Below are positions 1 through 64,000 of a stretch of 64,000 nucleotides of DNA, piece after piece. The notes under the pieces were generated by a model. It worked only from the letters and a program-made list of their open reading frames with translations. It was not told where the DNA came from and did not search any database. A program made the translations under genes and the position numbers. How positions within the stretch are numbered: the stretch's first letter is position 1; the number at the start of each line of letters is the position of its first letter. The DNA lies in contig JAMPGU010000003.1 of NCBI GenBank assembly GCA_023663865.1, positions 1-64,000 of the forward strand, given 5' to 3'. This stretch comes from Clostridium sp. GTDB taxonomy: Bacteria; Bacillota; Clostridia; Oscillospirales; Acutalibacteraceae.

Positions 1-22
1 AGTTATCAGCGGTGAAGGCAAT

Positions 23-652
23 ATGGAAGAAAATGTTTACAGACATTTTGTTGATGTTAATCGCTTTATTGATGAAGTAAAGTCTCTTCTTGCTGCAGAA
101 TATGATGTGGATGTGAAGGATATTAAGTATACAATTCCTGATGGTGTAGATGAGAATGATTTTATAGAGGTTGCTGATAATAGTGTTTATTATACAGAGG
201 ACGGAACCATTCTTGAGTTCTATGGTGATATGGTAGATATAATGAATTCAGAAAAAATGCTGAAGTGTTCACCGGATGCTCTCCGTTTTGATGGTAATGT
301 AACAAGCATTTCAGATGGTGCATTCTTCTTCTGTAGTGATTTAACAGAAATCACCCTTCCACCAACCATTAAGACAATCGGCGATTGCGCATTCGCACAC
401 TGCACGAATCTCACAAGCATCGCATTGAACGAAGGTCTTGAGAGTATTGGCGCAGATGCTTTTATGAATTGTATTAATTTAAAAACGATTGACCTTCCGA
501 CAACGTTAGAATTCGTTGGTTCAGATGCATTTATCACTATTGCAGAAAATTCTGTTATTAATTGCCCAACAGCAGAGATATTTAATTATTTAAATACCTA
601 TACGAAGCATACAGAAGGCAGAACTACTGTAAGCGGTCCTGTTAATGTTTAA
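23..652 (+). CDS. Leucine-rich-repeat (BspA-type) protein, possibly 5'-truncated
   Basis: The C-terminal two thirds carry BspA/LRR_5-type repeats, seen as phrases such as ITLPPTIKTIGDCAFAHC, SIALNEGLESIGADAFMNC and TIDLPTTLEFVGSDAF, each about 23 residues. Such repeats normally form a solenoid on surface proteins of gut Clostridia and bind proteins or glycans. No signal peptide is visible after the ATG at 23. The frame is open back to base 2 with no stop, so the gene may begin outside the window and this may be only the C-terminal part. A weak GAAGG lies just before the ATG. The first 90 residues are acidic and not recognised. A bidirectional terminator follows. Confidence 0.6.
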   Translation: MEENVYRHFVDVNRFIDEVKSLLAAEYDVDVKDIKYTIPDGVDENDFIEVADNSVYYTEDGTILEFYGDMVDIMNSEKMLKCSPDALRFDGNVTSISDGAFFFCSDLTEITLPPTIKTIGDCAFAHCTNLTSIALNEGLESIGADAFMNCINLKTIDLPTTLEFVGSDAFITIAENSVINCPTAEIFNYLNTYTKHTEGRTTVSGPVNV

Positions 653-742
653 CATTTAAGATAACCTTAATTTGGGTATCCTTTTATGTGATAATAAATA
701 TGAATAGAATTTATGAGGTTTATATTTATTATCCAATAAATA

Positions 743-780
743 AAATGCCATTGAACATTTACCTGTTCAATGGCATTTTT
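743..780. terminator. Bidirectional rho-independent terminator
   Basis: Fifteen-base arms (AAAATGCCATTGAAC / GTTCAATGGCATTTT) with a 7-nt loop end in T-runs on both strands. It closes the rightward LRR gene and the leftward phosphoesterase gene. Confidence 0.85.
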
Positions 781-796
781 GTTGTTTGTTTGCGTT

Positions 797-2044
797 TTAG
801 TCAAGCTCACTATGGTAATTGCTTTCAAGCGTAACCTCTTCCTTAGGCTTGATTGTCTGGTATTTATCCTGATAATAATTTTCCTGAACACAGTCAAAGC
901 TGCTGTCAGGCATAATATTTATTAATGTACATCCGCGCTGTAAGCCATAATTCATAATACCTGCATATGCAAGATAGTCTACAGAGTAGTCATATGTAAG
1001 CCTTATGTCCTTATAGTCAATAGAGAAATTGTTCAGATGCTCGTGACCGCAGAATATACCTTGGGTAGAGCCAAGCTCCTTCGCAGTATCAAAGAAGCCA
1101 TAGTTATATTCGCTGGAAAAAACGATTAAGCCTGTTTCACCGGCCTTGCCGAATTTGTACTGTACATTTTCAGTATCCTGATAATTGTTGTCTCTGTATT
1201 CGTACCAAGCATCCTTGTATTCCTGCAGCGGCATATGGAAAAAGGCAAGTGATTTCGGCATTGCTCCATTGTTTTCAGCCTGAAATGTTTCAAGTGTGTT
1301 CTTATACCAATTTACTTGGTTTTCGTGAATACAATCATATTTCCACATAATTCCAAGGTAATCACCGTCTACATAGGAGTGTGTGTCCAGCATAAACAGG
1401 CTCTGTGTAATTTCGCCCTTTGTGTTTTTTACATTAATGGGATAATTTCCATAGCCGTCTATATCCTCAGGTCCTGCTTGAAAAAGGCAGTGCGGATACG
1501 CTTCGCTTTCATAAAGCTCGGAGATAGTTTCCCTGTCAAAATAAGAGTATGCCTCTGTATCGTGGTTGCCGAAAGCCAAACACCAGTAAACACCCAGCTG
1601 TTCCATAAGCTCGGCAAACAGCTTCGCACTTTGCTTATTGTTCAGTGTACCTGCCTGAAAAGGTACGGGAAATGCAATATCACCTGTAACCACAACAAGA
1701 TCCGGCTTTTCTGCAGTTATCATTGAAGCAACGGCATTCAGTGCCATAGTATCCTTTTTAATGCTTAGAAAACCTGCACCGATATGTATATCTGTTAATT
1801 GCATGACTTTAAAATTGTCATCTGTCACAAAGGTATAGTATCCGTTGCTGTCGAGCTGCGGCTCCAGCTGATTTTCATATTTTACAGCGTCTATGTTTGA
1901 TATGAAATTTTTGTTTGATTTTACCCCAACAACAGATACGATGGAGCATAGGGCGCAGAGGATACCTATAATAAGTATAATAACCAATAGTATTCTCAAA
2001 AATAATAGGAATCTTTGCTTGTGCGTTCTTTTGACCTTTTCCAT
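797..2044 (-). CDS. Membrane-anchored calcineurin-like metallophosphoesterase
   Basis: The 415-residue protein has a basic N-terminus and one hydrophobic segment (about residues 12-41), placing the enzyme domain outside the cell. The calcineurin-like metal-binding motifs are complete: DIH (D85, H87), GD (D122), GNHD (159-162), a conserved His at 270 and GHEH (333-336). Such enzymes use a two-metal centre to cleave phosphomonoesters or diesters; the substrate cannot be read from sequence. It lies 11 bp downstream of a CDF-family transporter gene on the same strand, so the two are probably co-transcribed. The ATG at 2044 is preceded by AGGAGAA. Confidence 0.85.
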   Translation of the reverse strand: MEKVKRTHKQRFLLFLRILLVIILIIGILCALCSIVSVVGVKSNKNFISNIDAVKYENQLEPQLDSNGYYTFVTDDNFKVMQLTDIHIGAGFLSIKKDTMALNAVASMITAEKPDLVVVTGDIAFPVPFQAGTLNNKQSAKLFAELMEQLGVYWCLAFGNHDTEAYSYFDRETISELYESEAYPHCLFQAGPEDIDGYGNYPINVKNTKGEITQSLFMLDTHSYVDGDYLGIMWKYDCIHENQVNWYKNTLETFQAENNGAMPKSLAFFHMPLQEYKDAWYEYRDNNYQDTENVQYKFGKAGETGLIVFSSEYNYGFFDTAKELGSTQGIFCGHEHLNNFSIDYKDIRLTYDYSVDYLAYAGIMNYGLQRGCTLINIMPDSSFDCVQENYYQDKYQTIKPKEEVTLESNYHSELD

Positions 2045-2055
2045 AATGTGTTCTC

Positions 2056-2658
2056 CTAATCATTTATTAAAAATTTTGTTTGCTCAATAATTACTTTTGC
2101 TGAGCTGATGACAACCAGTGTGCCGGTCAGCATGGTTAAAAGTGCATCAACAGCAAAATTTATTTTTACGGATAATGTAAATCCGATTAATATTGCAGCA
2201 GTAATGACACAGTCAAGAATGCTGTCGGTTATCAGTGCTTTGAATACAGGTGAAGCGTTTTTCTTATGAATCATGTAATAAATAACAGCCATTACCATTT
2301 TCACAGCTACTGTAACCATCAGCAGGATTGCATATAGTCTTGAATAGGATGTCGTTACGGGATAAAGCAGTCTTTCAACCCCCGAATAAATAAAATAACC
2401 GCCGGTTACAAAAAGTATGGAGCTGATGACAAATGTTGCCAATGACTCGGCTCTCCTGCTCTTCCGCTCATTAAGCCTGATGGCAAGAATAAATCCTATT
2501 AGTGCAATTACGCAGGATACCGTGTCACCCAGATTATTGATGCTGTCACAGTAAATGGATAAAAAGCTGGTGCTTATACCAATGTAAAGCTTCAGCAAAA
2601 ATAATGCAAAATTTACAGAAAATCCGAATATTGCTGTTTTTATTCCTGTTTTTGACAA
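2056..2658 (-). CDS. Cation diffusion facilitator family protein, membrane domain only
   Basis: The 200-residue protein has about six hydrophobic segments. The CDF signature is visible in the second (SIYCDSINNLGD, about residues 33-44), with a second acidic pair in TDSILD (about 144-149). These are the positions that form the transmembrane metal site in CDF exporters. Family members usually run to about 290 residues with a cytoplasmic ferredoxin-like domain; this one stops right after the last membrane segment. It may be a natural short form or a truncated gene. It is the first gene of a leftward pair with the phosphoesterase. Confidence 0.75.
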   Translation of the reverse strand: MSKTGIKTAIFGFSVNFALFLLKLYIGISTSFLSIYCDSINNLGDTVSCVIALIGFILAIRLNERKSRRAESLATFVISSILFVTGGYFIYSGVERLLYPVTTSYSRLYAILLMVTVAVKMVMAVIYYMIHKKNASPVFKALITDSILDCVITAAILIGFTLSVKINFAVDALLTMLTGTLVVISSAKVIIEQTKFLIND

Positions 2659-2802
2659 GGGATATTCACCTCTGCTTTGGTGATTGTTTTAATGATGTAC
2701 GAAAATATGTCTAATTCGCATAAAGTTTTGTTTCTAACAATTATAACATATATAACCATAAATATAAATTAGAATAATGCATAAAATATTCTTGGTGATT
2801 TT

Positions 2803-3474
2803 ATGGAATTTGCTTATATCGTTATTTTATCCTTTGTATCTTTGGCGTTTTTATTTGTTATTACAAAGCTGATTGGCTTCAGACAAATAAGTGAAATGAG
2901 CTTTTTTGATTATGTTGTGGGCATATCAATCGGCTCCATTGCTGCCGAAATGGCAACCAATATTGATATTGAGTGGTGGAAAGGCATTACCTCTATGGCA
3001 ATTTACGGAGGCGTGGGAATTTTGCTGTCCGTATTTGCCCAGCGCAGTGTAAAGGCAAGAAAATTTATTTCAGGCAAGCCGATTATTTTAATTGAGCGCG
3101 GCAAGCTTTGCAAGGATGGACTGAAAAAGGCAAGAATAGAAATGGATGATTTGTTATCCAGTGCAAGAGGAAACGGATATTTTAATCTCAGTGATATTGA
3201 TTATGCCATTATGGAAACTACCGGAAAAATCAGCTTTCAGCCCGTGGCAAAAAAACGACAGCTTAACCCGCAGGATTTTAATTTTTCCCCTGAACGAGAG
3301 GGCTTGTATATCAATGTGATTATGGATGGACATATTATTGAGGACAACCTGTCTGTTGCGGGCGTAACAAAAAAAGAGCTTGATAATATGCTGAAGGGAA
3401 AGGGCGACAAACTGGAAAATATTATGCTTGGTACAATTGATATAAATAAACAGTTGACAACGTATTGCAAATAA
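2803..3474 (+). CDS. DUF421 (YetF-type) membrane protein
   Basis: Three hydrophobic segments in the first about 85 residues are followed by a soluble domain with the typical DUF421 phrases GFRQISEMSFFDYVVGISIG and KPIILIERGKL. Length (223 residues) fits the family. DUF421 proteins are inner-membrane proteins of unclear function; in Bacillus the relatives YetF and YdfS are linked to spores and membranes. The last 20 bp of the gene contain the promoter of the following metal-resistance operon, but this gene is probably transcribed on its own. Confidence 0.85.
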   Translation: MEFAYIVILSFVSLAFLFVITKLIGFRQISEMSFFDYVVGISIGSIAAEMATNIDIEWWKGITSMAIYGGVGILLSVFAQRSVKARKFISGKPIILIERGKLCKDGLKKARIEMDDLLSSARGNGYFNLSDIDYAIMETTGKISFQPVAKKRQLNPQDFNFSPEREGLYINVIMDGHIIEDNLSVAGVTKKELDNMLKGKGDKLENIMLGTIDINKQLTTYCK

Positions 3475-3482
3475 TATATAAT
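3454..3482 (+). promoter_or_regulatory. Sigma-A promoter of the metal-resistance operon
   Basis: TTGACA (3454-3459) and TATAAT (3477-3482) are both perfect consensus with a 17-bp spacer. The promoter lies inside the 3' end of the DUF421 gene and directly before the ArsR-type operator. Confidence 0.85.
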
Positions 3483-3485
3483 GCT

Positions 3486-3507
3486 CATATGAACAATTAT
3501 TCATATG
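3486..3507. promoter_or_regulatory. ArsR/SmtB-type operator palindrome
   Basis: A perfect dyad with 8-bp arms, CATATGAA-N6-TTCATATG, starts 3 bp after the -10 and overlaps the ribosome site of the repressor gene. Its sequence matches the TATGAACA/TATTCATA form known for SmtB, CzrA and CadC operators. Repression would act on initiation at the promoter just upstream. Confidence 0.85.
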
Positions 3508-3518
3508 AGGTACATATT

Positions 3519-3818
3519 ATGGAAGAGAATGGAATTCTTGATGAGGAAATCATCTATGATTTGGCTGATTTGTTTAAGGTGTTCTCAGATTCTACAAGAA
3601 TAAGAATATTGGTTGCGCTGTTTGACGGTGAGCTTTGCGTCGGTGATATTGCCGATAAGCTTGAGATGAGTCAAACGGCTATATCCCACCAGCTGAGAGT
3701 ACTGAAACAAAATCATCTGATTAAATACAGGCGTCAGGGTAAGAGTATGATATATTCACTGGCAGACGACCATGTAAAAACAATTATAGATTGTGCGACA
3801 GAGCACGTGGAGGAATAA
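3519..3818 (+). CDS. ArsR/SmtB-family zinc-type metalloregulator
   Basis: A 99-residue winged-helix repressor. The recognition region ELCVGDIADKLEMSQTAIS is typical of SmtB, CzrA and CadC. The last helix has the complete alpha-5 zinc-site pattern D-x-H-x10-H-x2-E (DDHVKTIIDCATEHVEE), which in SmtB and CzrA binds Zn or Co at the dimer interface. The CVC of the CadC alpha-3 site is not complete (CVGD), so zinc sensing is more likely than cadmium/lead sensing. The ATG at 3519 is chosen over upstream starts because it has GAGG 8 bp before it and because an earlier start would place the operator inside the coding region. The ATPase gene begins 3 bp after the stop codon. Confidence 0.9.
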   Translation: MEENGILDEEIIYDLADLFKVFSDSTRIRILVALFDGELCVGDIADKLEMSQTAISHQLRVLKQNHLIKYRRQGKSMIYSLADDHVKTIIDCATEHVEE

Positions 3819-3820
3819 CT

Positions 3821-5902
3821 ATGGCAAACGAACATAAGCATAAACATAATGAGCACTGCGATTGCTGCAATCATGAGCATCAACATAACGAAGCGCATTG
3901 CGGATGTGAACACGAACACCACCATCATGAGGAGCATTGTGGATGCGGGCACGAACATCACCATCACGAGCATGGAGACGGCTGCGGCTGCGGTCATGAC
4001 CATGCCCACGAGGAGCTGAACAAAAAGGATTTTGCATTTAAGGTCGGCTTCGGCGGAGCATTGCTGGTTATCGGTTACATATTAAGCGAGCTGACAGAAA
4101 AAGGCACGCTGGATATACCGAGCTTTGCATATCTTATCTGCTTTGGAATTTCCTATTTGATTGTTGGCTTTACAATTATAAAAGAGGCTGTGGAGGGAAT
4201 TATCCACGGAGATATATTCAACGAAAACTTTTTGATGAGTATTGCTTCTATAGGCGCCTTTGCTGTGGGTGAATATACAGAGGGCTGTGCCGTAATGTTC
4301 CTGTTCACTATCGGCGAATTTTTACAGAGCCTTGCAGTTCAGCGAAGCAGAAAATCAATCAAGAATATGCTGGAGCTGCAGCCGACAGAGGTTACCGTTA
4401 TCCGCGACGGAAAGGAAATAACGGTTCAGCCTGAGGATGTAAAAATCGGAGAGCAAATGATTATCAAGCCGGGCGAAAAAATTGACATCGACGGCAAGAT
4501 TGTCAGTGGCAGTGCTGAGGTAGATATGAAAGCACTGACCGGTGAATCTATACCGGTTACAAAAGCAGTGGGCGATGAAGTATTAGCAGGCTCGGTAAAT
4601 ATTGATGGAGCCATTACTGTTGAGGCAGTAAAGGAATATAAGGATTCCACGGTTGCAAAAATACTTGATATGCTGGAGGATGCAGAGGATAAAAAATCTC
4701 ACGCAGAGCATTTTATTACACGCTTTGCACGAATTTACACTCCGATTGTATGCCTTATTGCATTGCTGATCATTCTCATTCCACCGCTGTTTTTAGGCGG
4801 AGAGTGGAAGGAATGGATTTACAGAGGCTTATCTGCACTGGTAGTATCCTGCCCGTGTGCACTGGTCATTTCTATTCCCCTCAGCTTCTTCGGCGGTATC
4901 GGTGCTTGCTCTAAAGAGGGCATACTTGTTAAGGGCAGCAATTATCTTGAAGCACTGGCAAATGCAGATACAGGTGTATTTGATAAAACCGGAACAATCA
5001 CCAGCGGTAAATTTGAATATGTAAAATGTGAATGCCACAACTGTCACTGCAGTGACAACAGTCATCGTGAGCTGCTGAAAATCATTGCAGCCTGTGAAAG
5101 ATATTCTACACATCCGATTGCCAAGTCAATCAGCCTTGCCTTTGGGCATTATGCTGACGAATGTGAGGTTCAGGATGCAAAGAACTATGCCGGTAAGGGT
5201 GTATCGGCAATTGTTGACGGCGTTAAGTATTATGTAGGAAATGATAAGCTGATGCAGGATATCGGCATTGATTTTGAGGAAACAAGCACGATTGGTACTG
5301 CAGTTTATTGTGCAACAGACAGTGAATTTAAGGGCGATATCGTATTTGCCGATATTATCAAGCAGGACAGCAAGGATGCAATTGCACAGCTGAAGAAGCA
5401 GGGAATTGCAAAAACGATAATGCTTACCGGTGATAAAGAGCCTATAGCAAAGGACATTGCGGAGAAAGCCGGTGTGGATGATGTTTATGCAAAGCTGCTT
5501 CCTGCAGATAAGGTAGCACGTGTTAAGGAGCTTCAGGCAAGCGGCGCAAATGTTCTTTATACAGGTGATGGAATTAATGATGCACCTGTACTGGCGCAGG
5601 CTGATTTAGGTGTAGCAATGGGCGGTGCAGGCAGTGATGTTGCAATTGAAGCATCAGATATGGTAATTATGGGCGATTCTCTTTCAAAGCTTTCTGTAGG
5701 CAGACGAATTGCTAAGAAAACCGTGAATATCGTCAGACAAAATATAATCTTTTCACTGGCAGTCAAGATACTGATTATTATTGGATGCGCAGTGGGAATC
5801 TTTGATGAAAATGCAATGTGGCTGGCTGTATTCGGTGATGTTGGCGTATGCCTGATTGCAATTGCAAATGCAATGCGTACCTTAATTGTTAAGAAGAAAT
5901 AA
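3821..5902 (+). CDS. Zn/Cd/Co-exporting P1B-type ATPase (ZntA/CadA-like) with His/Cys-rich tail
   Basis: A 693-residue heavy-metal pump. Motifs in order: TGES actuator loop, CPC transport site (344-346), DKTGT phosphorylation site (D388), the HP nucleotide-binding motif (H431) and TGDGINDAP (from about 581). Instead of a ferredoxin-like HMA domain, residues 5-63 form a metal-binding tail holding 23 His and 9 Cys, with repeats of the type HCGCxHEHHHHE. A second cluster, CECHNCHC at about 403-410, lies in the nucleotide domain. The ATG at 3821 has GGAGGA before it; an upstream start would overlap the repressor gene. It is co-transcribed with the zinc-type repressor, which fits induction by excess metal. 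Confidence 0.93.
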   Translation: MANEHKHKHNEHCDCCNHEHQHNEAHCGCEHEHHHHEEHCGCGHEHHHHEHGDGCGCGHDHAHEELNKKDFAFKVGFGGALLVIGYILSELTEKGTLDIPSFAYLICFGISYLIVGFTIIKEAVEGIIHGDIFNENFLMSIASIGAFAVGEYTEGCAVMFLFTIGEFLQSLAVQRSRKSIKNMLELQPTEVTVIRDGKEITVQPEDVKIGEQMIIKPGEKIDIDGKIVSGSAEVDMKALTGESIPVTKAVGDEVLAGSVNIDGAITVEAVKEYKDSTVAKILDMLEDAEDKKSHAEHFITRFARIYTPIVCLIALLIILIPPLFLGGEWKEWIYRGLSALVVSCPCALVISIPLSFFGGIGACSKEGILVKGSNYLEALANADTGVFDKTGTITSGKFEYVKCECHNCHCSDNSHRELLKIIAACERYSTHPIAKSISLAFGHYADECEVQDAKNYAGKGVSAIVDGVKYYVGNDKLMQDIGIDFEETSTIGTAVYCATDSEFKGDIVFADIIKQDSKDAIAQLKKQGIAKTIMLTGDKEPIAKDIAEKAGVDDVYAKLLPADKVARVKELQASGANVLYTGDGINDAPVLAQADLGVAMGGAGSDVAIEASDMVIMGDSLSKLSVGRRIAKKTVNIVRQNIIFSLAVKILIIIGCAVGIFDENAMWLAVFGDVGVCLIAIANAMRTLIVKKK

Positions 5903-5945
5903 TATAAAGCTGAGAAACCAATACTTCGTTACGGCACCTCAGCTA

Positions 5946-5981
5946 AAAGGCACAGATTAGAAAGCTCTAATCTGTGCCTTT
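5946..5981. terminator. Bidirectional terminator
   Basis: Arms AAAGGCACAGATTAGA / TCTAATCTGTGCCTTT with a 4-nt loop and A/T tracts on both sides. It separates the rightward ATPase gene from the leftward SGNH hydrolase gene. Confidence 0.9.
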
Positions 5982-5990
5982 ATTTGTGTG

Positions 5991-6635
5991 CTATTTAAGC
6001 AGGGGTATAATTCTTTTTACAGCCTCTTCATATCCGAATACTGTCGGGTGAAGTCCGTCATAAGTAAATTCCTTTTTAAAATCTCCGTCATTATCAGCAA
6101 GAACTTCCGTTAGATCAAGAAAGTTTACATTATGCTTTTTGGAAACAGTTTTTATATCCTTATTCAGCTCAACAATCTTTTTGTTCTTTTGCTTGTCATA
6201 CTTTCTCATTTTTGTGTTAACAGGATATACTGCCTGAACAATTACATTTGCCTTCGGGCATTTTTGCTCAATGCATTCTAATATTTTATCAATATTGCTT
6301 ATGGTTTCACCCATTGGCAAGCCATATCCGAAATCATTTGTGCCAATCAGTAAAACGATATTAGAGGGGTTAATATTAAGAACGTTGGAATCAAATCGTT
6401 CCAGCAGTCTATCGCTGGTGTCACCGCTTATGCCGCGGTTATATACGATTGTTCCTGTTTTTTGGGTGTACTCGGCAAACAGCTCATTGTCGTTCAGCAG
6501 TTCGGTTATGGAGTCACCTGCCAGTACGGTCTGTTCCGATTTGCAGTAATGGGTGTTAAGATGAGTGTAGTTAATCATCTTATTTCTTTTTTCGGAATTA
6601 TATTCGGTTTTGATTTTTTTATTAAATAAACCCAT
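5991..6635 (-). CDS. SGNH/GDSL-family hydrolase
   Basis: A 214-residue lipase/esterase-type fold with all four SGNH blocks: GDSI (nucleophile S42), NRGISGD (oxyanion Gly, about 67-72), GTND (N100) and DGLHP (D193, H196). No signal peptide is seen, so it is probably cytoplasmic. It starts 21 bp after the stop of the GH3 gene on the same strand, suggesting an operon in which it removes acetyl or acyl groups from the oligosaccharides that the GH3 enzyme cleaves. The substrate is inferred from context only. The Met at residue 20 is an alternative start. Confidence 0.85.
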   Translation of the reverse strand: MGLFNKKIKTEYNSEKRNKMINYTHLNTHYCKSEQTVLAGDSITELLNDNELFAEYTQKTGTIVYNRGISGDTSDRLLERFDSNVLNINPSNIVLLIGTNDFGYGLPMGETISNIDKILECIEQKCPKANVIVQAVYPVNTKMRKYDKQKNKKIVELNKDIKTVSKKHNVNFLDLTEVLADNDGDFKKEFTYDGLHPTVFGYEEAVKRIIPLLK

Positions 6636-6656
6636 AAGCGTTCTCCTAAATTTTAA

Positions 6657-9041
6657 TTACGGATTGTCCGTCAGCTTGATTTTCAGTGCAAGGGTCAGCA
6701 CATTTTTTGCAGTGCGTTCCAGCTCTCCTCGGGTAATTCCCTCATTTTCTCCCAAAGATTTTAACAAAGAGCCGTCAGACTTATACTTCTTCTCCAGCCG
6801 TTTCATACCGCCGGGCATAAGCACATCCACCTGTGCTCTTACTCGGTATGCATTGTCCTTTATATTTGGAAATTCAGGAGATACGGATTTTTGCATCCAC
6901 CAGTCCGTCATAACATTTCCGTTGTAGCCCCATTCTCCTCTGAGAACAGTTGTAACCAAATCATAATTATAATGGCTCCATACACCGTTAATTTTGTTAT
7001 AGCTGGTCATAATGTTGAGGGGGTTAGCGTCCTTCACGCATATTTCAAAGCCCTTTAAGTAGATTTCTCTCAATGCACGCTGGGTAACTCGGGAATCATT
7101 TTTTGTGCGCATAACCTCCTGATTGTTGCAGGCAAAATGCTTAGGACAAGCAGATACCCCGGCAGACTGAATACCCTTTACATATGCACCTGCCATTTTT
7201 CCTGACAGTACAGGGTCTTCGCTGAAATATTCAAAGTTTCTGCCGCAAAGAACATTTCTGTGTATATTCATACCGGGAGCAAGCAATACATCACTTTTAT
7301 GATGGACAAGCTCTTCGCCCATAACAGAGGTTAGCTTTTCAATCAATGCACAGTTCCAGGTGCTTGCCAGTGCAGTACCGCAAGGGATAAGAGAGGTGTA
7401 TTTTCTTACCCTGATGCCTGCAGGTCCGTCTGTGGTAATGATAGGGGGAATTCCCTTTTCCCTGAGGGATTCGATAATTCCGCCGAATGCACCTGCATTT
7501 CCGATTACACCAAGCTCGCTGTCCATTTTTCCCTGACCGCGGGACAATGCCTCAAGCTCTTTATTGCTTAATTGTGAAACAAATTCATCAAGAGTGATTG
7601 TTCCGTTTTTTACATCCATCAGCTTATAGCCCTTGTCGCCCTTATATCCTACTTCCGACGGCAGGTTCTCGATTATACGGGCTTTTAGGTTTAGGTCACC
7701 GGTCTTTGCCATTTCACCGTTTATTAAACGGAAGGATTTTTGCACAGGGCAAATTGGCTGGAGCTTATCCAGTATCTGATAATCCAGCTTGATTTTTCCT
7801 GCTTCTGTAGTGGACTTTACGCTGTTTCCAATGTGAAAGATATATGCACCCTCCTCTAAAATATAGGAATAAATATCTTCATCAAAGCTGGCAAAATCAT
7901 AAGGCTTGATAACAAAGTCTATGCATTCACTTTCGGATGGCAGCAGTTCCTTGGTTTTTGCAAAGGCAAGCAGACTCATTTTCGCCTTAGACAGCTTGCC
8001 GTCAGGCGCAGTAACATAAACCTGCACAACTTCTTTTCCGGCAGTGCTTCCTGTGTTGGTAACCTTTACGGATATCTTTATTTCTTCATCAGCAGAAAAG
8101 CGGATTGGCTCAATAGCAAAGTCGGTATAGCTCAGTCCAAAGCCAAAGGGATAGAGCACGTGCTCAGGGGCAAAGGTTTCAAAATACCTGTAACCCACAA
8201 ATATATCCTCGGCATAATTGTTGTATTCCTTGTTTCCGAAATTGTCAGAGCTTGGATAATCCTCATAGTGCTTGGCAATGGTGTCAGGCAGCTTGCCGCT
8301 GGGATTGGTTTTGCCTGTAAGAACATTTGCCAGTGCATTACCGCTTTCCATTCCGCACTGCCATGCGTAAAGGATTGCCCCCAGCTTGTCACCGAACTCC
8401 TCGGTCCAGGACATATCAATAATATTTCCGCAGTTCATTATGATTGCGGTTTTATTAAATTTGCTTGTAACAAGCCGAAGCATATTCAGCTCTGCGTCAG
8501 TCAAATAGTAGCTGCCCTTTTCAAGCTTGTTTTCTCTGTCCTCACCGGCAGCTCTGCCGATTATAATCAGGGCAGTGTCACTGCTTTTTACAGCATTGTC
8601 AACAATTTCCTCCGTAAGCTCCATTTCAGGAAAATTCATTGGCCAGTGACCCCAAAAGCCGTGGTTAACAGGGTTATCACTGCACCATTTTTCGTATATG
8701 CTCAGCAGTTCGGTGTTTATTTTAACCTTGTTATTTTTCAGTCCGTCAATAAGATTTATTTCATAGGGCTGATGCACATCTCCGCCGCTGCCGTAGCCTA
8801 CATAAAAATAATCAAGCTGGCATCTGCCAAAAACAGAAACCTCCGTTTCATCAAGGGGAAGTACGTCGTTATTTTTCAGCAGAACAATACTTTCCTCCCC
8901 TGCAGTGCGGATGCATTCAGGCATATTGGGAAAAATGAATTGCTCGCCGTCTGCACGGCTTTCCTCCTGCATAACGCCGCTTCCTGCAACCTTGTCTATT
9001 ATATTCTGTATTAAGGAATTGATTTTGTTTTTTATGTGCAT
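6657..9041 (-). CDS. GH3 beta-glucosidase with permuted domain order
   Basis: A 794-residue enzyme. The usual GH3 order is TIM barrel, alpha/beta sandwich, then Fn3-like domain. Here the sandwich comes first (about 40-310, with SIVLLKNNDVLPL and the acid/base region AAGEDREN, E167), then the Fn3-like domain (about 315-445), and the TIM-barrel part last (about 480-794). The barrel has GRNFEYFSEDPVLSG, CPKHFACNNQE and VMTDWW, where D713 is the expected nucleophile. Permuted GH3 enzymes have been described from rumen bacteria. With no signal peptide, it probably hydrolyses imported beta-glucosides. It has its own promoter and leads an operon with the SGNH hydrolase. Confidence 0.9.
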   Translation of the reverse strand: MHIKNKINSLIQNIIDKVAGSGVMQEESRADGEQFIFPNMPECIRTAGEESIVLLKNNDVLPLDETEVSVFGRCQLDYFYVGYGSGGDVHQPYEINLIDGLKNNKVKINTELLSIYEKWCSDNPVNHGFWGHWPMNFPEMELTEEIVDNAVKSSDTALIIIGRAAGEDRENKLEKGSYYLTDAELNMLRLVTSKFNKTAIIMNCGNIIDMSWTEEFGDKLGAILYAWQCGMESGNALANVLTGKTNPSGKLPDTIAKHYEDYPSSDNFGNKEYNNYAEDIFVGYRYFETFAPEHVLYPFGFGLSYTDFAIEPIRFSADEEIKISVKVTNTGSTAGKEVVQVYVTAPDGKLSKAKMSLLAFAKTKELLPSESECIDFVIKPYDFASFDEDIYSYILEEGAYIFHIGNSVKSTTEAGKIKLDYQILDKLQPICPVQKSFRLINGEMAKTGDLNLKARIIENLPSEVGYKGDKGYKLMDVKNGTITLDEFVSQLSNKELEALSRGQGKMDSELGVIGNAGAFGGIIESLREKGIPPIITTDGPAGIRVRKYTSLIPCGTALASTWNCALIEKLTSVMGEELVHHKSDVLLAPGMNIHRNVLCGRNFEYFSEDPVLSGKMAGAYVKGIQSAGVSACPKHFACNNQEVMRTKNDSRVTQRALREIYLKGFEICVKDANPLNIMTSYNKINGVWSHYNYDLVTTVLRGEWGYNGNVMTDWWMQKSVSPEFPNIKDNAYRVRAQVDVLMPGGMKRLEKKYKSDGSLLKSLGENEGITRGELERTAKNVLTLALKIKLTDNP

Positions 9042-9058
9042 AATACCACCTCAAATTC

Positions 9059-9087
9059 AGTATAGCATATAATCCGTACTTAGGCAA
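9059..9087 (-). promoter_or_regulatory. Promoter of the GH3-SGNH operon
   Basis: On the minus strand TTGCCT (9082-9087) and TATACT (9059-9064) are 17 bp apart. GAGGTGG follows as the ribosome site for the GH3 start at 9041. Confidence 0.6.
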
Positions 9088-9107
9088 ATGATTGTTTGCC
9101 GCAAAAA

Positions 9108-9134
9108 ATAAAGCGATGCATAGCACCGCTTTAT
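9108..9134 (-). terminator. Probable terminator of the sensor-kinase operon
   Basis: Arms ATAAAGCG / CGCTTTAT with an 11-nt loop and a following T-rich stretch on the minus strand, placed just after the kinase stop at 9161. Confidence 0.5.
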
Positions 9135-9160
9135 CTATAGATTATTTATAATTTATTGTA

Positions 9161-11534
9161 TTAACAGAGAAGAAGCTTAACCTTTGCCTTGAATAAGTCA
9201 CCGTCAATTGTCAGTTCCAGTCTGCCGTTTTGGAGCTTGCACAGCTCGGTTGCAATGGAAAGACCCAGTCCGTTGCCCTCCTGATTTCGTGATTTATCAC
9301 CGCGTACAAATCGTTCTGTCAGCTCCTCAGGTGAAATATCAAGAGGCTGTGCAGAGATATTTTTAATTTCAAATACGCCGAATTCATTTTCTTTGTAAAC
9401 ATCAACATAAACGCGTGATGCCTTTGCACTGTACTTTCTTGCGTTAGAGAGCAGGTTTTCAATAATTCGGAATGCCTTTGCTCCGTCCGCCATAACAACA
9501 GGTGGATTTTCACAATTCTTTACAATCAGCTCAAGTCCTGCCTTGTCAAAATCAGGCTGGACATCAACGGTTGACTGCAGGCACAGCTCTGCCAGATTTA
9601 TTTTTGTCAGGTTTACACTGATGTTACCGCTGGTAACCTTTGATGCTTCAATTAAATCATCAATCAGTCTTTTCAGCTTTGCACCCTTATCATCAAGTAC
9701 GCCGATATATTCTCTTGCCTTTTCATCCTGAATATCACATTTTGACAGCAGGTCAACATAGGTGATTATAGAGGTTAAAGGTGTCTTTAAATCGTGAGAT
9801 ACATTGGTGATAAGCTCCGTTCTCAGCCTTTCGTCCTTAATTGCCTGGGCAACAGCATTCTGCAGTTCAATATTGGTATACTTCATACCCTCGGCAAGCG
9901 TTTTAAGTGACTGGGGCAGAGCGTTTATGTTCACTGCCAAGTCCTCATGCTTGTTGGCACTGTCTATGATTTTGTCAAGAGAACCGATGTACTGAAGCAC
10001 CTTAATAAACAGGAACAGATTCACACCGAAATCAATGACCATCATCAAAATTGCAAAAACCGGTACATTAATCGCAACGAGCCATACAATCAATCCGATT
10101 ACAGCAATGTTTATAATAACATACAGCAGAGAGAGGATAATAACATTTAACTTAAATCTTTTTGGCTTGTAGCTCAGTGCCTTGCCGGTTGCCGCTGCGC
10201 CCTTAACGAGCAGTTTTCCTATCTGATAAAACAGGAAATTGTTTTTAACTTTTTTATCGCTGTGGGTGTATCTGGCAGCAGCTGCAGAAAATTCAAACAG
10301 CAGGAACCATAACGCAAAGCCCATTACTGCAACGGCTATACAGTTCAGTTTGGAAAAGCTGGTATTGGCAATATCCACCAGACCTAACAGAAGAATATAT
10401 AAACCAAAGCCTATTCCGCCTAGCAGTGCAAAATGAATTTCAAATGGTACATAGTCAATAAAATACAGCTTTGCAGGGCTTTCTTCATTCTTTTTGCCTG
10501 CTATGGAGAAATAGAAAAATCCGCTGATGAAGGAAGCAATCAAAAGTAAAATTGTGCCGATAACCGCAGCTGCAAAATGATTGTTCACAGATACAGCCAA
10601 ATCATTAAAATTGTAAAGCGTGTAATATATGTCTGACCAGTATCCGATTTTTGTCACAGGATTATCACTGCCGCTGATATCTATGGACACAATAAAATCT
10701 GTATCCTTGGTGTAGGCATCATTTTTTATCTGGCTATTGTAAATATAATTTGCAAATTCTTCACTGATGCCGTTGTAAGACAGTTTTCCATCAACGTAGG
10801 AAAAATAAATCATATGACTCTGAGACAGACTTTTAATCAGCTTATCACCTGTGGCTATATCTCGGTCTGTATTCTGAATGGCATCATCATCGCCGTATTT
10901 TGCATAGTATTTAAGAGAGTGATTTGTGTAATACCAATCTATACTTCGGTCGCCCAAATTTTCCGTTGACACTTTAACAAAGGTATCATATAAATCAGAA
11001 ATGTCCTCTGTATAATTATCCTCTTCTATTTCATAGAAGCTGACATAAAATTCATAGGTATCCTTATAGTACAAGGTATCAGCCGCAACATTTTCGGTTA
11101 TATTTGACTGCAGATTTTCAAGTTCATAATCATAGTTAATATATTCATCATTTTCTTCATCGTATCCGTCGAATATGCCGGCGTCAATTTTTTCCTGATA
11201 TTCGTTATACTTCTTCAGCCAATACTGATAAGATGCAGCTGTTTTCTTAACAACCGTGTCCTTTTTTTTTCACCAGTTCCTTTTGCAGCTTTCTCTGCTC
11301 CGCTGCAAGATGACTGTTATAAAATACCGATGAAATATCCTGTGAAAAATAGTTTTGAAATTCGTCGGAATCTGTCCACACATTTATCGTATTTTTACTG
11401 GTGTCATTGTATAGAACAGATAAGACGGTTAATGCACCTAAGCCGCTGGCGGCAGTAAAGGTTATCGCTGCAAGAATAATACATAACAGCTTTGTTATAG
11501 GGGAATATTTATACTTTTTCGCATTTGTATCCAA
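9161..11534 (-). pseudogene. Sensor histidine kinase split by a frameshift in an A-tract
   Basis: The N-terminal part (11534 to 11247, 95 residues) begins with a membrane segment and ends LVKKKGHGC-stop. The rest is in another frame and encodes an extracellular region, several membrane segments, a HisKA box (NVSHDLKTPLTSII) and an ATPase domain ending in GNGLGLSIATEL. The break is at a run of nine A on the coding strand (T-run 11262-11270). Reading it as eight A joins the frames without a gap into one kinase of about 790 residues. It overlaps the regulator gene by 26 bp. It may be a sequencing error, true inactivation, phase variation or transcriptional slippage. A TTG at about 11074 could start a shortened product. 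Confidence 0.85.
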
Positions 11535-12198
11535 GGCCGTACACCACCTTTAAGTATTTCGGATCTTTCGGATTGATTTCAATTTTGTCTCGGAGATTTT
11601 TGATATGAACCGTAACTGTTTTTTCGCTTGAGAAGGAGGGTTCCTTCCATACAGCCTCATAGATTTGAGAGGAGGAGAGCACCTTTTCCATATTGCTCAT
11701 AAGATATTCAAGTATCTTATATTCAATAGGTGTCAGCTTGACTGCATCACCATCAACCGTTACCTTCTTGGTGTCTCTGTCCAGTATAATGCCGCCTGTT
11801 ACAAGCTGGCTTTCCTTGATTTCCAGACTTCCAAGTGTAACGTACCGCCGAATTTGTGACTTAACTCTTGCCACCAGCTCCAGCGGATTAAAGGGCTTGG
11901 TTACATAATCGTCGGCGCCAAAGCCAAGTCCTGCGATTTTATCTGTGTCCTCACTTTTTGCAGAGAGAAGAATAATCGGGAAATTATATTTCTCTCTGAT
12001 TCTGAGGGTAGTGTTCAGTCCGTCCAGGCGGGGCATCATAATGTCAAGCACAACACAGTGAATGTCATTATTGTTTATCTGCTCCAATGCCTCTACACCA
12101 TCACTGGCAGTCAAAACATTGTAACCCTCGTTTGACAGATAAATTCTTAGTGATTCCAAGATAGCTTCATCATCATCACAAACTAAAACTGTTTTCAT
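11509..12198 (-). CDS. OmpR/PhoB-family response regulator
   Basis: 229 residues. The receiver domain has the acidic pocket CDDDE, phosphoacceptor D52 (LDIMMPRLDG) and K101 in YVTKPF. The C-terminal winged helix (about 130-229) has LTPIEYKILEYLM and ends HIKNLRDKIE...VYGLGYK. The next gene starts 26 bp before this stop codon, so the regulator and the broken kinase were one translationally coupled two-component system. AGGAGATG precedes the ATG. If the kinase is really dead, the regulator is orphaned or driven by small phosphodonors. Confidence 0.93.
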   Translation of the reverse strand: MKTVLVCDDDEAILESLRIYLSNEGYNVLTASDGVEALEQINNNDIHCVVLDIMMPRLDGLNTTLRIREKYNFPIILLSAKSEDTDKIAGLGFGADDYVTKPFNPLELVARVKSQIRRYVTLGSLEIKESQLVTGGIILDRDTKKVTVDGDAVKLTPIEYKILEYLMSNMEKVLSSSQIYEAVWKEPSFSSEKTVTVHIKNLRDKIEINPKDPKYLKVVYGLGYKCEKV

Positions 12199-12340
12199 AA
12201 TTCATCTCCTGATTGTCAATCCTTTTTCCGATATACACATTAAAGCATTTTAATTCCAAGATAGCTCTAAGAAAAAATAAAGATATAGTAAAGAATAAGT
12301 GAGTCAAGATAACCAAATCCAAACTCACCTATAATATAAT

Positions 12341-12913
12341 TTAAATTTCTATTCCAAGCTCATTGATTTTATCCCTGACCTTCAGCCAGTCACCAAATGC
12401 AAGCTCTTTGTTATTTGGATTTCGCAAAATAGCAGCAGGATGGTATGTACCCATAAACAGTGTACCGTTCTTATCAATGAATTCTCCGTGCTGCTGTGTA
12501 ACCTTAAAGCTTTTGTCAATAAGCCTTTGGGCAGAAATTCTGCCGACACAAATTACAATTTTAGGCTTAATGATTTTAAACTGCTGTCTCAGCCAGTTGA
12601 TACACATATCCTGCTCCTCAGGCTTCGGGTCTCTGTTCTTGGGAGGACGGCACTTTACCATATTTGCAATATATACATTTTTGTCACGTGACAAATCAAC
12701 GCTTGCTAAAAATTTATCCAAAAGCTGACCCGACCTGCCTACAAAGGGTTTGCCCTGCAAGTCCTCATTCTCGCCGGGGCCTTCGCCAATCAGCATAATG
12801 TCGGCATCCTTTTTGCCCATACCGAATACTAAATTTGTTCTTCCCTCGCACAGACCGCATTTTGTACAGCTGCGGCATTCAAGCTCCAATTCATCTAATG
12901 TCATATTCATCAC
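12341..12913 (-). CDS. Uracil-DNA glycosylase, family 4 (Fe-S type)
   Basis: About 190 residues, removing uracil from DNA in base-excision repair. Family-4 features: the CTKC pair near the N-terminus and two later Cys (KCRPP and DMCINW) that together ligate a 4Fe-4S cluster, the active-site motif GEGPGENED, the GKPFVGRSGQ loop, and GTYHPAAILRN carrying the catalytic His loop. Length fits the family. The first Met pair (MMNM) leaves the exact start open by up to three codons. It is a stand-alone gene on the leftward strand. Confidence 0.92.
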   Translation of the reverse strand: MMNMTLDELELECRSCTKCGLCEGRTNLVFGMGKKDADIMLIGEGPGENEDLQGKPFVGRSGQLLDKFLASVDLSRDKNVYIANMVKCRPPKNRDPKPEEQDMCINWLRQQFKIIKPKIVICVGRISAQRLIDKSFKVTQQHGEFIDKNGTLFMGTYHPAAILRNPNNKELAFGDWLKVRDKINELGIEI

Positions 12914-12959
12914 CCGAAAATATTATACCAAAAGCAAAGCATAAAAACAATACAAATAA

Positions 12960-12987
12960 GCAGTAAGAATTTTTTAGTTCTTACTGC
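12960..12987 (-). terminator. Terminator-like hairpin after the anti-sigma gene
   Basis: Arms GCAGTAAGAA / TTCTTACTGC with an 8-nt loop lie just downstream of the leftward gene that stops at 13011. The T-run is short, so it is a moderate terminator. Confidence 0.5.
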
Positions 12988-13010
12988 TCAGAATTCATTA
13001 AATCTTGGTA

Positions 13011-13475
13011 TTAATTGTTGTTTTCAGTCTGCTTGCTGTTTGTCGTGGTATCCTTTGTTTCAACCTCTATTGAAACAGAGCTGTCACCTTTCGTGCTTTC
13101 TGCAGCGGCACCTAGGGTATCCTCAACCATTTCAAATGAAATAGAGCCATCATTCTCAGGTAAAGCAAACTTATATTCTTCAACGGTTTCTCCATCATCA
13201 TTCTTGTAAGAATTGTGAGCTTTAAGATAATCTGAAAGATTTGCTTCCTCGCCGTTTATTACGAGCTTAACACCCTCAAAAAGCGCTCCGCCTGTTGCAG
13301 CATTTGCTGTTAATGCACCGCACATCAATGTGCTTAATACAACGATTGCCACAATGAGACCTGTTCTAAAACCTCGTGCTCTTTTTCTTTTTTCTGTCAT
13401 ATCAAAAATCCTTTCTAATCTTTCGTCAGAAGGACGGATATTAGAAAAAGCCCTTTTATAATTATCATTATTCAT
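13011..13475 (-). CDS. Putative membrane anti-sigma factor
   Basis: 154 residues: a cytoplasmic N-terminus of about 37 residues, one membrane segment (about 38-60), and an extracytoplasmic part ending in a Thr/Asn/Lys-rich tail. No zinc-binding anti-sigma (HxxxCxxC) motif is present. The assignment comes from its gene position: its start overlaps the end of the ECF sigma gene by 8 bp, the classic sigma/anti-sigma arrangement, and its topology suits a membrane-held inhibitor. The family of the outside part is not recognised. Confidence 0.6.
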   Translation of the reverse strand: MNNDNYKRAFSNIRPSDERLERIFDMTEKRKRARGFRTGLIVAIVVLSTLMCGALTANAATGGALFEGVKLVINGEEANLSDYLKAHNSYKNDDGETVEEYKFALPENDGSISFEMVEDTLGAAAESTKGDSSVSIEVETKDTTTNSKQTENNN

Positions 13476-13950
13476 TTATCCAATCATCTCCCAACATTTC
13501 TTTGAGCTTTAATCTTCCTCGTCGTAATCTTGTCTTAACGGTGGATTCATTTGTTTTTAAAATCTGTGCAATTTTATTTACAGATAAATCCTCATAGTAA
13601 AACAAATGTATCACGACTCGTTCCTTTTTAGGTAATTTCATAACAGAATTGAATAAATCATAATCTCTGCATTCATCAAAAACACCTCGGTCAATATAAT
13701 CCTCCATGTCAGCACGTCTGCTTCTGAAAAAAGATTTAAGCAGATCCTTGCTTTTATTTACACAGACTGCTGTCAGCCATTTGTCTATATGTGCATCATC
13801 GTTAAAGGATTTATTGCAGCACCACAGCTTTTCAAAAACGGACTGGATTATATCCTCACTGTCATCGATGTTTTTTGTAAATGATAGAGCTATAAGATAC
13901 AGTCTTTGATTATTGCGCTTTACAGCTCTTATAAATTCATTCTCTGTCAT
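13468..13950 (-). CDS. ECF-type RNA polymerase sigma factor
   Basis: About 160 residues with a sigma region 2 (FTKNIDDSEDIIQSVFEKLW) and region 4 with helix-turn-helix (LSVNKIAQILKTNESTVKTR) joined by a short linker. ECF factors direct transcription of stress or cell-envelope regulons when released from a partner anti-sigma factor, here most likely the overlapping downstream gene. The ATG at 13950 is preferred; GTG codons nine bases upstream are also in frame. A promoter of the ECF self-recognised type lies upstream, implying autoregulation. Confidence 0.9.
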   Translation of the reverse strand: MTENEFIRAVKRNNQRLYLIALSFTKNIDDSEDIIQSVFEKLWCCNKSFNDDAHIDKWLTAVCVNKSKDLLKSFFRSRRADMEDYIDRGVFDECRDYDLFNSVMKLPKKERVVIHLFYYEDLSVNKIAQILKTNESTVKTRLRRGRLKLKEMLGDDWINE

Positions 13951-13984
13951 AATCACCACTCATTGAAAGGTCCTTTCACTTTAG

Positions 13985-14012
13985 TAACGAATGGGAAATA
14001 AAAAAGGTTTCA
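13985..14012 (-). promoter_or_regulatory. Probable ECF-type autoregulated promoter
   Basis: On the minus strand TGAAAC followed by CTTTT (from 14012) is 17 bp from CGTTA (13989-13985). This resembles the TGAAAC-N16/17-CGT class recognised by SigW/SigM-type ECF factors. It sits just before the sigma gene, as expected for self-activation. Confidence 0.55.
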
Positions 14013-14061
14013 TTTTTGTATTGTTATTTTTCTGCACTATTTTAAAATACCAAATTTCCTA

Positions 14062-14090
14062 TTGAAAAACAATGATAATAGGTATAAAAT
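14062..14090 (+). promoter_or_regulatory. Probable promoter of pduL
   Basis: TTGAAA (14062-14067) and TAAAAT (14085-14090) are 17 bp apart, upstream of an AAGGAG ribosome site and the ATG at 14134. Confidence 0.5.
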
Positions 14091-14133
14091 AAAAGCAATA
14101 TCTATAACTTTTTAATATTAAGGAGATTATAAA

Positions 14134-14712
14134 ATGGAAAATCAGGTTTTAGTTGAAATTTCAGCAAGACACGTACATGTGTCTAAAGAGGATTTGGAAA
14201 CCCTTTTTGGTGCAGGCTATGAGCTGACCGTAAAAAAAGAGCTTTCTCAGCCGGGTCAGTACGCTTGTGAGGAGAGAGTTAAGGTTATCGGTACAAAGGG
14301 TGAGTTCCCTGCAGTTTCTATTCTCGGTCCTTGCAGAAATGCAACACAGGTTGAGCTTTCACTTACAGATGCTCGTTCAATCGGTGTTTCTGCTCCTGTA
14401 CGTGAGAGCGGTGACATTGAGGGCTCAGGTGCTTGTAAATTAGTAGGTCCTGCCGGTGAGGTTGAGCTTGCACAGGGTGTTATTGCTGCAAAGCGTCATA
14501 TCCATGCAACAACTGCTGATGCAGAAAAGATGGGTCTTACAAACGGTGAAATTGTACAGGTAGAAATTCCTACAGCCAATGGCAGAAATCTTACCTTTGG
14601 TGACGTTGTAGTCAGAGTATCTGACAGCTATGCACTTGCTATGCATATTGATACAGATGAAGCAAATGCAGCAGGTATGGCACCAAACACAATGGGTACA
14701 GTTATTAAATAA
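14134..14712 (+). CDS. pduL: Phosphate propanoyl/acetyl transferase PduL
   Basis: 192 residues carrying the two PduL (PTAC) domains with metal-binding His motifs SARHVHVS (about 11-18), AKRHIHAT (about 122-129) and AMHIDTDEANA (about 168-178). PduL interconverts acyl-CoA and acyl-phosphate and in many Clostridia replaces Pta in making acetyl-phosphate for ATP. There is no microcompartment shell gene nearby and no obvious encapsulation peptide before the first domain, so a housekeeping fermentative role is more likely than a propanediol one. It stands alone between its own promoter and a strong terminator. Confidence 0.92.
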   Translation: MENQVLVEISARHVHVSKEDLETLFGAGYELTVKKELSQPGQYACEERVKVIGTKGEFPAVSILGPCRNATQVELSLTDARSIGVSAPVRESGDIEGSGACKLVGPAGEVELAQGVIAAKRHIHATTADAEKMGLTNGEIVQVEIPTANGRNLTFGDVVVRVSDSYALAMHIDTDEANAAGMAPNTMGTVIK

Positions 14713-14732
14713 GGATATACTATATAATTTAA

Positions 14733-14768
14733 CACCTCCCGCAGCTTATGCTGCGGGAGGTGCTTTTT
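14733..14768. terminator. Strong terminator after pduL
   Basis: Twelve-base GC-rich arms CACCTCCCGCAG / CTGCGGGAGGTG, 6-nt loop, followed by CTTTTT. It may also serve the leftward gene that ends at 14773. Confidence 0.9.
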
Positions 14769-14772
14769 GTTT

Positions 14773-16578
14773 TTAATAGTCAAAGGAATAAATATCACTA
14801 TTATCATCTATGACATAGATTTTATCTCCGATATAGGTACAGCGTGCCGTAACGGCAGCCTCGCTTTTTGGCTTAACAGCAAATTGATTTGTGACATTGA
14901 TTTTATTTTTTTCAATCTCAATGGTTAATGCACCCACCTCTATATCATCGGTATAATCATAATAATCAATGACAAGGCAGCCCTTTTCTTTGTTTACAAC
15001 AATTGCCTTGTGATTACTCTGCGCATCGGAATAGAGATCGGGAAGCTCTTTTGTGTCAAGCACCTTAGGGTTGGTTTTATCGGTTGTGTCAAATAATGTC
15101 AGTTTAAGTCCGTCTATCCAGGAATCATCCTCCTGCTGAGAGGCGATGTAGCCGATGCCTAAAATTTTGTTTTCATCTATCGGTACAAGCTGACTGGAAA
15201 AACCGCTGATTTCTACCTCTCCAAGAATGCTTGGTTCACTTGGATTGCTTAAATCAATGACAAACAGCGGGTCTGTTTCAAAATAAGTGATAACATAGGC
15301 AGTGTCGCCCATAAATTTTACAGCCTTTATGTTTTCGTCTTTGGCAAAGCCTGTAACCTCACCAACCTTGTTCAGCTTGTCGTCAAAGATATACAGGCTG
15401 TTGCTGTTATTTTCAGTTACGGCAATTCGGAAATATCCATTATATTCATCCATAGAAAATTGGTTATTAACATAGCTTTGATTAATATCTGCCTTAGCCG
15501 TAAATTCAATTTTGTTCGGTGAAAGGGTCGCCTTGATTATGGTAGTCTTTTCATTGCCGCAGGCGGTGATATACATATTGTTTTCATTGCAGTATATGTC
15601 ATTTCCGCAGCCAAACAGTGCTTTGGTTTTTGCCGTGCGCTGACAGCTTTTTGTGTCGATTGAGCTGATAATCAGGTAATCAGGGGAGATCGTGTTCCCG
15701 GTATAGCAGATATCCTTGGGGTCAATTTCACTTTCGTTGTTATTCTCTGCACTGTAAATTTTGCAGTCATCAACAGTTGCACAGTGATAAACGTATGTGT
15801 TTGAAACAATGTACAGCTGGTCTCCGATCATACGGGAGGTGCTGTAGTATCCGCTTTGACTGAAGCTTTTTATCCGCTTTGGCGTTTCGATACTGCTTAA
15901 ATCATAAATATAAGAATTTGTGCAGGAGGTGTATGTGTTATCCGATTTGCATCGCTCACTGCCTGTATTCAGCACAAGCGTATTATCATGTACATATATA
16001 TCATAAATTCTTTCATCTGTCTTGAAATCCTGAATTTTTGATATCAACCTGTCACCGTCATATATACTTACACTACTGTCAAAGATATTGCAGTAATAAA
16101 TATATCTGCCGTCATTTTTTATAATATCAGCCTCGTCAACGCCGTCAACCTGCTTATAGGTTTCTCCATAGCTGACGGATGTGGAATCACTGCTTGTTTC
16201 AGCAACAGCCGTATCAGAAGCGGTTTTAGCAATATTAATATCATAGGTAAATGTTAAAATCAAGTCGTCGTAATTACATTTGTCTATTTTGCTTTTTATC
16301 TCCTTGTAGCTGTCAAAGGAAGAAAATGTATTTTCATTATTATTCTCAATAACTGCAGGGGCATTTGCAGTATGAACGGTGCTGAATATTCCAACTGCTA
16401 TTGCAAGGCAGGCGGCAGCACTGACAATGGCTTTAAATGCTGGACGTTGATAGAATTTGATTTTTTTCTGCTCTGCATTTTCAAGCTTGTGCAGAACTGC
16501 AAATTCATTTATGCTGTCGGGAGCAGCAATACCGTCCTTATCAAATTTATCCTTTATAAAATCATAATCCTTTTTCAT
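14773..16578 (-). CDS. Membrane protein with anti-sigma-like N-terminus and outside beta-propeller domain
   Basis: 601 residues. A cytoplasmic part of about 45 residues is followed by a membrane segment (about 47-68) and a long extracytoplasmic domain whose phrases (YKQVDGVDEADIIKNDGRYI, and repeated Ser/Leu-rich blades) match the Beta_propel family (PF09826). It begins 6 bp after an ECF sigma gene, so it is probably the membrane partner that senses an outside signal and holds the sigma factor. No zinc anti-sigma motif is visible. The propeller is the likely sensor, but ligand and mechanism are unknown. Alternatively it is a plain secreted propeller protein that happens to share the operon. 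Confidence 0.75.
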   Translation of the reverse strand: MKKDYDFIKDKFDKDGIAAPDSINEFAVLHKLENAEQKKIKFYQRPAFKAIVSAAACLAIAVGIFSTVHTANAPAVIENNNENTFSSFDSYKEIKSKIDKCNYDDLILTFTYDINIAKTASDTAVAETSSDSTSVSYGETYKQVDGVDEADIIKNDGRYIYYCNIFDSSVSIYDGDRLISKIQDFKTDERIYDIYVHDNTLVLNTGSERCKSDNTYTSCTNSYIYDLSSIETPKRIKSFSQSGYYSTSRMIGDQLYIVSNTYVYHCATVDDCKIYSAENNNESEIDPKDICYTGNTISPDYLIISSIDTKSCQRTAKTKALFGCGNDIYCNENNMYITACGNEKTTIIKATLSPNKIEFTAKADINQSYVNNQFSMDEYNGYFRIAVTENNSNSLYIFDDKLNKVGEVTGFAKDENIKAVKFMGDTAYVITYFETDPLFVIDLSNPSEPSILGEVEISGFSSQLVPIDENKILGIGYIASQQEDDSWIDGLKLTLFDTTDKTNPKVLDTKELPDLYSDAQSNHKAIVVNKEKGCLVIDYYDYTDDIEVGALTIEIEKNKINVTNQFAVKPKSEAAVTARCTYIGDKIYVIDDNSDIYSFDY

Positions 16579-16584
16579 ATGTCA

Positions 16585-17097
16585 TTACTCCAAAAAGTTT
16601 CTCATTTTAGCAAGACTTCGCGATAGCTTTGATCTGACACTGCCGGGGGTCAAACCAATTGCTTTGGATATTTCCTTGCTTGTCAGTCCGGCTATAACAG
16701 AAAGCAGCACAATCTGCTGTTCCTCATTATCTAAAATTTCCAGTCCCTGCCTCAGCTCCAGCGAAGCTGTGTTTAATGCAGCGGACATCTGATTGGAATT
16801 TTCATAATCGGTAAGCTCTGCTGCGTTTCTCTGATTGATTTGCTTTTTAATATATTCTGCGCAGGTTATATTGAGTATCTTAAAAATCCAGCAGGAAAAT
16901 GCTTCTGCATTTTTCAAATTACAAATCTGCTCATAGGCAGATACAACTGTATCGGAAACGGCATCCTCAGCATCTTCACTTATGCCAAGTCTGTAAAATG
17001 CATAGCGGTACAGCCTGTCCTTGTACAATCGGTACAAACCGGCAAAGGCTGCTTTGTCTCCGGCTTTCGCTTTTTTTACCAGCTGCTTTTCCTCCAT
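16585..17097 (-). CDS. ECF-type RNA polymerase sigma factor
   Basis: About 170 residues with region 2 (YRYAFYRLGISEDAEDAVSD) and region 4 (AGLTSKEISKAIGLTPGSVR). The start at 17097 (MEEKQLVKKAKAGD) is preferred to the upstream ATG at 17124 because AAAGGATG lies at the right distance and the family begins with this helix. The next gene, 6 bp downstream, encodes a membrane beta-propeller protein that is the likely regulator. It probably controls an envelope response; its promoter class could not be read. Confidence 0.88.
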   Translation of the reverse strand: MEEKQLVKKAKAGDKAAFAGLYRLYKDRLYRYAFYRLGISEDAEDAVSDTVVSAYEQICNLKNAEAFSCWIFKILNITCAEYIKKQINQRNAAELTDYENSNQMSAALNTASLELRQGLEILDNEEQQIVLLSVIAGLTSKEISKAIGLTPGSVRSKLSRSLAKMRNFLE

Positions 17098-17185
17098 ATA
17101 ACCACATCCTTTCGACGACGTCATAATTACAGTATAAAAAATACTTCAAAGTGTTGCAATAAATATAGAAAAATTATGAAAAAAG

Positions 17186-17219
17186 CTCCCTGATACCTAG
17201 ATTATAAGGTATCAGGGAG
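17186..17219 (-). terminator. Terminator of the XRE-PepSY operon
   Basis: Thirteen-base arms CTCCCTGATACCT / AGGTATCAGGGAG with an 8-nt loop, followed on the minus strand by a T-run. Confidence 0.85.
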
Positions 17220-17234
17220 TATATGCATTAGAAT

Positions 17235-17561
17235 TTAATGGATTTTTACAGCATAGCGTGAAATGATTTCTCCGCTCTGGGCATTGATTTCATATTCATA
17301 TTTCGTGAATCCGTCACTGAATTCAATTTCATATGTGTAAAGTCCATGGTCTTTTTCCTGCTCCTGTTCGCTGAAGGCTACGGCAGTTTCTGTTTTGCCC
17401 GCATCCTTCAGAGCAATGGCTCTGGCATCACCTATGGTGATTTGAACAGTATTCGAATGATTTTCGGTTCTGCTGATAAAAGCCGAAGCAGTAATACCTG
17501 AAATAAAAATAATTATAACCAAGATGATAACAGTCAGAACCTTTTTTTCACTTTTATTCAT
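17235..17561 (-). CDS. Single-domain PepSY protein with membrane anchor
   Basis: 108 residues: an N-terminal membrane segment (about 8-30) followed by one PepSY domain with the typical pattern TIGDARAIALKDAG ... YTYEIEFSDGFTKYEYEINAQSGEII. PepSY domains occur in peptidase propeptides and in secreted regulators of proteases. It lies 22 bp downstream of the XRE membrane regulator gene, so the two form an operon. A three-domain relative sits at 55080-56069. Confidence 0.85.
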   Translation of the reverse strand: MNKSEKKVLTVIILVIIIFISGITASAFISRTENHSNTVQITIGDARAIALKDAGKTETAVAFSEQEQEKDHGLYTYEIEFSDGFTKYEYEINAQSGEIISRYAVKIH

Positions 17562-17583
17562 AAAGGTTATCCTTCCTTTGAGT

Positions 17584-18195
17584 TTATTTTTTTATAATCA
17601 GTACAAGCCAGTAAAACAGCGGAATAATCAAAAACAAAAGGCTTGCATATTTCCATATGCCGAAAATGATACCCAGTATAAGAAATACGGTAACAATCAT
17701 TTCAGGTATCGGCAGCAAAAAGGTAAACACTTTTTTGTTATTAGCCTTGCAGGCAATTGCAAATCTATAGTACATAGGGATGGTTAAAAATATGATCCAA
17801 AACGGATGCCAGATATGAAATATCATAGACAGGGCAACGTATAAAAAAGCAATGATTATCGGGAAGGGAAAAATCAATAGCCTTTTAGAAACCTCCGGAT
17901 AAATCCCAAAGTCATTTGCTTTTGATAATAAAGATTTCAGCTTGCCTTTAAAATCCTTTTCTTTTTTGTTGTCTTTTACAATTACCTTATCGTCGCTCGT
18001 GTCGAGAAGCTCATCAACGGTAATGCCGTATATTTTAGCCAGCGCCATAAGATTATCAATTTCAGGTGAGGACTCTGCTCTTTCCCATTTTGAAATTGAC
18101 TGACGGCTGATGCCGAGCTTTTCTGCCAGAACCTCCTGGCTGTAGCCGTTCATTTTTCTCAGCTGCTGCAATCTGTTAGCTGTCATTAAATCCAT
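17584..18195 (-). CDS. XRE-family regulator with C-terminal membrane segments
   Basis: 203 residues. Residues about 8-62 form a Cro/C1-type helix-turn-helix (KLGISRQSISKWERAESSPE). After a Lys-rich linker come four to five hydrophobic segments (about 105-200). Such membrane-linked XRE proteins may sense envelope or membrane conditions. It is followed at 22 bp by the PepSY gene. AAAGGAT precedes the ATG at 18195. The target genes are unknown. Confidence 0.85.
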   Translation of the reverse strand: MDLMTANRLQQLRKMNGYSQEVLAEKLGISRQSISKWERAESSPEIDNLMALAKIYGITVDELLDTSDDKVIVKDNKKEKDFKGKLKSLLSKANDFGIYPEVSKRLLIFPFPIIIAFLYVALSMIFHIWHPFWIIFLTIPMYYRFAIACKANNKKVFTFLLPIPEMIVTVFLILGIIFGIWKYASLLFLIIPLFYWLVLIIKK

Positions 18196-18458
18196 AGTTT
18201 TGTTATCCTTTCCATTATTTCCTATGGTTAAATTTTATCAATTGCATAGGATTAAAGCAATATATTCTAGTTTACAAAAGGATATTTCTTTGTCAACCGA
18301 TGGTTGCAATGTACGTTATGCCTTGTTAAATAGTGTTCGTCATCAAATATTTAAGTATTATATTATTTGATTTATATTTTCCGTAACACATAATACCATA
18401 TGAAAATTTAAAATTCAACACCTTGGAACACCCGGTATAAAGAATATTGTTTTTTGTG
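18196..18458. other. Divergent intergenic region, no gene seen
   Basis: This is the upstream part of the 345-bp gap between the leftward XRE gene and the rightward CDP-alcohol transferase gene. Nothing convincing beyond an A/T-rich promoter-like stretch for the XRE operon was found. Confidence 0.4.
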
Positions 18459-18488
18459 TTTGACAAAAAAATTGTCAAATTGTATAAC
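18459..18488 (+). promoter_or_regulatory. Promoter with palindromic operator over the -35
   Basis: TTGACA (18460-18465) and TATAAC (18483-18488) are 17 bp apart. A dyad TTTGACAA-N5-TTGTCAAA (18459-18479) covers the -35 and most of the spacer, so a dimeric repressor could block this promoter. The divergent XRE regulator is an obvious candidate, but that is inference. Confidence 0.65.
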
Positions 18489-18541
18489 TAAACTTTAGAT
18501 ATTCGTACATAAGCAACAGTGCAGAGTGAACGGAGAATGAT

Positions 18542-19063
18542 ATGAAAAAGAATTTGGCAAACATTATTTCCTCCAGCAGAATTTTTGGAGCAGTAATCCT
18601 TTTTTTGTTTACCGAAATATCCAGTGTGTTTTTGGCAATATATATCTATTGCGGTTTTTCAGATTTGATTGACGGACCGATTGCAGGGAAAATAGGCAGT
18701 GTAAGCATAACCGGTGCCAGACTTGATACAATCGGTGATGTGTTAACGTATTTTGCGTTAACAAAAATTCTGATTATCAATCGTGTAATTCCGTTTTGGG
18801 CATTACTGTGGTTTGGCGCAACATTAATTGTTTTTGTTGCTTCGGCAGTTATTTCAAAGCTGAAATTTAATAAGTTCTATTTTGTGCATTCTCTCTTCGG
18901 CAAAATTCTCGGTGCAGCAGTTTTTATCCTGCCTGTAGCATTAAAGCTATATATCGCAGTGATATGCACGATTTCCAGCATCGCATCCATTGAGTCCGTG
19001 TTTATTCAGCTGAAAAGCAAAAGTACAAAAACGGATGTAGTCTCATTAAAAAAACTTGACTAA
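18542..19063 (+). CDS. CDP-alcohol phosphatidyltransferase family protein
   Basis: 173 residues, largely hydrophobic with about five membrane segments. The family signature D-x2-D-G-x2-A-R...G-x3-D-x3-D is seen as SDLIDGPIAG ... TGARLDTIGD, so all four Asp are kept, but the usual Arg after DGxxA is Gly. These enzymes make phospholipids by displacing CMP from a CDP-alcohol. The Arg change may alter substrate handling or activity. A CGGAGAA site precedes the ATG. It stands alone between a promoter with operator and a terminator. Confidence 0.8.
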   Translation: MKKNLANIISSSRIFGAVILFLFTEISSVFLAIYIYCGFSDLIDGPIAGKIGSVSITGARLDTIGDVLTYFALTKILIINRVIPFWALLWFGATLIVFVASAVISKLKFNKFYFVHSLFGKILGAAVFILPVALKLYIAVICTISSIASIESVFIQLKSKSTKTDVVSLKKLD

Positions 19064-19084
19064 TAATGTTTATAATATCAAATA

Positions 19085-19117
19085 GTAAAACCCAAGAGTT
19101 TTCCTCTTGGGTTTTAC
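19085..19117. terminator. Bidirectional terminator
   Basis: Arms GTAAAACCCAAGAG / CTCTTGGGTTTTAC with a 5-nt loop and T-rich flanks. Confidence 0.85.
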
Positions 19118-19189
19118 TGTTTTGTAAGCACCTTAACCTTTTATATATTTACAATATATTGATTTTTTAATGCGGTTATTTGCTTCGGG

Positions 19190-20020
19190 CTATGCTAAAA
19201 ATTCTGAAACGTTTTCATAGTCCTTAACCTTTTCGTGATTGTTTTCAGCAATTCTTTCTGTAAATGAAAGCTTGGTTTTTCTCTTTTTAAGAGATTCGGT
19301 AAACCTTCTTGATACAGCAATGAAAATGATGAAGATGTAAGGCATACCGAGATTGGTTTCAAGCAGGGAGTTGATAATCATTGGAGAGATGGCATTGACA
19401 TCCATTCCGGTTACACCAAGATCAGCAGAACGGATACCGCCGAGATACAAGCCGATTTCCCAGCCTGCCTGAACAAGAATGCCGATTATCAGAAGCCAAG
19501 GTATATTAACACGCTCGTCTTTCTTCTTGCGCGACATATTCCAGATAAACAATAAAACATAACCAATGAATAGAATTAAAGCCATCCAGCCGTGATATGC
19601 GCCTGTCTCGCGCCAAATCGTAATTGTGTAATTATGCGGACCAAATGTTTTTGTCAGCAGAGGACAGCATATCCACCAGCCGAGTATAAGGGTTGTCCAT
19701 TCAAAAAGGTTTTTATCCTTGGAAATCCATAGCCATATCCAAGCAAAGTTAGTAAATCCATAGCTCATAGACATCCACATAAGCACCCAGAACAATTGAC
19801 TTTCACTGCCTTCGGCACCGTTCATAAGCAAATGACGAGAGCCTGTTGCCAAATGGAAAATACCAAAGTCCACAATCTGATATAAAATACCTGCCAAAAC
19901 ACCAACAATAACGGTGGTATACTTCTTTTTGAAAAGCAGCATCCCTATAAAAAGAACAAGGAATGCAATGTCAAGCCACATATAAAAAGGCTCAAATACT
20001 CTTTGTGCAACAACTTCCAT
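19190..20020 (-). CDS. Polytopic membrane protein of unknown function
   Basis: About 276 residues with roughly seven hydrophobic segments and many Trp (e.g. LILGWWICC, FAWIWLWIS), ending in a charged cytoplasmic tail. I do not recognise the family. The ATG at 20020 is chosen because AAAGGAG lies 6 bp upstream of it; an in-frame ATG at 20056 has none. It is followed by a terminator and preceded at 126 bp by a MraY-like gene on the same strand. A role in lipid or envelope metabolism would fit the neighbours but is not shown. Confidence 0.75.
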   Translation of the reverse strand: MEVVAQRVFEPFYMWLDIAFLVLFIGMLLFKKKYTTVIVGVLAGILYQIVDFGIFHLATGSRHLLMNGAEGSESQLFWVLMWMSMSYGFTNFAWIWLWISKDKNLFEWTTLILGWWICCPLLTKTFGPHNYTITIWRETGAYHGWMALILFIGYVLLFIWNMSRKKKDERVNIPWLLIIGILVQAGWEIGLYLGGIRSADLGVTGMDVNAISPMIINSLLETNLGMPYIFIIFIAVSRRFTESLKKRKTKLSFTERIAENNHEKVKDYENVSEFLA

Positions 20021-20146
20021 AGTAAACTCCTTTATTTTTAAATTTGATGTTTGCAATAAAATTAATTTTGCATCATTCCCCCTTGATTATAGATTTACTT
20101 CTTGTTATTTATCGTTCAAAATGCATTGTATATTAAGAATAATTAT

Positions 20147-21103
20147 CTATCTGCAAATCATATATTGAATTGCTGATATGAATAATTGAATGATGCAAAA
20201 CCTAACTAAAACCTGTGTATCCGACCAGCCGTGATTTTTTCTCATTTCATCGTGAATGGGGGTGCGAATATTTTTTAATACTTCTATTTTCAAAAATCTT
20301 TTAAGGAATATTTTAATTAATCCGGCTATACCATCAACGAGCAATACCGCCGATAACAGCAAATAGCTTAAAGGATGTGATGATTTTAAAATCAATAATA
20401 CAATGAATATACCAATAGGTCTTGAACCTGCATCACCCATAAGCTGTGAACTGGGACTGGTGTTAAAGCACAGATACGCAATTAAAACGCCAATCATAAT
20501 AAAGCTGTAAACAGCATACTGTTCACCGATTTGACTGAAAAAGATTAGAGTAATGCTCAGCAGAGAGACTATACTTAATGAACCACACAATCCATCTACA
20601 CCATCAGAGCAATTTGTAACATTAATGCCAATCCAAAGTAAAATGGTTGAAAGCACTGCAAATAAAATAGGATGCACATAGATTTCATAATTGAAAATCA
20701 TAATTGTAGTAGAATTATTACAAACAAAAACTACAGAAATGATAACGCAAATGATTAAATCAATAAATCCTTTTTTATAATCCGACCAGGGCTTGTCTGA
20801 TGCGTCATCAAGATAACCGCTCAGCATTTCCAAAAAGATTAATATGTCATAAAATATAAACTCTTTGGTAATCGGCAATAGAAAAACGGAGCAAAGCACA
20901 AAGGCTATTATCATTATCAAGCCTACGCCTCGTATTTTTCCTTTTGATACTTCTCCGTTAACAGCAAAGGCTCTGCCCTTGTCCTTGGGCAGAAATGGCA
21001 ATTTGAGCTTCAAAAGCACAAAGCAAACTGCAAATGCCATTATCGATGCGATTGCTATATACTGTTGAATATTGGTGAATTTATCAAAAATATAGAATAA
21101 CAT
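20147..21103 (-). CDS. MraY/WecA-family glycosyltransferase 4, stand-alone paralogue
   Basis: 318 residues with about ten membrane segments. Family motifs: the Asp pair GYLDDASDKPW (about 96-106), VTNCSDGVDGL (Mg and nucleotide site), MGDAGSRPIG, and a terminal TPIHDEMRKNHGWSDTQV that matches the MraY C-terminal loop TPIHHHFE...GWSETQ but with IHDE instead of HHHF. MraY moves phospho-MurNAc-pentapeptide to undecaprenyl phosphate. This gene is not in a mur/fts cluster, so it is more likely a second MraY-like enzyme working on another UDP-sugar or under special conditions. Confidence 0.82.
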   Translation of the reverse strand: MLFYIFDKFTNIQQYIAIASIMAFAVCFVLLKLKLPFLPKDKGRAFAVNGEVSKGKIRGVGLIMIIAFVLCSVFLLPITKEFIFYDILIFLEMLSGYLDDASDKPWSDYKKGFIDLIICVIISVVFVCNNSTTIMIFNYEIYVHPILFAVLSTILLWIGINVTNCSDGVDGLCGSLSIVSLLSITLIFFSQIGEQYAVYSFIMIGVLIAYLCFNTSPSSQLMGDAGSRPIGIFIVLLILKSSHPLSYLLLSAVLLVDGIAGLIKIFLKRFLKIEVLKNIRTPIHDEMRKNHGWSDTQVLVRFCIIQLFISAIQYMICR

Positions 21104-21184
21104 TTTTTACTTCCTAAATAACAAATTTGAATATATTTCTATAATGCTATTATATTACAATTTTCTGCAATAATCAACAAAAAA

Positions 21185-21205
21185 GGCAGCAGTTCAACTG
21201 CCGCC
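21185..21205 (-). terminator. Terminator of the GNAT/NUDIX cluster
   Basis: On the minus strand GGCGGCAGTT pairs with AACTGCTGCC across a minimal loop and is followed by TTTTTT. It ends leftward transcription coming from 24.4 kb. Confidence 0.75.
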
Positions 21206-21207
21206 TA

Positions 21208-21345
21208 TTATACCGCTGCATCACCCTGCAAACTAATATCATCAAACTCGTCATAATCGCCTATTATTCCATTACGATGATAAACAATACTATTTTGCTC
21301 GTTTGATGTTGCATCAAAACAGTTATATTTTATTGTTTTTGATTT
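21208..21345 (-). other. In-frame open tail after the GNAT stop codon
   Basis: Directly after the TAA of the GNAT gene the same frame stays open for 45 codons (KSKTIKYNCFDATSNEQ... to QGDAAV-stop) before the cluster terminator. The composition looks coding. It may be the remnant of a fused or longer C-terminus, or chance. No start with a ribosome site was seen. Confidence 0.3.
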
Positions 21346-21894
21346 TTATCCGCCATAATAATATGTTGTGCCTGATATTCCATCTAGTGCATTGTCGGTC
21401 AGCACACAAACCATATATCCCTCATCGCCCCATTTTTTACGTTCTTTGTGATAAATGCCATATTTACAAGAAGGCTCAAAGCCAAACCTACCATATAAAG
21501 CAGGATTACCACCGAGAAAAACAGCACCATAACCCATATCCTTTGCTTTAGTTAATGCTGTTTCAACAAGCATTCTCATAATGCCTTGGTTTCTACATTC
21601 GGGCAAAACAGCACTTTGGGAAAGTGTTAATTGCGTCACCCTTCCATTATCAGTAATTATATCTGTTTCGTGCAGAGCAACCTCACCGATTATTCTATTA
21701 TCCAAAACAGCTACAAGGGAAAGTTCAGGTATAAATGTATTTTTGCCTCTTTCTTCTGCAAAATGCTTTTTCATAAAAGAACCAATATCTATACTATATG
21801 CTTCGGTAAATGTAGTATAAATCAGTTCATTCACTGTTTCATATTCACTTGAATTCTCCGGTCTTATTGAGAGTTTAGATTTATCAATTTTCAT
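21346..21894 (-). CDS. GNAT-family N-acetyltransferase
   Basis: 182 residues. The GNAT acetyl-CoA loop is seen in LSQSAVLPECRNQGIMRMLV (about 93-112), followed by GYGAVFLGGNPALYGRFGFEPS, which is typical of predicted GCN5-like acetyltransferases of the YhbS type. Substrate unknown. It begins one base after the stop of another GNAT gene, so it is translated from the same mRNA. Confidence 0.85.
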   Translation of the reverse strand: MKIDKSKLSIRPENSSEYETVNELIYTTFTEAYSIDIGSFMKKHFAEERGKNTFIPELSLVAVLDNRIIGEVALHETDIITDNGRVTQLTLSQSAVLPECRNQGIMRMLVETALTKAKDMGYGAVFLGGNPALYGRFGFEPSCKYGIYHKERKKWGDEGYMVCVLTDNALDGISGTTYYYGG

Positions 21895-21895
21895 T

Positions 21896-22861
21896 TTACC
21901 CTCTATCTATATCTCTTTTTCTTAACAAAACTAATTTTTTTAAGCACTCCAATTCATCAATATTTGGATTGATAAATCTAAAGGTTGTGCGGCAAACATT
22001 ATTATATTGATTACCGAATATCTGCTTTTGGGTACCACCTGAACAGGCACCGCAATTTTCACAAATATCAATGTGTTTTATTGCTATGCTTTTTGTATGC
22101 TCGTCCAAATCGGCATTGCAATACCAATTTGAATTGCTGTCATCAGACCATATTGTAAACGGATAAAATTCAGTCTCGTCATCTTTACCGTTGAATAAAA
22201 TATAGCAAATAATTCTACCTTTGTATTTTACATAAAAATACTGCTGATTTTCCCAATAGCCAACTGCTTTTTCAAAAACCATTTTGTTATTATTTAGATA
22301 ATCAACAAATTTCAAAGCAATAATTTTTATGTTGCTATCAAAAATTTCATTTATACAATTCTTTACAGATGAATAATAGTACTCTTTCAAATTCTTTTCC
22401 ATATAGCCGCAAGTAAAGGGGAAGAAATCGTATTTTTCAGTGTGCGTAGTTTTGAAGCCAAAATCAATATACCAATTCTTTAAGACTTGATTTTCCTCAA
22501 CTATACTGATATTCATTTTTGCTGCACCATTTTGCTTTGCAATATTAAATGAATGTTTTAGCAATTCTTTTGCAATTCCTCTATGCCTATATTCAGGTAA
22601 AACACAAAGATTATTGAGTTCACATTCAACACCATAAAATTCAAGTGTATAAAATCCAACTATATTATCATTATCAAAATATGCAAACATTTTTCTGCCA
22701 CTGTCATATTGTTTCGTTAATTTTTCTTCTGTTGTGGTAAAGGCTACATATCTTGGTGCATTTTGTTTAGTAATATTAAATTCCTTTGCAACAGTTAAAA
22801 AGCTATCTTTTATAACCCTTACACACGCACTTATATGCTCCTTTGAAATCTCTTTAATCAT
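21896..22861 (-). CDS. GNAT acetyltransferase fused to an unknown C-terminal domain
   Basis: 321 residues. The first about 150 residues are a GNAT domain (ELNNLCVLPEYRHRGIAKEL with the acetyl-CoA loop, then MNISIVEENQVLKNWYIDFG). The rest, about 170 residues, is not recognised and contains a Cys motif CENCGACSGG near its end that could bind a metal. Two Cys-rich features in this cluster (this and the 45-residue protein at 23220) are notable. It is followed by a second GNAT gene and preceded at 6 bp by the cupin gene. Confidence 0.78.
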   Translation of the reverse strand: MIKEISKEHISACVRVIKDSFLTVAKEFNITKQNAPRYVAFTTTEEKLTKQYDSGRKMFAYFDNDNIVGFYTLEFYGVECELNNLCVLPEYRHRGIAKELLKHSFNIAKQNGAAKMNISIVEENQVLKNWYIDFGFKTTHTEKYDFFPFTCGYMEKNLKEYYYSSVKNCINEIFDSNIKIIALKFVDYLNNNKMVFEKAVGYWENQQYFYVKYKGRIICYILFNGKDDETEFYPFTIWSDDSNSNWYCNADLDEHTKSIAIKHIDICENCGACSGGTQKQIFGNQYNNVCRTTFRFINPNIDELECLKKLVLLRKRDIDRG

Positions 22862-22867
22862 AGTTAC

Positions 22868-23236
22868 TCACTTATCTTTATTTTTGTATGCATACTCAAA
22901 ATTTATCGGAGGTGTTGTAACCGATATATAAATAAATTCTTTGTCGGAATTATTCAGAAGTCCGTGTATATCTCCCTCAGCAAACCGGACAACATCGCCT
23001 TCAGAAAACTCTTTTTCCTCATTATTTGAAAGCAGCAACAATCCTGTTCCTTTAATTGCATACCATATTTGTTCTGATGTTTGGTGACTATGGCGGGATT
23101 GTTTTGCAAATGGCTCAAGGTGTACCTCTGTAATTGTAACACGATTACTTTGTGAATTATCAGGATTTAATAATTGCCTTGACACCACACCGATATTTGA
23201 TAAACTTATAATTCCGTTTTTACTTATAAATTCCAT
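22868..23236 (-). CDS. Small cupin-domain protein
   Basis: 122 residues forming a single RmlC-type cupin: the metal-ligand motif HSHQTSEQIWY (motif 1, about 52-62) and EGDVVRFAEGDIHGLLN (motif 2, about 83-99). Function ranges from sugar binding to dioxygenase; nothing here decides it. Its start overlaps the end of the tiny Cys-rich gene by 17 bp and the GNAT gene follows at 6 bp, so all belong to one transcript. Confidence 0.85.
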   Translation of the reverse strand: MEFISKNGIISLSNIGVVSRQLLNPDNSQSNRVTITEVHLEPFAKQSRHSHQTSEQIWYAIKGTGLLLLSNNEEKEFSEGDVVRFAEGDIHGLLNNSDKEFIYISVTTPPINFEYAYKNKDK

Positions 23237-23357
23237 TTTTACCCCATTCTAAATTTGCATAAGAATCACAGGCGTTTCCGCTCTTACAGCCTTTGCAGTT
23301 CTTTAAAAAACAATATGTACAATGATTCCCACAATAGCCTATATTATTACTTGACAT
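23220..23357 (-). CDS. 45-residue Cys-rich protein (DUF3795-like)
   Basis: The reading frame begins ATG TCA AGT AAT at 23357 with GGGAATAAAG before it and ends 17 bp inside the cupin gene. It has seven Cys in 22 residues with the spacing C-x3-C-x2-C-x4-C-x2-C-x5-C (YCGNHCTYCFLKNCKGC). This resembles the N-terminal metal-binding part of DUF3795 proteins (CGLxCxxCpxy...CKGC). The spacing of overlapping genes argues that it is really translated. It may be a natural mini-protein or a truncated DUF3795 protein. Confidence 0.6.
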   Translation of the reverse strand: MSSNNIGYCGNHCTYCFLKNCKGCKSGNACDSYANLEWGKNGIYK

Positions 23358-23361
23358 ATCT

Positions 23362-23823
23362 TTATTCCCTTGAAACAAAATGTTCTATGTTGTCATTGAT
23401 ATTTGTAATTTTTTCTTTGATAAATTCGGGATAAATATTCAAATTTTTAATTTCGTTTATATCGATCCAATCAAGCAAAATATTGCAATTATCCTTTAGG
23501 GAGGTAAATTCAGAAAACAGAATGTGCTCATTGGTATCAACAAGAAAATAAAATGCTATTTCGTGAACATTCTTACCATTATATGAGTATAGGCATTCAT
23601 TAACCCAAATCAGTCTTTCGCATTTGATATGTAACCCTGTCTCCTCAACAAATTCACGAATAAGAGTTTCTTCTGCTGTTTCACCTATTTTAACATGACC
23701 ACCCGGCAAAGCATATTCATTATTATCCTTTTGAACTAAAACTTTTCCGCCTTTAATAAAAATACCGACAGCCCTGAAAGAGCATATATTTTTACCACTC
23801 TTAAAATTCCAATCCTTATTCAT
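23362..23823 (-). CDS. NUDIX hydrolase
   Basis: 153 residues with a complete Nudix box, G-x5-E-x7-REUxEExGU, seen from GGHVKIGETAEETLIREF through VEETGL (about 41-63). These enzymes hydrolyse nucleoside diphosphates linked to another group. Substrate not predictable. The gene ends 4 bp before the start of the Cys-rich mini-gene and follows the frameshifted kinase at 39 bp. Confidence 0.9.
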   Translation of the reverse strand: MNKDWNFKSGKNICSFRAVGIFIKGGKVLVQKDNNEYALPGGHVKIGETAEETLIREFVEETGLHIKCERLIWVNECLYSYNGKNVHEIAFYFLVDTNEHILFSEFTSLKDNCNILLDWIDINEIKNLNIYPEFIKEKITNINDNIEHFVSRE

Positions 23824-23862
23824 TTACCGTTCCTTTCTTGCCCCTTTATAACACTTTGTTGG

Positions 23863-24361
23863 TTAATCTATATCATTAGATATCAATATGACAGCATCTT
23901 CAACGGATAAATTTTCATCCAATGTTTTTTCATTTATAAAACCAATATAATCCTTTTCTACATACCATCTGCACATATCATTTTCATTAAATCGACTTTG
24001 TATTTCAGCAGATTTGGTTTTATATCTCTCAATAGTTATTTCAAATGGTATTTCATAGTAATATGCAAATATATTATTTTCGTATAGTCGACTAGCTAAT
24101 TCAAACAAATCGAAATACCAATCAGAACGCAATATACCTTCCAAAATAACAATTTCACAGTTGTTATATCCATATTCAAGCATTTGCTTGAGCAAAGGTA
24201 ATGCCAATGTGTTTTCTCCATCTTGCGTATGGAGTATATCTCTGCGAACAACATCTTGAGAAATCAGCATTGTATCGTCCCCCAAATCTTCTTTGTAATC
24301 TCCTTGCAACAGTAGTTTTGCCACTGCACGAATTACCCCTGATAATTACTAATTTTGGCAT
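23863..24361 (-). pseudogene. P-loop kinase (AAA_33 / zeta-like) broken by a +1 frameshift
   Basis: The first part starts at 24361 with MPKLVIIRGNSCSGKTTVA, a Walker A loop, and runs into another frame after RRFGG. The second frame gives the expected continuation GDDTMLISQDVVRRDIL... to the end at 23863. The switch falls at a run of five G on the coding strand (C-run 24279-24283). Removing one G restores a protein of about 165 residues. Relatives are small ATP-dependent kinases related to zeta toxins and antibiotic phosphotransferases. It could be a genuine mutation or a sequencing error. Confidence 0.8.
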
Positions 24362-24374
24362 AATAAACCTCAGT

Positions 24375-24857
24375 TTATAAATTTAAAAAATACTTATTTG
24401 ATATGAGTTTAAATCCCACTTTTTCATATATATGTATTGCATCCGGTGTATTAGTTGTGAGCGTAATATCGTTAAAATTCTGCGATTTTGCAAAATCAAG
24501 AAGATATTTAATCAGCTGTTGCTGATGACCTCTGCCACGATAATCAAGTTTTGTGTATACACTTACAATACAACAATGCCTGCCGTTTCTATCGCTGCAT
24601 ACAGTTATCTGCGGTAATTCCGATAATTCCTCTATTGCACACATCGCAATAGGTGCTTTATCCATATACATGATTGCGAAATAGATGGATTTATTAAGCT
24701 TGTCCTCTAAATGCTTTTTCGTTATTTCCGCAAATTCATCTGCATAACAGGAAAAATCTTGACTTAATGTTTTTTGCCAATCCTCGATTTGCATTTCTAC
24801 TTTTAGTTGAACAATACCGTTAATATCATTAACATCAGCAATTTTAATCAGCATAGA
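24375..24857 (-). CDS. GNAT-family N-acetyltransferase
   Basis: About 160 residues from the ATG at 24857 (MLIKIADVNDINGIVQLKV); a longer frame starts at 24962 but its first 35 residues are unlike the family. The acetyl-CoA site reads YTKLDYRGRGHQQQLIKYLL, followed by LTTNTPDAIHIYEKVGF. Substrate unknown. It is the last gene before the first integrated element and leads the leftward cluster. Confidence 0.85.
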   Translation of the reverse strand, partial: SMLIKIADVNDINGIVQLKVEMQIEDWQKTLSQDFSCYADEFAEITKKHLEDKLNKSIYFAIMYMDKAPIAMCAIEELSELPQITVCSDRNGRHCCIVSVYTKLDYRGRGHQQQLIKYLLDFAKSQNFNDITLTTNTPDAIHIYEKVGFKLISNKYFLNL

Positions 24858-24922
24858 ATTAAACACCTCGATAGTAATTAAGTTAATTATACAATACCTG
24901 AAAACAAAATACAATATTATAA

Positions 24923-24948
24923 GCCGACAGGAATAAATCCTGCCGGCT
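24923..24948 (-). terminator. Terminator of the first element's mobilization operon
   Basis: GCCGACAGGA and TCCTGCCGGC form an imperfect hairpin just after the stop of the tnpV gene at 24955. Confidence 0.6.
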
Positions 24949-24954
24949 CGTTTA

Positions 24955-25329
24955 TTATACAAAAATTATCTCATTGTTAACAATCTCCCTTGCTTGATTT
25001 GCAATATTGTTCATAGTTCCAACCCATGCCATCATATCGTCAGCTTTTAGCTTTTCAGTAATTCCCTGCTTTTCGGAAAGTTGTTTTATTAGTCGGCTAT
25101 ACATTTCCGTTGCCTGAACATCAATGTCGTGTAAATAAGAATTAAGTTTGCCTGTTGTTAGCAATGTTGTGTAATGACTTTTCTTATGTTCTTTAATATA
25201 GGATAAATGCCTATGTCCCCACATACCTATTTCATAATTTGTATCTGCAGATAACAGATTAGGGAGGTAAACATCACCAACAAGTGTATAATTAATACCT
25301 GTCTTTTCATCAATAATATACTTTTTCAT
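24955..25329 (-). CDS. TnpV family protein
   Basis: 124 residues matching the TnpV family (PF14198), small proteins found in Tn4451/Tn4453-type and other mobilizable elements of Clostridia; phrases include DEKTGINYTLVGDVYLPNLL and LNSYLHDIDVQATEMYSRL. Function is not established. A close paralogue sits at 35300-35677, with long stretches nearly identical in DNA, so homologous recombination between the two copies is possible. Confidence 0.85.
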   Translation of the reverse strand: MKKYIIDEKTGINYTLVGDVYLPNLLSADTNYEIGMWGHRHLSYIKEHKKSHYTTLLTTGKLNSYLHDIDVQATEMYSRLIKQLSEKQGITEKLKADDMMAWVGTMNNIANQAREIVNNEIIFV

Positions 25330-25340
25330 AACAATTCTCC

Positions 25341-26441
25341 TTATCTTTCGTAATTTCTGTTTTGTTGCTGTTGTCTTGCCTGTTCAAGAAGGCAGTCAAT
25401 TTGTTTTCTGCCAAAGGCTCGACATAGCAGTTTGTATTTGTTTGCGTTTTTATATAAACTTTTGTTTTCGGCTTTGTAGTATTCTGTATCACTTTTCAGT
25501 CTGCTGATTTGAATATTAAACCGACTATTTTTGTTTCGCTCATTATATAATTGATTAACCAAATCAAGATATTTGGCAAGCACAGTTTTGACTACCTTTT
25601 TGAGTTTGTCAATCAATGGCTCTACAATCTTTGTTTTGTAGGTTTTTGCAGTCATAAATCTATCAGGCTCAGACAACTGATATTCAGCCTCATCTAATGA
25701 TTTCGGAATATCTATCATTTCTTGATATTCTGATAAATCATCAATCTTGCTTTCAAGATTGCTTACCTTTTGTGTTAGATCATCTACCTCTTTTTGTCTT
25801 TCCTGCTTTTTGTAATCAAGAACAGATAAATGCTTTTTGTGAGTACCTTTTTGCTCCCATTCAACGCCATTTCGTTCCATAATAGCAGCAAGATTTTCTT
25901 TTTCAAATTGCACCCACAAGTTCCATTCTGTTTCCTCCTTGCTCTTACCGACAAAGCTCTGTTTTGCAAGTGCTTGCTTGAGCGAAACTCTTGTATCTAA
26001 TCCACGCTTACTGCCTGTTGTAAATGGCACAAAATCAATGTGCAGATGTGGTGTTGCTTCGTCAAGGTGGAGGTGTGCAGAGAACACTCTTAAATTCGGA
26101 TTGCGTTTTTGAAAATCCTTGTAGTATTCATCAAGAATTTTCGTTGCAATTTCACCATTGTAGGTTTTAACTCCTGTATCATCACAATTACCTATCTGAA
26201 CGATGACTTCGTGAAATGGTTTTTCCTGTTTTCCGCTACAAATTTTATCATAATAGTCAGCAATTTTTCTGTCATTTCGCTTTTGCTTGGCATTATACTT
26301 TTCAAGTGCATCGTCAAATAATTCGTGATAGACAGATTTTATATCATCATTGATATATTCAATATTGAGATGTGTTCGCTTTGGATCTGTATTGCCTGCA
26401 TTGAAAACTCTGCTGTTATGATTAACACTACCTTTGCCCAT
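25341..26441 (-). CDS. MobV-type relaxase (Mob/Pre)
   Basis: About 366 residues from ATG 26441. Signatures: MGKGSVNHNSRVFNAGNTDP at the N-terminus, and the catalytic His motif HLHLDEATPHLHIDF (metal-binding His triplet), then a Lys-rich coiled-coil C-terminus. MobV relaxases nick at oriT and start transfer of the strand using a co-resident conjugation system. An open frame goes on upstream to 26579, but it crosses the inverted repeat of the likely oriT. The gene is in the same leftward operon as the integrase. Confidence 0.9.
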   Translation of the reverse strand: MGKGSVNHNSRVFNAGNTDPKRTHLNIEYINDDIKSVYHELFDDALEKYNAKQKRNDRKIADYYDKICSGKQEKPFHEVIVQIGNCDDTGVKTYNGEIATKILDEYYKDFQKRNPNLRVFSAHLHLDEATPHLHIDFVPFTTGSKRGLDTRVSLKQALAKQSFVGKSKEETEWNLWVQFEKENLAAIMERNGVEWEQKGTHKKHLSVLDYKKQERQKEVDDLTQKVSNLESKIDDLSEYQEMIDIPKSLDEAEYQLSEPDRFMTAKTYKTKIVEPLIDKLKKVVKTVLAKYLDLVNQLYNERNKNSRFNIQISRLKSDTEYYKAENKSLYKNANKYKLLCRAFGRKQIDCLLEQARQQQQNRNYER

Positions 26442-26502
26442 TGTTATACTAATAGTTCTTTCTATACTATCACATTCTTTCTTTTTGGTTGGTAAGGTTC
26501 TG

Positions 26503-26630
26503 TTACTCTTGCCAAGAGTAATGCAAATGCACTTTTGACACTTGCGTATCAAAAGATGCTTTGCGGTCCCACGGGACACGTCCCCCTTTGTCTGCTTTCA
26601 GCAGACATTTCCCCCACAGTGTGGGGAAAT
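26503..26630. other. Candidate oriT of element 1
   Basis: Just upstream of the relaxase lies a perfect inverted repeat TTACTCTT-GCC-AAGAGTAA (26503-26521). It is followed by a GC-rich patch with three hairpins: GTCCC/GGGAC (26566-26577), GTCTGCT/AGCAGAC (26590-26606) and CCCCAC/GTGGGG (26612-26626). The position before mob and the stacked hairpins are typical of transfer origins. The nick site is not known. Confidence 0.55.
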
Positions 26631-26781
26631 CTTCTGCGAGGCCCCAACCGAAAAAAGTAAAGAATATCAAGTTGCAAATACAATAAGTTTCGGTTATACT
26701 ATTAGTGCTATTCATTAGTGGCTGCTTTTCATCTGTGCCAGCAGATGTTTTAAAAGCAGTCTTTTTTATTTGGTCATTCAT
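26503..26781 (-). CDS. Small ORF coupled to the RHH gene (doubtful C-terminal half)
   Basis: The ATG at 26781 overlaps the stop of the RHH gene, the same arrangement as the small ORF at 37587 in element 2, and both begin MN(D/N)Q followed by a polar stretch. This argues that at least the start is translated. The second half runs through the GC-rich hairpins of the putative oriT and may have no protein role. No domain is recognised. Confidence 0.35.
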   Translation of the reverse strand: MNDQIKKTAFKTSAGTDEKQPLMNSTNSITETYCICNLIFFTFFGWGLAEDFPTLWGKCLLKADKGGRVPWDRKASFDTQVSKVHLHYSWQE

Positions 26782-27103
26782 TGCTGTTCACCTCAATCTC
26801 TTTGAGAACATCAGTCATATAACGAATAAGGCAAATCATTTCTTCGCTGACATCAAAGCCTTTATCAATTCTGCAAAGCTCATTATACACATCTTCAAGA
26901 CGATTTCTTAATCCCTTGTAGGCTTTGATGTTGCCTTTTACAATAACATCCCTTTTCAACACTCTGCTGATTAAATAATCTTGTTTGTTAAGACCTGATA
27001 TGCTTACATAATCATCAAGCAACTTTGCTTCTTCAGAGGACATCCTGAACGATACTATTTTGCTACGCCACCTGCCATTGTGATCTAAATTCTTTTCAGA
27101 CAA
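26774..27103 (-). CDS. Ribbon-helix-helix mobilization accessory protein
   Basis: About 109 residues from a TTG at 27103, which has GAAAGGAG upstream inside the integrase end; the paralogue at 37580-37909 begins at the same place (LSEKNLDHNGRWRSK vs MSAKNLDNHNRWRSK). The phrase VSFRMSSEEAKLLDDYVSISGL fits an RHH DNA-binding fold as in MobC-type relaxosome proteins. It likely helps the relaxase at oriT. Longer upstream starts would overlap the integrase gene and are not supported. Confidence 0.75.
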   Translation of the reverse strand: MSEKNLDHNGRWRSKIVSFRMSSEEAKLLDDYVSISGLNKQDYLISRVLKRDVIVKGNIKAYKGLRNRLEDVYNELCRIDKGFDVSEEMICLIRYMTDVLKEIEVNSNE

Positions 27104-27104
27104 A

Positions 27105-28181
27105 TCAAGCACTCCTTTCCATATCAAGTTTATTTGCAATTTCATCTTGCTTGGTAGGAAAAAGATGTGCATACCTGAAAGTAATATCAATACTTTCGTG
27201 ATCTACTCTATCGCCGATTGCAACTGCTGAAAAGCCTTCCTCTATGAGAAGAGAAACATGAGAATGTCTTAAATCATGAATTCTGATTTTCTTCACTCCT
27301 GTTTCTTTACAACCTCTTTCCATTTCGTGATGCATATAGCTTTTGGTGATAGGAAACAGTCTGTCATTATCTGAAAATCCATATATACTTGAAATATATT
27401 CTTTCATTTCATCGCATAGGAATTTAGGCATTTTTACATTTCTTTTGCTTTTCGCAGTTTTCGGATCTGTTATAACATCGTTCCCTTTTAATCTTTGATA
27501 TGATTTATTAATTCTTACAGTACCTTTTTCAAAATTAAAGTCAGAGGAAGTTAATGCCAATAACTCGCCAATTCTTAACCCACACCAATAAAGCATTTCA
27601 AAGGCATAATAAGATATGGGCTTATCCATCATTGAATCGGAAAATTTAAGATATTCATCTTTAGTCCAAAAGTCCATTTCTTTTTCTGTTTCTTTTTTCC
27701 CCATTGCACCAACTTTTGTGGCAGGATTAACAGGAAGATTATAGTATCTTACTGCATGATTGAAAACTGCACTAAGCTGATTATGAACTGATTTCAAATA
27801 TGTTTGAGCATAAGGCTTACCATTTTTATCACGATAGTTAATCATCTCATTTTGCCAAGCAATAATCTCTTTCGTTCCTATATCATCCATTTTCATCTTT
27901 CCGAAATAGGGGATCAGCTTTTGGCTAATAATATGTTCTTTGGATAACCAAGTGTTGAGCTTTAACCTATTCTTTTTGTCAGCAGTATAGATTTCAACAA
28001 AACTCTCAAAGGTCATATCCATTTTAACTGCTGCCTTTAGTTCCTGTTCCCGTTCCCATGCTTGAGCCTCTCGTTTCGTGTCAAAGCCACGCTTTTGCGT
28101 TTGCTTTCGTTCTCCGGTTATTGTTTTATAGCGATAAAGCACTCGCCAAGTATTTGTTGCTTTATCCTTATACACAGACAT
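27105..28181 (-). CDS. Tyrosine-type site-specific integrase
   Basis: About 358 residues: an N-terminal arm-binding domain (MSVYKDKATNTWRVLYRYK...), a SAM-like core-binding domain (about 60-160) and the catalytic domain. Catalytic residues are seen in CGLRIGELLAL (Arg), HDLRHSH (His-x-x-Arg), VDHES (His) and FRYAHL (Tyr). It inserts and, with the HTH partner, excises the element. The ATG at 28181 has AAAGGAG 10 bp upstream. It is about two-thirds identical by eye to the integrase at 37899-38987, consistent with both elements using the same target. Confidence 0.93.
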   Translation of the reverse strand: MSVYKDKATNTWRVLYRYKTITGERKQTQKRGFDTKREAQAWEREQELKAAVKMDMTFESFVEIYTADKKNRLKLNTWLSKEHIISQKLIPYFGKMKMDDIGTKEIIAWQNEMINYRDKNGKPYAQTYLKSVHNQLSAVFNHAVRYYNLPVNPATKVGAMGKKETEKEMDFWTKDEYLKFSDSMMDKPISYYAFEMLYWCGLRIGELLALTSSDFNFEKGTVRINKSYQRLKGNDVITDPKTAKSKRNVKMPKFLCDEMKEYISSIYGFSDNDRLFPITKSYMHHEMERGCKETGVKKIRIHDLRHSHVSLLIEEGFSAVAIGDRVDHESIDITFRYAHLFPTKQDEIANKLDMERSA

Positions 28182-28186
28182 AAATA

Positions 28187-28393
28187 TCACGCTCCTTTCT
28201 GTTTTGTGATCTGTGCATTTGTACCATAGACCTTTTCATTAAAATACTGCTTGCTAACTCTGCCCGAAATGGTGATGTATCCCTTTTGAGCAAGCTCATC
28301 ATTAAGCTGCTGCATAATCTTATAGGCGTGAGCCTTTGAAATTCCAAGCATATAAGCAACATCATCAGCCTTTAGAAATAAACTTTCTGCCAT
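28187..28393 (-). CDS. Excisionase-like helix-turn-helix protein
   Basis: About 68 residues with a MerR/Xis-like winged HTH: FLKADDVAYMLGISKAHAYK then a second half typical of small transposon HTH proteins. It starts with AAGGAGG upstream and lies 5 bp before the integrase, the usual place for a directionality factor. The paralogue is at 38991-39176. Confidence 0.8.
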   Translation of the reverse strand: MAESLFLKADDVAYMLGISKAHAYKIMQQLNDELAQKGYITISGRVSKQYFNEKVYGTNAQITKQKGA

Positions 28394-28513
28394 AGGTTTC
28401 ACCTCCTTTGCAAATCAAACAAGGTATAAAAATGTATTCCTTGTATTTTATATTATACATTTTATTTTTCATTTGTCAACAAAAATAAGGTATTTTTTTG
28501 TATGACATTTTTC

Positions 28514-28542
28514 TTGCATTTATTCACATTATGATGTATAAT
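28514..28542 (+). promoter_or_regulatory. Promoter of the element 1 repressor gene
   Basis: TTGCAT (28514-28519) and TATAAT (28537-28542) with a 17-bp spacer, then AAGGAG and the ATG at 28572. The region between here and 28408 is A/T-rich with CAAGG/CCTTG arms that may be operators for the divergent operon. Confidence 0.65.
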
Positions 28543-28571
28543 GAGTTATAGATTATTAAGGAGTGTTAGAA

Positions 28572-29219
28572 ATGTTTGCAGGAAACAGATTAAAAATATT
28601 AAGAAGACGCAAAAATTTAACACAAAATGATTTAAGTGACGCTCTTGGATTTGAACCTGTTTATGGTTATAAGAGAATAGGTCAATATGAACGAGAGCAG
28701 CGTCATCCTAAAGAAAAAATAGTTACAAAGTTATCAGAGTTGTTGTCTGTAAACCCAACATCTTTAATGGTGCCTGATATTCCTACATACGATATTTTAA
28801 TGCAATTATTCTTTGCATTGGAGGATGAGGTAGGCTTTTCAATACATAAAAATGATAAAGGTTTTTATTTCACTTTAGAGGAAAACACAGACCATTACAT
28901 AAACCTTGAAGATGCTTTAAATACTTGGTTTGAAAAGGCAGAAGAACATAGAGACGGAAAAATCACAAAAAACAAATATGACGAATGGCGTTATAACTAT
29001 CCTGATTCAGCAATTAAGGATTTCAAGAGCGACCTTAACAAGTGTTGGGACAAAGCTCAAAAGGAAAATGCAGAGCAAGTATTAGATTCTAATTCAGAAA
29101 CCATTGATGAACATTTTGCAAAAGCGCAGGCTATTATGTACGAGCATTATTCAAAACACCCTGAAGATGCGTCTGATGAATATTTAGCAGAACATCCCGA
29201 AATTTTAGAGAATAAGTAA
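28572..29219 (+). CDS. XRE-family repressor of element 1
   Basis: 215 residues. The N-terminal about 65 residues form a Cro/C1-type HTH (RLKILRRRKNLTQNDLSDAL). The acidic C-terminus contains the phrase EWRYNYPDSA, shared with the shorter repressor of element 2 (NWRYNYPS). It is divergent from the xis-int-mob operon, so it probably keeps excision and transfer off. The ATG at 28572 has AAGGAG at 28559-28564. Confidence 0.85.
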   Translation: MFAGNRLKILRRRKNLTQNDLSDALGFEPVYGYKRIGQYEREQRHPKEKIVTKLSELLSVNPTSLMVPDIPTYDILMQLFFALEDEVGFSIHKNDKGFYFTLEENTDHYINLEDALNTWFEKAEEHRDGKITKNKYDEWRYNYPDSAIKDFKSDLNKCWDKAQKENAEQVLDSNSETIDEHFAKAQAIMYEHYSKHPEDASDEYLAEHPEILENK

Positions 29220-29239
29220 AATTAAAGAATAATATAAAA

Positions 29240-29272
29240 AAGAGCTAATTGATTTTCGGTCAATTAGCTCTT
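29240..29272 (+). terminator. Terminator of the element 1 repressor
   Basis: Arms AAGAGCTAATTGA / TCAATTAGCTCTT, 7-nt loop, T-rich tail. Confidence 0.8.
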
Positions 29273-29292
29273 AATCATTATGAATACAAAAT

Positions 29293-29310
29293 TGTTGCCA
29301 AAATGTTGCC
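29293..29310 (+). repeat. Tandem integrase-arm-like 18-mer, element 1 right end
   Basis: TGTTGCCAAAATGTTGCC, two TGTTGCC units with an 11-bp period, ends 60 bp before the att-like core at 29371. Related 18-mers occur at 29483 and 39985. Confidence 0.65.
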
Positions 29311-29370
29311 ATTAAGGCTGTAAAATGTCCTGAAATGCCCTGTTTATCAGTGTTCTCGGACTTTTCCAAC

Positions 29371-29382
29371 TCACTCCCACTC
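29371..29382. repeat. att-like core between the two elements
   Basis: TCACTCCCACTC here aligns with TTATTCCCACTC at the very end of guaA (40064-40075). Read on the minus strand it encodes ...IEWE-stop, a normal GuaA ending. This is best explained as the junction of element 1's right end and element 2's left end after two insertions at guaA. Confidence 0.7.
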
Positions 29383-29385
29383 GAT

Positions 29386-29600
29386 TACAAATGTCTTAAT
29401 CTAAACAGTTTTGTTTAGATAATATGCGCTTTGATATTTGAGTTATTTAGTATATCTCTAATATAACACCTATACTGATTACTGTTATCAAAATGTTATC
29501 GTTGCTGATAACAGATAACTAATTTAGCTACTAATATAATCAGTTTTAGCATTTTTTATAATAGCATAAGTGCCGCACAATTTCAATTGCATTATATGAG
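29386..29600. other. Left end of element 2, no gene seen
   Basis: A non-coding A/T-rich stretch holding the TAAACAGTTTTGTTTA dyad near 29401, the 18-mer at 29483-29500, and an inverted CTGTTATCA ... TGATAACAG pair (about 29482-29514). It looks like an attachment-site arm. Confidence 0.5.
29483..29500 (+). repeat. Tandem integrase-arm-like 18-mer, element 2 left end
   Basis: TGTTATCAAAATGTTATC, 17 of 18 positions within a purine/pyrimidine-tolerant match to the copy at 39985 and 14 of 18 identical to that at 29293. It lies 100 bp inside the left core. Confidence 0.65.
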
Positions 29601-31811
29601 TTATTCAGCCATCATCATATTATAATGTGCCTCATGATCCATCTTTATAAAAATTTCTTTGAAAATCTGCTTGTACCTATCAATTGAATCAGTATAACTA
29701 TCTATGTAAAGATCGTCAGGAATGGAATGTGAACCATCATTTATCCAACTAAACAATGAACGGCATATCATTTTATCTTCTATTGAATCAAATGAATCTA
29801 TAATTTTTTCGTCCATATCTATTCCTAAAATACCGAAATAATTTTCGATAATTCTTCTCATAATGTTTTGCGTTGTTACTAATGAAGCATTTGTGTTTGT
29901 TTTTAATTCTTGCCACAAAAGCTCATATGAAGTTTTTATTGGATTCTTTTTTCCAAAGGCTCTTATTGAGGATACATTGTTGTCTTTGTTAATAATCCAA
30001 TAGTTTACCTCATTTAACTCTTTAGTTCTTTTATCTACAAATGATGCTTCTTTATGAAAGAAAACATTATGAGTAAGAATAAATATCTGTTCAACATCTG
30101 ATATGCCATCTCGAATTTCTTTAATCAATGATTTCACCATTGAACTAACTATATACAATACCGTACTATCAAGACTACATATCGGATCATCTAAAACTAA
30201 AATCTTTTTTGCAGATATCTTATTAGCTTCAATCGAGCCTTTTGCAAACTGAATAAAATACAAAAAAGATATAAATGTTTCTTCTCCTTCACTCAAAGTG
30301 TTTGTTGCAAGTGTTCCATCCATTCTCTGTATTTGGTATGAGTTTTCTTTAGTCGGTGATGGAACAATTTGAAAGTTTGTAAATCCATATGCCTTTAAAG
30401 AACGATTAATTTCATCAACTGTTGGCTGGACACTTGTAACATTTTTCCCTGCCTCATAAATATCAATGTCGAGCTTGTCCAACTGTTTTTTGCATTTAGT
30501 TATACCATTACATATTCCTGATTTTGCTTTTTCAAATTTAGATAAATCGTTGATATATCCACTTATTAACTTTTCTTGTTCGTCCATTAGGAATTCCCAA
30601 ATAGCATCAATTAAACTTTTCTTCTCATCATTGTAATTATCAACCATTTTATTATGGCTAACAATATTGCTATTGGCAACCGATATCATATCCAACAATT
30701 TGTTTACTATTGATATACTGTCTGGCAACGTTATTTTCTTCCCAGCTTCCTTTTCTTTCGCAGTCATTTCTATTAAAGAGCTTGAAACCAATGTTTTTAA
30801 TGAATCTAACAATGTATCATATTTTTGAATGTCTAAGTTACCTACACTTAATACAACAGTATTTTCTTTAACTTTTGATAGGTTCAAAATTAGTAAATCA
30901 GATGTTGCCTTATATCTCCCTATTAAGTTTTTTATGTATTTGATGTTTTCTTCGTATTCACCACTAAAGAACAAATTTAATTGTTTCTCTAAATCTACGC
31001 TGATGGTCTTTTGTTGACAGAAAGGACATATACCATTATCACGAATGTATGAACGACCTCTATTAACCCAATCTGCATTATCGAGAAAGTCAATAAGTTT
31101 TGATATAGGTACATCTTTATTTCCAACAATAATTTTCTCCCAGATAGAATCTTTTTCTATTGATTCAAGTTCAGAAACAAAATGCGAAACAGTGATATTA
31201 AATGTGTTACATCTTTCAGGCTTATTTGAAAAAATAGCATCATAACGCTTTTTTAAAGAATCTCTTGTTTCGCTTGAAGAATGGGATGCTTTATATCTTT
31301 TAATAACTTCATCTTGAAACTTTTCTTTACTGCTTCTAAATCCGCTAAATGCTTCTTGAAAGTCCACCTCATTTTGTTTAAGAATAACATTCCAAACAGT
31401 ATCTCTAAATCTTTCGTTATGAGCTTTTTCTTCGGATTTCTTATTATTTAAGGTTTCTGTTCTTTTGAAGTAGTCATTTCGCTTTTTTTCTCGCTCTTTT
31501 TTCATTTCTTCAAGAGCATTTATTTCTTCAATAGTTGCTTCGCCTAAAGTGAATACGCCTGCAATATCTTCTTTGAAATGACGTGTGCGAAAGTCTCTAT
31601 TGTAGACAACAATGTCCGTAAAAGTATTATTGTCCCAATCTATTTCACAATCTGAATATTGAGGAACACTTTGATTATGCAAAAAATTACTTATTGTTGA
31701 TTTGCCACTACCATTAGGACCATAAAAGAAATTTATTTTTTGACAATTTTCTATTATTGCACCTTCCGATGAATATGTGGCACAATTTTTCATGGTTATC
31801 GATTTGATCAA
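29601..31811 (-). CDS. AAA ATPase with zinc hook, RloC/PrrC-like anticodon-nuclease candidate
   Basis: 736 residues of the AAA_13 type: Walker A GPNGSGKST (31-39), long coiled coil, a zinc-hook CPFC (C262, C265), coiled coil again, ABC signature LSEGEE, and Walker B LVLDDP (D541-D542). RloC proteins combine such a Rad50-like hook ATPase with a C-terminal RNase using Arg, Glu and His. Here R652-x3-E656 is followed by H695 in a SH motif, spacing like the PrrC triad (R320, E324, H356). It lies 44 bp downstream of a restriction-modification gene, the context in which PrrC acts as a guard. Catalytic role is inferred, not shown. Confidence 0.65.
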   Translation of the reverse strand: MIKSITMKNCATYSSEGAIIENCQKINFFYGPNGSGKSTISNFLHNQSVPQYSDCEIDWDNNTFTDIVVYNRDFRTRHFKEDIAGVFTLGEATIEEINALEEMKKEREKKRNDYFKRTETLNNKKSEEKAHNERFRDTVWNVILKQNEVDFQEAFSGFRSSKEKFQDEVIKRYKASHSSSETRDSLKKRYDAIFSNKPERCNTFNITVSHFVSELESIEKDSIWEKIIVGNKDVPISKLIDFLDNADWVNRGRSYIRDNGICPFCQQKTISVDLEKQLNLFFSGEYEENIKYIKNLIGRYKATSDLLILNLSKVKENTVVLSVGNLDIQKYDTLLDSLKTLVSSSLIEMTAKEKEAGKKITLPDSISIVNKLLDMISVANSNIVSHNKMVDNYNDEKKSLIDAIWEFLMDEQEKLISGYINDLSKFEKAKSGICNGITKCKKQLDKLDIDIYEAGKNVTSVQPTVDEINRSLKAYGFTNFQIVPSPTKENSYQIQRMDGTLATNTLSEGEETFISFLYFIQFAKGSIEANKISAKKILVLDDPICSLDSTVLYIVSSMVKSLIKEIRDGISDVEQIFILTHNVFFHKEASFVDKRTKELNEVNYWIINKDNNVSSIRAFGKKNPIKTSYELLWQELKTNTNASLVTTQNIMRRIIENYFGILGIDMDEKIIDSFDSIEDKMICRSLFSWINDGSHSIPDDLYIDSYTDSIDRYKQIFKEIFIKMDHEAHYNMMMAE

Positions 31812-31855
31812 TTATTTTCTCCTATTATTTAGAATTTATTGAATAAAAATTTAAA

Positions 31856-34800
31856 CTATTCAAAAATAGTTCTCACTATTGTGTTCAATTGATTTTCCAT
31901 ACGACTAATATTTGATAGACAATTGTTTCTAATTTCATTATGAATTTGAATAGAAATGTTTGCGATTTCGTTATGAACATTGTTATCACAATCAAATTTA
32001 GGAATTGCAAGATATTTCAAAACATCTATGCCTCTGTTAGTTGAAATTGCATACCCATCAATAATGGAAACAATATCTTTTGAATTAAGAATACCACAAA
32101 TATAGTTTGCTTCTTCAAAATCATCCAAAGCTAACATCAAGACTTTTGAATCAACTACAATATTCTTATCTGCTGAGAACAATTCGGCATCGGCATTAGG
32201 AATTGATTCCAAATATGAACCAACAACCACTGCGGACATACTACCAGTTTGTTCTTTCCATAACACTTTGTATGGAGAATATGTATATTCTCCAACATTA
32301 TCAAGTCTATAATAAGGTTGAGTATTGGCATTAAAGAACTTCCCGTTTTGAATACGACTTGCTAGCAATTCGTCGTAATAATAATGTAACCATTGGCTGG
32401 TCTTAGGTGCAATTCTGTCTAATTCTGTAACTGGTATACCATACTTATGCTCGACAGTATGTGGTACTATCATAAATTCATTGGATTTAACTTCCCATTT
32501 ACCTATATTTCTTCCACCCAGCATCGGAAAAATATAAGTTTCTTCAACTTTTTCTTTATGTATACCTTTTTTCAAAAAGTCTTTTCTTCGTTGCCTTTCT
32601 ATACAGTTTTCAATTAATAACAATCCATCTCTACATTTTTTAGGTTTTCTTATTATATAAACACCTTTTGCTCCTGCCGGTTCAATTCCTTTCCTTCCAG
32701 AATAGAATCTTGGTTTAGTATGATCTAATACTTTATTTGCAAACTCCATGTCTTCAAGAGTAAGCCAAGACGATTGATTGTCATTTCCATCCACAGGTTG
32801 AGCAGATATTGTTTTTACTGAAAGAACAGTTTCAACTGACATCCACTTTGCATGAGAATCAAACGATGTTTTTTTTCCTGTTTGTGTCCACACGTTATAA
32901 TTATTCATTGGGTAATTCATTGCTTTCCCTTTGCTTATTTTTATTGCAATAGTTGGAATAGTAAATAATTTAACGTTAGAAAAATCGTCAACAGAATCAA
33001 TTGAAAATGGTATGTTTTGACCAAAGCGAGTTATTTCAAATTTTCTAAATCCTTCTCCTCCTTTTGTGGATTTCAGGAAAGATGCTGGTAACAAAAATAC
33101 CATATTCCCATTTTTTTTCAAATACCTATCAACAGCAACATAAGTAACTGCCATACCAAAATCATCATGTGTGGTTTTTTTGTCGTATGCATTTTTCTCA
33201 AAAATACCATAACTTTTCCATATTTCAAGAGTTCCTTCGCGATAACTTTTACTCATGGATTTCCATGCAATCCACGGAGGATTTCCAATAACATAGTCGA
33301 ACTTGTTTCCAATTAGTATTGGTGCAAAACTATTTCTCAAAATAATAGGCCAGAATGAATCGTTTCCTGCACGATGTAATGTATAAAGACGATTAAATAA
33401 TTCTTCAACGATAGATTTATATTTATCATCCACATAACGATTTTCAACCTTATTCCAAAAATCATTAAAGTCACATTTATCATCTATACTTTTGCTTAAT
33501 AATTTTAAAAATTCACTTGCTTTTTCATATTCATAAAATTTAGGAATCTGAAATTTACCAACAGAAGTATCTATTGATAATGTCAATTCATTTTCCTCAG
33601 TATAAACTACTGGAGCAAGAATAGAGTCCGCGATATAAATAGGAATATCAATTGGATCTGCAAAATCATCAAATACAGAATCCTCGCAAGATGAGAAAAC
33701 AGCGAGAATATAATTCGCCTTGGCAGATACAACTGAAATAGGATTAATGTCAAATCCTATTACGTTGTGAGTAATTTTATCTATGTCATCTCTTGATAGT
33801 TTTCCACCAACATTTTTAACTATTCTCTTAATAGAATGAGTTAAAAATGTTCCTGAACCAGCAGTTGGATCAATTACTGTTTTATTGACTTCACCATCAT
33901 ATCCAATCATATCTAAAGCATGTTCAACAATCCAATCAGGAGAAAAATATTCGCCCATCAAATGTCTCATTTCTGCAGGGATAAGTTCCATATACACTTC
34001 CTGCAAAATATCTTGTATTTCTTCAGGCTTCAAAATATATGTACTTAAGTCAAATTTGTTTACAACTTCCAAAATCTCATTTATTACTTTTGTGTCAAAA
34101 TTATTATCTGAGCATGTATAGGTAAACCATTCCATAAAGTGTGATTCAAAGAAGTTATTTACCAACGACTCATACTTACTGAGTTCGCCATCAAATAGTC
34201 TATCAATCTGAGGCTTCGTCAAATTTTCGGGTTTAAAAGTTGGGCTTACAAGTTGAGCAAGGAAGGAATATATCAGTAACTTCAAAAACATATTAAAAAA
34301 TGTTTGAAGTGCAAATAAATATACTTTGCTATCAATATTGACAGTATCGCTATATCCATATATTTCTTTTATTACAGATGAGACTTCTGTAAATGAGGTA
34401 GCCTCATCATCTTCTCCGTACATCGTTCCAAAAACACGATCCCATTCTTTATACAAAGTTCGAACGCGAGTGCTACCGTTTAAATCATTAAGATTAAATT
34501 CCAACTCATCATATATGGTTTTTATGCTGTTGCGAACAAATGCACTTTTAGGATTAATGATAGAAATAAGATTTTTTTTATTTAATGCAATCTTGTCTTG
34601 TTGTTTTAAAAGTAAAGCTAATCGTTTTAATCCAGAAGCAAAATCTTTAGTTTCATAAACAAACGAAATTGGTAATAACACATCTATATTAATTTTTAAT
34701 TTTGAAGTGTTAATTTCTTGATATGTTGGAGATGGTACAAAACGAGCAAAAATAAATGAGTCGCCATCAAATCCTACCCCTATACTGTTTAGCAACTTAG

Positions 34801-35143
34801 AAACCATTGTTTCCGAAGAGTCTGTTCTAGAAACTCCAGAATTACTGATAATATAATCATATAGTCCGTGATCTCTATCATTTCTTCCATTTATTGCCTC
34901 TTTAATACCATTGGTAGTCTTAAAGTATCTAAATTTTTTCAATTCAAACGAAATGTTCTGAAAAGTCGCATCAGTTCTTCCGCCAGCCAGAAGATTGTCT
35001 TCACTCTTATACTGATTAACCATTGTAGGATTAACTTCCTCCAGCAAAGGCTTAACAATATCAGAATGAAAGTGTATTTTTACATCGTCTTCAGTATTAA
35101 AATTATTAAGTTTGAAAGATTGTTCAAGTTTTATGAGTTCCAT
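31856..35143 (-). CDS. Single-chain restriction-modification protein (type IIG-like, Eco57I-type N6-adenine methylase)
   Basis: 1095 residues from ATG 35143 (GGAGGTG upstream; a longer frame to 35221 lacks a ribosome site). N-terminus: a possible PD-(D/E)xK nuclease with D58...E67-x-K69 (GRTDATFQNISFELKK). Middle: methylase motif I DPTAGSGTF (from D425) and motif IV NPPW (621-624). C-terminus about 800-1095: a TaqI-like target-recognition region ending in a specificity-type repeat (YICGILNSKD...). One polypeptide would cut and modify the same site. A BREX-type PglX is less likely because no other BREX gene is near. The nuclease call is moderate. Confidence 0.8.
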   Translation of the reverse strand: MELIKLEQSFKLNNFNTEDDVKIHFHSDIVKPLLEEVNPTMVNQYKSEDNLLAGGRTDATFQNISFELKKFRYFKTTNGIKEAINGRNDRDHGLYDYIISNSGVSRTDSSETMVSKLLNSIGVGFDGDSFIFARFVPSPTYQEINTSKLKINIDVLLPISFVYETKDFASGLKRLALLLKQQDKIALNKKNLISIINPKSAFVRNSIKTIYDELEFNLNDLNGSTRVRTLYKEWDRVFGTMYGEDDEATSFTEVSSVIKEIYGYSDTVNIDSKVYLFALQTFFNMFLKLLIYSFLAQLVSPTFKPENLTKPQIDRLFDGELSKYESLVNNFFESHFMEWFTYTCSDNNFDTKVINEILEVVNKFDLSTYILKPEEIQDILQEVYMELIPAEMRHLMGEYFSPDWIVEHALDMIGYDGEVNKTVIDPTAGSGTFLTHSIKRIVKNVGGKLSRDDIDKITHNVIGFDINPISVVSAKANYILAVFSSCEDSVFDDFADPIDIPIYIADSILAPVVYTEENELTLSIDTSVGKFQIPKFYEYEKASEFLKLLSKSIDDKCDFNDFWNKVENRYVDDKYKSIVEELFNRLYTLHRAGNDSFWPIILRNSFAPILIGNKFDYVIGNPPWIAWKSMSKSYREGTLEIWKSYGIFEKNAYDKKTTHDDFGMAVTYVAVDRYLKKNGNMVFLLPASFLKSTKGGEGFRKFEITRFGQNIPFSIDSVDDFSNVKLFTIPTIAIKISKGKAMNYPMNNYNVWTQTGKKTSFDSHAKWMSVETVLSVKTISAQPVDGNDNQSSWLTLEDMEFANKVLDHTKPRFYSGRKGIEPAGAKGVYIIRKPKKCRDGLLLIENCIERQRRKDFLKKGIHKEKVEETYIFPMLGGRNIGKWEVKSNEFMIVPHTVEHKYGIPVTELDRIAPKTSQWLHYYYDELLASRIQNGKFFNANTQPYYRLDNVGEYTYSPYKVLWKEQTGSMSAVVVGSYLESIPNADAELFSADKNIVVDSKVLMLALDDFEEANYICGILNSKDIVSIIDGYAISTNRGIDVLKYLAIPKFDCDNNVHNEIANISIQIHNEIRNNCLSNISRMENQLNTIVRTIFE

Positions 35144-35165
35144 AACGACACCTCCGTTTTTAGTT

Positions 35166-35194
35166 ATTATACAGCATAATAATTTATTGGTCAA
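35166..35194 (-). promoter_or_regulatory. Promoter of the restriction-modification gene
   Basis: On the minus strand TTGACC (35194-35189) and TATAAT (35171-35166) with a 17-bp spacer. The -35 hexamer is embedded in a half-site TATTGGTCAATA (35185-35196), the same sequence as each arm of the palindrome 55 bp upstream. Confidence 0.75.
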
Positions 35195-35239
35195 TATATA
35201 ATTTACATAAATATATAACATTTTTGTTAATATTTTATC

Positions 35240-35259
35240 TATTGGTCAATTGACCAATA
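35240..35259. promoter_or_regulatory. Perfect 20-bp palindrome upstream of the RM promoter
   Basis: TATTGGTCAATTGACCAATA, a complete dyad. Together with the half-site over the -35 it looks like an operator system. No controller-protein gene is adjacent. Confidence 0.7.
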
Positions 35260-35299
35260 ATACTATAACGGCAGAGAAATTTTTCCACCGTTATTTATC

Positions 35300-35677
35300 T
35301 TATACTTTAAAAATCAACTCTATATTTACACACTCTCTTGCTTGATTTGCGATATTGTTCATAGCACCAACCCAAGCCAGCATATCATCTGCTTTGAGTT
35401 GTTCTGTTATACTTTGACTTTCGGCAAATTGCTTGACAAGTTGGTTATACATTTCCGTTGCTTGAACATCAATATTGTGTAAATATGAATTAAGTTTGCC
35501 CGTTGTTAGTAATATTGTGTAATGACTTTTCTTATGCTCTTTTAGATAATCTGCATGTCTTTGCCCCCAAATACCTATTGCGTAATTTGTATCTGTTGAT
35601 ACAAGGTTAGGGAGGTAAACATCTCCAACAAGTATATAATTAATGCCTGTTTTTTCATCTGTAATGTACTTTTTCAT
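35300..35677 (-). CDS. TnpV family protein (element 2 copy)
   Basis: 125 residues, close paralogue of the protein at 24955-25329 (DEKTGINYILVGDVYLPNLV; LNSYLHNIDVQATEMYNQL). Function unknown. It ends the leftward mobilization operon; the restriction-modification genes lie beyond it. Confidence 0.85.
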   Translation of the reverse strand: MKKYITDEKTGINYILVGDVYLPNLVSTDTNYAIGIWGQRHADYLKEHKKSHYTILLTTGKLNSYLHNIDVQATEMYNQLVKQFAESQSITEQLKADDMLAWVGAMNNIANQARECVNIELIFKV

Positions 35678-35688
35678 AACTATTCTCC

Positions 35689-37074
35689 TTATCTTTCATA
35701 ATTATGATAGCGTTGTCGTTGCCTTGTTTTTGTAATGATTTTTTGTTGTTGAATTGATTTTTCAGCTTCGATATTTTTTTCGATTTTTTTATTATCAGTC
35801 AAGATATTATTTGCTGTACGAACATCCTTTCGCAATGATTTTAATGTATTTGTGTAGCTATCTCGTTTAGATAATAATTCGGATTTCACATCAGGATTAG
35901 TACATCTTCTCAGCTTGTTGTAGATATGCTGTCGTTCATTTTCTAAAAGACATATTTGTCGTTTTGATGTGTCAATAAAATTCTGCACATCATCAAGATT
36001 ATCAAGTTTTTCCCTACATATTAACCTTATCTCTTGCGAATACCTGTCAAGCTTTCTGCAAGCCTGCCTCATTTCAGGAGATAGTGGCTTATGCTGTTTC
36101 TTTCTTGGCAAATATCCTAACAAGTAACAATAGTAAAAATATAACGCTCGCAATCCTGTAACTTTTCTTGTGTCGGTAAGGCTGCCAATACAAGAATATC
36201 TTTTCACTTTAATTGGCTTGGACTTGCTTTGATAAGAGAAGTCTTTCAACCTGACAAACGCTGTTTCAATATCATTTTCTTTTATTCTTTCAAGAATATT
36301 TTCTCTGTCATAGTTTTCTCCTAAACGATACAGCCTTGTATTCTTTTTAGCATTAACAGAACAGATTGTCGCATACTTATGATATGGATTAATATCAACA
36401 ATATATCCTTTTTGTTTCATTACCCATATAAAATCTTTAGGGTCGAAACTCATGTTGATTGCTTCATCAATGGATTGACGCATTAGATTGTACTTTGTTG
36501 GCTCGCTATTCTTTTCAGCAATATGAATATTACGAGGAGTATGTCCTACAGGATGTTCAATTACTGACAAACCATAGGCCTTACATAATTCATCTGAAAG
36601 TTCTCTCATTTTGCTGTAAGTTCTTTTATTGCAATCAAATTTCTTTCCGTTTGTGTAGGCAACAGAATTGATAACAAAATGATTGTGGCAATGTTCTTTA
36701 TCCAAATGTGTTGTAACAAGCACCTGATAATTTTTGCCCCACAACTGTTTCGCAAAATTCACACCGATTTCATGACACTGTTCAGGTGTAACCTCTCCCG
36801 GCTTGAAACTCTGATATGCGTGATAAGCAACATTGCCACCAATTTTACCAAAGTGCTTTTTTACTGCCACCATTTCTGTATAAGCATTACCAGCCGAACA
36901 GGAAACACCCGTTACAAACATTGTCTTTTCATTAAGCTGTGTTTTCCTTTGATTGGATGAATAGTGAATAACCTGCCACAAGTCATCATCCATAACTGTC
37001 TTTTCAGGATTACTTGCATAATCAACAAGTCTTTTCAAATTATCCTTGACCGCCCATATTTTTGTAGTAGCCAT
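35689..37074 (-). CDS. Relaxase of the MobA/VirD2 (PF03432, MobP-like) family
   Basis: 461 residues. Residues about 1-180 are the relaxase domain with AYHAYQSFKPGEVTPEQCHE and the metal-binding triad HLDKEHCHNHFVIN. The C-terminus is Lys-rich and helical. This family differs from the MobV relaxase at the same position in element 1, so the relaxase module has been exchanged while the rest of the chassis was kept. It lies 2 bp after a MobC-like gene. Confidence 0.9.
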   Translation of the reverse strand: MATTKIWAVKDNLKRLVDYASNPEKTVMDDDLWQVIHYSSNQRKTQLNEKTMFVTGVSCSAGNAYTEMVAVKKHFGKIGGNVAYHAYQSFKPGEVTPEQCHEIGVNFAKQLWGKNYQVLVTTHLDKEHCHNHFVINSVAYTNGKKFDCNKRTYSKMRELSDELCKAYGLSVIEHPVGHTPRNIHIAEKNSEPTKYNLMRQSIDEAINMSFDPKDFIWVMKQKGYIVDINPYHKYATICSVNAKKNTRLYRLGENYDRENILERIKENDIETAFVRLKDFSYQSKSKPIKVKRYSCIGSLTDTRKVTGLRALYFYYCYLLGYLPRKKQHKPLSPEMRQACRKLDRYSQEIRLICREKLDNLDDVQNFIDTSKRQICLLENERQHIYNKLRRCTNPDVKSELLSKRDSYTNTLKSLRKDVRTANNILTDNKKIEKNIEAEKSIQQQKIITKTRQRQRYHNYER

Positions 37075-37076
37075 AT

Positions 37077-37367
37077 CTATTCAAGCTCCTTGAATATTTT
37101 AGAACGAACATCATTCAACATATTTTCAAGATACACATTGAATTTAGGCTCTGGTTTTGGATAGTTCCATTCAATGAGAAATTCAATATCTTTGCATAAA
37201 TCTATTAAATGCTGAGGATATGCCTTTGGAGTATATCCATTAGCAAGCTCACGAACATAAGAAGAAATGGACATTTTACATTTTTTAGCATTCTGCATTA
37301 TCCGTTTTTTCTCTTGTTCAGATACTCTTATTTGAATAACCTTTTCTCTTTCTCTCGTAAATATCAT
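37077..37367 (-). CDS. MobC-like relaxosome protein
   Basis: About 96 residues from the ATG at 37367 (a TTG at 37397 is also open). VIQIRVSEQEKKRIMQNAKK and MSISSYVRELANG are typical of the ribbon-helix-helix MobC family that melts oriT for MobA-type relaxases. It overlaps no other gene and is followed at 2 bp by the relaxase. Element 1 lacks a counterpart, in keeping with its different relaxase. Confidence 0.8.
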   Translation of the reverse strand: MIFTREREKVIQIRVSEQEKKRIMQNAKKCKMSISSYVRELANGYTPKAYPQHLIDLCKDIEFLIEWNYPKPEPKFNVYLENMLNDVRSKIFKELE

Positions 37368-37387
37368 CTCACTTTCATATTGGGGTT

Positions 37388-37455
37388 TTAGGGGCAATCC
37401 CCTAAGTGTTCCGGGAATGTATGGCAGTACATTTCCTATGCTCGCTACAGTCTGC
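37388..37455. other. Candidate oriT of element 2
   Basis: Upstream of mobC and the relaxase lie three adjacent hairpins: AGGGG/CCCCT (about 37390-37403), GGAATGTA/TACATTTCC (37413-37435) and TCGC/GCGA (about 37442-37457). Placement and structure are as expected for a transfer origin; the nick sequence is not recognised. Confidence 0.45.
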
Positions 37456-37587
37456 GACTATAAATTTATCATACTTGTAATTCTTCGTATTTTCAGTTAT
37501 AATATCATTACTACATATTTGAGATGACTGCTCTGCACCTACGCCAATAGGTGCATTATGGGCGGTCATTTCTTTTTGATTATTCAT
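37402..37587 (-). CDS. Small coupled ORF in the mobilization operon
   Basis: 61 residues (MNNQKEMTAHNAPIGVG...) whose ATG overlaps the stop of the RHH gene, as for the small ORF of element 1. The shared start arrangement suggests real translation, at least of a leader-like peptide. Its 3' end reaches the candidate oriT. No family recognised. Confidence 0.4.
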   Translation of the reverse strand: MNNQKEMTAHNAPIGVGAEQSSQICSNDIITENTKNYKYDKFIVADCSEHRKCTAIHSRNT

Positions 37588-37909
37588 TGCTTTCTCCTTT
37601 CATTCCATAGAGAATTACAGCAATCAAATCAATAGTATCAAGCAGTTCATCCGATACATTTTCACAATCCGAAATACGCTCAAGCTCTGCTAAAATATCC
37701 TGCACTTGATTTTTCAAAGCCTTATATACTCTCGGATTTCCAACTACTTTAACCTCTTGTTGCAGTGAACGACGAATAAGATAATCCTGTTTTGTAAGTC
37801 CTGATAATTTTGCATTTATATCAAGCTGTTTTGCCTCTTCAGGTGACATACGAAAGGCAACTGTCTTGCTGCGCCATCTGTTATGGTTATCAAGGTTTTT
37901 AGCTGACAT
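37580..37909 (-). CDS. Ribbon-helix-helix mobilization accessory protein (element 2)
   Basis: 109 residues with VAFRMSPEEAKQLDINAKLSGL and a helical C-terminus; paralogue of 26774-27103. The ATG at 37909 overlaps the integrase stop codon by 11 bp, confirming the equivalent TTG start in element 1. Likely a DNA-binding relaxosome or segregation helper. Confidence 0.8.
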   Translation of the reverse strand: MSAKNLDNHNRWRSKTVAFRMSPEEAKQLDINAKLSGLTKQDYLIRRSLQQEVKVVGNPRVYKALKNQVQDILAELERISDCENVSDELLDTIDLIAVILYGMKGESNE

Positions 37910-38987
37910 TTAATTTTACCTCCCTGAAATTATTCAATTTGTTAGCCATTTCAGTTTGCTTTGAAGGGAATAAGTGGGCATAGCGGTAGGTTATTTCAAT
38001 GCTTTCGTGTCCTACTCTATCGGCAATAGCCACTGCCGAAAAGCCCATATCAATTAACAAACTGATGTGACTATGTCTTAAATCGTGTATTCTTATTCGC
38101 TTCACGCCTGCCTCTTTTGAGCCTCTGTTCATCTCGTGATGAAGATAGCTTTTTGTTATAGTAAATATCCTATCTTTCTTTTTTAGTCCGTAAATCATAC
38201 CCAAATAATCTTGCATTTCATCGCATAAAAACTTCGGTATTTGTATGGTGCGATTACTTTTCTTTGTTTTCGGTGTAGTGATTACATCTTCACCGTGCAG
38301 ACGCTGATAAGACTTGTTAATAGTTACTGTGCCTTTTTCAAAATCAAAGTCTGCAGGCGTTAATGCAAGCATTTCTCCAAGCCTTAATCCACACCAATAA
38401 AGCATTTCAAAGGCATAGTATGATACAGGCTTGTCCATCATAACTTCGGCAAATTTTAGGTATTCTTCTCTTGTCCAGAATAACATTTCAACCCGTTCTT
38501 CTGTTCCCATATTGCCTGCTTTAGCTGCAGGATTGCATCTTAAATCATAAAATCTGACAGCATGATTAAAGATTGCACTTAATTGATTGTGCAGAGTTTT
38601 TAAATAAGTTTGTGAGTAGGGCTTATGCTTTTCATTACGATATGCAAGCATTTCATTCTGCCAAGCCACCACATCCTTTGGTGTAATTTCACTTATTTTT
38701 CGCTTTGCAAAATACGGCATAAGTTTCTTATCAATAATATTTTCCTTTGTAAGCCATGTGCTTTCCTTTAAACGGGGCTTAATATCCTTTTTGTAAAGTT
38801 CCACAAATGCTTCAAAGGTCATATCCATATCGGCAGCAGTTTGTTGATGAAATTTTCGCTCCCAATGGGTAGCCTCTGCTTTTGTAGCAAAACCACGCTT
38901 GCATTTTTGTTTGCGTTCACCTTTCAAATCGGTATATCGTGTCATAACATACCAAGTGTTTGTTTTCTCATTCTTAAAAACTGACAA
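37899..38987 (-). CDS. Tyrosine-type site-specific integrase (element 2)
   Basis: 362 residues with an N-terminal arm-binding domain, core-binding domain and catalytic residues in CGLRLGEML (Arg), HDLRHSH (His-x-x-Arg), VGHESIE (His) and YRYAHLF (Tyr). It is closely related to the element 1 integrase, consistent with both using the guaA 3' end. GAGGAATAG precedes the ATG. The gene follows the excisionase-like gene at 3 bp. Confidence 0.93.
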   Translation of the reverse strand: MSVFKNEKTNTWYVMTRYTDLKGERKQKCKRGFATKAEATHWERKFHQQTAADMDMTFEAFVELYKKDIKPRLKESTWLTKENIIDKKLMPYFAKRKISEITPKDVVAWQNEMLAYRNEKHKPYSQTYLKTLHNQLSAIFNHAVRFYDLRCNPAAKAGNMGTEERVEMLFWTREEYLKFAEVMMDKPVSYYAFEMLYWCGLRLGEMLALTPADFDFEKGTVTINKSYQRLHGEDVITTPKTKKSNRTIQIPKFLCDEMQDYLGMIYGLKKKDRIFTITKSYLHHEMNRGSKEAGVKRIRIHDLRHSHISLLIDMGFSAVAIADRVGHESIEITYRYAHLFPSKQTEMANKLNNFREVKLNVS

Positions 38988-38990
38988 TTA

Positions 38991-39176
38991 CTATTCCTCC
39001 TTTTCAGTTCCATAAAATCTTTGGTTAAAATACTGACGATTAACTCGTCCTGCAACAGTAATAAAGCCTTTGGATTTGAGTTCATCATTGAGCTGCCGAA
39101 TAATTTTGTAAGCATAGGGCTTTGACACATCAAGTTCCCTTGCCACATCATCTGCTCTAATAAATTGATTTTTCAT
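38991..39176 (-). CDS. Excisionase-like helix-turn-helix protein (element 2)
   Basis: About 61 residues from the ATG at 39176, which has AAAGGTGG upstream; a 9-codon longer start is open. FIRADDVARELDVSKPYAYK is the HTH. It is the paralogue of 28187-28393 and probably the directionality factor. Transcription starts in the operator-rich divergent region. Confidence 0.8.
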   Translation of the reverse strand: MKNQFIRADDVARELDVSKPYAYKIIRQLNDELKSKGFITVAGRVNRQYFNQRFYGTEKEE

Positions 39177-39203
39177 AATTTCACCACCTTTCTTTTTAAT
39201 CAT

Positions 39204-39322
39204 TAAACTTATTTGTTTAATTTCATTATATTAAACATAATTGTTTATGTCAAGTGGTTTTCAGGAAAACATTAAACAAATTAGTTTTATTCTTATTGAC
39301 ATATCCTAAACAAATATGTTAC
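39204..39322. promoter_or_regulatory. Array of four TAAACA-N4-TGTTTA operators and divergent promoters
   Basis: Sites at 39204-39219 (TAAACTTATTTGTTTA), 39232-39247 (TAAACATAATTGTTTA, perfect), 39273-39288 and 39307-39322 (imperfect). The last one lies in the spacer and -10 of the repressor promoter (TTGACA 39296-39301, -10 near 39319-39325). It looks like a repressor switch controlling both xis-int and the repressor gene itself. Confidence 0.7.
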
Positions 39323-39361
39323 ACTCTGTTTGTAATTACAAATTTTAAGGAGTTTATCATA

Positions 39362-39856
39362 ATGGCAATCGGCAAAAGAATTAAATTTATTCGTAAAAAA
39401 AGAGGAATAACACAAAAGCAATTAGGACAGCTTGCTGGTCTTTCGGAAAGAACAGCAGATATTCGCATGGCACAATATGAAAACGGCACAAGAACGCCGA
39501 AAGAAGATTTGGTTAAGGCAATTGCAGAACAGCTTGAGGTTTCTCCTGCGGCATTAAATATACCTGACACTGATACATACGTAGGAATAATTCAAACACT
39601 TTTTGCACTTGAAGATAATTTTGATTTCAAAGTTGACTTGGTAGGAACTGAAATTCATTTGTGCTTTAAAGCTACCGATTCAATATTTGCGTTTAACGAT
39701 ATACTTTATAACTGGTATAAACAGCAGAATAAATATCTCAATGGTGAAATCACAAAAGAAGAATATGATAATTGGCGCTACAATTATCCTTCTAAAGATG
39801 ACGATCCTTATTGGATTAAAACAGCAGCAAAAGAATTAGAGGAATTCCTTGTTTGA
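39362..39856 (+). CDS. XRE-family repressor of element 2
   Basis: 164 residues from the ATG at 39362, which has AAGGAG upstream. The N-terminus is a Cro/C1 HTH (RIKFIRKKRGITQKQLGQL). The C-terminus shares NWRYNYPS with the element 1 repressor but is shorter. It likely binds the TAAACA-N4-TGTTTA sites in its own upstream region and so keeps the element integrated. Confidence 0.85.
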   Translation: MAIGKRIKFIRKKRGITQKQLGQLAGLSERTADIRMAQYENGTRTPKEDLVKAIAEQLEVSPAALNIPDTDTYVGIIQTLFALEDNFDFKVDLVGTEIHLCFKATDSIFAFNDILYNWYKQQNKYLNGEITKEEYDNWRYNYPSKDDDPYWIKTAAKELEEFLV

Positions 39857-39870
39857 CATGTAGATAGAAA

Positions 39871-39904
39871 AAGACCTTGCCGATATTGCTATCAGCAAGG
39901 TCTT
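39871..39904 (+). terminator. Terminator of the element 2 repressor
   Basis: Arms AAGACCTTGC / GCAAGGTCTT around a 14-nt loop, with a T/A-rich tail. Confidence 0.75.
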
Positions 39905-39984
39905 ATATTATATAGATATATATTTTATATTATTCTTAAACCTGTAAACCACTTGGTATTAAGAATAATTACACTTTATCAAAG

Positions 39985-40002
39985 TGTTATCAAATCGTTA
40001 TC
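39985..40002 (+). repeat. Tandem integrase-arm-like 18-mer, element 2 right end
   Basis: TGTTATCAAATCGTTATC ends 61 bp before the guaA stop codon, against 60 bp for the equivalent motif in element 1. Confidence 0.65.
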
Positions 40003-40063
40003 AAGTGGGGTATTTGAAACTCAAAAAGCCTTGTATTTATGGGCATTTTGAGCATTTTTCAAT

Positions 40064-40075
40064 TTATTCCCACTC
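40064..40075. repeat. att core at the guaA 3' end
   Basis: TTATTCCCACTC contains the guaA stop codon and the last codons (VEWE-stop on the minus strand). Insertion here regenerates a complete guaA end. Confidence 0.7.
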
Positions 40076-41593
40076 AACAGTTCCGGGGGGTTTTGAGGTT
40101 ATGTCATAGACTACTCGGTTAACGTGGTCGACCTCATTGGTGATGCGGTTTGACACGGTTGCCAGGATATCGTATGGAATTTTTGCCCAGTCGGCTGTCA
40201 TAAAGTCATCGGTGGTAACGGCTCTTATGGCAATTAAATTGTCATAGGTTCTATGATCGCCCATTACACCAACGGTGTTTACACCGGGGAGTACACAGAA
40301 GAATTGTGCCAGATTGCTTTCGTAACCATTCTTAGCCATTTCGTCACGGAGCACCCAGTCAGCCTCCTGCAGTACTTTGATTTTTTCTGCAGTAATCTCA
40401 CCGATAATTCTTACACCAAGTCCGGGACCGGGGAATGGCTGACGCCATACAAGCTCTTTTGGAATGCCGAGCATTTCGCCAACCTTGCGCACTTCATCCT
40501 TAAATAAATCTGCCAGCGGCTCAACGATACCTAAAAATTCAACATCCTTTGGTGTTTCCACTCTGTTGTGATGTGTTTTGATGACATCTGCATCGCCCTT
40601 TCCGGATTCGATACAGTCCGGATAAATTGTACCCTGGGCAAAGTAACCAAGTTCCTCCTGCTTTCTGATTTCATTCCAGAAAACATTGAAGAATTCCGTG
40701 CCGATTATTTTTCTCTTCTGCTCCGGATCAACAACACCCTTCAGCTTTGAAAGGAATAAATCTCCGCAGTTTACACGAACAAAATTCATATCAAACAATG
40801 AGGTGAAGGTTTGCTCTACAAAATCACCCTCGTCTTTACGCATTAAGCCCTGGTCTACAAATACACAGGTCAGCTGTTTGCCTACAGCACGTGACAGCAG
40901 GCCTGCGGCAACAGAGCTGTCAACACCGCCGGACAGACCGAGAATAACCTTCTTATCGCCGATTTGCTCTCTGAGCTTTGCAACGGTATTATCAATGAAA
41001 TTGTCCATCTCCCAGTCACCGGCGCATTGGCATATTTCATATAAGAAGTTATAAAGAATCTGTGAACCAAACTGAGAGTGGGTTACCTCAGGATGAAACT
41101 GCACAGCATAAATATTTTTATCTGTATTTTGCATAGCCGCACAAGGACAGTCATTGGTAGTGCCGATAATATCAAATCCCTTTGGTACAGAAGCAATATA
41201 GTCAGTATGGCTCATCCAAACAGTTGATTTTTCATCAATATTTTTAAACAGCTTTGCATTTAAATCCGCTGTAAATTCGATTTTTCCATATTCAGATACG
41301 GGCGCGGTTTTAACCTCACCGTCACCCATCCATGCGATAAGCTGGCAGCCATAGCATATACCGAGAATAGGCACGCCCAGCTCCAGTATATCCTTTGTAT
41401 AATGCGGTGAGCTCATATCATAAACAGAGTTTGGTCCGCCGGTAAAAATAATGCCCTTGTAATTATTTTCCTTAATTTTATCAATTGGAGTGGTATAGGG
41501 CAGAATTTCAGCAAAAACCTGATGGTCACGAACTCTGCGTGCAATAAGCTGATTATATTGTCCGCCAAAGTCAAGAACTAGAATTTTTTCCAT
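40064..41593 (-). CDS. guaA: GMP synthase (glutamine-hydrolysing)
   Basis: 509 residues, the normal length, from ATG 41593 with GGAGG upstream; a longer frame to 41668 is not supported. The glutamine amidotransferase domain has the nucleophile in GICYGCQL (C80) and the HPEVTH dyad region. The ATP-pyrophosphatase domain has the P-loop GLSGGVDSS, and the C-terminus ends PPGTVEWE. It converts XMP to GMP with glutamine and ATP. Its 3' end is a known integration site for genomic islands, as seen here. Confidence 0.97.
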   Translation of the reverse strand: MEKILVLDFGGQYNQLIARRVRDHQVFAEILPYTTPIDKIKENNYKGIIFTGGPNSVYDMSSPHYTKDILELGVPILGICYGCQLIAWMGDGEVKTAPVSEYGKIEFTADLNAKLFKNIDEKSTVWMSHTDYIASVPKGFDIIGTTNDCPCAAMQNTDKNIYAVQFHPEVTHSQFGSQILYNFLYEICQCAGDWEMDNFIDNTVAKLREQIGDKKVILGLSGGVDSSVAAGLLSRAVGKQLTCVFVDQGLMRKDEGDFVEQTFTSLFDMNFVRVNCGDLFLSKLKGVVDPEQKRKIIGTEFFNVFWNEIRKQEELGYFAQGTIYPDCIESGKGDADVIKTHHNRVETPKDVEFLGIVEPLADLFKDEVRKVGEMLGIPKELVWRQPFPGPGLGVRIIGEITAEKIKVLQEADWVLRDEMAKNGYESNLAQFFCVLPGVNTVGVMGDHRTYDNLIAIRAVTTDDFMTADWAKIPYDILATVSNRITNEVDHVNRVVYDITSKPPGTVEWE

Positions 41594-41689
41594 TAACATT
41601 TCCTCCATTAAAACACTTGGTATTATTATATAGTATAAGTGTTTTGTTTGCAAGGGCAAATCACTCAATTTAAACCACGGTTCGAATTA

Positions 41690-42292
41690 CTACGCATTGC
41701 CTATACAATCTGCAATGATTTCTACTGTTTTATCAATACCAAGGGCAGATACATTTATGGATATATCATAGGCTGCAGCATCGCCCCATTTATTATCACT
41801 GTAAAAATTGTGAAATTTTGCACGCTTTTTATCTGTTGCTTTCATTTCCTTCAAAGCCTTTTTTGAATCAATACCATATTGGTTTATAATTCTGTTTAAT
41901 CTGAAATCATCATCGGCATGAAGAAATACAGACAGCATATTTGGATTATCTCGGAGTATGTAATCTGCACAGCGTCCGACAATAATACAGCTGCCCTCAT
42001 CCGCAATCTTTTTTATTGTGTCAAACTGGTACTGAACAATTTTATCCTCTAAGGCTAAGCCGGTATTGTTCATTGAAACATAGCCATCGGTTGAAACATT
42101 GTAAAGAAAGCTTCTGGTAGGCTTTTCATCATAGAACTTGAATAAATTTTCATCAATACCGCTATCCTTTGAAGCCCGCTTGATAATCTCTTTATTATAA
42201 AAAGGAATACCCAGCTTTTCGGAAAGCTTTGTGCCGATTTCACGTGCTCCGCAGCCATATTGTCTGCCAAGTGCGATAATATATTTTTTCAT
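41690..42292 (-). CDS. Cytidylate-kinase-like family protein
   Basis: 200 residues of the Cytidylate_kin2 family (PF13189): IALGRQYGCGAREIGTKL carries a P-loop variant, followed by GIPFYNKEI and CIIVGRCADYIL. True Cmk has GxxGxGKS; this lacks the GKS, so the real substrate is uncertain. It lies upstream of guaA on the same strand but 96 bp away, so guaA probably has its own promoter. Confidence 0.85.
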   Translation of the reverse strand: MKKYIIALGRQYGCGAREIGTKLSEKLGIPFYNKEIIKRASKDSGIDENLFKFYDEKPTRSFLYNVSTDGYVSMNNTGLALEDKIVQYQFDTIKKIADEGSCIIVGRCADYILRDNPNMLSVFLHADDDFRLNRIINQYGIDSKKALKEMKATDKKRAKFHNFYSDNKWGDAAAYDISINVSALGIDKTVEIIADCIGNA

Positions 42293-42373
42293 AAAATCAC
42301 CCCTTATTTATTTTTATTTTACCATAAGTTGATAGTGCTTGCAATTTATAATTTTATAAAGTACAATGTGATT

Positions 42374-44455
42374 ATGAAAAATCAATTGTATTACACAAAA
42401 AAGGCTAAATATTTTGAAGAAGCACTGCCTGTTGGAAACGGTCGAATCGGCGGACTTGTATTCGGCAATCTTAAAAAGGAGAGGATTGCATTAAATGAGG
42501 ACAGCTTTTGGTCGGGATATCCAAAGGATTTAAACAAGAAGGATGCGCACAAATATTTAGATGCTGTCAGAGAGGCTATATTTAATAAGGATTATGATAG
42601 GGCAAAGAATATTCTGAATCAGGATATGCATGGTCATTGGAGCGAGGCATATATGCCCTTCGGTGATTTGATTATAGAATATAAAAATGCGCCTAAACGA
42701 AATTATAAAAGAACACTGGATTTAGAAACCGGTATTGCAAGGACAAAGTCAAATGGCTTTTGCGAGACGGTGTTTGTGTCCCATCCGGCACAGCTTATGA
42801 TTGTGAATATCCATAGTGACAAGGGCGTCAGCTTTAAGGTTAAATTTGACAGTCAGATGAAGCATACAGTAAGAACAGAGGAGGACTGTCTGATTCTTGA
42901 CGGTCAGGCTCCTGAGGTTTGTATGCCGCCATATTATAACCAAGGCGATACGGTTGTCTGGGGAAATCAGGGTATGAAAATGTGCGGTGCTGTGAAGGTG
43001 CTTGGCAATGCTGTCTTTGGCAGTGACTGTATTGAGATTAATAATCAAAAGGATACTACACTGCTTGTGTCTCTTGCAACCAGCTTTGTTGATTTCAAAT
43101 CAATGCCTACGGGTGATCCGATAAAGAAGGCATACGCTTATTTTGAAAATGTCAAATCTTATGATGAGATGCTGAAGGCGCATAAGGCGGATTTTTCTGA
43201 CCTGTTTAACAGGGTTGAATTTTCTCTCGAGGGCGGAGACGAGACCATTACTACGGATAAGCGTATCAAGAGGATGAACAAAAAGGGCGACGATTATTCG
43301 TTAATTGCACTGCTGTTCCAATACGGACGTTATCTGACAATATCCGGTTCAAGACCGGGCACAAATGCTATGACCCTGCAGGGAATATGGAACACACATT
43401 TGAGAGCGCCTTGGTCATCAAGCTATACGACAAATATTAATACCCAAATGAACTATTGGTGTACAGACATAGTAAATCTCAGTGAGTGCTTTGAGCCGTT
43501 AACCGAGCTGGCAAAAAAGCTGGCATACAATGGTGCTGTTACGGCAAAGGATTATTATAATTGTTCAGGCTTTTGTTCGCATCACAACAGTGATATATGG
43601 GGTGCTGCTTATCCGGCAGGCTACCCGAATGGTGACGGAGATTCCTGTCAATATGCACCTTGGCCTATGAGCTTGCCGTGGATACTGAATCAGCTTTATG
43701 TGCATTATTTGTATATCAATGATGAAAATTATAAGGCTGAAATACTGCCGTTATTTGAGGGCTGTCTTGATTTTTATAAGGATTTCCTGACAGAGCATAA
43801 TGGTGAATTGGTGACCTGCCCGTCCATAAGTCCTGAAAATAATTACTGCGACAATGGGCATAAGCTGGCTCCCACATATATGCCGTCTATGGACAGAGAA
43901 ATATTGTTTGAATTTTTTGAAAATTGCAGGGAGCTGGGACTTGATGCACCTGTTATAGAACAGGTTAAGCCTGCCGAGGATGGAAGAATTCCTGAGTGGG
44001 CAGAGCCTTTTGAGGAAACAGAAATCAATCACAGACATGTCAGCCATTTGTATTGTATTTACCCATCACGATTGCTTCAGAGTGAGGCACTGAACAAGGC
44101 TGCGGAAAAATCACTGGAAAAGCGTGGCTTTGGCGGCACAGGCTGGTCACTGGGCTGGAAGGTTTGTCTGTGGGCAAGGCTTGGCAACGGCGAAAATGCA
44201 CTGCGGTTAATCAAGCAGCAGCTTACATATATAAGTCCGTTTATTAACATCAAAGCAGGCGGAGGCTCCTATCCGAATTTGTTTGACGCACATCCGCCGT
44301 TCCAGATAGACGGAAACTTTGGCGTAACCGCCGGCATAGCCGAAATGCTTAGGAATAAAGCACTTCCGGCAAGCTGGAGCGGTGAAATTAAGGGCTTAAA
44401 GGATTATGATGGCAAAATCATATCTTATAAGTTTAAGAACGGTATCAGCATTTAA
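42374..44455 (+). CDS. GH95 alpha-L-fucosidase family glycoside hydrolase
   Basis: About 693 residues without a signal peptide, so probably acting inside the cell on imported fucosylated or galactosylated glycans. N-terminal domain: ALPVGNGRIGGLVFGNL and LNEDSFWSG. Catalytic (alpha/alpha)6 domain: GTNAMTLQGIWNTHL, SSSYTTNINTQMNYW, GWSLGWKVCLWARLGNG and NLFDAHPPFQIDGNFG. It is somewhat shorter than the usual 750-800 residues, lacking most of the C-terminal beta domain. The ATG at 42374 starts the family homology, though it has only a weak ribosome site. Confidence 0.93.
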   Translation: MKNQLYYTKKAKYFEEALPVGNGRIGGLVFGNLKKERIALNEDSFWSGYPKDLNKKDAHKYLDAVREAIFNKDYDRAKNILNQDMHGHWSEAYMPFGDLIIEYKNAPKRNYKRTLDLETGIARTKSNGFCETVFVSHPAQLMIVNIHSDKGVSFKVKFDSQMKHTVRTEEDCLILDGQAPEVCMPPYYNQGDTVVWGNQGMKMCGAVKVLGNAVFGSDCIEINNQKDTTLLVSLATSFVDFKSMPTGDPIKKAYAYFENVKSYDEMLKAHKADFSDLFNRVEFSLEGGDETITTDKRIKRMNKKGDDYSLIALLFQYGRYLTISGSRPGTNAMTLQGIWNTHLRAPWSSSYTTNINTQMNYWCTDIVNLSECFEPLTELAKKLAYNGAVTAKDYYNCSGFCSHHNSDIWGAAYPAGYPNGDGDSCQYAPWPMSLPWILNQLYVHYLYINDENYKAEILPLFEGCLDFYKDFLTEHNGELVTCPSISPENNYCDNGHKLAPTYMPSMDREILFEFFENCRELGLDAPVIEQVKPAEDGRIPEWAEPFEETEINHRHVSHLYCIYPSRLLQSEALNKAAEKSLEKRGFGGTGWSLGWKVCLWARLGNGENALRLIKQQLTYISPFINIKAGGGSYPNLFDAHPPFQIDGNFGVTAGIAEMLRNKALPASWSGEIKGLKDYDGKIISYKFKNGISI

Positions 44456-44473
44456 ATCTGAATACAGTTAGAT

Positions 44474-44514
44474 AAAACCACCGCTTGAAAATGAGGTTTT
44501 CAAGCGGTGGTTTT
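44474..44514. terminator. Bidirectional terminator
   Basis: Eighteen-base arms AAAACCACCGCTTGAAAA / TTTTCAAGCGGTGGTTTT, 5-nt loop, between the GH95 gene and the leftward lysozyme genes. Confidence 0.92.
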
Positions 44515-44525
44515 ATCGTTTGTAC

Positions 44526-46331
44526 TTATTTCACCTTGATGCTCTTTGTTTTTGACCAAGCACCGTAAATCTTTTTACCATCCACGGTTTTGTATGCACG
44601 TACTCTTACATAATATTTCTTTTTGCTTTGAGCAGTAGAAATTGTTGTGGACTTGGATTTTGTGTAAACAGATTTATAATTGGATGTGAATTTGTTGGTG
44701 GTTGACCACTGTACCTGATATCCGGTGCAGGTTGTTCCCTTCCAGCTGAGCTTCATTTTCTTTTTAGACGGAGTGGATAATGTGCTTACTGTGGGCGTGT
44801 TTGGCTTTGCGGTAGTTGCATGCTGGGAGCTCTTGTAGCCGGTTCTGTCACTGATGCCCGAGTCCGATACATACGCAGCTACCTTATAATAGTATACCGT
44901 GCCTTGCTTACGATTGGAAATCTTAAAGCTTGTGTTATTCACACCTTTTACTGTGCCTACCAGTACTGCCTCTTTCTTTGATGGATAATAGAGATAAATT
45001 TTATATCCGCTGGCACCCTTCTTTTTATCCCAGGACAGTGTTACAGTGCTGGTTGTTCTGGAGGAGGTTTTCAGTCCTGTTACCTTATCCGGTACAGTAT
45101 GTGCCTTTAGCACAGCAGAATATTCACCATAGCTGTTCCCCTTAACTGCACGTACCTTTATGGAATATTGGTTAGACGGTGTTAGGTTATTCAAGATTAT
45201 GCTGGTCTTTGTTGTGGTTTTTGTAAAGGATGTACCCTGCGTATTATTATTCACATAAATATAATAGCTGGATGCACCTTTGACCGCATTCCATTTTATG
45301 CTGATACTCTCGGTGGTTCGGCTTTTATCCAGTTTTAGATTTGTTACTCTGTCTAAAACAATTTTGAATTTATAGGTCCAGCTTTTGCCTTCATAGTCAT
45401 TCATGCCCGTTGCGGTGATGGTAGCTGTGCCTAGGTTGGTATTGTTGTTGTAGCGCAGTGTGTAATCTTCATTTTCTGTCAGAATTGTATCCTCGTCGGT
45501 AATAATGGGCGAGGGTGTTATTTTTTTTCCTGTATAGATATAATTCTCAAGATAATTGCTTTCATCCGGAATGTACCAGTAGTTTACGTCATAGGTTTTT
45601 CCGGCTATTTTTCCGCTGCTGGAATACTGCCAAAACTCATATTCACCGGAATAATTGGTGTTCGTGGTGTAATGAGCAAGCCAGATTTTATAATTTTCCG
45701 ATATCTGCGATGCATTTAACTGCGTTGTGAGGAAGCTTGCGTTGGCATACAAGCATCCTGTGTAGCCTGCTTTGTTGATTTCATCCAAAAATGCAAGTGC
45801 ATTTGCTGTCATTTGTGTTTTGTTTATTTCTGCATTCTTCCATGCATAGTCCAGTCTTCCGCCGGAGGTATCTGCAAATTCATAGTCCATAACAACGGGA
45901 AGGGTGATGTTGTAGTTTCCTATGACCTCTGTCAGCTTTTTAGCCTCGGCAACTGCCTCTTTTTCGGTAAGTGCCTGTGAATACCAATACACACCTACGG
46001 ATAAGCCGGCATTTATTGCATTGGTTATATTTTGTTTATAATAATCATCATAGTTTAAGGAATGCTTTGAGCGTGTATAGCCTGTCCATCCTACTCGGAC
46101 AAAAACAAAATCAATTCCGGCAGCCTTGATTTTTTTGAAATCTATGCTTCCGTTATGCTCTGACACATCAATGCCGTTTAATTTTTCCAGCTTATCAAAT
46201 CTTGTTTGATGTGTATATGTACGGCCGGTATATGCACTTACGGAAGTGGTGCTGGCATTTGCGGCAATTGTACTCTGAAATACAAGCAACACTGCCAATA
46301 TAACAGAAAACAGCTTTATAACCTTTTTCAT
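44526..46331 (-). CDS. Secreted GH25 lysozyme with Fn3 domains
   Basis: 601 residues. Signal peptide about 1-27 (ending AANAS). GH25 domain about 50-240 with catalytic residues D55 (GIDVSEHNG) and D149/E151 (VVMDYEF). Then a short beta domain and three fibronectin type III domains (about 335-420, 420-515, 515-601), rich in Ser/Thr/Lys. It cleaves the MurNAc-GlcNAc bond of peptidoglycan outside the cell, in remodelling or against other bacteria. It starts 3 bp after a second GH25 gene. Confidence 0.92.
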   Translation of the reverse strand: MKKVIKLFSVILAVLLVFQSTIAANASTTSVSAYTGRTYTHQTRFDKLEKLNGIDVSEHNGSIDFKKIKAAGIDFVFVRVGWTGYTRSKHSLNYDDYYKQNITNAINAGLSVGVYWYSQALTEKEAVAEAKKLTEVIGNYNITLPVVMDYEFADTSGGRLDYAWKNAEINKTQMTANALAFLDEINKAGYTGCLYANASFLTTQLNASQISENYKIWLAHYTTNTNYSGEYEFWQYSSSGKIAGKTYDVNYWYIPDESNYLENYIYTGKKITPSPIITDEDTILTENEDYTLRYNNNTNLGTATITATGMNDYEGKSWTYKFKIVLDRVTNLKLDKSRTTESISIKWNAVKGASSYYIYVNNNTQGTSFTKTTTKTSIILNNLTPSNQYSIKVRAVKGNSYGEYSAVLKAHTVPDKVTGLKTSSRTTSTVTLSWDKKKGASGYKIYLYYPSKKEAVLVGTVKGVNNTSFKISNRKQGTVYYYKVAAYVSDSGISDRTGYKSSQHATTAKPNTPTVSTLSTPSKKKMKLSWKGTTCTGYQVQWSTTNKFTSNYKSVYTKSKSTTISTAQSKKKYYVRVRAYKTVDGKKIYGAWSKTKSIKVK

Positions 46332-46334
46332 AGT

Positions 46335-47108
46335 TTAACCCCTTTTGTACCAATAGTTAAGATCTGTATATTTGCTGGATACACCCGGGCAGCTACCCCT
46401 TTCTGTATACTGCCAGATGGTGTAGTCGACGTTATATGTAACGCTGTCGTTATAATCGGCCACCCAAACAACCAGATCTTTATCAATCTTATTCATATCT
46501 ATATTTGTGTTATAGACATAGGAGGAGGCATAAACGCCGGTGATATATCCTTTCTTTTGCAGTCTTTTTGCAAAGGCATTGATAATTTTTGTGTTGCTTT
46601 TGGCATCGTTATGCTGTTCAACAACTCGTCCTACTGCATTTCCGTCTACGTCAATGGGATATTCAAAATCAAAAAATACAGGCAGGGTAACATTATATTT
46701 TTTTATAATGTCATAAACAAAATCGGCTTCCTCCTCGGCTTCTTTTTCATCAATTGCCTGGGTATAAAAATATACACCAAAAGGAATACCTGATTTTTCT
46801 GCCCCTTTCAAATTATCGTATACATACTTGTCCTCAAATAAATTGCCCTTGCCGCCGTAGCCTCTGTAGCCAACACGGATAATTGCGAAGTCCTGCTGAC
46901 GGCTGAGCGCTGCCCAGTCAATCGCTCCGTTATGCTCGGATACATCAACACCGCAGGCAATGTCCTTGTTAAAATGATAGACCTCCTGCTGTTTGCCGCT
47001 CTTATGAACCGAAACCGTGATTATCGAAACGATCAGTGCAATCGCAATAATAACTGCGACCAGTAAAACAGGTATATTTACTTTTTGTTTATTTTTTGTT
47101 TTCATCAC
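46335..47108 (-). CDS. Membrane-anchored GH25 lysozyme
   Basis: 257 residues: N-terminal membrane anchor (about 12-34) and a single GH25 domain with GVDVSEHNG and the catalytic acidic run FFDFEYP. There is no wall-binding domain. It is the first gene of the two-gene lysozyme operon. The two GH25 domains are homologous but clearly diverged, so this is an old duplication. Likely in wall remodelling. Confidence 0.9.
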   Translation of the reverse strand: MMKTKNKQKVNIPVLLVAVIIAIALIVSIITVSVHKSGKQQEVYHFNKDIACGVDVSEHNGAIDWAALSRQQDFAIIRVGYRGYGGKGNLFEDKYVYDNLKGAEKSGIPFGVYFYTQAIDEKEAEEEADFVYDIIKKYNVTLPVFFDFEYPIDVDGNAVGRVVEQHNDAKSNTKIINAFAKRLQKKGYITGVYASSYVYNTNIDMNKIDKDLVVWVADYNDSVTYNVDYTIWQYTERGSCPGVSSKYTDLNYWYKRG

Positions 47109-47248
47109 CGTACCTCGTCATATCAGTTAGATATTTTAGCATATGTTTATCCAAAAATCTATACAAATTGTAAATTTGGAAAAACTTTTCATAATATGCA
47201 GCTGTACAGCCTGTTTCAGCAATACGGCAATAGGGGATTTCAGCTAAC

Positions 47249-47276
47249 TTGACAAGTTTAAATAAAAATCTATAAT
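47249..47276 (+). promoter_or_regulatory. Promoter of the DAHP synthase gene
   Basis: TTGACA (47249-47254) and TATAAT (47271-47276) with a 16-bp spacer, 32 bp before the ATG at 47308. Confidence 0.7.
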
Positions 47277-47307
47277 ATAATTAACAGCAAATATGAGGTG
47301 CAAAATC

Positions 47308-48339
47308 ATGAATAATATGAACTTTAAAAGAAGGCTTCCTATTCCTAAGGAAATCAAGGAGGAAATGCCTCTGTCCAAGGAAGCTGCAGAAATGAAAGCG
47401 AAGAAGGATGCAGAAATCGCAAAGGTGTTTAAGGGCGAAAGCGAGAAGTTTTTGCTTGTTATAGGTCCATGCTCTGCAGACAGAGCAGATTCCGTGCTTG
47501 ACTATATTAACAGATTGGCACAGATTCAAACAGAGGTTGAGGACAAGCTTATCATTATTCCTCGTATATATACCGGCAAGCCGAGAACCACAGGTGCAGG
47601 CTATAAAGGTATGCTTCATCAGCCTGACCCGGATAAAAAGCCGGATATGCTGGAGGGTATAAAAGCAATCCGTCAGCTTCACAAGGATGCCATTGAGCAG
47701 ACCGGCTTGGTTTGTGCAGATGAAATGCTGTATCCGCAGAATTACAGATATCTTTCGGACCTGCTGTCCTATATTGCTATCGGCGCTCGCTCCGTTGAAA
47801 ATCAGGAGCACAGGCTGACCTCCTCCGGAATAGATGTGCCTGTAGGTATGAAAAACCCCACAAGCGGCGACCTTTCTATTATGCTTAATGCGATTAAGGC
47901 AGCACAGGGTAGTCATACATTTTTATACCGCGGCTGGGAGGTTGAGTCCAAGGGTAATCCGCTTGCGCATGCTATACTTCGTGGCAGTGTCAGCAAGCAC
48001 GGCAATAACCATGCAAATTATCATTATGAGGATTTAAGACAGCTCTATGATATGTATTGCAACGGCGGATTTGAAAATCCTGCAGTTGTTGTTGATACAA
48101 ACCATTCCAATTCAGGAAAGAAATATCTTGAGCAGGTCAGAATTGCCAATGAAGTGCTTCATTCTATGCGTCATAGCAAGGATGTTAAATCTATGGTGAA
48201 GGGCTTTATGATTGAGTCCTATATTGAGGACGGATGCCAGAAGGTCGAGGACGGCGTTTACGGCAAGTCCATTACAGACCCGTGCCTTGGCTGGGATAAA
48301 ACAAAGGATATGATTTATTCCATTGCAGATCAGCTGTAA
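47308..48339 (+). CDS. 3-deoxy-7-phosphoheptulonate synthase (class I)
   Basis: 343 residues from ATG 47308 (GAGGTG upstream). Class I AroG-type: LVIGPCSADRADSVLDY, RIYTGKPRTTGAGYKG, GARSVENQEHR, PVGMKNPTSGD and VVVDTNHSNSGKK. It condenses phosphoenolpyruvate and erythrose-4-phosphate, the first step of the shikimate pathway. No other aromatic biosynthesis gene is next to it, although an importer of the tryptophan type lies 1.2 kb downstream. No T-box leader was seen. Confidence 0.95.
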   Translation: MNNMNFKRRLPIPKEIKEEMPLSKEAAEMKAKKDAEIAKVFKGESEKFLLVIGPCSADRADSVLDYINRLAQIQTEVEDKLIIIPRIYTGKPRTTGAGYKGMLHQPDPDKKPDMLEGIKAIRQLHKDAIEQTGLVCADEMLYPQNYRYLSDLLSYIAIGARSVENQEHRLTSSGIDVPVGMKNPTSGDLSIMLNAIKAAQGSHTFLYRGWEVESKGNPLAHAILRGSVSKHGNNHANYHYEDLRQLYDMYCNGGFENPAVVVDTNHSNSGKKYLEQVRIANEVLHSMRHSKDVKSMVKGFMIESYIEDGCQKVEDGVYGKSITDPCLGWDKTKDMIYSIADQL

Positions 48340-48415
48340 TTTGCATTGGCTATTGGCAGTATATTAATGTTTTAATAAATTAAATTATTTTATTAGTTTG
48401 AAAGGATGTATTATT

Positions 48416-49366
48416 TTGCTTAGTAAAAGAAAGGTAGTAATCATCGGTGCAGGACATGTAGGCTCTCACGTTGCTATGGCGTTATGCTTTCAGGGTACCT
48501 GCGATGAGATTGTATTTATTGATAAGGACCATGAAAAGGCTATCAGCAACTGCTATGATGTAGCGGATGCCTGCCTGTTTCTTGGCACAACAACAAAAAT
48601 CAGTGTAGGTGATTATGAGGATTGCAGGGATGCAGATATTATTGTTATCTCAATCGGTATGCCGAGAAAGCCGGGGCAGACAAGACTTGAAATGCTTGAT
48701 GACTCTGTAATTATGCTTAAAGATGTTGTTGAAAATCTCAAGCCCATTGACTATAAGGGTATCATCGTGTCCATTACAAATCCTGCTGATATTATTGCAG
48801 ATTATGCCAGAAAGCATTTGGGACTGCCGAGAGAAAGATGCTTTTCAACCGGCACCTCTCTTGATACAGCAAGATTAAAGAGAACGGTAAGCGAGCTGGC
48901 TGATATCGACAGAAGAAGTGTTACTACCTGTGCAATCGGCGAGCATGGTGATTCTTCCTTTGTTCCGTTTTCTTCACTGACCTTGGGCGGTAAGAACTAT
49001 AAGGAATTGCAGGAGGCGAATCCTGAAAAGTACGAGAAGCTGACAGAGGAGCTTGTTTTGGAGCGTACTCGTTATATCGGATATGATATTATAAACGGAA
49101 AAGGCTCTACCGAGTTTGGTATAGGTGCTGCCTGTGCAGATATCTGCAAGGCTATTTTTCACGATGAAAAAAGAGTTATTCCTGCATCCGTATTGCTTGA
49201 GGGTGAATATGGTATGCACGATGTTGCCTGCGGTGTTCCCTGCGTTATAGGCAGAAATGGCATTGAGGATATTATCGAGCTGCCATTAAATGAGAAAGAA
49301 AAAGAGCAGATGGAATATACCTGTAAGGTAATCAGAGAAAATATTGAACGTGCAGAAAAAATATAA
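48416..49366 (+). CDS. L-lactate/malate dehydrogenase family protein
   Basis: 316 residues from a TTG at 48416 with AAAGGA 9 bp upstream; the frame opens at 48398 but without a ribosome site. NAD-binding GAGHVGS, the LDH-type [11 protein letters not shown] and the catalytic His in IGEHGDSSF. In the substrate loop the sequence is MPRKPGQTR: the residue equivalent to LDH Q102 is Arg, as in malate dehydrogenase, while the rest of the protein is LDH-like. It may reduce oxaloacetate or another 2-oxo acid rather than pyruvate. It stands alone and ends at a strong terminator. Confidence 0.85.
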
Positions 49367-49379
49367 ATAGCCAAAACAG

Positions 49380-49421
49380 AAAATGCCTATGAATTTTTAT
49401 GCGGATTTTCATAGGCATTTT
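49380..49421. terminator. Terminator after the dehydrogenase gene
   Basis: Arms AAAATGCCTATGAA / TTCATAGGCATTTT with a 13-nt loop and a T-run after the stem. Confidence 0.85.
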
Positions 49422-49430
49422 ATTTTTATA

Positions 49431-49459
49431 TTGACTTTAACACTTTTGTGTGTTAAACT
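49431..49459 (+). promoter_or_regulatory. Promoter with operator dyad before the ABC importer operon
   Basis: TTGACT (49431-49436) and TAAACT (49454-49459), 17-bp spacer. A dyad TTTAACAC-N6-GTGTTAAA (49436-49457) covers the whole spacer, so the operon is likely under a dimeric repressor. Confidence 0.65.
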
Positions 49460-49504
49460 AGCATTATCAAATTGCACAAAAAAATTAAACAGAGAGGTAA
49501 TTTT

Positions 49505-50512
49505 ATGAACAAAGTATTTAAAAAGATTGCTGCAGTCGGACTTGCAGGTGTGCTTATGGCATCTGTATTTGCAGGCTGTTCAGCAGGCAGCGAAGCAAAG
49601 GATAAAGAAACCGAGGTTAAGGATTCCTACACAGTAGGTATTTGCCAGCTGATGAAGCATACTGCACTTGATAAGGCAACAGAGGGCTTCCAGACTGCAC
49701 TTAAAGATAAGCTTGGCGATAAGGTTACATTTGACCTTCAGATTGCAGGTGAGGCTAAAAACTGTACACCTATTGCAGAAAAATTTGTTGCAGCTAAAAC
49801 AGATTTGATTATGGCAAATGCAACTCCTGCTCTTACAGCTTGCTACAGCAAGACCTCTGAAATTCCGGTTGTTGCAACATCTATTACAAATTTTGCAACT
49901 GCATTAAAGCTTGATTTTGAGCCGGAAGGACAGAGCGGTGTTAATGTAACAGGTACACATGACCTTGCTCCTCTTGAGAAGCAGGCTGAGCAGCTTCTGT
50001 ATTTCTTCCCTGAGGTTAAAAAAGTTGGTATTTTCTATTGCACATCAGAGGCAAATTCAAAGTATCAGGCTGACGGAATGAAAGAGCTTCTGGAAAAAGC
50101 AGGCGTAACCGCTACTTATTACACCTTCAAGGATACAACAGATTTGCAGACCGTTATCGCAAAGGCTGCTGCAGATTCAGAGGTAATCTACATTCCTACA
50201 GATAACACAGCTGCGAATAACTGTGCTGTTATCAGAACCGTTTGTGAGGATGCTAAAACTCCGATTATTGCCGGTGAAACCGATATTGCATTAAATTCCA
50301 ATGCGGTTGCAACATACTCAATTGATTTCTATGATATCGGTTATGAGGCAGGCTTAATGGCATATGAAATCCTTGTTAACGGAGCAAATCCGGCAGAGAT
50401 GAATATTCGTGCGCCTAAGAAGCTTACAGCGCAGTACAACAAGGATGCTGTTGAAAGATATGGTCTGACTGATAAGATTACAGCAGATTATGTGGAGCTT
50501 GTAGCAGAATAA
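49505..50512 (+). CDS. ABC importer substrate-binding lipoprotein (TrpX-like, PF04392)
   Basis: 335 residues. Lipoprotein signal with the lipobox FAGC at about residues 18-21. The mature part is an ABC_sub_bind domain with ICQLMKHTALDKATEGF, LIMANATPALTA, PVVATSIT and YSIDFYDIGYEAG. Homologues (TrpX) bind tryptophan or other aromatic amino acids; the substrate here is inferred. The ATG at 49505 has AGAGAGG upstream. A hairpin after the gene may let the binding protein be made in excess over the membrane parts. Confidence 0.88.
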   Translation: MNKVFKKIAAVGLAGVLMASVFAGCSAGSEAKDKETEVKDSYTVGICQLMKHTALDKATEGFQTALKDKLGDKVTFDLQIAGEAKNCTPIAEKFVAAKTDLIMANATPALTACYSKTSEIPVVATSITNFATALKLDFEPEGQSGVNVTGTHDLAPLEKQAEQLLYFFPEVKKVGIFYCTSEANSKYQADGMKELLEKAGVTATYYTFKDTTDLQTVIAKAAADSEVIYIPTDNTAANNCAVIRTVCEDAKTPIIAGETDIALNSNAVATYSIDFYDIGYEAGLMAYEILVNGANPAEMNIRAPKKLTAQYNKDAVERYGLTDKITADYVELVAE

Positions 50513-50561
50513 TTTGTTATTGACTTTAATCAATTAAAATTTTATAATAAAATAAACATTT

Positions 50562-50588
50562 AAAGAGCAATAGTAATTATTGCTCTTT
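50562..50588 (+). terminator. Attenuating hairpin between binding protein and permease genes
   Basis: Arms AAAGAGCAAT / ATTGCTCTTT followed by ATTTAT. Probably a partial terminator. Confidence 0.6.
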
Positions 50589-50628
50589 ATTTATACTAAA
50601 AGATATTTAATGGACGGAGAATAAAATA

Positions 50629-51585
50629 ATGCTGGATTTAGATTTATTCCTATCATCAATGCCCGGTGCTATTGCGCAGGGTGCGATATGGGGACTAATG
50701 GCAATAGGACTTTATATCAGCTATAAAATTCTTGATTTTGCCGATTTGTCAGTTGATGGCTCATTTACTACCGGAGGTGCGGTATTTGTAATATCTGCAT
50801 TAAATGGCATTAATATTTATGTAGCTATGATTTTTGCTTTTCTCGCAGGATGTATCGCGGGATTGGCAACAGGTATATTTAATACCAAATTTGGTATACC
50901 GCCTATTCTTGCAGGTATTTTGACACAGCTTGGTTTGTATTCCATTAACCTGAGAATAATCGGTCAGGATTTTTCAATTACCGGTTTGGATGTTAAGGCT
51001 TTGGAAGCAATTCCCCGTGGCTTATATACACCGATTATAAGCAGCATGTATACAGCTCGTTCGCTGGCATCATTATTTATTATTTTGGCGTTGATTATCG
51101 TAGTTCTCTACTGGTTCTTCGGTACAGAGCTTGGTCATTCTATCAGAGCAACAGGCTCTAACAGAAATATGGCAAAGGCAAATGGTATCAATATTGACAG
51201 AACTACTATTATTGCTCTTGTTCTTTCTAATGGTATTGTTGCACTGTCAGGTGCTGCGTTTGCACAGTATCAGGGCTCAGCAGAGGTTTCTATGGGTCAG
51301 GGTGCAATCGTTATCGGCTTGGCAGCAATTATTATCGGCGAGGTTCTGTTCAGCAAGATTTTCAGAAATTTTGCATTGAAGCTGCTTGGTGCAGGACTTG
51401 GCGGTGTTGTTTATTACATAGTTATTCAGACTGTTGTAGATATTGGATTTAATACAAATGATATGAAAATCCTGACAGCTTTGGTTGTTGCTCTGTTCCT
51501 TGGTATACCATATTGGAAATCTCACGTAGATCAGAAAAAAGCAGGAAGCAGCAAAGCAAAAAATACTAAGGAGGTTAAGGGATAA
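50629..51585 (+). CDS. ABC importer permease (BPD_transp_2)
   Basis: 318 residues with about eight to nine membrane segments. FADLSVDGSFTTGGAV and GLATGIFNTKFGIPPILAGIL are typical of the TrpY-type permease family. It forms the channel of the importer and its stop codon overlaps the ATPase start (TAATG). A Lys-rich C-terminal tail is cytoplasmic. Confidence 0.9.
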   Translation: MLDLDLFLSSMPGAIAQGAIWGLMAIGLYISYKILDFADLSVDGSFTTGGAVFVISALNGINIYVAMIFAFLAGCIAGLATGIFNTKFGIPPILAGILTQLGLYSINLRIIGQDFSITGLDVKALEAIPRGLYTPIISSMYTARSLASLFIILALIIVVLYWFFGTELGHSIRATGSNRNMAKANGINIDRTTIIALVLSNGIVALSGAAFAQYQGSAEVSMGQGAIVIGLAAIIIGEVLFSKIFRNFALKLLGAGLGGVVYYIVIQTVVDIGFNTNDMKILTALVVALFLGIPYWKSHVDQKKAGSSKAKNTKEVKG

Positions 51586-52388
51586 TGCTTGAAATTAAGA
51601 ATGTTCACAAAACCTTTAACCCGGGTACAATTAATGAAAAAAAGGCGCTTAACGGCGTGGACCTTGTATTGAATGAGGGCGATTTCGTAACGGTTATCGG
51701 CGGTAACGGCGCCGGTAAATCTACAATGCTGAATATGATAGCAGGTGTTTATCCGGTTGACAGCGGTTCAATTATCATTGACGGAATTGATGTTACAAAG
51801 CTTCCTGAGCATAAGCGAGCAAAATATATCGGACGTGTTTTTCAGGACCCGATGATGGGTACAGCTGCAGATATGCAGATCGTTGAAAATCTTGCCCTTG
51901 CTTCAAGAAGAGGACAGCATCGAGGATTAAAATTCGGTGTATCCCGTAAGGAAAAGACAGGCTATGCAGATTTGTTAAAATCACTTGACCTTGGGCTTGA
52001 AACACGTCTTACCTCAAAGGTTGGACTTTTATCAGGCGGACAAAGACAGGCAGTTACTCTGCTTATGGCAACCTTGAAGAAGCCAAAGCTGCTTCTTTTG
52101 GATGAGCATACTGCGGCGCTTGACCCTAAGACCGCCAAGAAGGTTCTTGATTTAACAGAAAAAATTGTTGCAAGAGATAATCTTACAACCATTATGATTA
52201 CTCATAATATGAAGGATGCTATCGCAATAGGCAACAGACTTGTTATGATGAATGACGGAAAAATCATTTATGATGTAGCCGGTGAGGAAAAGAAAAATCT
52301 GACAACTGCGGATTTACTTGCAAAATTCAAGGTTACTTCCGGTGAAGAGCTTGACAATGATAGAATGCTTCTTTCAGCAGATAAATAG
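51585..52388 (+). CDS. ABC importer ATP-binding protein
   Basis: 267 residues with Walker A GGNGAGKST, Q-loop VFQDPMMG, signature LSGGQRQAV, Walker B LLLLDEHTAALD and the switch His in ITHNMKDA. It powers the importer (TrpZ-type) and is translationally coupled to the permease. A structured non-coding region follows. Confidence 0.93.
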   Translation: MLEIKNVHKTFNPGTINEKKALNGVDLVLNEGDFVTVIGGNGAGKSTMLNMIAGVYPVDSGSIIIDGIDVTKLPEHKRAKYIGRVFQDPMMGTAADMQIVENLALASRRGQHRGLKFGVSRKEKTGYADLLKSLDLGLETRLTSKVGLLSGGQRQAVTLLMATLKKPKLLLLDEHTAALDPKTAKKVLDLTEKIVARDNLTTIMITHNMKDAIAIGNRLVMMNDGKIIYDVAGEEKKNLTTADLLAKFKVTSGEELDNDRMLLSADK

Positions 52389-52406
52389 TCGAAAGCAAGA
52401 TAAAAT

Positions 52407-52720
52407 AAGGCTAACCCAGTGTTCCTTAAATAATTACTTCAACACCATAGGGCGTTAGCCTTATGGTGTTCAGCGTGCAGAAAAAGTACAAGAACAAATT
52501 TCTGCACGCTGTGAGACTTCGAGAAATGGAGCTGAATTTCGTATTTTGTGAGTGGGAGCTATGAATACCAAGTTGCTACAAAACAGTTCACTGAACTGTT
52601 TTTCCCAAATCAAAGATTTGGAGCAACGGTCTCTTGTGCTTTGCACAATTCACTCCCCCGAACAAAAGACGGAAAACGCCAAAAAATGGCTTAACCTCGA
52701 TGGTTAAGCCATTTTTAGAA
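52407..52720 (+). ncRNA. Candidate structured RNA with nested and interleaved hairpins
   Basis: A 300-bp stretch without a gene but full of stems: AAGGCTAAC (52407) / GTTAGCCTT (52454) interleaved with AACACCATAGGG (52441) / CCTTATGGTGTT (52459), which gives either a pseudoknot or two exclusive folds; CAGCGTGCAGAAA / TTTCTGCACGCTG (52471-52511); a multibranch GTTGCT...AGCAAC (52572-52627) enclosing AACAGTTC/GAACTGTT and CCAAATC/GATTTGG; TTGTGC/GCACAA (52634-52648) and an outer GGGAG/CTCCC. A terminator follows. No known family (tmRNA, RNase P, SRP, 6S) is recognised. Strand is inferred from the terminator. Confidence 0.45.
52683..52718 (+). terminator. Terminator ending the structured region
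   Basis: Arms AAAATGGCTTAACC / GGTTAAGCCATTTT, 5-nt loop, T-run. It could serve a small RNA or the ABC operon. Confidence 0.8.
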
Positions 52721-52825
52721 TTCCTTTGTCAGCAATAAATATTATCACCTTTCTTTTACAAGGAGACTAAAGGATATTAATATTTATTAATTTGGCGTGG
52801 TTCAGTCCACTTTATCGACGGTCTA

Positions 52826-52860
52826 AACACCATAAGGTTGATGCCTTATGGTGTTTTGTG
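52826..52860 (+). terminator. Hairpin duplicating the left stem of the structured region
   Basis: AACACCATAAGG-N6-CCTTATGGTGTT followed by a T-rich tail. The stem is the same as that at 52441-52470 with one base changed. Confidence 0.65.
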
Positions 52861-52861
52861 T

Positions 52862-52894
52862 TTTAATCTTTTTTTAATTTTTGTATGATAAAAT
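52862..52894 (+). promoter_or_regulatory. OmpR-type direct repeat and -10 before the response-regulator gene
   Basis: TTTAAT (52862-52867) and TTTAAT (52873-52878) have an 11-bp period, and a TAAAAT -10 starts 16 bp after the second repeat begins. The same layout precedes the PepSY gene at 55080. It suggests that the regulator activates its own operon. Confidence 0.6.
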
Positions 52895-52917
52895 ATAGAA
52901 TAAAGTGAGGTGTCGGT

Positions 52918-53589
52918 ATGAGAATATTAATTGCAGAGGATGAACGAGATCTAAATGATATTATTAAGCAAAAAATGATTGAGGAGGGCTTCTGTGCAGA
53001 TAGCTGCTATGACGGTGAGGATGCGCTTTATTATTTGCAAAGTGCGCAGTACGATGCAGTTATTATGGATGTTATGATGCCGAAGATGAATGGCTTTGAT
53101 GTGGTTGAAGCATACAGAAACGGAGGCGGAAATGCACCGATACTGTTTTTGACCGCCAGGGACTCCATAAGTGATAAGGTTCACGGGCTGGATTTAGGTG
53201 CAAATGATTATTTGACCAAGCCCTTTTCCTTTGATGAGCTTACAGCACGAATCAGAGTGATGACAAGAATAAGCAAGGGAAATGCAAGCAATATTTATAC
53301 GGCTGCAGATTTAACCCTTGATTCCCTGTCAAAAACCGTTAAGCGCGGGGATAAAGTCATTGCGCTTTCTGCCAAGGAATTTTCCTTGCTTGAATATTTA
53401 ATCAGAAATAAGGATAAGGTTTTATCAAGAGAGCAGATAGAAAACAATATTTATAATTTTGACTACGAGGGCGGAACAAATGTAGTGGATGTTTATATAA
53501 GATATCTTCGCAAAAAGATAGATGAAAACTTTGAAGTTAAGCTTATTCACACAGTTCGCGGTGTTGGTTATGTTCTTGGTATAAGATAA
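52918..53589 (+). CDS. OmpR-family response regulator
   Basis: 223 residues. Receiver: AEDERD acidic pocket, D51 in VIMDVMMPKMNG, and the Lys in YLTKPFS. C-terminal winged helix with LSAKEFSLLEYLIRNK and YIRYLRKKI...TVRGVGYVLG. GAGGTG precedes the ATG. It pairs with the kinase that starts 15 bp downstream. Its likely sites are the TTTAAT tandem repeats before itself and before the PepSY gene. Confidence 0.95.
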   Translation: MRILIAEDERDLNDIIKQKMIEEGFCADSCYDGEDALYYLQSAQYDAVIMDVMMPKMNGFDVVEAYRNGGGNAPILFLTARDSISDKVHGLDLGANDYLTKPFSFDELTARIRVMTRISKGNASNIYTAADLTLDSLSKTVKRGDKVIALSAKEFSLLEYLIRNKDKVLSREQIENNIYNFDYEGGTNVVDVYIRYLRKKIDENFEVKLIHTVRGVGYVLGIR

Positions 53590-53604
53590 GTATTTGGAGG
53601 AAAA

Positions 53605-55020
53605 ATGAAAAAACTGACGATAAGAGCAAAAATCACGCTGTGGTTTTCTGTTTTAGTGATTATACTAACATCCATTATGTTTGTGTTAATGTTTGTTATC
53701 AGCAATTCGGTGCTGAATGATGATGTTAAGGAAACGCTTGTAAAGGTCGTAAATGACAATACAAATGAGATAGAATTTGTTGAAGATATTACCACTCAGG
53801 AAAGAGAAGTCGGCGACCAGTATTTGCAGTACAAGGATGCTTATATTGAAATTGATGACGACTATCTCAATGAAAACAGTGGTGTTTATTGCGCACTTTA
53901 TGATGCAACGGGCAATTTGGTTTACGGCGAAAACGTAATTAATGCACAGTTAAATCCCGACAAGGGTATAGAAAAGTATACCTATAAGAATGAAAAATAC
54001 TATGTGTTAAGCAAATCCCTGTCCGGCGAAAAACTGGATGGCTTAATACTTCTTGGCATTGTGAATGAAAATGCAAATAAAACCACACTGTCAAGAACAG
54101 TGAATCTGATGCTTGTTGTGCTGCCGGCATTGGCACTGTTCGGCATCATCGGCGGATATTTGCTTGCAGGACGTTTTTTAAGTCCTATAAGAAAAATTGC
54201 TTCCTCTGCCGAAAGTATAAGTGACGGAAAGGACCTTTCAAAACGAATAGAATTAGACAGCGCACAGGACGAGCTTTATGCTTTGAGTGAATCCTTTAAC
54301 AAAATGTTTGGCAGGCTGGAGCAATCCTTTGAGGAGGAAAAGCAGTTTACCTCTGACATTTCTCACGAGCTTCGTACACCTGTGTCTGCAATCCTTGCCC
54401 AAAGCGAGCTTACGCTGAGCAAGGAGCGAACCATAGAGGAGTACGTAAAATCATTAAAGGTTATTCAGCGTCAAGGTTTGCGGATGAAAAATATTGTTGA
54501 GGAAATGCTGCAGTTTTCCCGTCTTGAAAAGCTGAAAGAGGTTCCGAATTCTCAGGAGTTTGATTTGTCAGCTTTAATGGAAAATATTAAAGAGGAGCAG
54601 CAGACAAGGAAGGAACGTGCAATCCAATTGCAGGGCAGTATCGAACCGGGTATAATTATAAATGGAAATCAGGATATGATTTGCCGTCTTGTGCATAATC
54701 TTATTTCAAATGCTTATAAGTATGGAAAGGAAAACGGAAGCATTCTGCTGTCACTCAGTCAGAATAGGGATGAAATACGCTTATCTGTGCAGGATGATGG
54801 AATCGGTATTGAAAAGTCCGTGCAGGATAAAATCTTCAATCGCTTTTTCCAGGCGGATAATGCGAGAACAGCAGTGGATTCTAAATACAGTATAGGCTTG
54901 GGTTTGTCCATTGTTTCACAAATCGCAAGGCTTCATGGTGGTTATGTAGAAGTGGAAAGTGAAATCGACAAGGGAAGTATATTTACCTTTGTTCTTCCGA
55001 AAAACAGGAACAATCTTTAA
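53605..55020 (+). CDS. Sensor histidine kinase
   Basis: 471 residues: membrane segments at about 11-32 and 166-188 flank an outside sensor domain of about 130 residues; HAMP about 188-243; HisKA with H254 (DISHELRTPVSAI); ATPase with N-box LVHNLISNAYKYG and G-box SIGLGLSIVSQIA. It has GGAGG upstream. The gene cluster regulator-kinase-PepSY suggests a signal linked to the envelope or to secreted proteases. Confidence 0.95.
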   Translation: MKKLTIRAKITLWFSVLVIILTSIMFVLMFVISNSVLNDDVKETLVKVVNDNTNEIEFVEDITTQEREVGDQYLQYKDAYIEIDDDYLNENSGVYCALYDATGNLVYGENVINAQLNPDKGIEKYTYKNEKYYVLSKSLSGEKLDGLILLGIVNENANKTTLSRTVNLMLVVLPALALFGIIGGYLLAGRFLSPIRKIASSAESISDGKDLSKRIELDSAQDELYALSESFNKMFGRLEQSFEEEKQFTSDISHELRTPVSAILAQSELTLSKERTIEEYVKSLKVIQRQGLRMKNIVEEMLQFSRLEKLKEVPNSQEFDLSALMENIKEEQQTRKERAIQLQGSIEPGIIINGNQDMICRLVHNLISNAYKYGKENGSILLSLSQNRDEIRLSVQDDGIGIEKSVQDKIFNRFFQADNARTAVDSKYSIGLGLSIVSQIARLHGGYVEVESEIDKGSIFTFVLPKNRNNL

Positions 55021-55048
55021 TGTTCTTTTAATCTTCTGATGATACAAT
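55016..55048 (+). promoter_or_regulatory. OmpR-type direct repeat and -10 before the PepSY gene
   Basis: TTTAAT (55016-55021) and TTTAAT (55027-55032), 11-bp period, overlapping the kinase stop codon; TACAAT at 55043-55048 begins 16 bp after the second repeat, identical spacing to the site at 52862. Confidence 0.6.
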
Positions 55049-55079
55049 GGCAGTACAATAAAGAAAGGGTGAACGTATT

Positions 55080-56069
55080 ATGAAAAACAAAAAGAAATTA
55101 GCAGCAATTATAACAGCCGTTATTTTAGCGGTGGTAATTATTTCAACAGCCACATTTTCCTATGCCTATGATGTGGCAAAAAAGAATTCTATCGGAATAG
55201 ACCAAGCCTTGAATATTGCAATGCTTGATGCAGGTGCTGCAGAAGAAGACACAACGGTAACCAAGGCAAAAATGGATTTTGAAAAAAGTGTCTTTGTTTA
55301 TGATATTGAATTTGTTGTAAATGGTGTTGATGAATACGATTATACGATTAAGGCTTCTGACGGAACGATTTTAGAAAAGGATCACGAGCTTGACGACGAT
55401 ATTAAAATTGACAAGCCGGTATCAACGACTGCTGCAGATGTTTCCGGCGGTAATGCAGCCGAAGCAACACAGGCACAGACTACACAGCAGAGTGAGGCAG
55501 TGCAGGAAACTACAACAAAAAAGAATAAGACAGAGAATAAAACAACAACACAAAAAAATGTAACCAAAAAGCAGGAGAGCAAAGCAACAACGAATGCAGG
55601 CAATGCAATTACGCTTGAGGATGCAAAGAATATTGCGCTTAAAAATGCAGGTGTTTCCAAGAATAATGCCACCTTTACTTCTGCACATAAGGATCGTGAT
55701 GATGGTATCACATATTATGAAATTGAGTTTAGAACCTCCTCCTATGAATATGAGTATGAAATAGATTTAGACGGCAATATTCTTTCCTATGATAAGGATG
55801 CTATTAAGCCGGCAAAGAAAAAGACCACAACCGCAAAAGCATCCACAAGTGCAAAATATATTGGTGTAGACAGTGCGAAAAAAATAGCACTTAAAAACAG
55901 CGGTCATTCCGCCGGTGAGGTTGTCTTTACAAAAGCAAAGCTTGAAAAGGATGACGGAATTTATATTTATGAAATCGAGTTTGAAACCGCAACAACAGAA
56001 TATGAATATGAAATTCATGCAGTAACAGGCAAAATTTTGGATAAGTCATCTGAACCGATTGACGATTAA
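55080..56069 (+). CDS. Three-domain PepSY protein, membrane-anchored
   Basis: 329 residues: N-terminal membrane or signal segment (about 5-28), PepSY 1 (about 38-105), a Thr/Gln/Lys-rich linker (about 112-172), PepSY 2 (about 176-235), a Thr-rich linker, and PepSY 3 (about 256-325). The domains share ALKNAG/ALKNSG and YEIEF...YEYEI. It is the probable output and perhaps feedback partner of the adjacent two-component system. AAAGGGTG lies before the ATG. The single-domain relative at 17235 ends in the same way. Confidence 0.88.
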   Translation: MKNKKKLAAIITAVILAVVIISTATFSYAYDVAKKNSIGIDQALNIAMLDAGAAEEDTTVTKAKMDFEKSVFVYDIEFVVNGVDEYDYTIKASDGTILEKDHELDDDIKIDKPVSTTAADVSGGNAAEATQAQTTQQSEAVQETTTKKNKTENKTTTQKNVTKKQESKATTNAGNAITLEDAKNIALKNAGVSKNNATFTSAHKDRDDGITYYEIEFRTSSYEYEYEIDLDGNILSYDKDAIKPAKKKTTTAKASTSAKYIGVDSAKKIALKNSGHSAGEVVFTKAKLEKDDGIYIYEIEFETATTEYEYEIHAVTGKILDKSSEPIDD

Positions 56070-56103
56070 GCATTAACATAATCATAAGTAATACTAAAGC
56101 AAG

Positions 56104-56138
56104 AAATCACCTCGGCTTTGCCGAGGTGATTTTTTTGT
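56104..56138. terminator. Terminator between convergent operons
   Basis: Arms AAATCACCTCGGC / GCCGAGGTGATTT, short loop, then T7. Confidence 0.92.
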
Positions 56139-56152
56139 TTAAGCATATTTTA

Positions 56153-56833
56153 TTATTTTAATCTATAGCCTCTGCCCCATACTGTTTTGATGTAGTCGGA
56201 ATCGGGATCGGTTTCTTTCAATTTATCTCTAAGCCTGTTTATATGCACAGTGAGCGTTGAGGTGTCCCCTAAGGAATCGTAGCCCCATATTTGTTCAAAA
56301 AGGTCATTTTTACTGAATACAGTATCCGGCTTCGATGCAAGAAGAAACAGCACTTCAAACTCCTTTTTTGTCAGCGTAATTTCTGTTCCGTTAAGAAAGA
56401 CCTCTCCGGAATCCTTGTTAAGCGTTAAATTCCCCAGTGTCAGGATGCTCGGCTCAGGTGTATTTGTCAGCCGCTGATATCTGCTGATGTGCGCTTTTAC
56501 TCTGGCTACAAGCTCGCTTGGTGAAAATGGTTTGATGATATAATCATCAGCACCAAAGCTAAGTCCGTTGATTTTATCCATATCACTTTTCTTTGCGCTG
56601 ACAAGCAAAATCGGAATGTTTTTTTCAGCCCTTATACGCTTGCATATTTCAAAGCCGTCCAAACCCGGAAGCATAATGTCAAGAAGTATCAGGTCATATT
56701 TATTTTCAATGGCTTTTTTTGCACCCGTTTCGCCGTCTACAGCAAAATCCGTTTCAAAGCTGTTTGCTTCTAAATAATCGCGTTCAAGCTGCAGGATGTT
56801 TTCATCGTCCTCAATGATTAAAATTTTACTCAT
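56153..56833 (-). CDS. OmpR/PhoP-family response regulator
   Basis: 226 residues. Receiver D52 (LLDIMLPGLDG), Lys in YIIKPFS; winged helix with LTKKEFEVLFLLASK and HINRLRDKLK...TVWGRGYRLK. It is the last gene of a TetR-HK-RR operon and overlaps the kinase stop by 4 bp (ATGA). A PhoP-box-like tandem repeat lies in front of the divergent VTC operon; this regulator is the nearest candidate to bind it. Confidence 0.95.
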   Translation of the reverse strand: MSKILIIEDDENILQLERDYLEANSFETDFAVDGETGAKKAIENKYDLILLDIMLPGLDGFEICKRIRAEKNIPILLVSAKKSDMDKINGLSFGADDYIIKPFSPSELVARVKAHISRYQRLTNTPEPSILTLGNLTLNKDSGEVFLNGTEITLTKKEFEVLFLLASKPDTVFSKNDLFEQIWGYDSLGDTSTLTVHINRLRDKLKETDPDSDYIKTVWGRGYRLK

Positions 56834-58350
56834 TGCTTAGCCTCCTTTTTTGGCAGTGAAATAAAGATTGACAGTCCCTCGTTTAGTTTACCGCTGGCCC
56901 AAATTGTTCCGCCGTGCAGTTCAACAATTTGTTTACAGATTGAAAGCCCCAGTCCCGAGCCATCAGATACTTTAGTTCTGGCTTTGTCTGCTCGGTACAT
57001 AGTGTCAAATATTTTCGGCAGACTGTTCATATCAACACCGATTCCGTTATCGGATATTTTGATGATAATGCTTTTTTCATATTCGTTAAGGGCGAGAGAG
57101 ATTTTTCCCTTTTCATTTTCCTTAGCATATTTCATACTGTTGGATATAATGTTGTTGATTACTCTGGCAAATCTGTCTGTGTCAATACTGATAATAGCAT
57201 CCTCGCTGCAGTTGCATTCGTATTCAAAATCAAAATCGGCTTTGGTGAGCAGCTGCTTGATTTCATCAGCACCATCATTTAGAAACTCCGTTGCGTTCAC
57301 ATCAACCAAATTCAGTTCATAGGAATTCAGCTCAAGCTTTGACACAGTCAGCAGGTCATCCAGTATTTTTTCTGTATCATTAATGGATTGACATATTGTT
57401 TTGATATAGCGTTCCTTTTTATCCGGTGTATCGGCTATCCCGTCAAGCAGACCCTCAGCATATCCCTTTGCCGAGGTTAACGGCGTTCTTAAATCATGGG
57501 CAATTCCTGCTACAAGCACACGACGTTCTTCCTCGGTTTTTGCCTGCTTTTCGATAGATTCCTTTAACCGAAGTCTCATATCGTTAAAGCTGTTAACGGT
57601 TTTTCCCAGCTCGTTTGTGGAGTCGTATTCTATACTGTAATCCAGATTTCCTCTGGCTATCTCATCTGCACCCTCAGCAATTTTTTTAATCGGCTTTGCA
57701 ATGGTGGTGGATGTGATAAAGGAAATGATAGAGATGGTTACAACAAACAGAAGTATAATAATCAATACGATGATACCGGTTCTGCCCAGCAGTAAATCCG
57801 TAAAATCCTTAAAGCTTACTCGCTGATTGATGTCGTTTACAGTATAATCCTCGTTGACAATTACGATAAGATAGTTTTCGTGACCGGAATGAACATGGTT
57901 CACAAGCACCAGTCCGTTATAACCGAAATAACTCAGGTTTTGATTTTTGTCTACAGATACCAACTCATTCGCCTTTTCGAGTATGTCCGTTCTGTTTTTG
58001 CTGGCGTAGAATAGACTGTTGTTGTTTTCTATATAAATCAAAGAGTCCATCTTTTCCAGCGGTGCTGCAAAGTTTTTGAGATTTTCAAGCTTTTGACTGT
58101 TGCTGTTATCACCTGTCAGCTCGTTGGTGATACTCGTTAAGGTTTGCGACCACTGTATCTGATTGACAGTGCTGTAGGTATTTGTTGTAACGGTTGAAAA
58201 GTTGAAATAGGATGACACCGTACTGACAAATACCGTTGAAAAGGTACCTATAATAATCAAAGGTATAAGAATGGCAAGCACGGTTGTAAGGACAATACGG
58301 GTATTGATTTTCAGATTTTTAGAGCTTCTCTTCTTTTTGTTTTTACGCAT
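56830..58350 (-). CDS. Sensor histidine kinase
   Basis: 506 residues: basic N-terminus, membrane segments about 18-42 and 192-215, an outside sensor region of about 150 residues, HAMP about 215-268, HisKA with H285 (AGIAHDLRTPLTSAKGY) and an ATPase domain with VINNIISNSMKYA and GSGLGLSICKQI. It overlaps the TetR gene by 8 bp and the regulator gene by 4 bp, so all three are translationally coupled. Confidence 0.95.
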   Translation of the reverse strand: MRKNKKKRSSKNLKINTRIVLTTVLAILIPLIIIGTFSTVFVSTVSSYFNFSTVTTNTYSTVNQIQWSQTLTSITNELTGDNSNSQKLENLKNFAAPLEKMDSLIYIENNNSLFYASKNRTDILEKANELVSVDKNQNLSYFGYNGLVLVNHVHSGHENYLIVIVNEDYTVNDINQRVSFKDFTDLLLGRTGIIVLIIILLFVVTISIISFITSTTIAKPIKKIAEGADEIARGNLDYSIEYDSTNELGKTVNSFNDMRLRLKESIEKQAKTEEERRVLVAGIAHDLRTPLTSAKGYAEGLLDGIADTPDKKERYIKTICQSINDTEKILDDLLTVSKLELNSYELNLVDVNATEFLNDGADEIKQLLTKADFDFEYECNCSEDAIISIDTDRFARVINNIISNSMKYAKENEKGKISLALNEYEKSIIIKISDNGIGVDMNSLPKIFDTMYRADKARTKVSDGSGLGLSICKQIVELHGGTIWASGKLNEGLSIFISLPKKEAKQ

Positions 58351-58954
58351 TGCCGTACTCCGTTGATGCCTTTTCTGCAGACATTTCTATAATTTTACCA
58401 AGATGAATTTTTGTAAAATAAAGACATTTTTCATCGATATTGTCTATTTGATTTGCAGAATAGTATTTGATAAGTCCAATCATACCCGAAACGATATATT
58501 CACGTGAGAATTTATCTATTCCGCCGATACTGTCGGTAAATAAATCCAGACAGCGTCCGATTACACTGCTGAGCATACTTGTAAGTATATCCGAACTGCT
58601 GCTGTTAAAAAGAATTCGGTACGCATTTTTATCCGTATCAATGGCATAAATTCCGTGACTGATAACCGTTGCAACACTTTCTGCATTTAACTGACCGCGC
58701 TGCACTCTTCGCAGCTGCTTTCCCACCCTGAAAAATAAGGAACGCATCATATCGGCACATATTTTGTTCAGCAGGTCATACTTATCTGTATAGTGAAGAT
58801 AAAAGGTATTTCTGCTTATCATAGCACCGTCGGTGATATCCTTAACAGATATACGTTCAAAGCCTTTTTTGTCTACTAAATGAAAGAAAGACTCCTTGAT
58901 AGCCTTTTGGGTTCGCTTAATTCTAAGGTCTAAAGAACCGTCCTTTTTAGCCAT
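58343..58954 (-). CDS. TetR/AcrR-family regulator
   Basis: 203 residues. The N-terminal HTH reads RTQKAIKESFFHLVDKKGFE then ISRNTFYLHYTDKYDLL, with a C-terminal helical domain of the TetR_C type (about 75-200). GGAGGCGAA precedes the ATG. It heads the operon with the kinase and regulator, an uncommon combination. A perfect palindrome that contains its own -10 lies 49 bp upstream and is the likely operator. Confidence 0.9.
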   Translation of the reverse strand: MAKKDGSLDLRIKRTQKAIKESFFHLVDKKGFERISVKDITDGAMISRNTFYLHYTDKYDLLNKICADMMRSLFFRVGKQLRRVQRGQLNAESVATVISHGIYAIDTDKNAYRILFNSSSSDILTSMLSSVIGRCLDLFTDSIGGIDKFSREYIVSGMIGLIKYYSANQIDNIDEKCLYFTKIHLGKIIEMSAEKASTEYGNA

Positions 58955-59002
58955 AATGTTCGCCTCCTGTTTATTCGTGCTTATCAGTTAAATAATTAAC
59001 TA

Positions 59003-59020
59003 TGTGTTAATTATAACACA
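59003..59020. promoter_or_regulatory. TetR operator palindrome over the -10 of the TetR-HK-RR operon
   Basis: TGTGTTA-ATTA-TAACACA is a perfect dyad. On the minus strand its centre is TATAAT (59015-59010), which is in the right place for the -10 of the leftward operon. Binding of a TetR dimer would shut off that operon. Confidence 0.7.
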
Positions 59021-59068
59021 TTCTTGTAAAAAATACAAATTAATAGTCAAAGAAGAATCCGTGAACAA

Positions 59069-59090
59069 TTTAACATAATTTTAACATAAT
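59069..59090 (+). promoter_or_regulatory. Perfect tandem 11-bp repeat, PhoP/OmpR-type box
   Basis: TTTAACATAAT occurs twice head-to-tail without a gap. An 11-bp period with a TTAACA core is the form of PhoP boxes. It ends 4 bp before the -35 of the VTC operon, the place of an activator. Confidence 0.75.
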
Positions 59091-59094
59091 GTTC

Positions 59095-59123
59095 TTGACT
59101 TGAAATAAAATTTATAATACAAT
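59095..59123 (+). promoter_or_regulatory. Promoter of the VTC-CotH operon
   Basis: TTGACT (59095-59100) and TACAAT (59118-59123), 17-bp spacer. Confidence 0.7.
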
Positions 59124-59174
59124 TAGCATAGACGTATATATAAATTAAAAATTCAATATTAAGGGGGATTTGCA

Positions 59175-59951
59175 TTGGCGATAGCTACTTTTAAACGTTA
59201 TGAAAAAAAGTATCTTATCACCAAGGAAAAGCTGGATCAGATTTTGCCCTCTTTGCTTGAATATATGGAACTGGACCCATTTTGTCTGAATGGTAATGAG
59301 TACAGAATTTACAGTATTTATTATGATACGGATAATCATGATGTTATCAGGCAGAACTCATCAGGACCGGTTTATAAGGAAAAGATGAGAATACGCTCTT
59401 ATTATGACCGTAAAGACCCTGAGGATAAAATCTTTATGGAAATTAAAAAGAAGAGTGAGGGCCAGGGCAATAAGCGTAGGATTAAACTTAAAATCAAGGA
59501 AATAGAGCCCTTTGTAAACGAAGGTATTATGCCGGAGACGAAGGATTATTTATCAGCTCAGGTAGCCAAGGAGCTGAAATACTATTTGTCAAGAAACAAG
59601 GTTCACCCTGCACTGTATGTTCAGTATGACAGGCTTGCGCTGTTTGGCAAGGAGGATAAGAATTTCAGAATGACCTTTGACAGAAATGTCAGAACAAGAA
59701 GGTCAAACTTCATATTTGGTGAAAGTGAGGATGACGAACTGCTTCTGCCAAATGGTGAATACATAATGGAAATTAAAATTCTCGGTGCAATGCCATTATG
59801 GCTTACACGAATTTTAAGTGAAAACAATTTATTCAGTCACGGCTTTTCAAAATATGGTGTTAAGTATAAGCAGGATGCCCGTCAAGGACTGCTGGAATAC
59901 CATTTGACAGATAACGATGGCAATGTGCTTTCGTTTGACGATTTTAAATAA
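59175..59951 (+). CDS. VTC-domain (polyphosphate polymerase) protein
   Basis: 258 residues from a TTG with AAGGGGG upstream. It is a stand-alone VTC domain of the CYTH/TTM fold. Tunnel residues are kept: RYEKKY, YRIYSIYYDT, KEKMRIRSY, IFMEIKKK, KRRIKL, PALYVQYDR, RMTFDR, YIMEIKI and FSKYGVKY. In yeast Vtc4 this domain makes polyphosphate from ATP; here there is no SPX or membrane part in the same chain, but a membrane DUF4956 protein follows at 11 bp. It is a probable cytoplasmic enzyme whose product could feed the membrane partner. True polyphosphate synthesis is inferred. Confidence 0.88.
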   Translation: MAIATFKRYEKKYLITKEKLDQILPSLLEYMELDPFCLNGNEYRIYSIYYDTDNHDVIRQNSSGPVYKEKMRIRSYYDRKDPEDKIFMEIKKKSEGQGNKRRIKLKIKEIEPFVNEGIMPETKDYLSAQVAKELKYYLSRNKVHPALYVQYDRLALFGKEDKNFRMTFDRNVRTRRSNFIFGESEDDELLLPNGEYIMEIKILGAMPLWLTRILSENNLFSHGFSKYGVKYKQDARQGLLEYHLTDNDGNVLSFDDFK

Positions 59952-59962
59952 AGGAGAGAAAT

Positions 59963-60673
59963 ATGAATTTTAATGATTTTATTACATCAGCATCAACAGG
60001 AGAAATTGCTGATTCACTGACACTTGTCAGTGTGCTGGAAATTTTAGGTTCTTCAATTATTATAGGCTTAATTATCAGCCTTGTATATTTGCTTACCCAC
60101 AAAAAAGAGGGCTACAGTCAGGCATTCTGTGTGGCATTGATACTGCTGGCACCGATTGTAGGTATGGTTATTCTGCTTATCGGTAATAATGTTGCAAGAG
60201 CATTCAGCCTTGCAGGTGCGTTTGCATTGATTCGATTCAGAAGTGCCCCCGGCGATCCAAAGGACATTGCGTTTGTATTTATGTCTGTTGTAATGGGTCT
60301 TGCCTGCGGTATGGGCTACTGGCTGTATGCAGGAATTGCAACCTTGGTTATCTGCGCAGTGATTATTATTCTGCACGTTACAAATTATGCAGGTAAAAAA
60401 GGTGATACATACACACTGAAGATTACAGTTCCGGAAACGCTGAATTATGTTGGCGCTTTTGACGAAACACTTGAAAAGTATACAAAGAGCTTTAAGCTGG
60501 CAAAGGTTAAATCCGTTGATTTCGGTGCGCTGTTTGAGCTCAGCTTCACCGTTGAATTAAAGGACAACAAGCAGATAAGAGAGATGCTTGATGACCTGAG
60601 AGCAATGAACGGAAATCTGAAGATTATGCTTTCAACAGAGGCTCCTGCTGTTAAGAGCTTCCATTTTCAATAA
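59963..60673 (+). CDS. DUF4956 membrane protein
   Basis: 236 residues with four membrane segments in the first about 140 (e.g. IIIGLIISLVYLL, ALILLAPIVGMVILLIG, VFMSVVMGLACGMGYWLYAG). The conserved phrase ALIRFRSAPGDPKDIAF and a cytoplasmic alpha/beta C-terminus follow (about 145-236). DUF4956 proteins commonly sit next to VTC-domain genes in Firmicutes; their role is unknown, possibly export or anchoring of the VTC product. AAGGAGAG lies before the ATG. Confidence 0.88.
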   Translation: MNFNDFITSASTGEIADSLTLVSVLEILGSSIIIGLIISLVYLLTHKKEGYSQAFCVALILLAPIVGMVILLIGNNVARAFSLAGAFALIRFRSAPGDPKDIAFVFMSVVMGLACGMGYWLYAGIATLVICAVIIILHVTNYAGKKGDTYTLKITVPETLNYVGAFDETLEKYTKSFKLAKVKSVDFGALFELSFTVELKDNKQIREMLDDLRAMNGNLKIMLSTEAPAVKSFHFQ

Positions 60674-60677
60674 AAAA

Positions 60678-60708
60678 TTCAGGAATGCTGATCTTCAGCA
60701 TTCCTGAA
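60678..60708 (+). other. Strong hairpin inside the VTC-CotH operon
   Basis: A perfect 14-bp stem with a 3-nt loop (TTCAGGAATGCTGA / TCAGCATTCCTGAA). There is no T-run after it, so it is more likely an RNA-processing or stability element or weak attenuator. A second small stem AAGCAC/GTGCTT follows at 60734-60753. Confidence 0.6.
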
Positions 60709-60788
60709 CGTATTTTATAAGACAAATTAAAAAAGCACAATATATAGTGCTTATCTTTTACAATGGCACAAAACAAGAAGGTATTTGA

Positions 60789-62717
60789 ATGAAATTGAAG
60801 AGGATTTTTGCATTTGCACTAGCTGCAATTCTGGTTTGCTCCTGCTTTGCAGGCTGCTCGAAGGAACAGGAGGTTCCCGAAATTACCAAACCTGTAGTTG
60901 CGGTAACGGATGCGGATGATGATGTTAAGGTAGATGTTGATTCTGAGGAAAAGGCAACGCTTGAGCTGACAGACTTAGACGGCAATGTGCTGACAGCTGT
61001 TCCTGTATATAACAGTGACGGCGTGTCCATTATTGCAGTTTATATTGAGTCCGCTAAGAGTAAAGACGGAAAGGCACTTGACGAAAAGTCATATGCGTAC
61101 ATAAAACAGGTTATAGCTGTTGAATTTGATGAAGAAAATAATTGCTTAATCAAGTATGATGAAAACAAGAAATTTATAACCATGACTGCTTTGGCAGACG
61201 AAAAGGGTTATATTGTTGCCATTCAGGACACAATTGACCTGGATAAGGATAAGGATACAGAGGAGTATTTCAAAGTCGTTACAAAGATTGATAACTCCAA
61301 AAATCTGTTTATTAAGCTGGATAAGGATGATAAAGGCAAACTGATAAATGTAACCGTTAAGACAGAAAAGGACGGCGAAAAAACACTCACTACCAGCGAC
61401 GGAAAAACCCAGAAGGTTGTTGAATCCGTAAAGGCACAGAATTTGGTTGAGACTGCTGAAAAGGTTGTTGAGGAAAGAGAAAAAACCAGCACTACGAAAA
61501 AGGACAATGCCGGTGCAAGCAGCAGTGACAAGGACAACAGCGGTAATAGCGGCAGCAGCGGAAGCAACGGCAGCGGTGATGACGCTAAAGAGCCGAATGA
61601 TGATGATAACAATACCAAGGAGCCTGAAAGTCCTGCAGTTGACTATACAGCCATAGTCCTGAAAAAAGGCGGACAGATAGAATGCAGTGCTAAGAATGTA
61701 AGGCTGGCAGGTTCAGCTGCAACAGGCGGTATGGAGGTTATTGTTGACGGTGCCGGTGAGTATAGTAAGTATTATGTTACCAGCGAGACGGATACATTCT
61801 CAGGTCAGATGGAATTCAGATTTTCCATCGGTGAGGACGTTGAGGTTAAATTCAATGATGTAAATATATCAACCCAGAAAAAGACAGCCATAAAGTTTAC
61901 GGATGTTGATAAGGAAAATCAGAAAGAGAACGATGGAGAGGAGTCCGGAGCAGGTACAGGCAATTTCGGCTCAAGTGTTGAGGCTGCAGCACCGAAGGTC
62001 GAGCTTTCCTTCACCGGTTCAAACTCTTTCAGAGCAGCAGGCAGCGGTACAAATGGTACGATTTACAGCGAATGTAAGCTGGGCATAAAGGGTCATGGTA
62101 CTGCCGATATTGACGGAGGTCCGAACCTCAGCGGTATCTGCTCTACCGAGTCTGTAACAATCAAGAATGCAACGCTGAACATTACAAGCAAGGCAAAGCA
62201 GGGTATTTCCTGTGACAGAAAGGTAACTGTAGAAACAGGTGCTACAATCAATATTGACTCAATGGGTGACGGCATTCACTGCAACAAGTTTGAATATGAA
62301 GGCGACAGCACAAGCAAAATTACAATTAAGTCTCTGACTGACAGCAATAGTGCAGATGGTATTGATACAAATGACTGGATTATTATTGACGGCGGAAGAC
62401 TTGACATAACAGCATTAACTCCGGGTAAGTATGCTCTTAAAGTCAGAAAGATTATTAAGCAAAAGAATGGCGTATTTGCCATCAACGGCGGAACAGTCAC
62501 TGCATCGGGTGCAACGAACTCCAGGCCAACAGCCTGCGGACAAAATACTGTTTTGGCAACAGCTGCTAAGCAAGGCCAGTTTACCGTAGGAGATTATAAA
62601 TCAGCAGATAAAGCAAAATCCTTTATCTGTACATCAACAAGTGCAAAGACGGCTTCTTTTGCAGGAACATCTAAGGATATAGGATGGTCAGGTAAGCTGG
62701 GCACTGTAACCTTTTAA
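60789..62717 (+). CDS. Carbohydrate-binding (Cthe_2159/DUF4353-type) lipoprotein
   Basis: 642 residues. Lipoprotein signal with lipobox FAGC at about residues 19-22. Then an acidic domain (about 30-225), a Ser/Gly/Asn-rich linker (about 230-280) and a beta-helix region (about 288-642) with phrases IDGGPNLSGICS, GISCDRKVTVETGATI, MGDGIHC and ADGIDTNDWIIIDGGRLDIT typical of PF14262. The family founder Cthe_2159 is a polygalacturonate-binding beta-helix protein. Here it is probably a cell-surface glycan-binding partner of the CotH protein encoded 20 bp downstream. Confidence 0.85.
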   Translation: MKLKRIFAFALAAILVCSCFAGCSKEQEVPEITKPVVAVTDADDDVKVDVDSEEKATLELTDLDGNVLTAVPVYNSDGVSIIAVYIESAKSKDGKALDEKSYAYIKQVIAVEFDEENNCLIKYDENKKFITMTALADEKGYIVAIQDTIDLDKDKDTEEYFKVVTKIDNSKNLFIKLDKDDKGKLINVTVKTEKDGEKTLTTSDGKTQKVVESVKAQNLVETAEKVVEEREKTSTTKKDNAGASSSDKDNSGNSGSSGSNGSGDDAKEPNDDDNNTKEPESPAVDYTAIVLKKGGQIECSAKNVRLAGSAATGGMEVIVDGAGEYSKYYVTSETDTFSGQMEFRFSIGEDVEVKFNDVNISTQKKTAIKFTDVDKENQKENDGEESGAGTGNFGSSVEAAAPKVELSFTGSNSFRAAGSGTNGTIYSECKLGIKGHGTADIDGGPNLSGICSTESVTIKNATLNITSKAKQGISCDRKVTVETGATINIDSMGDGIHCNKFEYEGDSTSKITIKSLTDSNSADGIDTNDWIIIDGGRLDITALTPGKYALKVRKIIKQKNGVFAINGGTVTASGATNSRPTACGQNTVLATAAKQGQFTVGDYKSADKAKSFICTSTSAKTASFAGTSKDIGWSGKLGTVTF

Positions 62718-62737
62718 TTAAAATAAGGGAGAATATT

Positions 62738-64000
62738 ATGAACAAATCATTTAAAAAAATGCTGTCGGTGTTTATAGCCTTTGTCATCATTTTGACAACG
62801 CTTGCTATATCACCTTTTACAGCCAGTGCTGCCAACGGACCTGTTGAGGTAGAGAAGGACTATATCTCTATCTGGGCAGACCCGCAGAATGTACTGACCC
62901 AAAACAATATCAATCTTGCAAGTGCAAATACCCTGGCAACCTTAGGTGGTATTAAGCCGTATAAGAGAAGTCACAGCTCCGGTTCAGGTATTTCATCAGG
63001 TACGGCAAATTACTATTGGTTTTTCCCGTCCAGTGCTGACCTTGATGCGCTGACCCTTTGGTTTGATACCGGCAATACGGTTACAATCAACGGAACACAG
63101 GTGTTCAGCGGACAAGCAACCGGTATATTCAGTGAGCTGAATGCAGGCGGTATATCAAAGGCTTATACCGTTAAAATCAATAACACAAGCTATACTGTAA
63201 CTGCAATCAAGAGCGGTGATGTTGGCACTGTATATATTGATACGGATTCAGGTTCTTTAAGCGATATCATTGGCAGCTCAGACCACAGCGTCTCCGAGGG
63301 CGGTTCCATTATGATTGTGCAGCCTGACGGAAAGGTTGATTACAACGGCATTATGGAAAAGATGAGCGGCCGCGGTAATGGTACTTGGGGCAGCTCACAT
63401 GATAAAAAACCATTTAATATAAAGCTTGCTAAATCCACCTCTTTACTTGGAATGGGTTCAGCTAAAAAGTGGTGCCTCTTAGCAAACGATGTTGATAAAA
63501 GCTTAGTTAAAAATCAGATTACCTATGATTTTGCAGATTATATCGGCGTTAAGTTTCAGCCCCACTGCAAGCCTGTTGATTTATATGTAAATCAGCAGTA
63601 TATTGGCTCCTATCAGCTGTCTGAAAAGGTTGAAATAAAGTCAAACAGAATTAATATCAGTGATGCATATGAAAACCTTGAGATTGCAAATGGTACTACA
63701 GACCCTGCAACAGGTGCAATTATTCCTGCAGATTTAACAGGCACAGCCGTTCAGACTGTTGGCAAAACAACAGGTGGTCTTTTAGGTAAAAACGATTTTA
63801 CAGGACATACTGTAGGTGCTTATAACTATTCTAATCTTACCTCTCCCAGTGATTATTCAGGCGGATATTTGTATGAGCTTGAAATAAGCAACCGCTGGGT
63901 AAACGAAAATGCAGGCTTCTGTGCTTACAACAGACAGGGCTGGGTAATTAAGAGTGCAGATTATGCCAGCGAGGATATGGTTAAGTACAGCTATAATCTC
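62738..64000 (+). CDS. Secreted CotH-family protein (partial at window end)
   Basis: The first about 421 residues are in the window; the gene continues beyond. Signal peptide about 1-31 (ending ASAAN). After an N-terminal domain, the CotH part shows MSGRGNGTWGSSHDKKPFNI, LLGMGSAKKWCLLANDVDKS and VDLYVNQQYIGSYQLSEKVE. CotH of Bacillus spores is an atypical protein kinase; vegetative homologues in gut Clostridia are secreted and often tied to VTC and DUF4956 genes. It may phosphorylate surface proteins or glycans. GGGAGAA lies before the ATG. Confidence 0.88.
   Translation, partial: MNKSFKKMLSVFIAFVIILTTLAISPFTASAANGPVEVEKDYISIWADPQNVLTQNNINLASANTLATLGGIKPYKRSHSSGSGISSGTANYYWFFPSSADLDALTLWFDTGNTVTINGTQVFSGQATGIFSELNAGGISKAYTVKINNTSYTVTAIKSGDVGTVYIDTDSGSLSDIIGSSDHSVSEGGSIMIVQPDGKVDYNGIMEKMSGRGNGTWGSSHDKKPFNIKLAKSTSLLGMGSAKKWCLLANDVDKSLVKNQITYDFADYIGVKFQPHCKPVDLYVNQQYIGSYQLSEKVEIKSNRINISDAYENLEIANGTTDPATGAIIPADLTGTAVQTVGKTTGGLLGKNDFTGHTVGAYNYSNLTSPSDYSGGYLYELEISNRWVNENAGFCAYNRQGWVIKSADYASEDMVKYSYNL

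Follow-up and report, generated by a model that had tools for sequence, protein, structure and literature searches.

The locus studied here raises the question of whether a predicted anticodon nuclease works together with the restriction enzyme directly in front of it and, if it does, what would switch it on. RloC nucleases have been described as rarely linked to restriction-modification (R-M) systems, and whether they work with such a system has been a question since 2008, when a survey found 8 of 72 RloC genes linked to type I or type III R-M loci (PMC2610378). The window, i.e., the whole 64-kb stretch of clostridial DNA that was analyzed, carries an RloC-type gene as the second of a pair with a type IIG restriction enzyme (Table 1). 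We consider it reasonably probable that the RloC protein is a tRNA nuclease triggered by DNA ends, which backs up the IIG enzyme in a two-gene defense operon.

Table 1. Features of the RloC/IIG locus and its surroundings. Conservation is given as the number of aligned relatives or sequences with the residue.
Feature	Position	Strand	Basis or remark
TnpV-similar ORF	24955-25329		Belongs with module 25341-28190
RloC-type ABC-ATPase/predicted anticodon nuclease, 736 aa	29601..31811	-	TTG start; second gene of the pair
C-terminal helical domain, residues 628-734, predicted HEPN-like anticodon nuclease	29610..29930	-	AlphaFold2, weak VIA-align matches, hhalign to PrrC
His695 of triad, Ser694 before it	29727..29729	-	118/133; aligned with PrrC His
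Glu656 of triad	29844..29846	-	130/133, 3 Asp; aligned with PrrC Glu
Arg652 of R-x3-E...H triad	29856..29858	-	133/133; aligned with PrrC Arg
Walker B and D-loop, residues 537-548, ILVLDDPICSLD	30168..30203	-	Alignment of 134 sequences
ABC signature LSEGE, residues 506-510	30282..30296	-	S507-E510 in 134/134
Zinc-hook CPFC, residues 262-265	31017..31028	-	Cys262 and Cys265 in 134/134
Walker A GPNGSGKS, residues 31-38	31698..31721	-	G31, N33, G36 and K37 in 134/134
Type IIG restriction endonuclease-methyltransferase, 1095 aa	31856..35143	-	ATG start, GGAGG ribosome site; first gene of the pair
Methylase motif IV NPPW, residues 621-624	33272..33283	-	Motif match
Methylase motif I DPTAGSG, residues 425-431	33851..33871	-	Motif match
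PD-(D/E)xK-like nuclease motif, residues 49-69, DNLLAGGRTDATFQNISFELK	34937..34999	-	Pattern match; putative catalytic role
Sigma-70-like promoter TTGACC-17-TATAAT before the IIG gene	35166..35194	-	11/12 consensus positions, best in region; promoter-like sites overall no commoner than in shuffles
Three copies of ATTGACCAAT/ATTGGTCAAT, operator-like	35186..35258	.	No other copies in the 64-kb window
TnpV	35300-35677		In TnpV-relaxase-integrase module 35300-38987

RloC proteins have been defined as 658-897 aa long, with ABC motifs, a coiled-coil insert that carries a CXXC zinc hook, and a C-terminal Arg-X3-Glu-X36-52-His in which Ser often precedes the His (Davidov and Kaufmann, PMC2610378). 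The 736-aa protein has all of these features, including the ABC motifs, the CPFC hook, and R652-x3-E656-x38-H695 with Ser694 before the His. The core of its Walker B and D-loop reads DDPICSLD (residues 541-548), and the ABC switch His is found in TH580-581. In the AlphaFold2 model, the ATPase adopts a Rad50/SMC-type fold, and the hook, which is predicted to bind zinc, lies inside a helical insert at about residues 94-458. AAA_13 (PF13166) matches the whole protein (E 6e-160), and the best family match is PADLOC PDC-S06 over the full length (E 6e-244). The PADLOC PrrC model matches residues 466-732 (E 2e-10), and AriA gives a weak match (1.5e-4). The Walker motifs, the CPFC hook and the R652/E656/H695 set that the first-pass annotation had reported were all recovered, and the family E-values argue against a chance resemblance. 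That annotation had called the protein RloC/PrrC-like, of which the RloC part stands. Identification as PrrC was rejected, as PrrC proteins are 341-416 aa long, have no hook insert and are always linked to type Ic enzymes, whereas no hsd genes lie beside the RloC gene and its neighbor is a type IIG enzyme. Membership of the RloC family is therefore well supported by every sequence feature tested.

The nuclease triad was compared across 134 aligned full-length sequences, with relatives drawn from plasmids, phages, genomes (80 loci) and viral contigs (47 loci). The relatives were found with an alignment query; exact-peptide scans with single proteins found none in the genome or viral contigs. 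All three residues are conserved (Table 1), and the His is missing solely in a distant phage-borne branch at no more than 30% identity. This branch (L137, L142, L144, L145, L132-L136, L015 and L016 [Javan105]) keeps the Arg and a Glu or Asp, and it includes a protein annotated as "translation-disabling ACNase RloC". Additionally, a His near the C-terminus, His729 (AHYNMM in the window), is invariant across the whole RloC family, which makes it a possible second candidate for catalysis. When the RloC family profile was compared with two genuine PrrC proteins, hhalign returned a probability of 91.5% (E 8.5e-7), and in the resulting alignment the R, E and H of the profile fall on the R-x3-E...H of PrrC. 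The likeness to the PrrC/RloC triad proposed in the first-pass annotation is thus borne out, both by this alignment and by conservation among the relatives.

The C-terminal domain is predicted to be helical (AlphaFold2, pLDDT 79), with low model quality in the loop that surrounds and follows His695. Foldseek gave no significant match with the isolated C-terminal model, and VIA-align returned HEPN-family proteins (AbiA, AbiV and HEPN toxins) among its first rows at weak scores (Z 2.8-4.8). These matches are consistent with previous work that placed both RloC and PrrC among the HEPN proteins (PMC3710099). A sequence search for solved structures of RloC or PrrC relatives, with which the fold could be compared directly, found none. 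HEPN domains cut varied RNAs (PMC3710099), and the weak structural matches include abortive-infection proteins and toxins, so the domain could instead be a HEPN-kind abortive-infection RNase directed against mRNA or rRNA. However, the triad matches those of the tRNA anticodon nucleases RloC and PrrC in spacing and context, and we regard a target other than tRNA as very unlikely.

The protein encoded by the first gene is covered by PADLOC REase_MTase_IIG PDLC03625 over residues 7-1092 of 1095 (E=0), and Pfam detects Eco57I (1.3e-12) and N6_Mtase (3e-8). For the C-terminal target-recognition domain, TaqI_C scores E 0.26, and the PADLOC IIG model reaches the C-terminus. Nuclease and N6-adenine methylase motifs are found in one chain, as in Eco57I-like type IIG enzymes, although typical descriptions of these enzymes do not include an RloC partner. 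Judged by its sequence, the 1095-aa protein is a type IIG restriction-methyltransferase with an intact gene, which agrees with the single-chain, type IIG-like enzyme suggested by the first-pass annotation.

Both genes are on the minus strand, with 44 bp from the IIG stop to the RloC gene, and the TTG start of the latter is preceded by an AGGAG ribosome site. Non-ATG starts also occur elsewhere in the RloC family. The promoter before the IIG gene probably serves both genes, and a single transcript is likely because this promoter precedes the first gene and no terminator-like site was found between the two. The ATTGACCAAT/ATTGGTCAAT copies lie within 73 bp before the IIG gene, with two arranged as a palindrome of 18 bp and the third covering the -35 box, and they may form an operator for some regulator.

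Within a genome of gut Clostridia, the pair is carried by a mobile element and is flanked by a TnpV-relaxase-integrase module (35300-38987) and a further integrase module (27105-28190). The tandem modules (25341-28190 and 35300-38987) each comprise an integrase and a relaxase or Mob, together with TnpV or a similar ORF, and they lie beside guaA (40064-41668). A repeat of the guaA 3' end that would mark an island edge was searched for and not found. No homologue of either protein was found in 197 genomes of the order, which fits recent arrival by horizontal transfer.

Among the 80 genome loci with RloC relatives, 27 have a modification partner, the classes of which were assigned in some cases by family scans and in others by similarity to scanned or annotated partners. 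The partners are type IIG (L022, L052, L067, L080, L086, L090 and L097), type II (L019, L020, L021, L025, L026 and L065), type I (L040, L043, L049, L061, L064, L071, L083, L091 and L092), type III (L027, L066 and L069), BREX (L023) and a methylase-specificity fusion (L059). In 48 of the 80, some of them on short contigs, no recognized partner was within reach, and the five further relatives adjoin SbcCD-like genes. SbcC/SbcD-like genes directly adjoin RloC in L029, L030, L036, L038, L075 and L090, and this adjacency is another link of RloC to DNA-end processing. In the BREX locus (L023, 2-13713), the RloC gene comes after PglX, PglZ and BrxL, with a 398-aa ORF without PADLOC match in between.

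The seeds for the similarity count of partners were taken from near neighbors, which may introduce a bias that a motif-only count of ORFs of at least 250 aa with an NPPY-type methylase motif avoids. Within 4 kb upstream of RloC in the 80 genome relatives, 25 such ORFs were found in 285 kb, 24 of them co-directional with RloC, as compared with 7 in the remaining 714 kb of these flanks. Chance adjacency of methylase genes and RloC was therefore rejected.

The first-pass annotation did not know of the arrangement as described. A literature search, with many subscription journals outside its range, turned up no paper that describes RloC together with a type IIG enzyme. However, the arrangement is not a one-off, as seven relatives are also paired with a type IIG enzyme, giving eight RloC rows with this partner. 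The IIG partners of the relatives belong to five PADLOC subfamilies (PDLC03597, 03604, 03606, 03609 and 03626), or six with the 03625 of the window, and those compared were unlike outside short methylase motifs, L080 versus L090 excepted. The partners in L067 and L086 had also been considered as BREX PglX, which was rejected since PADLOC assigns them to type IIG. Several unrelated IIG-RloC pairs have gaps of 10-71 bp, and the two genes are separated by a further ORF in L067 and L080.

The distribution of partners was followed on an RloC tree obtained by a quick search under a simple model, on which changes were counted without direction. The IIG label requires eight changes for the eight rows, so each IIG pairing appears to be separate, and by this count the RloC-IIG pairing arose about eight separate times. 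For partner type as a whole, at least 16 changes are needed in the 36 rows with a partner, as compared with 21.9 for shuffled labels. The closest kin of the window RloC, L019 (78%), has an N4/N6 methylase and a restriction endonuclease (REase) as partner, while L020 and L021 (69%) have a C5 methylase, an NgoMIV-type REase and Vsr, and L022 (63%) has a frame-split IIG and an M.Eco57I-like methylase. The surroundings of L019 and L020 contain integrase, Mob and TnpV genes similar to those of the window. Close kin thus seem to keep RloC while the restriction partner is exchanged. In L022 (514-3539), the IIG is split into ORFs of 599 and 404 aa, which align one after the other to a single PADLOC IIG model; this is apparently a frame break or a sequencing error, and the RloC beside it is apparently intact. 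The closest relative without a restriction partner is an Acetoanaerobium RloC (L005, 51%). Its gene (8001-10339) also neighbors guaA, whose 3' end is 104 bp away, and no integrase or restriction gene was recognized within 18 kb. This relative and the 48 genome relatives without a recognized partner show that the restriction partner is dispensable for RloC, which counts against a joint defense operon.

Such a pattern could mean that RloC and the restriction enzyme are independent passengers, i.e., separate defense cassettes that share the cargo slot of a mobile element. The roughly 60% of relatives without a recognized modification partner and the free change of partner type are what this would predict, but the co-directional bias immediately upstream of RloC and the short gaps in several unrelated IIG pairs would not be expected of random island neighbors. 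We therefore find it quite improbable that the two genes merely travel together.

If the two proteins do act together, the IIG protein might physically silence RloC and release it upon being bound by an anti-restriction factor of a phage, which is the mechanism implied by the first-pass annotation. This would follow the precedent of PrrC and type Ic enzymes (PMC2610378), and it is consistent with the operon-like linkage, the recurrence of the IIG pairing, and the location of both PrrC genes used for comparison inside type I loci. However, outside the short methylase motifs, the IIG enzymes of these pairs are unrelated to one another, and close RloC kin are found with type II NgoMIV/Vsr, N4/N6 methylase and REase, type III or type I systems. 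One specific binding interface is thus unlikely. Moreover, RloC of Acinetobacter baylyi (AbaRloC) is not silenced by host R-M proteins (PMC3874168), and RloC has an internal hook switch, which PrrC lacks. Direct silencing by the IIG protein is therefore an unlikely, if somewhat less improbable, alternative.

Because RloC is found with structurally unrelated partners, control by some general cue, for example DNA ends, is more likely than silencing by a specific enzyme. This agrees with previous work showing that RloC of Geobacillus kaustophilus (GkaRloC) needs linear DNA and ATP hydrolysis, and that AbaRloC becomes active upon DNA breakage even when the host is an R-M mutant (PMC3874168). From this published work we infer DNA-end activation and tRNA cleavage for the window protein as well. 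In the DNA-end-triggered backup that we favor, the IIG enzyme would methylate the host's own sites and cut unmethylated invading DNA. RloC combines an ABC ATPase of the Rad50 type, bearing a zinc hook, with a predicted C-terminal anticodon-nuclease domain (R652, E656 and H695). Most likely, its own hook and ATPase would keep it inactive until DNA ends activate it. These ends could come from restriction, from phage degradation of the host genome, or from failure of restriction-modification. Activated RloC would then cut tRNA anticodon loops and halt translation, thereby blocking phages that escape or disable the first line. Restriction cuts as the sole trigger would endanger the host at each success, and a threshold or an extra signal would therefore be needed.

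The window protein resembles published RloC of G. kaustophilus and A. baylyi in size class, ABC motifs, CXXC hook, and triad with Ser before the His (PMC2610378, PMC3874168), but unlike these its gene lies directly behind a type IIG enzyme. RloC-like genes in R-M neighborhoods, with few instances beside Pgl systems, have been reported (PMC3710099). With PrrC and its partner EcoprrI, the locus shares an alignable C-terminal triad and an ABC-ATPase joined to a nuclease and linked to an R-M system. PARIS (AriA/AriB) is similar in outline, in that its ATPase sensor is coupled to an effector that cuts tRNA as a backup to restriction systems. However, AriB is a separate Toprim nuclease, whereas the nuclease of the window protein is fused to its ATPase and predicted to be HEPN-like. 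No mechanism is attached to the candidate label PDC-S06, whereas the motifs of the window protein place it with RloC, and this assignment gives a candidate mechanism to an unexplained PADLOC candidate.

Collectively, the RloC family and its presence in R-M neighborhoods are already known, and what is new is the recurrent, partner-swapping pairing of RloC with type IIG enzymes. The exchange of partners between closely related loci tells which mechanisms are plausible, and operon-like pairs of RloC with a one-chain restriction enzyme, comprising two genes, offer the simplest possible test. A broader and more tentative possibility, which we hold to be doubtful at present, is that RloC proteins of this clade act as a universal guard that can be added behind nearly any DNA-modification system, IIG included, and that reads failure or cutting by one common signal. 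If true, such a guard would give a two-gene "restrict, then stop translation" system.
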